IMG/VR virus record: IMGVR_UViG_3300047202_000133
Span: 1-26,855 of that record
DNA length: 26,855 nt
Direction: 5' to 3' (one strand)
DNA from: a virus
Part shown: one piece after another, positions 1 to 26,855 of the stretch
How positions within the stretch are numbered: the first letter of the stretch is position 1
Layout of the letters: each line of letters begins with the position of its first letter
The notes under the pieces: generated by a model
Told to the model about the DNA's origin: nothing
What the model saw: the letters and a program-made list of their open reading frames with translations, nothing else
Database searches by the model: none
Translations under genes and position numbers: made by a program

Positions 1-610
1 GGCTCCAAGTCTTGTTCCTGATCTCGAGCGCACGTGCGTCACGAGTCGGGTAGGCGGTGGCCATTGCTGATAGTCCGAAGTCACCCCATCCGCCCCACGC
101 GGTTGCGATTGACAGGGCCTTCGTTGCGTTCAGATAGGTGTCACTGGCTGGGGTTTGCGCGGTCATGGAGTTTGCTTCTGAGAGGAAGACTGCAGCGCCA
201 CGAGCCGATAGGACATCGTAGCTGGCAACTTTGCCTCTCGCGGTCTCTTGTGGGAGGAGCTCCATCAGTGGGCACTCCTTCCTCGTGGTGTCGATGATCT
301 CTTGGTCAGTGGTCGTGTGGACGATCGCACTGGTCGAGTCTAGGAATCCCTTGGTTCTCAAAGCTCTGCCTTGGAGAGCTTCACGTGTCCAATTCCAGAA
401 GCCTGTTCTGCGATCGAATCCTAGCTCGCCGTTGTCCTGGAGGCCTGCGTAGATTACGGTGCCTTCTGGAACGGCAGCGGGGCCGATCATGTTCTTGACC
501 ATCATGTCCCATGGGACGCTGTCCTCATGGCTTGCAGGCTTGAAGCCTGTCTGGTCAGCGGGCAGTCGTAGATTAAGTGGTTTTCCTAACATCATTTGTT
601 CTTGGTTCAT
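1..610 (-). CDS. Probable major capsid protein (HK97 fold), N-terminal part, cut by window edge
   Basis: An uninterrupted minus-strand frame starts at ATG 610 (MNQEQMMLGKPLNLRLPADQ) and stays open for at least 203 codons to the window edge, so the C-terminus is missing. It starts 7 bases after the stop of the prohead protease/scaffold gene, where HK97-type viruses put the major capsid protein; this position is the main argument. The visible part is acidic to neutral, with no membrane segment or cysteine cluster, and includes stretches such as GFWNWTREALQG and TAWGGWGDFGLSAM. The Shine-Dalgarno is modest (GGGAG before ATG, inside the end of the upstream gene), suggesting coupled translation. 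It could instead be a minor head protein. The role is inferred from gene order, not from a recognised motif. Confidence 0.72.
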   Translation of the reverse strand, partial: MNQEQMMLGKPLNLRLPADQTGFKPASHEDSVPWDMMVKNMIGPAAVPEGTVIYAGLQDNGELGFDRRTGFWNWTREALQGRALRTKGFLDSTSAIVHTTTDQEIIDTTRKECPLMELLPQETARGKVASYDVLSARGAAVFLSEANSMTAQTPASDTYLNATKALSIATAWGGWGDFGLSAMATAYPTRDARALEIRNKTWS

Positions 611-617
611 GCCTCAT

Positions 618-2744
618 CTAGCTCCCGAATTCCTCGATCAATGCAAGCTGCGACTCTATGCTTCCATCGCAAGATTGCATCTTCTGCATGCGTTGCATGT
701 TCTCAGGCATCACTCCAGCTTGCTCTGCGAAGCCTTTTCGAACAACGGTCTTCATCGGGATACGTCGATCAAGCTCCTTTCGGACCAAGCCCTGGATATC
801 GCGCACTCTGACCCACTTCACCTTCTGCGTGTCAGTTTCCTCGATATCTTCGTCTCGGCCCATCTCGACGCCCGTGATGATGCGTTGCTTGTCAGGCTTC
901 ATCTTGCCGTACTGAACCTCAGGTGGCTTCTGCTCATCGAGCTCGGCGCTCCCTGGGGCGTCTTCAGCCCAATCGAGAGACTCATCGGTGGACTCATCGA
1001 TGCCCTTCATCTCGAGGCCGAACGCTTTGCCCATCATGGCCATGTTCGCGTTGATGGCTTTGATCATCTTCTGCATTGAGCTGATCTTGCGGTTCTGTGC
1101 GAGAATGGCTTGCCTAGCAGCGTGATCCTTCAATGTTGCTCGTGCCTTTTCCAGCGCGGGGTCGCCCCATTCCCCGATCGCGGTTGATGCGCGTTCGGGT
1201 GCGGTGGATCCTGTTTGGCGATCGAAATCTTTTCGGGGCATTCTCCGCATTCCTGGAGGCGCAGGCATCATCTCAGAATCAGCGCCATCGGTGCCACTCT
1301 CTGGCTCAGTGTCTGGTTCTCCTTCAGGCTCTCCTTCAGGTTCTCCCTCAGGCTCGCCCTCAGGTTCTGGTTCTAGTTCCTTTCTCGTTGGTCGATCCAA
1401 ATTTCCTATTTCTCCTTTTCTTCTTACAGATTGTCCAATCCAGCCAGGTCCGAGGATCTGCACTGGACAGAACGTGGATGAATTGGCGAACGCTTTTGTG
1501 TACACATTCACAACGGTGCCTGATTCGTTCGCGGGAGCTCTCACAAGCGACGTTGCGAAATACTTGATGTCGCTTATGGCGTTCGCCACTTTCCCGTGAA
1601 TCCACTTCATTCCTTCCTGGACAGGCACGAACTCCATTGAGAAGGCGTTGAGGAATCCCTTACGGAGCTCGTATTCAGCAGAGGCAAAGTCTGGATGTGC
1701 CTTGTTAACGATCATGCGGACCCAAAGCGAGGGTTGCCCTCGGAATTTCAGAATTGCCGACTTTACGAATTTCCCGATCGGAGCTGTTGCCTGATTCTCC
1801 TGGGGCCTCGCGTATGGTGATTCATGATGCAGCCACACGAGGTTATGCGGAGGCTTCACCATCTCGTTCTTCGCCGTGACTAGGGCAGACATCTCAAGCA
1901 TATCGCCCTGCAGGTCCTTGATTGGAGCTGAGACGAATCCTTCAACGACGAGATCTCCACGTTCGACTTCGCCATCGTTCCTCTGAGCATACTTCAGCGC
2001 GATCGGCATGAAGAGGCTGTATCGTTTGATCACGACGACGCCCTTGTTCTGCAGATGGTCTTGAACGATCTGCCAGATCTCCGCTTCGGAAAGGTCCGGG
2101 TGTTCTCCGCGTTCCGTCTCGAACATATCGCGGAGCTGGCCTTCGTTGACCGCTGCACGAAGCATGATGGCTTTGACGATTCCAGGGATCAGCTTCGGTG
2201 GCGATGACCTGGGCTTTGTCGGCGCTCCAGGAGCAGCAGGCACTTTCCCATGACCTTGATGTTGCTCCTTGCGTTCTCCTGCACGATATCGGAGACCCTC
2301 TCGCATCTCTTCACGTTGGATCTGCCTCACAGGATTCTTCGGGTCAGTCGCGTAGGCGATCTGCTGCGACTGTTTTCCCACAAATTGCGGCTTACGACTC
2401 CTTTGCACTTCGATTCCTCTCTGTCGATCCTCTTGTTTTCGTTCCCCTTCACGGTAGCCACGTTCCCAGTCCGCGTTATGCGAACTGAAACCTCCGAAGT
2501 CAAGCGCCTTCTGAATGATGGCGTCGATATCAGGCGAATTCTTCTCCAGCTTCCGTGTCAGAGACTGCTTCTTCTCGTCTGAGAAGCCATGCCAGATTCC
2601 AGCTGCGATCTGTTGGAGTCTTTCAGGCTTGTACTTGGCATATTTCGGGTTCTTGCGTAGGCTGGGCAGGATTCGACTGAACCATTCACTCGGAGGACGT
2701 TCAGGCAAGGCTACCGCTCCAGGCTTGTACGAAAGAAAGAGCAT
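618..2744 (-). CDS. Prohead maturation protease fused to a scaffold-like C-terminal region
   Basis: This 708-residue protein would cleave and organise the capsid during head assembly. Residues 1-100 form a charged helical region (PPSEWF, IAAGIWHGF). Residues about 240-420 look like the HK97 prohead protease fold: VVEGFVSAPIKD, then WLHHESP (His306/307 as candidate catalytic His) and GFLNAFSMEFVPV (Ser369 as candidate nucleophile). Residues about 456-483 are a Glu-Gly-Glu-Pro tandem repeat. The remaining C-terminal part is charged and predicted helical, as in scaffolds. It is far longer than a stand-alone protease (about 200 residues), so a protease-scaffold fusion is inferred. The capsid gene follows 7 bases downstream. 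A TATA-like element about 25 bases upstream of ATG 2744 suggests a near-leaderless transcript. Confidence 0.85.
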   Translation of the reverse strand: MLFLSYKPGAVALPERPPSEWFSRILPSLRKNPKYAKYKPERLQQIAAGIWHGFSDEKKQSLTRKLEKNSPDIDAIIQKALDFGGFSSHNADWERGYREGERKQEDRQRGIEVQRSRKPQFVGKQSQQIAYATDPKNPVRQIQREEMREGLRYRAGERKEQHQGHGKVPAAPGAPTKPRSSPPKLIPGIVKAIMLRAAVNEGQLRDMFETERGEHPDLSEAEIWQIVQDHLQNKGVVVIKRYSLFMPIALKYAQRNDGEVERGDLVVEGFVSAPIKDLQGDMLEMSALVTAKNEMVKPPHNLVWLHHESPYARPQENQATAPIGKFVKSAILKFRGQPSLWVRMIVNKAHPDFASAEYELRKGFLNAFSMEFVPVQEGMKWIHGKVANAISDIKYFATSLVRAPANESGTVVNVYTKAFANSSTFCPVQILGPGWIGQSVRRKGEIGNLDRPTRKELEPEPEGEPEGEPEGEPEGEPDTEPESGTDGADSEMMPAPPGMRRMPRKDFDRQTGSTAPERASTAIGEWGDPALEKARATLKDHAARQAILAQNRKISSMQKMIKAINANMAMMGKAFGLEMKGIDESTDESLDWAEDAPGSAELDEQKPPEVQYGKMKPDKQRIITGVEMGRDEDIEETDTQKVKWVRVRDIQGLVRKELDRRIPMKTVVRKGFAEQAGVMPENMQRMQKMQSCDGSIESQLALIEEFGS
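1316..1378. repeat. 12-bp tandem repeat encoding Glu-Gly-Glu-Pro
   Basis: On the plus strand the unit reads roughly GGTTCTCCTTCA or GGCTCGCCCTCA, repeated about five times with third-base variation. It encodes an acidic (EGEP)n linker between the protease and scaffold-like parts of the prohead protein. Silent variation between units suggests selection on the peptide rather than a very recent expansion. Confidence 0.8.
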
Positions 2745-2754
2745 CAGAAGTCAG

Positions 2755-2775
2755 TAAATATACACTATTATAGGG
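2755..2775. promoter_or_regulatory. Divergent TATA-like promoter between prohead protease and HNH genes
   Basis: The AT-rich stretch contains TATAATAG and TATATTTA on the minus strand and ACTATTATAG on the plus strand. The minus-strand box centres about 25 bases upstream of the ATG at 2744, the archaeal TATA-to-start distance for a leaderless message. On the plus strand it lies about 35 bases before the TTG at 2804. No -35/-10 pair is visible. Whether both directions are used is inference. Confidence 0.45.
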
Positions 2776-2803
2776 CGTCAAAGGCTGCCATGGCGACTGA
2801 AAC

Positions 2804-3220
2804 TTGAGCGCAGAGAGCTTCGGAGACTGCTGGATCTGGACTGGCGGAAAGAACGCTGCGGGATATGGATATGTCAGAGATAATGGACGAAAGACACGAG
2901 TTCACCGTATAGTCTATGAAGCCTACATAGGTCCCATTCCAGACGGAATGTGTGTTCTTCACCGCTGCGATAATCCTGCCTGTGTGAATCCAGCTCATCT
3001 GTTCCTTGGAACCCCTATGGACAATGCTCACGATAGGGACAGAAAAGGTCGACAAACCCACGGAGAAGCTCAGCATAGTGCAAAGTTGACAAGAACGCTT
3101 GCCCAGGAGATTCGTTTGCGATATGCGAACGGAGACGTAACAATGACGCAGTTAGCGTCTCAATTTCAGGTCGGAGTGTCGGCCGTCTGGGATCTTCTAC
3201 ACAATGTCACTTGGAAATAG
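2804..3220 (+). CDS. HNH homing-type endonuclease with C-terminal HTH
   Basis: This 138-residue protein belongs to the phage HNH group starting with CWIWTGG..GYGYVR. The metal-binding core is HRIVYEAYIGPIPDG then VLHRCDNPACVNPAHLFLGT, with His53, Asn62 and His65 plus the Cys pair 55/60. Residues about 95-138 (LAQEIRLRYANG..MTQLASQFQVGVSAVWDLL) form a helix-turn-helix that probably reads the target site. Such genes nick or cut DNA and are usually selfish insertions. It sits on the opposite strand inside the morphogenesis genes, with only 3 bases between its stop and the convergent gene. The frame opens after TGA 2798-2800, so TTG 2804 is the only plausible start. An ATG at 2790 in another frame ends after five codons, which hints at a frameshifted or eroded N-terminus. 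Confidence 0.88.
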   Translation: MSAESFGDCWIWTGGKNAAGYGYVRDNGRKTRVHRIVYEAYIGPIPDGMCVLHRCDNPACVNPAHLFLGTPMDNAHDRDRKGRQTHGEAQHSAKLTRTLAQEIRLRYANGDVTMTQLASQFQVGVSAVWDLLHNVTWK

Positions 3221-3223
3221 GCA

Positions 3224-3571
3224 CTATTGACATTCTCTTGTCACACAATCGTTACAGATCCACAAGAGCGTCTTACTTCGTATCTCGCTTCGAAAGATGA
3301 CTCCGGAGTTTCGGTCCTTCCAGCGCTTGCATGTTGGGCACCACAGGTTCGGGCTTCGCACGATCTTGCGGATGGTATTCACGTGTACTTGGAAGATTCG
3401 GCTGAGCTGGCTGAGGCTGTGGTTCTTCGCTGACAGCTGAATTACTAGGTAGTCTCGGCTGGACAGTTTGCGTCGTGGATCCAGTCTCTGGGAGCTTTGG
3501 TTCGAGCTTGCAGGGGAGGCCTTTGGTGTCCATGAGCTCGCACCACCACGTGCGGGTTTCTCGTTTCCCAT
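3224..3571 (-). CDS. Small HTH plus zinc-ribbon protein (frame overlaps next gene)
   Basis: The C-terminal 80 residues look real: LSQLSRIFQVHVNTIRKIV is a helix-turn-helix, close in style to the HTH of the neighbouring HNH protein. It is followed by CPTCKRW and CNDCVTREC, a four-Cys zinc ribbon. This suggests a DNA-binding regulator. The first 35 residues are Ser/Pro-rich and overlap, in another frame, the Cys-rich protein at 3273-3725. Such a long overlap (299 bases) is unusual. Either the true start is further inside, or the two frames are one gene split by a frameshift (Cys-rich N-terminus, HTH C-terminus). The ATG at 3571 is therefore uncertain. Confidence 0.55.
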   Translation of the reverse strand: MGNEKPARGGASSWTPKASPASSNQSSQRLDPRRKLSSRDYLVIQLSAKNHSLSQLSRIFQVHVNTIRKIVRSPNLWCPTCKRWKDRNSGVIFRSEIRSKTLLWICNDCVTRECQ

Positions 3572-3725
3572 CTAAGGTTACTCCTGACCAGATGTTCCTC
3601 CGATAATGCTCGCAGCTGTAGCATTCGACGCGTTGTGCAGCTGTGTCTCCTCCGCCTCTGGTGGCCCACGATGACTTGACGTCCAGAATGCCTAGATCAG
3701 GCTTCGACAATTGGCGCAGATCCAC
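3273..3725 (-). CDS. Cys-rich small protein, N-terminal half convincing
   Basis: Residues 33-73 contain CYSCEHYRRNIW and TRTWWCEL..KGLPC, a spaced Cys arrangement typical of small viral zinc-binding proteins (C-x2-C, then W-C-E). A related layout occurs in the plus-strand protein at 5181-5537. The C-terminal half is Pro/Gln/Glu-rich and may be either a disordered tail or an out-of-frame reading, because the frame at 3224-3571 carries a clear HTH over the same bases. The gene overlaps the upstream zinc-ribbon gene by 34 bases. The function is unknown; metal-dependent nucleic-acid or protein binding is a guess from the cysteines. Confidence 0.55.
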   Translation of the reverse strand: MDLRQLSKPDLGILDVKSSWATRGGGDTAAQRVECYSCEHYRRNIWSGVTLDGKRETRTWWCELMDTKGLPCKLEPKLPETGSTTQTVQPRLPSNSAVSEEPQPQPAQPNLPSTREYHPQDRAKPEPVVPNMQALEGPKLRSHLSKRDTK

Positions 3726-3916
3726 TTATTGTTGATATCCTTACCAGACCCGGGTGGGGTCAGTGCTCGCGTGGCACCACAGATGACGCAACTCTCAGGT
3801 TTGGTTGGAGGACCTGACGAGACATTGAATGAGACGTTCTTCTCTTGGAGGATCTGTTCGGCTTGAGCTTCATCCCTAGGCGAAGGCTTTCTGAAGGGCC
3901 GTTTCTTTTCTGACAT
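3692..3916 (-). CDS. Small zinc-ribbon protein
   Basis: This is a 74-residue protein with a basic N-terminus (MSEKKRPFRKPSPRDEAQAEQ) and a C-terminal zinc ribbon, CVICGATRAL then WICANCRSLI. The ATG at 3916 is preceded by a strong GGAGGG Shine-Dalgarno at a good distance, and a CTTTATC element lies about 40 bases upstream. It is the first gene of a short minus-strand group (3916 to 3224) ending at the HNH insertion. The specific role is unknown; a transcription- or DNA-associated zinc ribbon is plausible. Confidence 0.72.
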   Translation of the reverse strand: MSEKKRPFRKPSPRDEAQAEQILQEKNVSFNVSSGPPTKPESCVICGATRALTPPGSGKDINNKWICANCRSLI

Positions 3917-3955
3917 CGTATCCCTCCTGCATCCTTTCCTTCACAAGAGGATGCT

Positions 3956-3962
3956 GATAAAG
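3956..3962 (-). promoter_or_regulatory. Candidate TATA box for the 3916 gene
   Basis: CTTTATC on the minus strand lies about 40 bases upstream of ATG 3916. This would place transcription start near 3933 and leave a short leader holding the GGAGGG ribosome-binding site. The element is short and support is positional only. Confidence 0.35.
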
Positions 3963-4012
3963 CAGACCGAACGAGGGCAGAACAGCCGCCTTTTGCAACC
4001 CTTTACCAATGG

Positions 4013-4021
4013 TTTTATATA
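4013..4021 (+). promoter_or_regulatory. TATA box of the first plus-strand cassette
   Basis: TTTTATATA matches the archaeal TATA consensus well. About 25 bases downstream puts transcription start near 4040-4045, followed by GGTGG at 4048-4052 and a TTG start at 4059. This fixes the beginning of the operon 4059-5537 and argues against an earlier start at 3951, which lies upstream of the box. Confidence 0.6.
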
Positions 4022-4058
4022 TCCTAACCGAGCTCGGTACAGGGCACGGTGGAATTGT

Positions 4059-4256
4059 TTGGCGAATGAAAACCGCCAGCTGAAGGGCACCGCAGCCTCA
4101 ACTGCGGAAGACGAACGAGGTTATGTCGAAGCTCTTGTCCGAATAGCGAACCGTCACGGCTACCAACTGCGGTGTCGCGTCAGCGATCGACACCGAGTGA
4201 TGCGCCACAAGGACACGGGGGAAGAGCTCGAGATCGAACTCCTGGAGGTCTCCTAG
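4059..4256 (+). CDS. Small basic/acidic protein, first gene of plus cassette 1
   Basis: This 65-residue protein of unknown function ends ANRHGYQLRCRVSDRHRVM..GEELEIELLEVS. An in-frame ATG exists at 3951, but the TATA box at 4013-4021 and the GGTGG site at 4048-4052 point to TTG 4059, six bases after the site. Its stop codon directly touches the ATG of the next gene, so the two are translationally coupled. The C-terminal half (residues about 22-60) looks like a small alpha/beta fold; nothing more specific was recognised. Confidence 0.55.
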   Translation: MANENRQLKGTAASTAEDERGYVEALVRIANRHGYQLRCRVSDRHRVMRHKDTGEELEIELLEVS

Positions 4257-4739
4257 ATGGCCGTCAGAGAACTAGTATTTGCCGAATCGAACGGAGAGAT
4301 TGAACTCCCACATGAGGACTGGTACAGGAACGACGTCGCAGTCGTCACGCGCAGATTCCTCGAACTCTACGAGCAGCTGTTGACTCAAGAAGAAAGAGGC
4401 AGCGTGAGCGAGCCTCTGATCCTGAACGTGATCTTGGCCGGGTGGGAGCTGAAGAAGCATGGCTACCAGAAGGATGAGAATGTTCGCACCATCCTCAGCG
4501 TTCAACTGCCAGCGATAGCGAAGAAGTATGGCTTCTCGACCCTCTACCGAGCAGGCCTATTGTGGACGCTGAAGCGTCGGCTTGAGAAAAAGGTGGCGGA
4601 GCATGGTGGCTTAGGGATTGTGGCAATGCGTCTGCATTGTGCGCGGTGCGGCAAAGCGATCTGGAATCCAGACAGTGTCAAGCGAGGTCTCGGTCCGATC
4701 TGCAAAGACAAAGTTGGTACCCCAGTTCAGCGAAGTTGA
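4257..4739 (+). CDS. DUF6011-like zinc-ribbon protein
   Basis: This protein has 160 residues. The last 40 carry LHCARCGKAIWNPDSVKRGLGPICKDK, the CxxCG..L..P.S...G.GP.C pattern of the DUF6011 family of small phage and plasmid zinc proteins. The first 115 residues are helical and charged (FLELYEQLLTQEE, LSVQLPAIAKKYGFSTLY) with no known motif. ATG 4257 follows the previous stop without a gap. DUF6011 domains have no settled function; they are common in viral accessory regions. The protein probably binds zinc and perhaps nucleic acid. Confidence 0.72.
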   Translation: MAVRELVFAESNGEIELPHEDWYRNDVAVVTRRFLELYEQLLTQEERGSVSEPLILNVILAGWELKKHGYQKDENVRTILSVQLPAIAKKYGFSTLYRAGLLWTLKRRLEKKVAEHGGLGIVAMRLHCARCGKAIWNPDSVKRGLGPICKDKVGTPVQRS

Positions 4740-4749
4740 GGGATCAGGC

Positions 4750-4989
4750 TTGAGCGATGCACGAATCATCCGATCGCAGATCCACGCCGCTCTAGACGTT
4801 CTCCGTGAAGGTCCTGGCCACTTCGTTCCAGCAGGGAAGGACCACTGTGCCTGGTGTGGCTTGCCTCGAGCGGAGCTGCAGAAAGCGAATCCATGTCCGA
4901 AGACTCTCGTCAAGAAGACGGAGATCATGGGCGGACATAGCATGAGTGGAAGAAACACCTGGAACGAGTATCCTGTGGAGAAGGCTTAG
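4750..4989 (+). CDS. Small Cys-rich protein with C-terminal NTWxEYP motif
   Basis: This 79-residue protein is read from TTG 4750, chosen because GAGGGA lies six bases upstream and the previous gene ends at 4739. It contains HCAWCGLPRAEL and PCPKTL, a probable zinc site, and ends GGHSMSGRNTWNEYP. The same terminal pattern (GG..SG-NTWxEYP) recurs at the end of the protein at 5181-5537, two genes downstream. This suggests a shared fold or partner. Its TAG stop touches the ATG at 4990. The function is unknown. Confidence 0.65.
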   Translation: MSDARIIRSQIHAALDVLREGPGHFVPAGKDHCAWCGLPRAELQKANPCPKTLVKKTEIMGGHSMSGRNTWNEYPVEKA

Positions 4990-5184
4990 ATGCCTTCTTC
5001 CCTCTATTTTTTCCGAAGCCATGAGCTCAACTGCCCCAAGTGCGGCTGGATTTCACGAGCGCGACTCAAACTCAAAGTCGAGGGCATCAAAGGGGGAAGC
5101 CGTAGAATCCGATACTGCCCGAAATGTGGAACCGAGCTCACACGGACTGAGAGTCATCCGCGCAGGAGATGGCACCGAGCATGA
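4990..5184 (+). CDS. Small basic zinc-ribbon protein
   Basis: This protein has 64 residues. CPKCGWISRARLKLK and YCPKCGTELTRTE give a classic two-knuckle zinc ribbon separated by a basic, Lys/Arg-rich strand, and the tail PRRRWHRA is also basic. That charge pattern fits nucleic-acid binding. It is translated directly after the preceding stop and overlaps the next gene by ATGA at 5181. No specific family was recognised beyond generic zinc ribbons. Confidence 0.68.
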   Translation: MPSSLYFFRSHELNCPKCGWISRARLKLKVEGIKGGSRRIRYCPKCGTELTRTESHPRRRWHRA

Positions 5185-5537
5185 AGCGAGATCTAGGACG
5201 AGTCTGCAAGTTCTGCGCGTATTGGCTGCCCGATCCTGTAGGGACAGGCCTCTGCAGACGATTCAAGAGCGTGCAATCGCTACAGGAGAGACTGAATGCA
5301 GGCGCGACCTACATCGTCCTGACAGGAGCCGAGATCGATCGTCAGCCGATTACGACCGATCGCCCAGGAGTGACGATCGAAGGCCGAGGGAAGAAGGAGA
5401 TCGAAGAGCAGGCAGCAACAGGACCCGACTGTCCCTGCTTGTGGGGAGACGACAAGTTCCTCGCTCGAGAGAAAGAGTTCCTGGGCGGACAGGGTCCTAG
5501 CGGGAATACTTGGTGCGAGTATCCTATGGGCGGCTGA
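5181..5537 (+). CDS. Cys-rich protein of the CxxC...WCE type
   Basis: This protein has 118 residues from ATG 5181, which overlaps the previous stop as ATGA; another in-frame ATG lies at 5169. The start CKFCAYWLPDP..GLCRRF and end GNTWCEYPMGG follow the pattern of small phage proteins with CxxC, a Cys-Arg turn and a terminal Trp-Cys-Glu. PDCPCLWGD adds further cysteines. Its C-terminus resembles that of the 4750-4989 protein. It ends convergently, overlapping the minus-strand MuF-like gene by 14 bases. The function is unknown; metal binding is likely. Confidence 0.68.
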   Translation: MKRDLGRVCKFCAYWLPDPVGTGLCRRFKSVQSLQERLNAGATYIVLTGAEIDRQPITTDRPGVTIEGRGKKEIEEQAATGPDCPCLWGDDKFLAREKEFLGGQGPSGNTWCEYPMGG

Positions 5538-5838
5538 CCATCGAGTACGGTCCCTCGACAGGCATCCAAATGCATCTGCACATGACGTGCGCAGGAATCG
5601 TAGGCAGGAAAGGCTCGTCTGAATCGTAGACGCCTGCGCTGGCTTCGCATTGATCGCAGACACTGTCATCCTCCATCGTCACCCATTCGACCTGATACTT
5701 CTCGCCTGTCTCCGCGTCTGTGACAGCAGCGACTTCTTTGATTCCCACGTTGAGGGTGCTCCAGGTGAGGTGATGAGCGAGATCGCTCAGCCTGTAGACG
5801 AGGCCCTTGAGTGTCTTCCAGAAATCGACTGAGCTCAC
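5524..5838 (-). CDS. MuF-like head morphogenesis protein, C-terminal domain only
   Basis: This 104-residue protein carries the hallmark end of the Mu gpF / SPP1 gp7 minor head family: VEWVTMEDDSVCDQCEA, then IPAHVMCRCIWMPVEGP (acidic Cys pair, then P.H..CRC). Family members are normally 250 residues or more with a long helical N-terminus, so this is a stub. The frame stays open upstream to 5947, but no ATG, GTG or TTG occurs before GTG 5838. A minus-strand GTATATC element near 5873 fits a promoter for that GTG. It lies far from the portal, its usual neighbour, with a plus cassette between. It may be a shortened functional protein or the severed end of an ancestral portal-MuF gene. Confidence 0.75.
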   Translation of the reverse strand: MSSVDFWKTLKGLVYRLSDLAHHLTWSTLNVGIKEVAAVTDAETGEKYQVEWVTMEDDSVCDQCEASAGVYDSDEPFLPTIPAHVMCRCIWMPVEGPYSMVSRP

Positions 5839-6006
5839 TCGTCGTGCCCCATGGAGAATACGCAGGCCGAGATATACTGTTTTTGAGCTCGCTCGAGACG
5901 TAATGAGCCCATTGCCTCCGATCGGAGGATCCTGCCTTTGAGCCCATTAACGGAGCCATTTATAGGGAAGATCTTCGGAATGGGCCCATTAGGGAAGGAT
6001 CCTCGG
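5839..6006. promoter_or_regulatory. Divergent control region with palindromes and two TATA boxes
   Basis: This gap separates the MuF-like gene (minus) from plus cassette 2. It holds a minus-strand TATA element (GTATATC, about 5870-5877) and a plus-strand one (ATTTATAGG, 5958-5966). It also holds TAATGAGCCCATT at 5901-5913, the perfect 14-bp palindrome CCTCCGATCGGAGG at 5915-5928, GAGCCCATTA at 5941, GAAGATCTTC at 5967-5976 and the perfect palindrome AATGGGCCCATT at 5979-5990, which spans the expected plus start site. The density of symmetric sites suggests operator control of both directions. Confidence 0.5.
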
Positions 6007-6129
6007 ATGGCGGTCGCGATGATGGCGAAGTGTGGGTGCGAGCTCCAGCCTCAGCACTGGTGCATGGTCTGCGGCATGTGTCCTACGCATTGCAAGTGCC
6101 CTAGCGATAAGTATGAGCAGTTCCGTTAG
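6007..6129 (+). CDS. Tiny Cys-rich protein, first gene of plus cassette 2
   Basis: This protein has 40 residues starting MAVAMMAKCGCELQPQHW, with CxC, CMVCGMC and HCKC clusters: at least seven cysteines and two histidines, enough for two zinc sites. The frame is open upstream to TTG 5938, but the TATA box at 5958-5966 predicts transcription start near 5988. AGGGAAGGAT at 5991-6000 is well placed for ATG 6007, so the short form is preferred. The function is unknown. Confidence 0.6.
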   Translation: MAVAMMAKCGCELQPQHWCMVCGMCPTHCKCPSDKYEQFR

Positions 6130-6157
6130 GTCTCCTTCCTCCCCTTGAGGAATCAAT

Positions 6158-6373
6158 ATGGAAGTCGGAGATAGAATGCCGTTTTTCTACCGAAAGCACG
6201 GAGTCACCGTCATTGGACGACTCCAGTTCTCTTTCGACTGGTTCGGCTGGCAAGATTGGTGCAGGTCAGGAATAGTCGTGTATTGGCTTCCTAAGAATCC
6301 GCGATACATGCTACGCGTCAAGTGGTGGTACAAGATTCCTTCTCTGAGTCTTCACTTGGAGAGATACACATGA
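6158..6373 (+). CDS. Small aromatic-rich protein, unknown
   Basis: This is a 71-residue protein rich in Trp, Tyr and Phe (FSFDWFGWQDW, YMLRVKWWYKIPS) and basic near its end. ATG 6158 is preceded by GAGG at a good distance. There is no cysteine cluster and no clear membrane segment; it looks like a compact beta-rich fold. Its stop overlaps the next start as ATGA (6370-6373). No family was recognised. Confidence 0.65.
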   Translation: MEVGDRMPFFYRKHGVTVIGRLQFSFDWFGWQDWCRSGIVVYWLPKNPRYMLRVKWWYKIPSLSLHLERYT

Positions 6374-6702
6374 GCACCGAAGTGACTCTAGACGTAGAAT
6401 CATTCCTCGCCAGCATTCAAGACGCTTGCAAGTCCCTGATAGAAAACGGATATCGCCCCGACTCGCTGGCACTCGCTACAAGATTCTGGAACGGTGTCGC
6501 GGGAGATCTTACTAGATGGTCGATCAAGCATCTATTCTACCGCCCCAGCGGCCAGGCGGTCTTGGCAAGCCTTCTAAGCCTCAGCGTATCAATCGTTGAT
6601 TTCCTTCCACAGATGACCATGATCGTTTCAGACTCGAAGGGCATGGGCGACGAAGCCATGCGCGTCCTTAGATGGTGGATGATAGCAAAGGTGGAACAAT
6701 GA
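6370..6702 (+). CDS. Hypothetical helical protein
   Basis: This 110-residue protein is read from ATG 6370, which overlaps the previous stop as ATGA and follows GGAGAG; the in-frame ATG at 6322 lies inside the upstream gene. It starts MSTEVTLDVESFLASIQDA and has a moderately hydrophobic middle (AVLASLLSLSVSIVDFLPQM) that could be an amphipathic helix or a weak membrane segment. It is coupled to the next gene by ATGA at 6699. The function is unknown. Confidence 0.65.
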   Translation: MSTEVTLDVESFLASIQDACKSLIENGYRPDSLALATRFWNGVAGDLTRWSIKHLFYRPSGQAVLASLLSLSVSIVDFLPQMTMIVSDSKGMGDEAMRVLRWWMIAKVEQ

Positions 6703-7001
6703 GTAAGCGTGCGGGTAGAATGCGGTTGAGTCTGCAGGATCGCGTGATCCTCACGGCATCGCTCCTAGCATCTTTGGAGCGAGCGATGCGGAAAAAGAAA
6801 TACGATGAAGCAGTCACGCTCTATGCTCTAGCGAATCGTCTCCGAACTAAGCAGCCAGGACGCCCGGATGACTTCAGTTATCTACACTGGCGTCTCGAGC
6901 AGGACAAGCAGACTCGACAGAGCCATCTGGTAGCTGATGCGAAGGAATGGCTTGAGGAGCTAGAGAAGAAGATCAAAGCCGCCGAGAAGGAGACGTCTTG
7001 A
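6699..7001 (+). CDS. Hypothetical helical basic protein
   Basis: This protein has 100 residues from ATG 6699, which overlaps the previous stop and follows GGTGG. It is strongly helical and charged, with a tetratricopeptide-like stretch (RAMRKKKYDEAVTLYALANR) and a C-terminal Lys/Glu coiled coil (EWLEELEKKIKAAEKE). It probably acts through protein contacts. It overlaps the next start as TTGA at 6998. No family was recognised. Confidence 0.68.
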   Translation: MSKRAGRMRLSLQDRVILTASLLASLERAMRKKKYDEAVTLYALANRLRTKQPGRPDDFSYLHWRLEQDKQTRQSHLVADAKEWLEELEKKIKAAEKETS

Positions 7002-7189
7002 AGATGATTCGCCGCTTGATGTTCGTGTGTAAGGCATGTCATCAAAGGCAAGAATCCGCGCTGTTCACGATGGATGAAGAGAGCTTTCGCAATCGCAACA
7101 TACAAGACTGCGAGGAAGAGTGCGTGAAATGCAAACGGCAATTCCTGTATCAGACAGCAGATTACAGCTTTCCAAAGGAGACCGAGTGA
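6998..7189 (+). CDS. Small zinc-ribbon protein
   Basis: This 63-residue protein has FVCKACHQRQESALF and CEEECVKCKRQFLYQ, giving two Cys pairs for a zinc ribbon with acidic residues between them. TTG 6998 overlaps the previous stop (TTGA) and lies five bases after GGAG; ATG 7004 is an alternative start two codons later. The function is unknown, but the pattern repeats that of the surrounding small proteins. Confidence 0.65.
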   Translation: MKMIRRLMFVCKACHQRQESALFTMDEESFRNRNIQDCEEECVKCKRQFLYQTADYSFPKETE

Positions 7190-7190
7190 G

Positions 7191-7322
7191 ATGGGACGGA
7201 CCTGCTATGAGAAGAAGGCTGGCTGCCCTGCCTCTGGAGATGGATATCACTTGTGTCTAGTGAAGCACTGGAAGAACTTTGATCGGCACATCTGCTCGCA
7301 TTGTGGAGCGCGATTCTCATAA
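7191..7322 (+). CDS. Tiny zinc-binding protein
   Basis: This 43-residue protein is shorter than usual gene-finder cut-offs. It reads MGRTCYEKKAGCPASGDGYH and ends HICSHCGARFS. Residues C5, C12 and C22 with several His, plus a final CxxC knuckle, suggest one zinc site. It begins one base after the previous gene's stop, with GGAG in the tail of that gene. It continues the head-to-tail chain of the cassette. The function is unknown. Confidence 0.55.
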   Translation: MGRTCYEKKAGCPASGDGYHLCLVKHWKNFDRHICSHCGARFS

Positions 7323-7453
7323 GATATGTTGACTTCATCCGAGAGCATGCATCAATTACAGCAAACGGGAGGTTCTTCTGCGATCTCTGCTGGCAATGGA
7401 TCAATCATCAACGGTGGGCGCACTTCAAATTCAGGCATAGGAAAGCTGCTTGA
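7301..7453 (+). CDS. Tiny C2H2-like zinc-finger protein
   Basis: This is a 50-residue frame. The C-terminal part FFCDLCWQWINHQRWAHFKF followed by RHRK has CxxC and several spaced histidines, resembling a single C2H2 finger of the kind frequent in archaeal viruses. The start is uncertain: TTG 7301 is the only standard start codon after the upstream stop at 7280 and overlaps the previous gene by 22 bases. A competing frame from ATG 7326 gives only a Ser/Gly-rich peptide and is judged less likely. Confidence 0.45.
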   Translation: MWSAILIRYVDFIREHASITANGRFFCDLCWQWINHQRWAHFKFRHRKAA

Positions 7454-7472
7454 CGTCTGAGAATGAGCCCAT

Positions 7473-7973
7473 TTGAAGATCCTAGACGCGACGGCTGGAT
7501 ATCGTGCATTCTGGAAGGGCAGAACGCCGAGCGATATCGTCTTTGTGGATCGACGCACAATAGTGAGGCCCACGATTGTGGCTGACGATCGACGCCTCCC
7601 CTTTCAGCCCGGGATCTTCGGAATCGTGTACTTCGACCCTCCGTTCCTGCATGGAAAGGGCGGATGGTCAAGCCACAAGTTCGGTGGCTTCGGCACCTAC
7701 GATCAGCTGCGACAACTCTTCCTAGTTGCCCCCAGGGAGTTCGCTCGAGTTCTCACACCAGGAGGGCTTCTCGTTGTGAAGCTGATGCGTTCGAGCACAG
7801 CGCCGAAGCATCATACAAGCCTCTTCATGGCGCATATTGATCTCAGGTTTGCAGAGTATGCAGCGTGCGCAGGCTTCCGTCTTGTGAAGCGTTGGAGTAG
7901 GAAGAGTCGCGGTGGCAGCCGAAGAGGTCAAGTGGTCTGGATGACATTCAGGCTAGGGGGGAAGCAGACGTGA
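7473..7973 (+). CDS. SAM-dependent methyltransferase, probably DNA-directed
   Basis: This protein has 166 residues. ILDATAGYRAFWKG near the N-terminus is the AdoMet-binding motif I, VFVDRR fits motif II, and VYFDPPF is a DPPY-type catalytic motif IV, as in amino-methylating DNA methyltransferases. LTPGGLLVVKL and a basic C-terminus (RWSRKSRGGSRRG) follow. The enzyme would methylate an exocyclic amino group in DNA, perhaps to evade host restriction; an RNA or protein substrate cannot be excluded. Start TTG 7473 leaves almost nothing before motif I. An out-of-frame ATG at 7463 would give MSPL before the same motif if one T were absent, so the true N-terminus is uncertain. It is coupled to the next gene by GTGA. 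Confidence 0.82.
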   Translation: MKILDATAGYRAFWKGRTPSDIVFVDRRTIVRPTIVADDRRLPFQPGIFGIVYFDPPFLHGKGGWSSHKFGGFGTYDQLRQLFLVAPREFARVLTPGGLLVVKLMRSSTAPKHHTSLFMAHIDLRFAEYAACAGFRLVKRWSRKSRGGSRRGQVVWMTFRLGGKQT

Positions 7974-8140
7974 GCACTTATGGTTGTCGTGCATCTTGGG
8001 GATCTTGCCCGACGAGGGGCTGCCTACCGAAGCCTCACCGTTGCCAGAAGCGACGTCCGAACAGGCCCCACCTTCATGTCTGCAGATTCTGCGGAGCGGA
8101 GTCACCGTATGAAAGCGACGGATCGGAGGGACTTCATTGA
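7970..8140 (+). CDS. Small Cys/His-rich protein
   Basis: This 56-residue protein is read from GTG 7970, overlapping the methyltransferase stop as GTGA. It has six cysteines (GCRASWGSC, RGCLP, HRCQ, HVCRFCGAE) and several His in a basic context, and probably binds one or two zinc ions. The tail is acidic (ESDGSEGLH). GGAGGG inside its tail serves the next gene. The function is unknown. Confidence 0.55.
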   Translation: MSTYGCRASWGSCPTRGCLPKPHRCQKRRPNRPHLHVCRFCGAESPYESDGSEGLH

Positions 8141-8235
8141 GTTGCGAGTCCTGTAAGTGTCGTTGCCCGACCGCAGGCAATCCAGCAGACAAGTATGCGG
8201 CTTCTATCGAGCCTTTCCTCGGCGTGGAAACTTGA
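8137..8235 (+). CDS. Very small Cys-rich protein
   Basis: This is a 32-residue reading frame from TTG 8137, starting MSCESCKCRCPTAGNPADKY. The case for it rests on a perfect GGAGGG site six bases upstream, the TTGA overlap with the previous stop, and the dense CxxCxCxC cluster at the N-terminus. It ends with a TGA that overlaps the next TTG start. It could bind metal like a metallothionein or rubredoxin knuckle; no function is known. Confidence 0.45.
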   Translation: MSCESCKCRCPTAGNPADKYAASIEPFLGVET

Positions 8236-8378
8236 TCGGTCGCGTTCGCTGCTCCGCTTGTGGTTGCTGGCTGGGCAAAGACATCGATAAGCCTGCCCGA
8301 CGCTGTCCGAAATGCCGAAAGTTCCTATGTGAGGGTTGCCTTCCAACGCACCTAAAGACGCATGCCCTTGAAGACTAG
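8232..8378 (+). CDS. Small zinc-finger protein, last gene of plus cassette 2
   Basis: This protein has 48 residues with CSACGCW, CPKCRKFLCEGC and a THLKTH ending: six or more cysteines and two histidines, consistent with a two-zinc B-box or ribbon fold. TTG 8232 overlaps the previous stop. The gene ends convergently, overlapping the C-terminus of the minus-strand Dam-type methyltransferase by 27 bases. The function is unknown; protein or nucleic-acid binding is likely. Confidence 0.6.
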   Translation: MIGRVRCSACGCWLGKDIDKPARRCPKCRKFLCEGCLPTHLKTHALED

Positions 8379-9150
8379 GCCTCGCGGGATCTTGATTGGA
8401 TAGTTCGCTGCCAAGAGCTCCTTTCGCAGTGTTGATGTGGCTGCCCCTGGCTTCTTAATGGTATTCGTGACAGTCACACGGTTCACGTGGATACCTTTGG
8501 CTGCTAGGCCTCGAGCGAGCTCAGGATTGTCTCCGAAGCTGAGCAACCAGGAGCCCTTCAGTCCAGGCAGCACCCTGACTAGATCGGGCACGAACTTGGC
8601 GTCATACGGAGGGTCGAGGTAGAAGAATGTGCCTGGCTTATCGTATGCTTTCACGATGTCTTTCCAGTCTCGGCGTTCGATGCGCACATTCGCGAGCCGC
8701 TGCTTGTACGCGCCCACTCGCTTCAACCAGGCGGGAGCGAGATCTCGGCTCTGTCTGCTTCCTGTTCGGTCTTTTCCTCGATATCCCTTGTGCGGATCGC
8801 TCATGAAACTGGTCCTTGCAACGTACAGGTGCTTGAAGACTTGATCGGTGAGCGTTCTTGGTTTGAATTTGTCTCGCATGAATATTCTTCGCCGTGGATC
8901 TCCCCGCCAATCTCTGCGGGCTAGATCCTGCATTTCTCTGGGGCCTGCTTTCTTGATCCAGTTCCAGCAGCTTGTGAATCGTGCGTTGACGTCGTTTAAG
9001 ACTGCGGGGCCTGGATTGTCGAGGCCGAAGAATAGAGCAGCCCCCCCCCGCGAAGGGTTCAACGTAGAGGTCGTGTTGAGGAACTAAGCCTTTCAGGACT
9101 TGGAGTTGTCGACGTTTTCCTCCTGCTACGCTGGGTACAGGTGAAGCCAT
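8352..9150 (-). pseudogene. Dam-type (D12 class) N6-adenine DNA methyltransferase, frame broken at a homopolymer
   Basis: The protein starts in the portal frame as MASPVPSVAGGKRRQL and DLYVEPFAGG (AdoMet motif I). It continues in the next frame as ALFFGLDNPGPAVLNDVNARF through FFYLDPPYDAKF (catalytic DPPY motif) to LVFKGMRL. The join lies in a run of nine C at 9041-9049 (G on the coding strand). Eight G would restore one frame with motif I at normal spacing. The uninterrupted downstream frame is 8352-9062, and its ATG lies inside motif I. The enzyme would methylate adenine N6. There is no Shine-Dalgarno before ATG 9150 and no stop after the portal, so it may be a translational fusion. The break may be a sequencing error, slippage-controlled expression or true inactivation. 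Confidence 0.78.
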
Positions 9151-11574
9151 CTTGAGGGAGATCTGGCTTGCGCTGTCGTCTAGGATTGTCTGGAAGCCTT
9201 TCAATGCGTCGACGCGGAGACTCTCGTATCTGCTGACGAGTTCGGGGGGGAGCTCGATGACGTCTTTGTGCATGACTCGAGCGGCACGTTTCCTCGCGAT
9301 CTCGAGCACGCGTGCTTGGTTCTGGTCGATTGCTTTCCGTGCTGCGAGAAGGGCTTGGTCTCGAGTGAGCGAGCCTTGGATGGCTCCTGTTAGGATTCCT
9401 TTCAGCTGTCGATGTAGTCCGCGTTCTTCTTGGAGTGGGCCTCGGAACGCGTCTGAGTGGCCATGGTCTGGTCGTTCGAGAGCGCCGAGCGTCTCTTGAT
9501 GTTGTGGCCCTGTCGCGGGAGTTTCTTCTCGGCTCATTCCCATGAGGCCGAGGATCTTCTGCGGTTTCTTCTTCTTGGGGCCTGTGGCTCCTGCAACTGG
9601 TGGCACGTCCCGTTTTCCTTTCGGATGCTCACCTTCAGGTCTCACGAGTGGTGTCGGAACGATCTTGCTCTCAGGGTCAGTGATTGGGTCGGTGACTCGT
9701 CTCGGTGGCGCTAGTCTGTCGAGTGGATCGATGATCCTTCCCATTGCTATGCCAGCGTTTGTTTCATCGCGCTCCCATCTGTGCGAGCCCTGGCCGCTTG
9801 AGCGAGCGTGTTCCTCAGCCATCTGCTGCCGTGTCTTGTTGATCTCCTCCGGATTCTCTCCGCCAAGCATCATTCCATCCCTCGGCCCGGGCTCATCGGG
9901 GCGTTGCCCCATCGCTCCCATCGGGTAGGGGATTGGTTTGGCTCGGCCAGCATAGGGGCCACGCCTCGAGGGAACGAAGTCTTTCCCGTAGGCTTCAGGA
10001 TGCAGAGTCGTATCTGCTTGTTGAACAACCTTCCCTGTCTGATCGTAGCTGTAGACAGGGGATGCACGATCGGCACGATCCTCGAAATCGAAGCTTTGGA
10101 AAGGTCTGCCGCCCCACGCCTTCGCGCCTTCCATGAGGCCATGCTGCTCAGCAGTCATGTCGCTGAGTGCTGCTTGTCCAGGTCCTGTGGGATTCGAACC
10201 CATACCAGGAGGTGCAGCGGCTGCTTTCATTCTTGCGAGGATGATCTGCATAGGCTCATCGCCCCATGGTCTGGGGTCGCCGGATTTGGATTTCTTGCGC
10301 CACTCGTTCGTGGTGATCAGGCCTTCCTTGATCTTCTCCAAGGCGATCTCGGTTTCAGCGAGCTCTTCTTGCTTGTCGACAAAGTTGAATACGAACTGGA
10401 GCTCGTCGCTGAATTCGGAGATGATCTGCTGAGTCATGAATTGCTCGACTAAGTGGAGGAGTGGCATGACGGATTTCCGTTTCTGAATCTGGCCTTGGGC
10501 GTTCATGGCTTTCCCTGTTTGGCGGATCTCGTCTTGGAATCCGAGCTCGGTCGGGGTGAGCTTGTAGAGTGCCCACACGAGCTGAGCGAACCATCGCTGG
10601 CCTTCCAGGAATTCCAAGTCACGGTTCGTGTAGGCGAGCGGGACGAATTTGGCGTCCCTGTTCAGCATAGCTACTTTGTGAAATCGCCCCTTGACTTCTG
10701 TGCGCCAATACTCACGCATACGATCCTCGTCTTCCTTGGTTCCTGAGAAGGAGAGGACACCGCTTGGGACCGCCCATTCCTGGAACATGGTCGCGTTCGT
10801 GAAAGCGGAATTGATGAGGCAGTTGAGGACGGTTTCCATGCTCTGGAGCTCGCCCCATCCGTAGACGCTGTAGGATCGGGGATAGCGTGCTGCGTAGACG
10901 ATCTCGTTCGTGTCGAATTCGATCGGTGCGACTGCTGGGTGTAGGTAACTGTATTGCCAATAGCGGTATTCGATGCCGTTCACATCTGTCTCTTTCAGGA
11001 ACGAGCCTCCATCTCGAGCGAAGAGCTCCACGAGCTGGCGCTCGCCTGGGGGCTTGAGTTCGAAGCCGCCTGCGGGGTGATGCGCGTAGCTGTTCGCGGT
11101 GAAGCCTTTGATCATGCAGGTCGCGTCGATCTCGAGGCCGTCACGGAGACAGGCTCGAAAGATCGTGTTTAGTGTCTCGCCCTTGTTGTCGTTCGGGTTA
11201 TTCAGGAAATACTTGATCTCATCGATAATCGCGAGAAGGCGCTCAGGCGGGTCTTCCTTCAGCTTCGGGTCTTTGGGCTCGATCTCCCAGGGGATTTGTG
11301 CCAGTTCTTCAATGATTGTGCTTGTGCACATCCAGACCCATTCGCTCGCTGCGAGCGCACGGAGCCTGTAGATGTCCACGTAGCGAGGCTGGCCCTTCAG
11401 TGGATTGTAGAACCATTCCGTGATGACGGCTCGGCGGGGGAATTCGCGTTCATCGAACCACCAGGGATAGATCGTGTCCATAACGCCTTTCGCTTGGACA
11501 GCAGCCGGGACGGATTCAATAGCCTTCGCTCGGTCGATGCTTGTGCCTCCGTAGAGGCGAATCGCATTCGGCAA
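8638..11574 (-). CDS. Portal protein with long C-terminal extension running into the methyltransferase
   Basis: The portal forms the dodecameric DNA channel at one head vertex. Residues 1-470 look like an HK97-type portal: WFYNPLKGQPRYVDIYRLRA, MCTSTIIEELAQIPWEIEP, PRSYSVYGWGELQSMETVLN, WALYKLTPTELGFQDEIRQT and a helical VDKQEELAETEIALEKIKEG. A Pro/Gly-rich linker follows. Residues about 700-800 are helical (LTRDQALLAARKAI, RVLEIARKRAARV), possibly a MuF-like N-terminal segment. The frame then reads without a stop into methyltransferase motif I near 9150 and on past the homopolymer at 9041, where it becomes nonsense. Start TTG 11574 was chosen because GGAGG sits eight bases upstream and the previous gene ends at 11577. 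The portal proper probably occupies 9151-11574. Confidence 0.88.
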   Translation of the reverse strand: MPNAIRLYGGTSIDRAKAIESVPAAVQAKGVMDTIYPWWFDEREFPRRAVITEWFYNPLKGQPRYVDIYRLRALAASEWVWMCTSTIIEELAQIPWEIEPKDPKLKEDPPERLLAIIDEIKYFLNNPNDNKGETLNTIFRACLRDGLEIDATCMIKGFTANSYAHHPAGGFELKPPGERQLVELFARDGGSFLKETDVNGIEYRYWQYSYLHPAVAPIEFDTNEIVYAARYPRSYSVYGWGELQSMETVLNCLINSAFTNATMFQEWAVPSGVLSFSGTKEDEDRMREYWRTEVKGRFHKVAMLNRDAKFVPLAYTNRDLEFLEGQRWFAQLVWALYKLTPTELGFQDEIRQTGKAMNAQGQIQKRKSVMPLLHLVEQFMTQQIISEFSDELQFVFNFVDKQEELAETEIALEKIKEGLITTNEWRKKSKSGDPRPWGDEPMQIILARMKAAAAPPGMGSNPTGPGQAALSDMTAEQHGLMEGAKAWGGRPFQSFDFEDRADRASPVYSYDQTGKVVQQADTTLHPEAYGKDFVPSRRGPYAGRAKPIPYPMGAMGQRPDEPGPRDGMMLGGENPEEINKTRQQMAEEHARSSGQGSHRWERDETNAGIAMGRIIDPLDRLAPPRRVTDPITDPESKIVPTPLVRPEGEHPKGKRDVPPVAGATGPKKKKPQKILGLMGMSREETPATGPQHQETLGALERPDHGHSDAFRGPLQEERGLHRQLKGILTGAIQGSLTRDQALLAARKAIDQNQARVLEIARKRAARVMHKDVIELPPELVSRYESLRVDALKGFQTILDDSASQISLKMASPVPSVAGGKRRQLQVLKGLVPQHDLYVEPFAGGGCSILRPRQSRPRSLKRRQRTIHKLLELDQESRPQRNAGSSPQRLAGRSTAKNIHARQIQTKNAHRSSLQAPVRCKDQFHERSAQGISRKRPNRKQTEPRSRSRLVEASGRVQAAARECAHRTPRLERHRESIR

Positions 11575-11576
11575 AC

Positions 11577-11819
11577 CTATGTGCCTCCTGGGGGTTTCTC
11601 GTAGCTGTAGCTCACGATCAATGCGACCACGTCGACGCTCATGTACCATCTGCCTCCACACATCTTGCAGACATATTCAGGGAGATCCATTGGGCCCTTC
11701 GTCATCTGGATGGGCTCAACGTGGATCTCGGACTGGCCTCTGAAGCCGCAATGTGGGCAATACATCTGCGGAGGCCCACCTAAGACTTTAGGTTCAGGCG
11801 GAGGCTCAGGTGCGGTCAT
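11577..11819 (-). CDS. Small zinc-ribbon protein next to the portal
   Basis: This 80-residue protein has a Pro-rich N-terminus (MTAPEPPPEPK), then MYCPHCGFRGQSEIHVEPIQ and YVCKMCGGRWYMSVDVVALI, a clean four-Cys zinc ribbon with hydrophobic strands. ATG 11819 overlaps the upstream stop as ATGA, and its own stop is two bases before the portal TTG. Its tail carries the GGAGG site for the portal. It could be a head-tail or regulatory protein; position alone does not decide. Confidence 0.7.
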   Translation of the reverse strand: MTAPEPPPEPKVLGGPPQMYCPHCGFRGQSEIHVEPIQMTKGPMDLPEYVCKMCGGRWYMSVDVVALIVSYSYEKPPGGT

Positions 11820-12148
11820 GCTGCCTTCACCTCGAATTCGATCACTTTGACGTCAGGCAATCCTTCCAAAGACGCTGTTGCCACACACGTCCAGATTCCC
11901 ACGGTCGCAGTTGACGATACTGGACAGTTGTAGAAGTATGTGCCTAGGGACTCTTTGTAGATGACGTCTGAGTCGTGCACCGTGGTTTTGATCGTTCCGC
12001 TTGGATCTTTGATGTACCACGTCTGCGAGACAGGATTGATTAAGACGCCCTTCTTCGTGTCAGGGTTTGTGTCTCCTGGCCGTGGGATGGTTCGCCATTC
12101 GACGCGGAGTTGAATGCTTCCTCCCTGGTAGACGTACTCAGTTGCCAT
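11816..12148 (-). CDS. Small beta-rich structural protein (Ig-like?)
   Basis: This protein has 110 residues with alternating hydrophobic strands (GGSIQLRVEWRTIPRPG, QTWYIKDPSGTIKTTVHD, GIWTCVATASLEG, VKVIEFEVKAA), the pattern of an immunoglobulin-like or tail-decoration beta sandwich. It overlaps the fibre gene by 11 bases and the zinc-ribbon gene by four. It probably works at the virion surface, as a neck, decoration or fibre accessory protein. No specific family was recognised. Confidence 0.68.
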   Translation of the reverse strand: MATEYVYQGGSIQLRVEWRTIPRPGDTNPDTKKGVLINPVSQTWYIKDPSGTIKTTVHDSDVIYKESLGTYFYNCPVSSTATVGIWTCVATASLEGLPDVKVIEFEVKAA

Positions 12149-13412
12149 ATTTGTCCCTCAATCTTCTCGCGGTGATTCTTCCTCCGAACCTGAGTGCCCA
12201 CCCGATTCCGTAGATCCCACTGCCATAGGCCCGAGGTGTACGGATGGATGGGACTGCTACGGATGAGCCGTGACCTCTAACGACCTGCGAGAGTCTAGCC
12301 AAGTGAGTTCCAACCGAGTGCCCGTAACCGCGCACGGATTGCGAAACATGAACTGCGCTTGTGGCAACGGAAGTGCCATGTCCTGTTGCTGTGTGGCTGA
12401 TGCGAACTAATCCTGCACCCGCTGACGCTCCGTATCCATGAACTATTTGGCTGACTTGGGCTGATCTTGTGGCTGCTGATGCCCCGTGGCCGTGGACTAC
12501 TTGGCTTACTCGAACGATTCCTGCTCCTACTGAGGACCCGTATGCGTGAGCTGTGTGGCTGATGCGGACGAGCCCTGCGCCTACTGAGGCTCCTGCGCCA
12601 TTCACAACCTGCGATACTCGGCCAAGAATGGATGATTGGGAGGATCCTGCCCCTTTCACCGATTGACTGACCTTCTCCGCGATCGATGCCTGCCCTAGCC
12701 CAGCGCCCCTAACGTGCTGTGAAAACTTGACGCCGACCGCGTCTTGGCTCGCACCTGCGCCCTTCACTGCTTGACTGAGTGCAGTGGCGATGCTTGCTTG
12801 GCTAAGGCCTGCACCTGTGGCTACGGCACTGTGTATGTATGGAATGTAGGCGTCTGCCATTACATAGTTGTCTCCGTAAGCAACAAGTCCTTCATCGGCC
12901 GCATAGGGCACTCCAACGATTAGGTTTTGGCTGTTTCCTGTTATAGCCTCAGTTTGATCGATCCTTTGCACGCCATTGAGCCAAAAAGTCATATGCCCAT
13001 GAGTAGCGTCTCCAACTAGCCTTCTGAGTTCGATGCCGTACCAAGTGTCAACAGTCACGGCTTCATCGTAGTAGCCATAGTAGCCACTAGGCGTCTGGAT
13101 CAGCCAAAAGCATGGTCCAGCATTATTGTAGATCAGAATCCGGCCTACTTCCGAGAAATCGGTATTATAAAGCATCAGCACAAAAAGGGTTGTTCCACTA
13201 CTAGGAAGCACTGGAACACGAACGTAGGCAAGCACGTAAAGGTCGGCGTAGCCTGAAGCAAGATCCTTTTCCCAAACGCTGCCGCTTCCAGTTGCCTTCG
13301 CCGCCTTAAATCCCGCAAATATTGGACTGGTAACAACCTCCACGGTGCCTGAAGTGTAAGTCCATTCGGTGAAGTCTCCGCTCTCGAAGCCATCACTGAA
13401 AAGCGTAGTCAA
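12138..13412 (-). CDS. Fibre-like protein: jelly-roll N-terminus plus eleven 18-residue repeats
   Basis: This protein has 424 residues. Residues 1-190 (LFSDGFESGDFTEWTYTSG, VDTWYGIELRR, GHMTFWLNGVQRID) match the shape of LamG/concanavalin-like jelly rolls, which often bind glycans. Residues 195-392 are eleven 18-residue repeats of about SQxVxGxGxSxxxxxxRV, with Gly and Ser at fixed places, suggesting a beta-solenoid or trimeric fibre shaft. A 32-residue basic Gly/Arg tail ends the protein (GIYGIGWALRFGGRITARR). It probably binds host cell surfaces. It is coupled to both neighbours by short overlaps (ATGA at 13409). The fold is inferred from the pattern. Confidence 0.8.
   Translation of the reverse strand: MTTLFSDGFESGDFTEWTYTSGTVEVVTSPIFAGFKAAKATGSGSVWEKDLASGYADLYVLAYVRVPVLPSSGTTLFVLMLYNTDFSEVGRILIYNNAGPCFWLIQTPSGYYGYYDEAVTVDTWYGIELRRLVGDATHGHMTFWLNGVQRIDQTEAITGNSQNLIVGVPYAADEGLVAYGDNYVMADAYIPYIHSAVATGAGLSQASIATALSQAVKGAGASQDAVGVKFSQHVRGAGLGQASIAEKVSQSVKGAGSSQSSILGRVSQVVNGAGASVGAGLVRISHTAHAYGSSVGAGIVRVSQVVHGHGASAATRSAQVSQIVHGYGASAGAGLVRISHTATGHGTSVATSAVHVSQSVRGYGHSVGTHLARLSQVVRGHGSSVAVPSIRTPRAYGSGIYGIGWALRFGGRITARRLRDKYGN
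12237..12830. repeat. 54-bp tandem coding repeat, eleven units
   Basis: The repeat region of the fibre gene consists of eleven diverged 54-bp units encoding 18 residues each. Units such as SQVVNGAGASVGAGLVRI and SHTAHAYGSSVGAGIVRV differ at variable positions but keep Ser, Gly and the hydrophobic residues. Units 5, 6 and 8 are most alike, suggesting local duplication. The first unit (SAVATGAGLSQASIATAL) is degenerate. Confidence 0.85.
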
Positions 13413-13765
13413 GATTGCTCAATCCTCGGGGGAAAGGGGGGAAGAGGCTGGGAGACCCACCAGTCATTTCTAACCACAATGTCAGGATTGCAGACTAGAA
13501 CAAAGCCGCCCTTATGAACGGCTACGCGAATCAGGTTCGTCACGGCGCATTTTGGGCATTTGAGGAGGCGCGTGGTGCCCCATGCCCAAACGAAAGCGCC
13601 CTGAGCATCGTTGATGATGGTGTAGTCATCCATGAGATTCTTGAGTTGAGTCAACGTGAGGCTCGCATTCTTCTGGGCCTTACAGTTCTGGCACTGTACC
13701 GTCACATTACAGACTGTGTTGGTTCGAGAGAATCCCAACGGGTGTAGATATGAGATGATTGGCAT
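13409..13765 (-). CDS. Zinc-ribbon protein in the structural block
   Basis: This 118-residue protein is read from ATG 13765 (MPIISYLHPLGFSRTNTVCN), chosen for AGGTG five bases upstream; an in-frame ATG lies at 13804. VQCQNCKAQKN and LLKCPKCAVTNL give a zinc ribbon separated by a helix (LTLTQLKNLMDDYTIINDAQ). The end is Trp/Pro-rich. It overlaps the fibre gene by ATGA. It lies downstream of a probable terminator, so it may be transcribed less than the preceding gene. The function is unknown. Confidence 0.65.
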   Translation of the reverse strand: MPIISYLHPLGFSRTNTVCNVTVQCQNCKAQKNASLTLTQLKNLMDDYTIINDAQGAFVWAWGTTRLLKCPKCAVTNLIRVAVHKGGFVLVCNPDIVVRNDWWVSQPLPPFPPRIEQS

Positions 13766-13802
13766 TGTGCACCTCTCACGTTTCCTGTTGAACGGGTTTC
13801 CC

Positions 13803-13808
13803 AAAAAA
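13803..13808 (-). terminator. U-tract terminator after the 13820 gene
   Basis: Six T in a row on the minus strand lie about 12 bases after the TAG of the 13820-14467 gene, followed by GGGAAACCC. Archaeal transcription ends at such short U-tracts without a strong hairpin. It may set the level of downstream genes relative to the structural gene. Support is from sequence only. Confidence 0.4.
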
Positions 13809-13819
13809 GTGGGGAGCGT

Positions 13820-14467
13820 CTAGCCGTTCGTGATCGTGTACGTGCAAGCCATGGTTCCACCGATTGAGACTAGGTAGCCTACGGTGGTGTTGACTAGATC
13901 GTGCAAGACTAGGTAGACGAAGGTTGCTATCGTGACGGTCATGCCGATTTCTTTGTACGTGATATCTCCTGCGCTGCCATTCGTTATGGTGCCCGTAATC
14001 GTGAAAGCGCCTGTCGTAGTCCCAGGAACGTAGGTGCCAACGGTACCAGCGATCTGGCCTGTCCCAGCGGGGGAATCAGCGACGGGTGTTTCTATCACGT
14101 AGTCGGCAACTGCTGGCGTGGTGCTGCCTGTGCCAGTAACGATCGTCGGTGCGCTCGCGGTGAATCCCGCTGCGACCGTGTGAGTAGCGGCTGAGGTATC
14201 TTTCACGGTTTGCGAATTCGCGAAGACTCCTGCCATCTCTAACCGAGCGGCCTGAGTGGTCTTCAGGTCATGTTCTTTGATGCTGTGGGCTGTGATTATT
14301 GGTTCGCATCCGCAGAACTGCGTGCTCATTGGAATGATTCTTGGAACACGAACATGCCAAAAGAGCCCCTTACGTTTTGTATCCCAAACTGTCCGTGTAT
14401 GCTTCTTGCATGGTGCATAGACTTTCACATCTAGGAGTACGGTGGTTCTTCCTGCTCCTTGACTCAT
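13820..14467 (-). CDS. Putative virion structural protein
   Basis: This protein has 215 residues. The C-terminal half is rich in Thr, Gly, Ala and Val (TASAPTIVTGTGSTTP, GTYVPGTTTGAFTITGTITN), typical of beta-structured tail or decoration proteins, and ends GYLVSIGGTMACTYTITNG. The N-terminal 75 residues are basic with CKKH and CGCE cysteines. It lies upstream of the fibre gene, with a U-tract just after its stop as often seen for strongly expressed late genes. It could be a major tail, decoration or surface protein; the exact role is unknown. Confidence 0.6.
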   Translation of the reverse strand: MSQGAGRTTVLLDVKVYAPCKKHTRTVWDTKRKGLFWHVRVPRIIPMSTQFCGCEPIITAHSIKEHDLKTTQAARLEMAGVFANSQTVKDTSAATHTVAAGFTASAPTIVTGTGSTTPAVADYVIETPVADSPAGTGQIAGTVGTYVPGTTTGAFTITGTITNGSAGDITYKEIGMTVTIATFVYLVLHDLVNTTVGYLVSIGGTMACTYTITNG

Positions 14468-14496
14468 TTTCTATTCTCACTCTCCTTTTCTTTTTT

Positions 14497-14513
14497 GTCA
14501 TTCAACGAATGAC
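14497..14513. other. Perfect 7-bp inverted repeat (hairpin)
   Basis: GTCATTC-AAC-GAATGAC forms a 7-bp stem with a 3-base loop. It overlaps the stop of the 14513 membrane-protein gene and sits in the 45-base gap before the next gene. On the minus strand it is followed by A residues rather than T, so it is not a classical terminator. It may stabilise or process the message between the two genes. Confidence 0.4.
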
Positions 14514-14773
14514 TAGGAACGCCTCAGAATCCCACGAATGACGAGCGGGAGTTTGATGCCGATGTAGATGACTACGAATGCCAAGAGGGTTCTCACGACT
14601 CGAAAGGCTTGCTCGTACCAGTGCTGATGCCAGTACATGATCAGGCTCACGATGCCATCGAAGATGTACCATGCACTGATCAGGACCAGGACTGTTCCGA
14701 GGCCGATACATGTGAAATAGAGGGCCTTCAGGCGTCTATTCGGCTTTCGAACGGCCTTCTTAGGTGTCGGCAT
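14513..14773 (-). CDS. Small membrane protein, two helices
   Basis: This protein has 86 residues. A basic N-terminus (MPTPKKAVRKPNRRLKA) is followed by two hydrophobic segments: LYFTCIGLGTVLVLISAWYI (about residues 18-37) and TLLAFVVIYIGIKLPLVI (about 63-80), separated by a Trp/His-rich loop. The size and layout fit a holin or small virion membrane protein, but no family is recognised. It overlaps the glycosyltransferase gene by 46 bases, so the true start may be slightly later. Confidence 0.65.
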   Translation of the reverse strand: MPTPKKAVRKPNRRLKALYFTCIGLGTVLVLISAWYIFDGIVSLIMYWHQHWYEQAFRVVRTLLAFVVIYIGIKLPLVIRGILRRS

Positions 14774-15327
14774 GGGGTTTCAATCCACCCTATTCTACCT
14801 ATCAACCGCAGCTTATGAAGGAATCCAGTCTCTTCCTCACGCACCATTTCATGATGGTTATGCTGATCAACCTTTAGGTTGAAGCCTCCAACACGGAAAT
14901 AGGCCCATTTCCTGAACGCGCTGCTGCTTCCTGACAGCCTGCGCCTGTACCAAGCGTTCAAAACGAGACGAGGCATGGGCACGGGCCAATGGTGCCAGCC
15001 GCTTGCAGCCACATACTCAGGGTCCAAGAAGATCTCCTCGACGTCTTGTAGATGCGTGTTGGGATAGTAGCAGTCGGCGTCGACTGACACGATGATGTCA
15101 CCTCGAGACCATCTGATTCCTGCGTCTCTGACCGTGAGCTTTCCGGAGTGCGTGTAGACGCAGCCGACAGGGTATTTGCGGCAGATCTGATCGCTCTTGT
15201 CGCGGGTCCTTTCATCGATGACGCAGACAACCTCATCAGGCACACGCTTCTGAAGGAGGAGGCTGTCGAGGCAAGAGGGCAGCAGTTCGGCTTCGTTGAA
15301 GATCGGCACGACCACGCTGAGCTTCAT
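14728..15327 (-). CDS. Family 2 glycosyltransferase
   Basis: This 199-residue protein starts MKLSVVVPIFNEAELLPSCL, the classical GT-A (GT2) nucleotide-sugar fold. It has VSVDADCYYPN at about residues 81-90 (DAD is the metal-binding DxD motif) and a later GGFN and E-E-T segment that fits the acceptor/catalytic region. It would transfer a sugar from a nucleotide donor to a glycan or virion protein. There is no membrane anchor and it is shorter than many GT2 enzymes (about 230-300), though the core is complete. ATG 15327 was chosen because the motif begins right there; upstream residues belong to the overlapping gene. Such enzymes in viruses modify capsids, fibres or host surface. Confidence 0.85.
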   Translation of the reverse strand: MKLSVVVPIFNEAELLPSCLDSLLLQKRVPDEVVCVIDERTRDKSDQICRKYPVGCVYTHSGKLTVRDAGIRWSRGDIIVSVDADCYYPNTHLQDVEEIFLDPEYVAASGWHHWPVPMPRLVLNAWYRRRLSGSSSAFRKWAYFRVGGFNLKVDQHNHHEMVREEETGFLHKLRLIGRIGWIETPCRHLRRPFESRIDA

Positions 15328-15332
15328 TCGAG

Positions 15333-15525
15333 TCACTTGATCCTGCGCTCGGTGTCGACGTACAGGATGGCTTCTTCGCAGGTTCGACAAAACATCTGCT
15401 GGCCCTCGTAGATGATGTCGCCAAAGTCCCAGGTTGCGTGCCCTTGGTCGACTATGTCGTGGAGATCTCGACCACTGATAGGGCAGGGCTTCAGCGAGTT
15501 ATCACCTTTCGGGGGGATAATGGGC
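15333..15525 (-). CDS. Small Cys-containing protein with disrupted start
   Basis: The frame ending at 15333 encodes PPKGDNSLKPCPISGRDLHD, a middle segment containing FGDIIYEGQQ and a terminal MFCRTCEEAILYVDTERRIK, with a CPxSG and a CxxC that could bind zinc. No ATG, GTG or TTG occurs in frame upstream before the terminase region. ATG 15525 (MSPL) is in another frame and would join it if the run of six C at about 15511-15516 on the coding strand had seven. I read this as one gene of about 63 residues broken by a one-base homopolymer difference; an unusual start codon is the alternative. The function is unknown. Confidence 0.45.
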
Positions 15526-15543
15526 TCATTAGCTGCGATCGTT

Positions 15544-17154
15544 TCAGGTGAGGTCTTGGATGCTGAGCTCAGGGCGGATGCGTCCGATCGCGTCTGCGAT
15601 GATTGAGTAGACGAAGCTGTGGAGCGCGTCGTCTGGTTCACCTTCAGGGTGCGTGTAGTGGTGATATTTCTTTCCTCCGACCATCTCTTGCTCTTGCATC
15701 TCGATACATGTGAAATGGGGGATAAGCCATTCGATCTCACCTTGATCCTTCCATGGAAGCACGAGGTCAGGGTTCACCGCTCCACTTGGGTCCTTGCGCT
15801 TGATGAGTTGGATGGCGGTTTCAATCCAGAACGAGCGATCCGCATTCACGAGCGCCTGAGCAATCCTCTGCCCAAACTCGTCTCGTTCCTTCATCTCGAG
15901 CGGGATCTCAGGCCTGCGCACATATTGGCAGCCCATGACGCGAGCGCCGAACTTCTTCTGGAGCTCGCTCACTTGGACGGCTCCGTATCCGATGTCTGCG
16001 ACCGCTTGCTTCACGTTGAAGAGCGGGATCAGGTTCGCGATTTTCTCGACTTGCTTCATTGGGTCGCGTTCAGCGAACTTGTGTAGGTAGATTAGACGCC
16101 ATCGATCTTTGTCGTCCCTTGCCATGATCCAGATGACGGTGAAGGCGTGTTCGCCTCCGCCCCAATCAATGCCTGCATAGCTGGCGTATGGAGCGTCGAG
16201 GCGATCCATGAGACCAAAGCCGAAGTCTCGACAAGCCAGAAGGTCGTCGTCAATGAGTGGTTTTGCGAGGCCCCGATAGAAGAGGCCGAGAACCTCGTTG
16301 ATGAATCTTCGATCGGTGTAGTGCGCACGTTTCCAAGGAATAGAATTGAGATGTGACGGAGGGCGAACGATAATCCATGATGCCATCTCTTGGCTGATGT
16401 GGTAGCCTGAGTAGGTCTGCGCTTCAGGCTTCTTTTGAATCCAAGCGTGCGCTTCATGATCCCATTCTTTCATATCGCTGTATTTCCACATTTTGGAAAA
16501 CTCAGAGCCCTCCACGCTCGCGGTGCCGATGATGAGCTCACGATTGAATTTGCTGTGACTCATCGACTCATCAAGAACAGGCATGGCCTCAGCCTGGACG
16601 TCTTGGGCTTCATCTACCACGGCGAAATCGGCGGGGATGTTGCGGATGGCTGAGAAGTCTCCCCATGCGCTGATGAGGTAGCAGACGCTGCCGTTGTTGA
16701 AGGGCACTCGAGAGACTGCGGATTCTCCGAGCTCTAGCTTCCGCGCTTCGAGAATGATCGATCTTAACTGAGGTGAGTCGAGTATAGCACGCCTGAACCT
16801 GTCCTGAGAGAATCGGCTGACCTGGTCCATCCTCGGCGCTGTATAGATCGCGGTTGTGAAAGGGTGTGCAGTCAGATTGTGCAGGAGCCAGTTGACGGCC
16901 CACTCCGTCATCTCCATCTGTCGGGCTTTCACGATGATGATGCGGCTTGCTGTATCTCGGTATATAGGACAGAGGTAGTTGCGCTCCTGGAAGCTGAACG
17001 GCTCACCCTTCAGGACTCTGAATCTTTCGCTCCACAGGACCGGGTCCAGGGGAATCGGGTGCCGTATCGCTTCGAGCTCCGCTTTGACTGCTGCGAGATT
17101 TCCTAAGCTGAGCGACGTCTTCTCGGAGATCCTGTGTCTCTTTGAGAAGCTCAT
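15544..17154 (-). CDS. terL: Terminase large subunit (DNA packaging ATPase-nuclease)
   Basis: This 536-residue protein has the usual terminase size. ATPase: RIIIVKARQMEMTEW (about residues 71-85) at the Walker A position, FAVVDEAQDV (about 177-186) as Walker B. Nuclease: SYAGIDWGGGEHAFTVIWIM with Asp330, AVADIGYGAVQVSEL with Asp387, and DDALHSFVYSI for the third acidic site of the RNase H fold. It pumps DNA into the head through the portal and cuts it. The Walker A lacks the usual GK[ST], as in deviant terminases. ATG 17154 overlaps the upstream gene by 152 bases, which is long; the segment SLSLGNLAAVKAELEAIRHP looks like genuine terminase N-terminus. Confidence 0.92.
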   Translation of the reverse strand: MSFSKRHRISEKTSLSLGNLAAVKAELEAIRHPIPLDPVLWSERFRVLKGEPFSFQERNYLCPIYRDTASRIIIVKARQMEMTEWAVNWLLHNLTAHPFTTAIYTAPRMDQVSRFSQDRFRRAILDSPQLRSIILEARKLELGESAVSRVPFNNGSVCYLISAWGDFSAIRNIPADFAVVDEAQDVQAEAMPVLDESMSHSKFNRELIIGTASVEGSEFSKMWKYSDMKEWDHEAHAWIQKKPEAQTYSGYHISQEMASWIIVRPPSHLNSIPWKRAHYTDRRFINEVLGLFYRGLAKPLIDDDLLACRDFGFGLMDRLDAPYASYAGIDWGGGEHAFTVIWIMARDDKDRWRLIYLHKFAERDPMKQVEKIANLIPLFNVKQAVADIGYGAVQVSELQKKFGARVMGCQYVRRPEIPLEMKERDEFGQRIAQALVNADRSFWIETAIQLIKRKDPSGAVNPDLVLPWKDQGEIEWLIPHFTCIEMQEQEMVGGKKYHHYTHPEGEPDDALHSFVYSIIADAIGRIRPELSIQDLT

Positions 17155-17482
17155 CTACGCTCTCTTCCACTTCGCTTGGTTGATAGATCTTCCTCAACGT
17201 CTCGCAGATGTCGTTCAGGGTTCGACTCTCTTGAGGCTCAATGCGCTTATCTACCTGCAGCTGAAGCAGTCGGTTCAGAAAAGCCTTTACGTCGTCCAGG
17301 GAGCCGATCTTCACCTTCAAGCCGAGTGGCCTTGCGAGGCGCTCCATTCGCTTGGCCACGGCCAACATGTACCGTGCTTTGACCTTCGGGTCCACACCAG
17401 GCTTAGAGGGGGGGGTGGGGGGTGCCAGTTTATTTTGGCGCTTCAGGGAGCGTCTCCCGCGTTCCCGTCTGTTCTTGTTCAT
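17003..17482 (-). CDS. Candidate terminase small subunit
   Basis: This protein has 159 residues upstream of and overlapping the large terminase gene, the expected place for the small subunit. It has a basic N-terminus (MNKNRRERGRRSLKRQNK), a Pro linker, a helical core (KARYMLAVAKRMERLARPLG, VKAFLNRLLQLQVDKRIEP) and a coiled coil (VEESVDELLKETQDLREDVAQL). No classical HTH is obvious. The last 25 residues are Ser/Pro-rich and lie over the terminase N-terminus in another frame, so the real C-terminus may differ. Its start is weakly supported by ribosome-binding sequence. The role is inferred from position. Confidence 0.6.
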   Translation of the reverse strand: MNKNRRERGRRSLKRQNKLAPPTPPSKPGVDPKVKARYMLAVAKRMERLARPLGLKVKIGSLDDVKAFLNRLLQLQVDKRIEPQESRTLNDICETLRKIYQPSEVEESVDELLKETQDLREDVAQLRKSRSSQSGARSDTAPDSPGPGPVERKIQSPEG

Positions 17483-17488
17483 TGGGGC

Positions 17489-17626
17489 TCATTTCTGTGC
17501 TATTCGTATGGGGATGGTCTCTAGGTGTTTCAGGGCTGCTTGTGCTTCTTCCAGTTTCTTTCTTGCGTTATGGATAGCGGCCAGTAGTTCGCTTGCGTCT
17601 ACAGTGACTTGGATTTCAGCACTCAT
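17489..17626 (-). CDS. Tiny coiled-coil protein
   Basis: This is a 45-residue gene: MSAEIQVTVDASELLAAIHN followed by ARKKLEEAQAALKHLETIPI and a short end. It has a clear amphipathic helix with heptad-like Leu/Ala spacing after a short beta segment. It fits the 12-base-flanked slot between the 17639 gene and the candidate small terminase, in the same direction. It may oligomerise or bind a partner in packaging. It is too short for family assignment. Confidence 0.55.
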   Translation of the reverse strand: MSAEIQVTVDASELLAAIHNARKKLEEAQAALKHLETIPIRIAQK

Positions 17627-17638
17627 GTTGCTCAGGTC

Positions 17639-17836
17639 TCACGCTCTAAGGCTTGTTTCTTGTGGTTTAGGGGAGCGATGCAGGTCTATCTCTCCGTCGC
17701 TGATCTTCTCTGCGATCTCGAGGAGCATCCCTGGGAGGCTGTTGAGCGGGAGGTTCTCCGTGTAGTCTATCCGTATTCGATTGTCTCCGTAGGGAGCAAC
17801 TATACCGATGAACCATTGTGCAGGAATCGGTGCCAT
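17639..17836 (-). CDS. Small hypothetical protein
   Basis: This is a 65-residue protein from ATG 17836, with GGAG six bases upstream. The N-terminal half is beta-like (AQWFIGIVAPYGDNRIRIDY) and the middle helical (LPGMLLEIAEKISDG). It has no cysteines or membrane segment. It sits between the metallopeptidase and the terminase genes and is likely co-transcribed with them. The function is unknown. Confidence 0.62.
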   Translation of the reverse strand: MAPIPAQWFIGIVAPYGDNRIRIDYTENLPLNSLPGMLLEIAEKISDGEIDLHRSPKPQETSLRA

Positions 17837-17857
17837 TCAGATCTCCAGCTTCGTTGC

Positions 17858-18292
17858 TCAGTCTAGCGTGACTTGTACGAGCCCACCCTTTAGACCTGGC
17901 GGCATCGCGACCTGCTTTGCGAGCTCGGCGCTCACTTTGTCATGCTCGGGGAGTTCGCAGAAGTCGCCTCCGTGTGGGCGCAGCGTCGGGTCTCCCGCAT
18001 CGTTCTGCATCACATGGTGGAGCTCATGGCAGACTGTTTTGAGTCGCTGCTCGGGGGTCATCGCGTTCCAGTCGTTCGTCCAGAATACGAGAACGAAATC
18101 ATAGTCACCTAGGAGCCGCAGGAGCGCAGGGACCTTTCGGCAGCTAGCGGCTTCCTTGTGATGTTTTGGGGCTGACCCGCCTGCAAAGACAGATTTGATG
18201 CGCATGTCCTCCGTATCAGGGAATTTGCCCGAGTCAATCAGGTGCTTGATGATCTGCTCGAGAGCATCATCCACTTTATACTTCGTAGCCAT
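17858..18292 (-). CDS. Putative phage metallopeptidase (HELHH)
   Basis: This protein has 144 residues. TVCHELHHVMQND (about residues 87-98) contains HExxH (His89, Glu90, His93), the zinc-binding and catalytic motif of metallopeptidases; His107 in LRPHGGD may be the third ligand. The layout (N-terminal helix, YDFVLVFW strand, then HELHH) fits the small phage metallopeptidase domain family. The target is unknown: host defence or surface protein, or virion maturation. It is the first gene after the TATA box at about 18325, so it heads the packaging and structural operon. ATG 18292 is six or seven bases after the predicted transcript start. Confidence 0.78.
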   Translation of the reverse strand: MATKYKVDDALEQIIKHLIDSGKFPDTEDMRIKSVFAGGSAPKHHKEAASCRKVPALLRLLGDYDFVLVFWTNDWNAMTPEQRLKTVCHELHHVMQNDAGDPTLRPHGGDFCELPEHDKVSAELAKQVAMPPGLKGGLVQVTLD

Positions 18293-18320
18293 TCAAATCA
18301 GGAAAACGTCGAAGCGGACC

Positions 18321-18330
18321 CAATATAACC
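18321..18330 (-). promoter_or_regulatory. TATA box of the packaging/structural operon
   Basis: GGTTATATTG on the minus strand is a good archaeal TATA box. Counting about 26 bases downstream gives a start near 18299, seven bases before ATG 18292. The 80-base gap 18293-18372 has no gene and no bacterial-type promoter. This is the strongest single promoter signal in the window. Confidence 0.6.
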
Positions 18331-18372
18331 CTTGTGGCAAAGGGGTGATGGGGGCCACGGGGGAAGAGGGGA

Positions 18373-18993
18373 TTACAGCATCCTGCGATAACCAAGAGTA
18401 CGGATGATCCGTACCAATACAGCTTGCGTGACTCGACACAGTGCTCGTCTGATTGCTCGAAGAAGCACAGTCACGACGGCAATCTCACTCACGACTAGGA
18501 TCAGCTCGATGTCCCAAGCATTGAACGTCTTGACCGGGTCGATGTTGAAGATGTCGCGGTCGATCACGATGAGGCTTCCCTTCGGAGCGTGGAGAGGTTT
18601 CAAGTCTCGGAGCTGTTGGAGCGGATAGAAATCGTTCTGATAGGCGGTCCCTGAGGGAGTGCCCGTATTGTGCTTGTGGAGGTAGACGCCGCCGAGCATC
18701 ACTGAAGCGCCAAGTCCCATGTCAGCGTGAGTCCAGAGCCTATGTCTGAAATGTTCATCTTTCCCTGCCACACGTTCCGCCCTGCGTCGATATTTCCACG
18801 CTGCGACGGAGGGTTCAAACCAAACTCGGCAACCTGCCTCGAACTGTGAGCCCTGATCGTATCCTGTCCAGATGTAGCCAGCAAGAATGTCGACGCTGCG
18901 AGTGATCGTAATTGCGATGTCTGTAGTGGCACGCTTCTCCCGTTTCTTCAGAGTGAAGTAGGCCAACGACTTCGCGTATGTGTTCAAACCCAA
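18373..18993 (-). CDS. Hypothetical protein with C-terminal membrane segment
   Basis: This 206-residue protein is read from TTG 18993 (MGLNTYAKSLAYFTLKKREK), with GAGG upstream. The N-terminal 150 residues are soluble (VWFEPSVAAWKYRRRAERVA, GVYLHKHNTG). WDIELILVVSEIAVVTVLL (about residues 160-178) is a membrane helix, followed by a strongly basic tail (RAIRRALCRVTQAVLVRIIR). It lies 10 bases after the coiled-coil/membrane gene and is probably part of the same unit. It could be a virion or host-membrane protein; no family is known. Confidence 0.62.
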   Translation of the reverse strand: MGLNTYAKSLAYFTLKKREKRATTDIAITITRSVDILAGYIWTGYDQGSQFEAGCRVWFEPSVAAWKYRRRAERVAGKDEHFRHRLWTHADMGLGASVMLGGVYLHKHNTGTPSGTAYQNDFYPLQQLRDLKPLHAPKGSLIVIDRDIFNIDPVKTFNAWDIELILVVSEIAVVTVLLRAIRRALCRVTQAVLVRIIRTLGYRRML

Positions 18994-19003
18994 GATTGAT
19001 TCC

Positions 19004-19294
19004 TCAGTGGAAAGCCCACTTGAAAACTTCCTGCAGGAAGGCGTAGATGACTAGGAGCGTTCCGCCTCCGCCTCCCGCGTATGCGGCCCCTTTCACTATG
19101 GCTCGAGCGATATCGCGCACGCTAATCTTTGGATTCCTGATGTTCTCGAGTACGCCTTGGAATTCGTGAACTTCCTTCGCGAGACCTCCTACGGCAAATT
19201 CGACGCTGCCAAGCCGCGCAGTTGTGCTCTTTTGAGCTTCCTCGAGCTTCCCGATTCTCTCACCTATTTTGAATGTAAGGTTGTTTTTCCCCAT
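19004..19294 (-). CDS. Coiled-coil protein with C-terminal membrane anchor (XhlA-like layout)
   Basis: This protein has 96 residues. The N-terminal part (ERIGKLEEAQKSTTARLGSV, HEFQGVLENI) is a coiled coil. A basic segment follows, then AYAGGGGGTLLVIYAFLQEV as a single membrane helix near the end. Size and order match haemolysin XhlA-type holin accessory proteins, which are often encoded beside lysis enzymes; here it lies next to a cysteine peptidase. Sequence identity to XhlA is not claimed. ATG 19294 has GAGG seven bases upstream. Confidence 0.62.
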   Translation of the reverse strand: MGKNNLTFKIGERIGKLEEAQKSTTARLGSVEFAVGGLAKEVHEFQGVLENIRNPKISVRDIARAIVKGAAYAGGGGGTLLVIYAFLQEVFKWAFH

Positions 19295-19358
19295 CGCACG
19301 CGCCTCAAACCATCATGAGAAAAGAGGAGGAGAGGATCAGCGATCGAATGCTGTCCTC

Positions 19359-20375
19359 CTATGGGGCCTCGGGTTTCCTTGCGACGTCTTTGCCTGGACG
19401 GATTATGACGCGGATGCTTCCGTCTGCCAGTTTGGACGAGGTGAGCATCCAGCCTTTGTCGTGCAGGAGTGTCCTCAAGCAGACGAGCATGGCCATGACA
19501 TCGAGGTTCTTCCATGCGGCTTTGATGCAGGCTAGAAACTTCTTCCAAGGATCAGGCGGTTGAGGCGGGACGTCTCCTCCCTGGAACACCATGACCCAAG
19601 CGTCCGCATCATCGGTCACGAGTTGGTCTCCGATGTACGAGTAGTGGAAGTATCCGTAGCCTCCATCTCCCCAAGGTTTGATGCCTGGAATCAAGAACCA
19701 GCTGTTCTTGAACTCGAACTCGCCCGTCTCATCGTTGTAGCCTGTGATGCAGATGCAGTGTCCACCGACCCATCCCTCGCCAGGCTTCGGGTCCGGTATG
19801 TGACCTGTGAGGGTTGCAGATCCTGCGATCCACGCCATGGTGCAGAGAACGCCCACGACGACAGGACCGTTCTGGAGGGCCTCCTTGATCTCATCAACTG
19901 TGTGGACTCGAGCGTAGCTCTTGATCTTGTAGGCAATGGCAGCCTGTGTGATCTCGGGGGAATCGCAGATGTTGTCAGCATTGATGCCTGGACTGTACCA
20001 TTTACCTGGACAGAGAGTTTCAGGCGAGCAGCCTTCATTCAGGACTATGTCGAGCCCATCGCGAATATACATGCCCTCTCCTGGAGCGTTTGGTCGACGC
20101 GAGTAGATGAACCGCTCCGCCAAGTCATCTATTCTGTGATAGATCTGTGATGCGAGCCATTCCAAGTATGCGAGTATTCCGAAGGCCACACATGCTCCGA
20201 CTTCTCCCTGGTCTTTCTGGTTGCTCATCTGCGAGCGCCAAGAGATCGCAGTTGGCAGCTTCAGTGGGATAGCGAAGAGTTGTCGTTTCACATGGTGGAA
20301 CGAGAAGTCTCGCGGGTCGAATGGGTCCTTCTTCCAGCCCATCTTGAATTTCGGTTCGTCAGGTTTCTGACTCAA
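19359..20375 (-). CDS. Papain-like (C1A) cysteine peptidase
   Basis: This protein has 338 residues with a complete C1A active site: Gln56 and Cys62 in QGEVGACVAFG, His206 in VGGHCICITGYND, Asn224 in FEFKNSWF, then WGDGGYGYFHYSYI, the typical papain end. Residues 1-40 are a short pro-like or N-terminal segment (DPFDPRDFSF) without a clear signal peptide. Residues 275-338 are an extra C-terminal domain (KFLACIKAAWKNLDVMAMLV, KLADGSIRVIIRPGKD). It would hydrolyse peptide bonds, perhaps in host envelope or surface-layer protein during exit or entry. Start TTG 20375 follows AAGGA. Neighbours are membrane proteins, supporting an envelope-directed role. Confidence 0.88.
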   Translation of the reverse strand: MSQKPDEPKFKMGWKKDPFDPRDFSFHHVKRQLFAIPLKLPTAISWRSQMSNQKDQGEVGACVAFGILAYLEWLASQIYHRIDDLAERFIYSRRPNAPGEGMYIRDGLDIVLNEGCSPETLCPGKWYSPGINADNICDSPEITQAAIAYKIKSYARVHTVDEIKEALQNGPVVVGVLCTMAWIAGSATLTGHIPDPKPGEGWVGGHCICITGYNDETGEFEFKNSWFLIPGIKPWGDGGYGYFHYSYIGDQLVTDDADAWVMVFQGGDVPPQPPDPWKKFLACIKAAWKNLDVMAMLVCLRTLLHDKGWMLTSSKLADGSIRVIIRPGKDVARKPEAP

Positions 20376-20489
20376 TTCCTTTTTTCACCTGTTAGATTCT
20401 TAGACGGTCATCATCAGGGCCGTCACCTCTGTCAAGAAAGTGACCATGATAACTAAAAAGAGGGGGGTTCAATTTCGGGGTCGCGACCT
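20376..20489. other. Intergenic gap with U-tract and short inverted repeats
   Basis: There is no gene here. It has GACGG...CCGTC and GGTCA...TGACC inverted repeats and, on the minus strand, five T at 20455-20459 about 30 bases after the 20490 stop, a possible weak terminator. The TTTTTAGTTAT segment could also act as a TATA region for the peptidase gene. Neither is certain. Confidence 0.3.
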
Positions 20490-20888
20490 CTAACCGTGCT
20501 TTCTCTTGTGCTTGATGGCGAGCTCGATTATGTTGTTTTCTTTTAAGTAGTCTAGAGCGGCTTGGCCACCAATCGACATTGCAATGAGGACGTATCCCCA
20601 AGTCGTGTATTGCGGATCGCCTACCTGGACGATGAAGCCTCCGACCATCGCGAACACTGTCATCACGAAGCTGAGGAAGCTGTAGACGGGCCAGGCTGCG
20701 GAGTTTCTGTACTCTATGACGCCTTCCTGCTTCAGGTACTCGAGACAGGCTTGACCTGCGATCGCGATAGCGATCAGGGCGATGCCTACATTGTGCAAGA
20801 GCGTGTCAGGATAGGCGTAGAGATAGCCGCCGAGCATTGCAATGTACGTCATCAGTTGGGTTAGGATCGCATATACTTTCCATGCCAT
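20490..20888 (-). CDS. Four-helix membrane protein with internal duplication
   Basis: This is a 132-residue protein made of two homologous halves. Half 1: LMTYIAMLGGYLYAYPDTLL, then IALIAIAIAGQACLEYLKQE. Half 2: VMTVFAMVGGFIVQVGDPQY, then VLIAMSIGGQAALDYLKENN. Each has two membrane helices and ends in GQAxLxYLK, and the C-terminus is very basic (KHKRKHG). Two repeated hairpins of this size fit holin-like or small pore proteins. It has its own gap and a TTAAATG element upstream and is next to the cysteine peptidase gene, so a role in cell exit is possible. No family is recognised. Confidence 0.7.
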   Translation of the reverse strand: MAWKVYAILTQLMTYIAMLGGYLYAYPDTLLHNVGIALIAIAIAGQACLEYLKQEGVIEYRNSAAWPVYSFLSFVMTVFAMVGGFIVQVGDPQYTTWGYVLIAMSIGGQAALDYLKENNIIELAIKHKRKHG

Positions 20889-20934
20889 AGGATTCGATGC
20901 TCCTAACTGCAGAGAAGAAAGTCAGCCTCAACAC

Positions 20935-20942
20935 CATTTAAG
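20935..20942 (-). promoter_or_regulatory. Candidate TATA box for the 20888 gene
   Basis: CTTAAATG on the minus strand lies about 50 bases upstream of ATG 20888, inside the short gene-free gap 20889-20971. It is a weak match to the archaeal consensus; support is positional. Confidence 0.3.
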
Positions 20943-20959
20943 GCTTACGAGAAACGGTG

Positions 20960-20965
20960 AAAAAA
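20960..20965 (-). terminator. U-tract terminator after the 20972 gene
   Basis: CCTTTTTTC on the minus strand begins about six bases after the TAA at 20972-20974. Six consecutive T directly after a stop is the archaeal type of terminator. It would separate the 23072-20972 operon from the membrane/peptidase block. Confidence 0.45.
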
Positions 20966-20971
20966 GGAGGA

Positions 20972-21349
20972 TTAGGGGATGCTGATGCTTTCTTTCTCTT
21001 CAGGCTCGACCCATCTCAGCTTGATCTGCTCGTCTGCGCTCATCGTTGCGAGGACAGCTTCGCAGCCGAGCGCCCTTGCCTTTATGCCGAGCAGTGGAGC
21101 GGCAGCTTCGTCTTGCGAAGTTATCGGCGTCGACCTGCATTGAACCAACAGGACTCGAGGAACCATCCGATTCAGGTCTACTCTTGGCTCTTGACCTGCT
21201 AGGCCCGTGCGGAAGTGGACGTATCCCATGGCAGGCTGTATCGCGACTAGCTGCTGATGAAGAGCACCCTGTTGACGGTCGTTGATTGGCAGCACATACC
21301 ATCCTTTGCCTTCAAGATACTTCTTCACGCGTGGAATCATTCTGGACAT
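20972..21349 (-). CDS. Possible degenerate PD-(D/E)XK nuclease-fold protein
   Basis: This 125-residue protein follows a near-perfect GGAGGTGA ribosome-binding site at ATG 21349. VKKYLEGKGWYVLPIND resembles the opening helix and strand of Holliday-junction resolvase-like nucleases. VDLNRMVPRVLLVQCRST sits where D...ExK would be, but the acidic-x-Lys is replaced by Gln-Cys-Arg. GIKARALGCEAVLATMSADE fits the next helix-strand. If the fold is right, it is probably catalytically dead and acts in binding. A Hjc-like protein with more intact residues is encoded at 23215. The fold call is inference. Confidence 0.45.
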   Translation of the reverse strand: MSRMIPRVKKYLEGKGWYVLPINDRQQGALHQQLVAIQPAMGYVHFRTGLAGQEPRVDLNRMVPRVLLVQCRSTPITSQDEAAAPLLGIKARALGCEAVLATMSADEQIKLRWVEPEEKESISIP

Positions 21350-21591
21350 TTCACCTCCAAGAGCGCGTCTACGAATTCTCGCTTCACGCCCAAGATCATG
21401 GTTCCATCAGGCAGGAGTCTAGCCATCTCGATCTTTCCGATCGATTGGCCACCGATATCTACGGAGATGCCGAGCGAGATCTCCGCGTCGGGTTGATGCT
21501 GAATCAGGAGCGTATTGTATCCCATCAGAAAGGCGCTGTAGGTTTGGCAGCAGCTCTTGCGTGGGCAGAGCGCACATTCTTGAGGGTTCAA
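21337..21591 (-). CDS. Small Cys-rich protein
   Basis: This 84-residue protein is read from TTG 21591, overlapping the previous stop (TTGA) after AAGGAA. MNPQECALCPRKSCCQTYSA carries five cysteines at the N-terminus, possibly a zinc or Fe-S site. The rest is beta-like (AEISLGISVDIGGQSIGKIE, PDGTMILGVKREFVDALLEV). It overlaps the next gene by 13 bases. The function is unknown. Confidence 0.62.
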   Translation of the reverse strand: MNPQECALCPRKSCCQTYSAFLMGYNTLLIQHQPDAEISLGISVDIGGQSIGKIEMARLLPDGTMILGVKREFVDALLEVKCPE

Positions 21592-21872
21592 TTTCCTTCT
21601 CTCCTACAGTGGCCGCAGTCGTGGCCGCACATATCGCATTCCATCGCTTCGGGTGCCAGGCGCATACAGTACCGAAACTCGCGGTAGTCGCATTGTGGCT
21701 CGGGACAGCAGGTGCCTGGAGCTCGACAGGTCGACATTGGTCCTTCAATTCGATGAGCCGAACGGTGCAGGGCGAGTTCTGCATCTACCGAATGGAACCC
21801 CGAGGATCCACCGAAGATGATGGCCCCGCAGTCAGGGCACGTCTTCTGCTGCAGATCGTCCCACGTGATCAT
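21588..21872 (-). CDS. Cys-rich protein with several zinc knuckles
   Basis: This protein has 94 residues. It starts MITWDDLQQKTCPDCGAIIF and continues with STCRAPGTCCPEPQCDYREF, RYCMRLAPEAMECDMCGHDC and GHCRREGN: about twelve cysteines and several His, enough for two or three zinc ions. ATG 21872 overlaps the upstream stop as ATGA. It is encoded among other zinc proteins and tiny membrane proteins. The function is unknown. Confidence 0.62.
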   Translation of the reverse strand: MITWDDLQQKTCPDCGAIIFGGSSGFHSVDAELALHRSAHRIEGPMSTCRAPGTCCPEPQCDYREFRYCMRLAPEAMECDMCGHDCGHCRREGN

Positions 21873-21976
21873 ACGGCCATCTTCCCGCAGTTGTCACAGA
21901 CCCAGTTTCCCTTAGCTTTGTGCGCCGTTGTGTGCGTTTCACACTTGGAGCACCAGAGCTCACGTTTCTGAGGCAC
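21869..21976 (-). CDS. Tiny zinc-ribbon protein (35 residues)
   Basis: MPQKRELWCSKCETHTTAHK, then a short linker and NWVCDNCGKMAV: two CxxC knuckles 19 residues apart, a minimal complete zinc ribbon. GTG 21976 has GAGGTC just upstream, and the stop overlaps the next ATG as ATGA. It is well below usual gene length limits, but coupling and the Cys pattern support it. Confidence 0.6.
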   Translation of the reverse strand: MPQKRELWCSKCETHTTAHKAKGNWVCDNCGKMAV

Positions 21977-21987
21977 GACCTCGTTGC

Positions 21988-22110
21988 TCAGCGTTCTTCA
22001 TCCCCCAAGATTGCGCCGAAAATGAAGCAGACGAATCCGAGCCACAGAACCAGAGGTATGATGAGAACGAGCGAGATCTTGCGTGCTATCTTAGCTAGCA
22101 ACGGCTTCAT
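21988..22110 (-). CDS. Tiny single-helix membrane protein
   Basis: This 40-residue protein starts MKPLLAKIARKISLVLIIPL and ends with a hydrophobic stretch and LGDEER. It has a basic N-terminus, one membrane helix and an acidic C-terminus. ATG 22110 overlaps the previous stop as ATGA. It is paired with an equally small membrane gene just upstream. It might be a small holin, antiholin or regulatory membrane peptide; nothing specific is known. Confidence 0.55.
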   Translation of the reverse strand: MKPLLAKIARKISLVLIIPLVLWLGFVCFIFGAILGDEER

Positions 22111-22226
22111 CGCACCATCAACTCCATACGTCTAACTCGAGTTCGGAGTCGAAGCAAGCCCCAAAGCATCAAGATCAAGATGACAATGAGGCCTGCGGTT
22201 CCAATGGTTTCAATGCGAATGATCAT
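22107..22226 (-). CDS. Tiny single-helix membrane protein
   Basis: This 39-residue protein starts MIIRIETIGTAGLIVILILM and continues LWGLLRLRTRVRRMELMVR: one membrane helix, then a strongly basic tail, opposite in charge layout to its downstream partner. It overlaps the upstream gene by 17 bases and the next gene as ATGA. The two together look like a paired membrane unit. The function is unknown. Confidence 0.55.
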   Translation of the reverse strand: MIIRIETIGTAGLIVILILMLWGLLRLRTRVRRMELMVR

Positions 22227-22584
22227 TTGATCGCCTTCTCAGGTGCTGCACTTCATCGGCCTTTTTCCACTTTTCCCAATCGTCCTGATATATCATGAAG
22301 TCATAATGTACTTCAAATGTTCCATTCTTAGAGACAAGGAATCCTGCGGCCTCATTCACTGAATCATTGGCTAACGGATGACGACCGTAGTGCAGTTGCA
22401 TTCCAACGAAGAGAGTTTCACGATTGGGAACGAAGCTCGCGTTCACTCTGCCAGTTCTGAGCAATGGCCCGAAGGTGAGCGCTCTGAAGATGTCTCTCAG
22501 GTAATGTCGGTGAATCTTTTCAGGTTGAATTCCGTACACGGTGCCCTTGTCAGTGATGGCCTTGATTATGAAGAGGTTCTTCAT
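22210..22584 (-). CDS. Hypothetical protein
   Basis: This 124-residue protein is read from ATG 22584 (MKNLFIIKAITDKGTVYGIQ), which overlaps the previous gene's stop as ATGA; in-frame codons further upstream lie inside that gene. It has mixed alpha/beta patterns (KNGTFEVHYDFMIYQDDWEK) and a basic His-rich end (HLRRRSNDHSH). There is no recognised motif, cysteine cluster or membrane helix. Confidence 0.65.
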   Translation of the reverse strand: MKNLFIIKAITDKGTVYGIQPEKIHRHYLRDIFRALTFGPLLRTGRVNASFVPNRETLFVGMQLHYGRHPLANDSVNEAAGFLVSKNGTFEVHYDFMIYQDDWEKWKKADEVQHLRRRSNDHSH

Positions 22585-23072
22585 CGGACCGCCCTCTCGT
22601 GTCTTTGGCTTCTCAAGACGGCATCGGGACGCTTCAGCGCAACCACGATCCAGAGCCGCTTGAATCCGTTGCAGTGCGTACAAGTGAAGCCGAAGGGAGG
22701 CACGGTGCCTTCCCCTTTGCATTCTTCGCAGATTTCCCAATGGCCCTCGGTCACGTCGACCTTTCGTTGCTGCTTGCTGTCGATCGGCACGTCTGGAGCT
22801 CGGACGTCAGCGTCTTCTTCCACAGCTGCTTCTTCTCCGAGTTGCTCTTCCTCAGACCAGGCGGGCTCATCTATGTTGTGCTGCGGGTTCCCAGGAGGCC
22901 AATGGTGTGCCTTGTTGAATTGTCGGACGAAGCCAAGCAACTCTTTTCGCATGACGATGTTGTCTTTTCTGCAGACCGTCTTGAATCCGCGAATCTGCTC
23001 GAGCTCCTCAGGGGTTTGACCACGAATTAGAATCTGAGCCCCCTTGCTTTCCACTACAGGTTTGCCAGGCAT
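22581..23072 (-). CDS. Protein with DnaJ-like zinc finger C-terminus
   Basis: This 163-residue protein is read from ATG 23072 (MPGKPVVESKGAQILIRGQT), eight bases after GGTGA; ATG 23084 is too close to that site. The N-terminal half is charged and helical (TPEELEQIRGFKTVCRKDNI), with an acidic linker in the middle. CEECKGEGTVPPFGFTCTHC followed by NGFKRLW is the CxxCxGxG repeat pair of DnaJ-type zinc fingers, here one zinc centre. It heads the minus operon 23072-20972. The function is unknown; such fingers bind unfolded protein or nucleic acid. Confidence 0.65.
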   Translation of the reverse strand: MPGKPVVESKGAQILIRGQTPEELEQIRGFKTVCRKDNIVMRKELLGFVRQFNKAHHWPPGNPQHNIDEPAWSEEEQLGEEAAVEEDADVRAPDVPIDSKQQRKVDVTEGHWEICEECKGEGTVPPFGFTCTHCNGFKRLWIVVALKRPDAVLRSQRHERAVR

Positions 23073-23084
23073 GCTTTCATTCAC

Positions 23085-23114
23085 CGGGATGGTATGGTAT
23101 GGTAGGTATGGGAT
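23085..23114. repeat. Short GGTAT tandem repeats upstream of the 23072 gene
   Basis: The sequence reads GGATGGTATGGTATGGTAGG followed by TATGGGATACGATGGG: five-base units ATGGT/GGTAT repeated with slips. It lies in the leader of the 23072 gene, close to its GGTGA site on the other strand. It could be a regulatory or slippage-prone leader. Confidence 0.45.
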
Positions 23115-23164
23115 ACGATGGGTCCGGGAGGGGAGGGGTCCCCATTCCGCACTGGACGCGTACC

Positions 23165-23186
23165 CCCCTCATTTTATAGGGGGCGT
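23165..23186. promoter_or_regulatory. Divergent TATA box framed by a C/G inverted repeat
   Basis: CATTTTATAG (TATAAAATG on the minus strand) at 23171-23180 is flanked by CCCCCC and GGGGGC, forming a near-symmetric element between the 23072 (minus) and 23215 (plus) genes. On the plus strand it is about 40 bases before ATG 23215; on the minus strand about 100 bases before ATG 23072. One or both may use it. Confidence 0.5.
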
Positions 23187-23214
23187 ACTCGCAGTCAGTC
23201 GAACGAGATAAGGC

Positions 23215-23478
23215 ATGCCCTCCAAGAGACATGAGAATCGGTTGACCGAAGTTATTGACGAGCTCAAAGGAAAAGGGTTTCATGTCATCCGCCTCAACGG
23301 AAAGTGCCCTGACGCAATCGCGACCAAAGAGGGGAAACTGATCGCTGTTGAAGTCATAGGAAAGTGGGGAAAGGAGCGCCGATACAGACTGACAGGCGGT
23401 TGGACATATACAGGCAAGAAACGAACGTACAGCATGTTTGACGATGTCATGATCTTCGACTTCCCATACGCTCCCTGA
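23215..23478 (+). CDS. Holliday-junction resolvase-like (Hjc-type) protein
   Basis: This 87-residue protein shows the PD-(D/E)XK pattern of archaeal Hjc: Glu7 in RHENRLTEVIDELK, GKGFHVIRLNG, Asp33 in CPDAIA, and KLIAVEVIGK with Glu46. The usual E-x-K lysine is Ile48 here, with Lys50 two residues later as a possible stand-in, so activity is uncertain. Hjc enzymes cut four-way DNA junctions during recombination and before packaging. It is shorter than cellular Hjc (about 130) because the C-terminal helices are trimmed. It is a lone plus-strand gene with its own TATA box, converging on the ATPase gene with 14 bases between. Confidence 0.72.
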   Translation: MPSKRHENRLTEVIDELKGKGFHVIRLNGKCPDAIATKEGKLIAVEVIGKWGKERRYRLTGGWTYTGKKRTYSMFDDVMIFDFPYAP

Positions 23479-23492
23479 AATGGAGAGGGGGG

Positions 23493-24908
23493 TCATACCG
23501 CGTTGATCTCCTGGAGAACGATGCGTTGCTTCGCGTCTGGAGTCACCGTGTACCAGAACATGTTGCCGCTGCTGATCTTTCGCGTGAAGAACTTCAAGTC
23601 GCAGAGGCTGACGAGTGCTTCTTCAACTTCCTTACGTGCATGGGTCCAGCCGAAACGTGAGAGAGTCTCGATGGCTTTGGGAAGCGTTTGTCTTTCATCG
23701 AACTGACCTTGGCTGATCGCGTAGAGGACCCGCCCGACAACATCACGATCGGACGCTTGGAGATTGGGCTTTCTGGTTTCAACGTCAGCAGTTGGACGAC
23801 GAACCTGAAGCGTGATCGGCTCGGCAGCTTCTCGATATTCATCTGCTGAACGATAGCTGCGAGGGTCTCTGATTGGACCCGAAGGCAAAGGATGCAGCTT
23901 TCGGGCATCTTCAACTAAGGCGTCGGCTGCTTTCTTGAGTACTCCTGGCAGGACGTCAAGAACCAAAGGCTTCACTGCGGCAGGGGGCTTCGGTTCGAAT
24001 TTGTCTCTGAACTTCGAGATGAACTCGCTTGCGTCACCCAGCTTCACGTCTGCTGCTTGCTTTGATAAGACAAAGTCCCTCGTAGCATGGAATGTGATTC
24101 GTTTACCGAATTGGGTTAGCTGCTTGATCTTGCAGGTCTCATCGTCATTCCACACCCACATCTGCCCTTTCCTCAAGCCGCTCAGCGAATCGTACCATTG
24201 ACGAAGCGCCTTGGAGTCTTCGTCCGCATGTTTCTCGACCCATGCCTGAATCGCTTCTTTGTCTTGCGGTGCTGTCAATCGACCGACGACGAGCAGATCG
24301 CTTTGTGTCAGGACGTTCTTGTTGTAGCTCGCCGGGCGTTGAGTGATTCCGATAAAGCAAATGTTCCGATTGCCACCTAGCTTGACGAGATCCTCGAAAG
24401 CGCCGAGGCAACGAGCTTCTTCCCTGAACGGTCGCTGCGGTGCGAATTGGTCAGCTTCCTCGCAGACGATAACCCGTTTGGCAGGGTATTGATCAGCGAG
24501 ATGGTAACATTCTTCTGCGAAGATTGTCGCAATTTGAATCTGCTGGCCTTTGCGGAATTGGCTGATGTCCAGGACTGCGCTCGTATGTGTTTGGAAAAGT
24601 GCTTCAACGATCTTGCCGATCTTGGTCGGGTCCAGTTGGATATCGGCGTGTTTGCCACCAATGACGACGACGGGGAGACCGGGCTTTGATGGGTCTGGAC
24701 GGCCTTCTTTGTCGACTCCGACTCGGAGGCCCCACCAGATACCCATGACGTCGAAGATGATTGTTGGGATTTGGGCTTGAACGATTTGCTCGACAAGAAC
24801 GCCACCGTTGTAGGTCTTGCCACTGTTCCGCTTGCCGAGAATAGCGATCGCCCATTCTAGCAGTTGATCGGGCAGAGTTAGATCAGGAGCCACCTTGAAG
24901 CCGCTCAT
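23493..24908 (-). CDS. HerA/FtsK-like P-loop ATPase with C-terminal winged-helix domain
   Basis: This protein has 471 residues. Walker A GKRNSGKT (about residues 25-32), Walker B VIVCEEAD (about 147-153) and ITQRPASYNKNVLTQSD as sensor/arginine-finger region place it in the HerA/VirB4/FtsK group of DNA-translocating ATPases. ATPase fold continues to about residue 275. A charged linker follows, and residues 390-471 (DRDVVGRVLYAISQG, FGWTHARKEVEEALVSLCDL) look like a winged helix. It likely moves or processes viral DNA, perhaps with a nuclease such as the neighbouring Hjc-like protein. The partner NurA was not seen. ATG 24908 overlaps the upstream stop as ATGA. Confidence 0.85.
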   Translation of the reverse strand: MSGFKVAPDLTLPDQLLEWAIAILGKRNSGKTYNGGVLVEQIVQAQIPTIIFDVMGIWWGLRVGVDKEGRPDPSKPGLPVVVIGGKHADIQLDPTKIGKIVEALFQTHTSAVLDISQFRKGQQIQIATIFAEECYHLADQYPAKRVIVCEEADQFAPQRPFREEARCLGAFEDLVKLGGNRNICFIGITQRPASYNKNVLTQSDLLVVGRLTAPQDKEAIQAWVEKHADEDSKALRQWYDSLSGLRKGQMWVWNDDETCKIKQLTQFGKRITFHATRDFVLSKQAADVKLGDASEFISKFRDKFEPKPPAAVKPLVLDVLPGVLKKAADALVEDARKLHPLPSGPIRDPRSYRSADEYREAAEPITLQVRRPTADVETRKPNLQASDRDVVGRVLYAISQGQFDERQTLPKAIETLSRFGWTHARKEVEEALVSLCDLKFFTRKISSGNMFWYTVTPDAKQRIVLQEINAV

Positions 24909-25093
24909 GGCTGTTTCCTCTTGGCTCGCAGCTTCGCGAGGAACTCGTCTTTGACTTCCTTCTCGATACGTTGCCAGAAACCCTTCCAGCAGACAGGGTA
25001 TTCGGTTCCTGGACGCTCCGGATGGTCCGCGCTTTCTGGATCTATGAAGCGAGCGACTGCAGCTGCATCGCAGCCTTTGTCAGAACACTTCAT
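24905..25093 (-). CDS. Small Cys-containing protein
   Basis: This is a 62-residue protein: MKCSDKGCDAAAVARFIDPE, then EYPVCWKGFWQRIEKEVKDE and a basic end (LAKLRAKRKQP). Three cysteines near the N-terminus and middle could bind a metal. It is coupled by ATGA to both neighbours. It may be an accessory to the ATPase encoded directly downstream. The function is unknown. Confidence 0.62.
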   Translation of the reverse strand: MKCSDKGCDAAAVARFIDPESADHPERPGTEYPVCWKGFWQRIEKEVKDEFLAKLRAKRKQP

Positions 25094-25332
25094 GGCAGGG
25101 GCTCCTCTAGCTTGTCTGGTCGAATGGGTTGAGTGCTGGTACCTATGTGTTCGCCCTTGTCATTGTAGATTCGCCAATTCCCCGGTGAGCCTAGAATCCA
25201 TCGACACGCCTTATGTCTCCTAACGAAGCCGTTCTCTTTCGCTTGCTTGTACCGTTCGCCCTTCTTGATGACATCGTCGCATACTGAACATTTGAGCGGC
25301 TTCTTCTTAGCGGTTCGGTTTCTCCATTTCAT
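25090..25332 (-). CDS. Small basic zinc-binding protein
   Basis: This 80-residue protein is read from ATG 25332, which overlaps the previous stop as ATGA and follows AGGTG; a GTG at 25341 is an alternative. It is very basic (MKWRNRTAKKKPLK), then KCSVCDDVIKKGERYKQAKE with His and Cys (RRHKACRW) completing a likely treble-clef zinc site. It probably binds nucleic acid. It is part of the coupled right-hand operon. Confidence 0.66.
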   Translation of the reverse strand: MKWRNRTAKKKPLKCSVCDDVIKKGERYKQAKENGFVRRHKACRWILGSPGNWRIYNDKGEHIGTSTQPIRPDKLEEPLP

Positions 25333-25778
25333 TTTGAACACCTATGGATTGAGCCGTCTGGATTCTTGGGGAAGAATTGGCCCATCTGCTCGCCCTTCGC
25401 CCAGTCGATCTTGCCGTCTTTCATCTTCAGCGGGGCATGGCAGCGGTTGCACGTCTGGATAGTTGTCTGTGTCTGCCCTTGTTCTCGCTGGAGATCTTGC
25501 CGTGTCGGAACCAGTGGACTAGCTGATTCAGGTTTGGGCGGTGATTGCTTTGATTGATTGCTTACATTGATTGATTTGATACGAGCCTTCGTTTGTTCGA
25601 TCCAAGGGTCTAGCACGCTTCTGACGAATCCGAGCGCCTGGTTCGGTGTCGAATTCATGAATTCGACTTTGAGGCCAACTTCCTCTGTGTCGTAGACGAC
25701 GCCGTTGATGATGTAGACTTTCCTGGAGAGCGGTATGCTGAACGGTGCGTTGATGACTTGATCACCTGGAGAAATCAT
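25329..25778 (-). CDS. Hypothetical protein with C-terminal zinc motif
   Basis: This protein has 149 residues. The N-terminal 75 residues look like a small beta-barrel or alpha/beta domain (GDQVINAPFSIPLSRKVYII, EVGLKVEFMNST). A Gln/Ser-rich linker follows (SNQSKQSPPKPESAS). Then TCNRCHAPLKMKDGKIDW and GSIHRC give a four-ligand zinc site. This order (fold, linker, zinc) recalls single-strand DNA-binding proteins, but no OB-fold signature is certain. It is coupled to its neighbours by ATGA. Confidence 0.62.
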   Translation of the reverse strand: MISPGDQVINAPFSIPLSRKVYIINGVVYDTEEVGLKVEFMNSTPNQALGFVRSVLDPWIEQTKARIKSINVSNQSKQSPPKPESASPLVPTRQDLQREQGQTQTTIQTCNRCHAPLKMKDGKIDWAKGEQMGQFFPKNPDGSIHRCSK

Positions 25779-26026
25779 TGCTTGGGGGCCTCCGTCTTGA
25801 AGAAAAGGATTCTCCCTTGAACTTCCCTTGCCATCACCATTCGGCTCAGATGATCAAGGCAGTTCGCGCAGATTGCGAGTCCAGTTGCTTGTGGAAAGGC
25901 TCGCATCCTAAGAATGACACTAGTCACGGGGCCCTTCAGGTTCGTATGTTCGAAGAACTGATGCAGTGCGCAGTCGTCGCGTTGCTCAACTTTCGGAACA
26001 GCAGATCCAAGATCCTCTGAGCTCAT
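25775..26026 (-). CDS. Hypothetical protein
   Basis: This 83-residue protein starts MSSEDLGSAVPKVEQRDDCA. It contains ALHQFFEHTNLKG and ATGLAICANCLDHLSRMV, with one CxxC and nearby His residues that could bind zinc. It overlaps its neighbours as ATGA on both sides. No family is recognised. Confidence 0.6.
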   Translation of the reverse strand: MSSEDLGSAVPKVEQRDDCALHQFFEHTNLKGPVTSVILRMRAFPQATGLAICANCLDHLSRMVMAREVQGRILFFKTEAPKQ

Positions 26027-26328
26027 TGGCCTCTCTGCCTCTGACGTCGTTCTCGCTCCAAGTGTTCAGGCAGTTTGATTCGTCCTTCCTTCGCGAGTTG
26101 TCGGACACGTCGTTCTAGGCTGCTGAGATGCGGCAGGTTCTTCCACACGACCGCCCAAGCCTCATACTCGAGCCAGGGCAAGCCACAGTAGTTTTTGAGC
26201 CAGCGAAAGTCCAGCTCCTGGTAGAGCGCTCGCATCCGAGGATACTCGCCCAGAGGCATGCCGTTGAGGATCTCAAGCGCCTGGTTGCCGAGCCGTTCTC
26301 GACTTGCACGTGCAGCTATGCTTCTCAT
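26023..26328 (-). CDS. Hypothetical basic helical protein
   Basis: This 101-residue protein is rich in Arg and Leu (MRSIAARASRERLGNQALEI, YQELDFRWLKNYCGLPWLEY, LERRVRQLAKEGRIKLPEHL) and ends RERRQRQRGQ. It is helical and strongly basic, suggesting DNA or RNA contact. ATG 26328 follows GGAGAG inside the tail of the upstream gene. Its function is unknown. Confidence 0.62.
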   Translation of the reverse strand: MRSIAARASRERLGNQALEILNGMPLGEYPRMRALYQELDFRWLKNYCGLPWLEYEAWAVVWKNLPHLSSLERRVRQLAKEGRIKLPEHLERERRQRQRGQ

Positions 26329-26340
26329 TCGTCCACTCTC

Positions 26341-26541
26341 CTACCGATGCTCCAGAATGACGGTCACGTGCTGGATACTCGCTCTGTTGAAAAATCTCTC
26401 GAATGTTGCCGAGAAGCCTCTGGATTGTTCAAGACGTGTGCGTTGGGGCCAAGCGTTCTCTCGATACCAGTCCTTCCAGCCCTGCATAGTTCTGACGTCC
26501 ATAGTGCTAGGATTCAGCCACATGGCATGATGGTGTAACAT
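26341..26541 (-). CDS. Small hypothetical protein
   Basis: This 66-residue protein is read from ATG 26541 (MLHHHAMWLNPSTMDVRTMQ), with GCGAGTG upstream; an in-frame ATG at 26580 would overlap the previous gene by 74 bases. It contains GWKDWYRENAWPQRTRLEQS and an alternating end (ASIQHVTVILEHR). No motif is known. It overlaps the upstream gene by 35 bases. Confidence 0.55.
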   Translation of the reverse strand: MLHHHAMWLNPSTMDVRTMQGWKDWYRENAWPQRTRLEQSRGFSATFERFFNRASIQHVTVILEHR

Positions 26542-26761
26542 CACTCGCCCAAGCCTCCGCCTGGTCCTGACAGAATGCAACCACTACGCTTTGGTAGCTG
26601 ATGAGTTCCGCGCCCCATCCGTCCGCATAGAAGCATTGGAGATCGTCGTTGTATCCGAACAATGCGACGGTGCGACCGTAGACGGTGAGCTGGACCGGGC
26701 CGTGATGGAAGAGCGCTTGCTTGATCTGATCCAAGCAAGTGAATCGAACGAAGGTGCTCAT
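26507..26761 (-). CDS. Small hypothetical alpha/beta protein
   Basis: This protein has 84 residues: MSTFVRFTCLDQIKQALFHH, then GPVQLTVYGRTVALFGYNDD, a Gly/Trp turn (YADGWGAEL) and a helical tail. The pattern of helix, two strands and helix looks like a small stand-alone fold. ATG 26761 overlaps the upstream stop as ATGA, with GGAGG in the tail of that gene. The function is unknown. Confidence 0.62.
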   Translation of the reverse strand: MSTFVRFTCLDQIKQALFHHGPVQLTVYGRTVALFGYNDDLQCFYADGWGAELISYQSVVVAFCQDQAEAWASDVTPSCHVAES

Positions 26762-26855
26762 GCTGGAATCGGAACCTCCTGAGGAGGCTCCTTCTTCGGC
26801 ACTGCCTGAGGCGCTGGGGTCGGTGGCTCGGGTGCTTGAGGAACTGGTGCAACAG
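26758..26855 (-). CDS. Pro-rich C-terminus of a gene cut by the window edge
   Basis: The frame enters from the right edge and ends at TGA 26758-26760. The visible 31 residues are Pro/Ala/Gln-rich (VAPVPQAPEPPTPAPQAVPK, KEPPQEVPIPA), a disordered tail. It overlaps the next ATG as ATGA, so it belongs to the same operon. Nothing can be said about its main part. Confidence 0.6.
   Translation of the reverse strand, partial: VAPVPQAPEPPTPAPQAVPKKEPPQEVPIPA

Follow-up and report, generated by a model that had tools for sequence, protein, structure and literature searches.

What are two chains of very small genes doing inside the head module of a tailed virus, on the strand opposite to the genes around them? 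The window analyzed here, the whole 26,855 nucleotides of IMG/VR record IMGVR_UViG_3300047202_000133, belongs to a tailed dsDNA virus whose record comes from metagenomes only. Its group likely infects archaea, and genome scans for proviruses that might name the host found none. Two plus-strand gene chains, at 4059–5537 (cassette A) and 6007–8378 (cassette B), interrupt a minus-strand head module and run counter to the portal, MuF-C, protease, and capsid genes, their open frames lying as the initial annotation had described them (Table 1). We consider it probable that these chains are accessory-gene cassettes occupying cargo slots in the head module.

Slot A is bounded by the MuF-C gene and by the zinc/HTH genes that precede the protease-scaffold gene, slot B by the portal(-Dam) and MuF-C genes. 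The 3′ ends of both cassettes overlap convergent late genes. The MuF-C assignment draws on a PF04233 match under the family cut-off (E 2.2e-5) and on homologues in eight relatives at 32–62% identity, plus one in G011. A reading in which MuF-C and the long portal frame form one gene split by cassette B was dropped, because the relatives carry MuF-C as a separate small gene.

Table 1 Features of the two cassettes and of the flanking head genes (window coordinates).
Feature	Positions	Strand	Remarks
TATA-like box, cassette A, TTTATATATC	4014..4023	+	
12-bp perfect palindrome ACCGAGCTCGGT	4027..4038		Just 3′ of cassette A TATA box
A1, 65 aa, no family	4059..4256	+	Ribosome-binding motif; abuts A2
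A2, 160 aa, C-terminal DUF6011 zinc-binding module	4257..4739	+	PF19474; codon score 24.7
A3, 79 aa, CxxC	4750..4989	+	Abuts A4
A4, 64 aa, zinc ribbon	4990..5184	+	Homologue in G005
A5, 118 aa, Cys-rich	5181..5537	+	ATGA overlap with A4
MuF-C minor head protein	5524..5838	-	Core gene separating cassettes A and B
Operator-like repeats, MuF-C/cassette B promoter region	5902..5990		AATGAGCCCATT at 5902, TGAGCCCATT at 5939, AATGGGCCCATT at 5979
Palindrome CCTCCGATCGGAGG	5915		Within operator-like repeat region 5902..5990
TATA-like box, cassette B, TTTATA	5959..5964	+	
B1, 40 aa, Cys-rich (7 Cys)	6007..6129	+	
B2, 71 aa, no family	6158..6373	+	Codon score 9.6; ribosome-binding motif
B3, 110 aa, no family	6370..6702	+	Codon score 17.6; unmatched in phage records
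B4, 100 aa, no family	6699..7001	+	Codon score 9.0; ATGA overlap
B5, 63 aa, two CxxC pairs	6998..7189	+	Pfam zinc-finger matches, weak only
B6, 43 aa, Cys/His-rich	7191..7322	+	Ribosome-binding motif
B7, uncertain small frame, C2H2-like pattern	7301..7453	+	Poor start
Palindrome AATGAGCCCATT, fourth copy	7462..7473		Directly at B8 start
B8, 166 aa, orphan DNA methyltransferase, DPPF motif	7473..7973	+	phrog_954
B9, 56 aa, Cys-rich	7970..8140	+	GTGA overlap
B10, 32 aa, Cys-rich	8137..8235	+	TTGA overlap
B11, 48 aa, B-box-like zinc protein	8232..8378	+	Homologue in G007 plus-strand block
Dam-type (D12) adenine methyltransferase, C-terminal part	8352..9062	-	PF02086, E 1.3e-8
Portal frame running into Dam-domain N-terminus	8638..11661	-	PF04860, E 3.7e-22

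Contents of the slots across related viruses

Comparison with 11 related-virus records, collected through terminase and capsid searches, separated the cassettes from their surroundings: the flanking head genes are kept across these relatives and the cassette gene set is not, the complete set occurring in none of the 11. G006 and G010 show a 4-nt overlap of the portal and MuF-C genes, and in five other relatives 21–349 nt separate the two, so that cassette B, at 2.5 kb, represents extra DNA inserted between genes that are neighbors in related viruses. Slot A carries a different plus-strand operon in five records, from two lineages. In G001, G004, and G006, this operon follows a shared leader (79–89% identity) and combines DUF932 or a distant relative of it with an 87-aa protein and DUF5131, while in G008 and G009 it consists of a MazE-like regulator, a 247 aa protein, and tiny zinc proteins. 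No plus-strand gene is found in slot A of G002, G005, G010, and G011.

Homologues of cassette genes are known for A4, B8, and B11, and these occur singly, in other places, and also on the other strand: that of A4 is on the minus strand elsewhere in the G005 genome, and those of B8 lie near the terminase in G007 and G010. The initial annotation had proposed to abandon its reading if the frames lacked conservation in related genomes, and such a lack is indeed seen for the set, though not for A4, B8, and B11. Because slot contents vary and homologues lie singly elsewhere, we interpret the chains as exchangeable, moron-like accessory cassettes rather than a conserved system, which upholds the original suggestion of accessory operons inserted in a morphogenesis module. 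Wider searches returned little: viral contigs queried with A2, A5, and B8 singly yielded no relative, those queried with the A4 pair only the known G005 gene, and those queried with the B11 pair nothing. DNA comparison with phage records gave no match, protein searches of these records gave none for A2, A5, or B3, and B8 matched generic phage methyltransferases only. Thus, most cassette products have no homologue among the viral contigs and phage records searched.

The cassettes could also be pieces of the virus’s own early (replication/takeover) block that moved into the head module, instead of foreign cargo, a reading we regard as possible but somewhat doubtful. It draws on G007, in which homologues of the DUF932-like, 87-aa, and DUF5131 genes seen in slot A of other records are instead located at 36.8–42.7 kb. 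There they form part of a plus-strand block that lies beyond the head module and also includes the B11 homologue. However, B11 is the single link between the window and this block, and the record of the window, being a 26.9-kb fragment, does not show the virus’s own early block.

Coding evidence and putative control signals

Several features support the small frames being genes. Ribosome-binding motifs precede 11 of the 15 cassette starts, compared to 21.5% of other start codons (p = 2.6e-5). The ATGA, TTGA, and GTGA overlaps said to link the genes were confirmed as seven 4-nt stop/start overlaps (A4/A5, B2/B3, B3/B4, B4/B5, B8/B9, B9/B10, and B10/B11), and A1/A2 and A3/A4 abut. As the initial annotation held, most cassette proteins bear a CxxC knuckle (at least one in 10 of 15), and the 16 CxxC motifs exceed the 4.1 ± 1.8 obtained after residue shuffling, with none of 5000 shuffles reaching 16. 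The accompanying count of “about twenty” zinc-knuckle proteins is attained only when every single-CxxC frame is included; one uniform caller gives 15 in the window vs. 3–13 per 27 kb in the relatives, so that the abundance of cysteines in part characterizes the virus group as a whole.

Codon usage favors coding for A2, A5, B2, B3, B4, and B8, and is weak or negative for the very small Cys-rich frames A4, B1, B6, B9, B10, and B11, so that the case for the very small frames depends on their overlaps, knuckles, and ribosome-binding motifs. Those codon scores would suit a reading in which many tiny frames are not genes and only A2, A4, A5, B3, B4, B8, and B11 are real. We consider this unlikely: the ribosome-binding motifs and 4-nt overlaps fit genes, and A4 and B11 are codon-negative yet conserved in frame with their homologues, which makes the codon score uninformative for small Cys-rich proteins. 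A4 and its G005 homologue share 55–57% identity over 54–56 aa (pN 0.31, pS 0.88), B11 aligns to its G007 homologue with a score of 63 (maximum 51 in 500 shuffles), and all three of A4, B8, and B11 show purifying selection in frame.

Among individual products, A2 matches PF19474 (DUF6011; E 4e-8, 33.1 bits vs. a curated cut-off of 26.6), B8 matches phrog_954 (E 2.5e-17 over residues 1–159, with FDPPF present), and A3 and A5 have in common the C-terminal motif GG..SG.NTW.EYP. For A5, the start at 5181 is more likely than that at 5169, which would give 122 aa (codon score 20.9 in the 5169 frame). The alternative to B7, a frame at 7326–7460 without cysteines, is doubtful. A weak resemblance of A1 to the HicA toxin (E 0.11) was dismissed as chance.

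Each cassette was also claimed to have its own TATA box, and TTTATA indeed occurs on the plus strand just upstream of both first genes, at 4014 and 5959, i.e., 45 and 48 nt before the A1 and B1 start codons. This hexamer is present in five copies in 26.9 kb, four of them on the plus strand, vs. 2.0 expected. A 12-bp perfect palindrome follows each of the two boxes; the window contains eight such palindromes, ACCGAGCTCGGT among them, and TGRGCCCATT with at most one mismatch appears 15 times vs. 3.0 expected (0 of 100 shuffles). In the related virus records, a search for the palindrome AATGRGCYCATT gave no hit. Each cassette would be transcribed from its own archaeal-type promoter, independently of late transcription, and a repressor binding the palindromes may control it. 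At the cassette ends, a bacterial-type terminator scan, applied to a virus whose host is probably archaeal, gave no site above chance. The GC content is 53–56% both within the cassettes and in their neighbors, i.e., without the compositional contrast common in morons.

That the genes overlap in operon fashion, and that B1 and B8 may be preceded by a shared operator, could suggest that the zinc-protein chain and the methyltransferase form one co-adapted counter-defense or host-takeover system, close to the functional system initially proposed. We consider this improbable, since the set is in no relative, its members stand alone in other contexts and orientations, and defense-family matches are limited to generic methyltransferase models, PADLOC having returned for the cassettes only these and a chance-level match. 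Equally improbable is a switchable host-takeover island of two antisense early operons under operator control. In it, palindrome-binding repressors would hold the cassettes and free the convergent head genes, and the zinc proteins and B8 would form a new counter-defense set in an archaeal virus lineage that is uncultured.

Relation to known systems and possible roles

Morons are defined by insertion between genes neighboring in related phages, with their own promoter and terminator, whereas a composition unlike that of their neighbors is usual but not strictly defining (PMC4378225). The cassettes resemble morons, or regions of genomic plasticity, as small non-conserved genes between conserved head genes, absent from relatives and preceded by their own promoter-like signals. 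They differ in being whole opposite-strand operons of 5–10 genes with archaeal-type TATA boxes, and in having neither a detected terminator of their own nor a distinct base composition. Tiny accessory genes in a head-region slot also recall the accessory/anti-CRISPR locus RGP G of Pseudomonas Mu-like phages (PMC4378225), although the cassettes lie on the strand opposite to the late genes. No homology of cassette proteins to anti-CRISPR or Aca proteins was found in Pfam, PHROGs, or PADLOC. Like the cassettes, RGP G itself is presumably located upstream of the protease-scaffold gene.

A host-takeover or anti-defense role is compatible with the cassette position and the orphan methyltransferase. 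Nearly all of B8 aligns to phrog_954, a family of orphan phage DNA methyltransferases, from which it differs in being part of an opposite-strand accessory chain. A role of B8 in anti-restriction is plausible; it would most likely protect viral DNA from host restriction by methylating it. Anti-defense is a guess for the small zinc-knuckle proteins, as is the idea that they might bind host proteins or nucleic acid. Under the accessory-cassette interpretation, recombination would add and remove cassette content, and the products would act on the host.

The neighboring portal gene may be more unusual than the cassettes. In three relatives, the portal (PF04860) and a Dam-type adenine methyltransferase (PF02086), i.e., a virion protein and an effector domain, share a single frame, while in the window this fusion is split at a homopolymer, where a difference in the length of the G-run at 9041–9049 cuts the Dam part from the portal frame. 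A comparison of the G005 fusion to phage records gave no match spanning 80% of the fusion protein. A portal tail that carries an additional enzymatic domain in frame resembles the MuF/portal effector fusions and the polyvalent proteins (PMC5512222), except that the added domain is here a Dam-type adenine methyltransferase.

The head module of this little-studied, probably archaeal, tailed-virus group thus offers a defined site of accessory-gene exchange. Comparable places in better-known phages yielded anti-defense genes, which makes the slot a practical place to look. In turn, a portal with a DNA methyltransferase domain is relevant to the question of how anti-restriction activity may reside in parts of the virion.

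Head module, relatives and coding capacity

The window is an entire IMG/VR record (26,855 bases) from a tailed dsDNA virus and carries that virus's head-module region on the minus strand. No close relative was found in the phage collection (best terminase identity there, 38%), and eleven related records (G001-G011) were identified among viral contigs, with terminases 62-71% or capsids 57-72% identical. These derive from a small number of samples and do not count as independent draws; several are fragments, so that a gene missing outside the slot there is not proven absent, and G003, whose matches were identical to those of G002, was left out of the reading. TATA-like boxes, together with a HerA-like ATPase (PF01935) and an Hjc-like resolvase in relatives (PF01870), both matching under cut-off, point to a probably archaeal host, but two scans of prokaryote genomes found no provirus.

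Coordinates of features in the window and its relatives
Feature	Position	Strand	Remark
Major capsid gene, start only	2-610	-	named by position and similarity to relatives, not family search
Protease-scaffold-like gene	618-2744	-	named by position and similarity to relatives, not family search
Palindrome ACCGAGCTCGGT	4027		intergenic region before A1
MuF-C	5524-5838	-	PF04233, E 2.2e-5, slightly under curated cut-off
Palindrome CTCCGATCGGAG	5916		intergenic region before B1
Palindrome AATGGGCCCATT	5979		intergenic region before B1
Portal	8638-11661	-	PF04860, E 3.7e-22
Portal-methyltransferase fusion, split	8352-11661	-	
Terminase	15544-17154	-	
Portal-methyltransferase fusion frames of three relatives	L019:10133-13474, L003:13125-17666, L025:807-4544		

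The two plus-strand chains, cassette A (genes A1-A5, 4059-5537) and cassette B (B1-B11, 6007-8378), lie where the initial annotation had placed them. In seven cases, adjacent genes share exactly four bases, an arrangement commonly taken to indicate translational coupling. A ribosome-binding motif precedes 11 of the 15 proposed cassette starts, whereas the remaining start codons of this DNA have one in 21.5% of cases (p = 2.6e-5), and cassette proteins include 16 CxxC pairs, against 4.1 +/- 1.8 with residues shuffled. A codon model for which long genes from the virus group served as the training set favours A2, A5, B2, B3, B4, and B8, and lends no support to the tiny Cys-rich frames. While the zinc ribbon A4 and the B-box-like zinc protein B11 have negative codon scores, their homologues align across the knuckles, with synonymous changes far exceeding amino-acid changes (pS 0.88, pN 0.31 for A4 and its G005 homologue). 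A C-terminal motif common to A3 and A5 (28 aligned codons, pS 0.75, pN 0.27) suggests a duplication within cassette A.

Separately, an HTH-zinc frame (3224-3571) and a Cys-rich frame (3273-3725) on the minus strand share ~300 bases in different frames, and their homologues overlap by just 4 bases in G004 and G007; the choice of gene start, a frameshift, or genuine coding in both frames may explain the longer overlap.

Cassette slots across relatives

Portal and MuF-C genes directly adjoin, overlapping by 4 nt, in G006 and G010, and are separated by 21-349 nt in G001, G002, G004, G005, and G008; wider gaps in G007 (1.6 kb) and G011 (1.2 kb) hold no well-supported plus-strand gene. This near-adjacency argues that cassette B is extra DNA in the lineage of the window.

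Slot A is a hot spot; it lies downstream of the zinc/HTH genes that precede the protease-scaffold gene on one side and is bounded by MuF-C on the other. G001, G004, and G006 carry a plus-strand operon that begins with the gene for a DUF932 protein (a distant relative of it in G001) and continues with those for an 87-aa protein and DUF5131 (E 1.9e-11 for DUF932 and 1.2e-93 for DUF5131 in G006), behind a ~300-base leader that is 79-89% identical. The G008 slot encodes a MazE-like regulator (PF04014) along with a protein of 247 aa and very small zinc proteins, an operon matched in G009; G007 has a single plus-strand gene, and G002, G005, G010, and G011 have none. Homologues of the DUF932-like, 87-aa, and DUF5131 proteins also occur outside the head module of G007 (36.8-42.7 kb), with a B11 homologue among them. 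An A4 homologue lies on the minus strand of G005, and B8 homologues lie near the terminase in G007 and G010. These viruses have the slot position in common, its cargo is exchanged, and individual genes travel.

Proposed regulation and predicted functions

Four of the five TTTATA copies in the window are on the plus strand, two of them 45 nt upstream of A1 and 48 nt upstream of B1, and three of eight perfect 12-bp palindromes fall within the intergenic regions before these genes. The repeat TGRGCCCATT flanks the cassette-B TATA-like box (5904, 5939, 5981) and recurs at the B8 start (7464); with one mismatch permitted, it occurs 15 times in the window versus 3.0 expected, although the observed number is inflated because each palindromic site counts once per strand. 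From these sequences, we infer that both cassettes would be under repressor-controlled promoters; a scan for bacterial-type promoters yielded nothing exceeding chance. More copies or near-copies of the TGRGCCCATT palindrome lie at 15519-15530 and 14898-14909, near the terminase gene end and in a gene frame downstream of it.

B8 matches phage orphan DNA methyltransferases over its full length (phrog_954, E 2.5e-17) and keeps a DPPF motif, so that it most likely shields viral DNA from restriction, as likewise discussed for stand-alone methyltransferases of Bathyarchaeia viruses (PMC10848311). The A2 C-terminus is DUF6011, a small Cys-containing module without mention in the literature searched, and the remaining cassette proteins had no convincing family in Pfam, PHROGs, or PADLOC. 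From location and analogy with accessory loci of Pseudomonas Mu-like phages, whose contents include anti-CRISPR genes (PMC4378225), we infer a possible anti-defence role for the set.

The shared slot position and exchanged contents support the initial proposal of accessory operons in the head module; the suggestion that the chain and the methyltransferase form one new functional system found no support. We rate the cassettes as belonging with known accessory or moron-like cassettes, among which they are unusual in lying on the opposite strand, in the size of their operons, and in having palindromes that resemble operators.

Portal-methyltransferase fusions

In three relatives, a D12-class (Dam-type) adenine methyltransferase is in the same frame as the portal (portal and methyltransferase E: G005, 3e-26 and 4e-23; G002, 1.5e-23 and 1.3e-21; G008, 5.8e-19 and 1.8e-20). 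The window fusion is split between two frames at a nine-C run on the plus strand (9041-9049), which may reflect error, mutation, or slippage, alternatives that metagenome data alone cannot separate. Placement of the methyltransferase domain within the portal tail varies, and no match to it was found in G001, G004, G006, G007, G010, or the available part of G011.

Rich in Pro and Gly, the portal C-terminal tail forms a long mosaic whose length varies greatly between relatives (frames of 838-1513 aa in L003, L005, L012, L021, and L025), and the G008 frame includes, between its portal and methyltransferase domains, a weak ADP-ribosyltransferase match (ART-PolyVal, E 0.0018, under cut-off).

Fusions that join portal or MuF proteins to enzymatic domains of other kinds have been described and are thought to be injected (PMC5512222). 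Phage records searched with the G005 fusion gave no single match covering 80% of it, and the portal-methyltransferase fusion may merit separate study.
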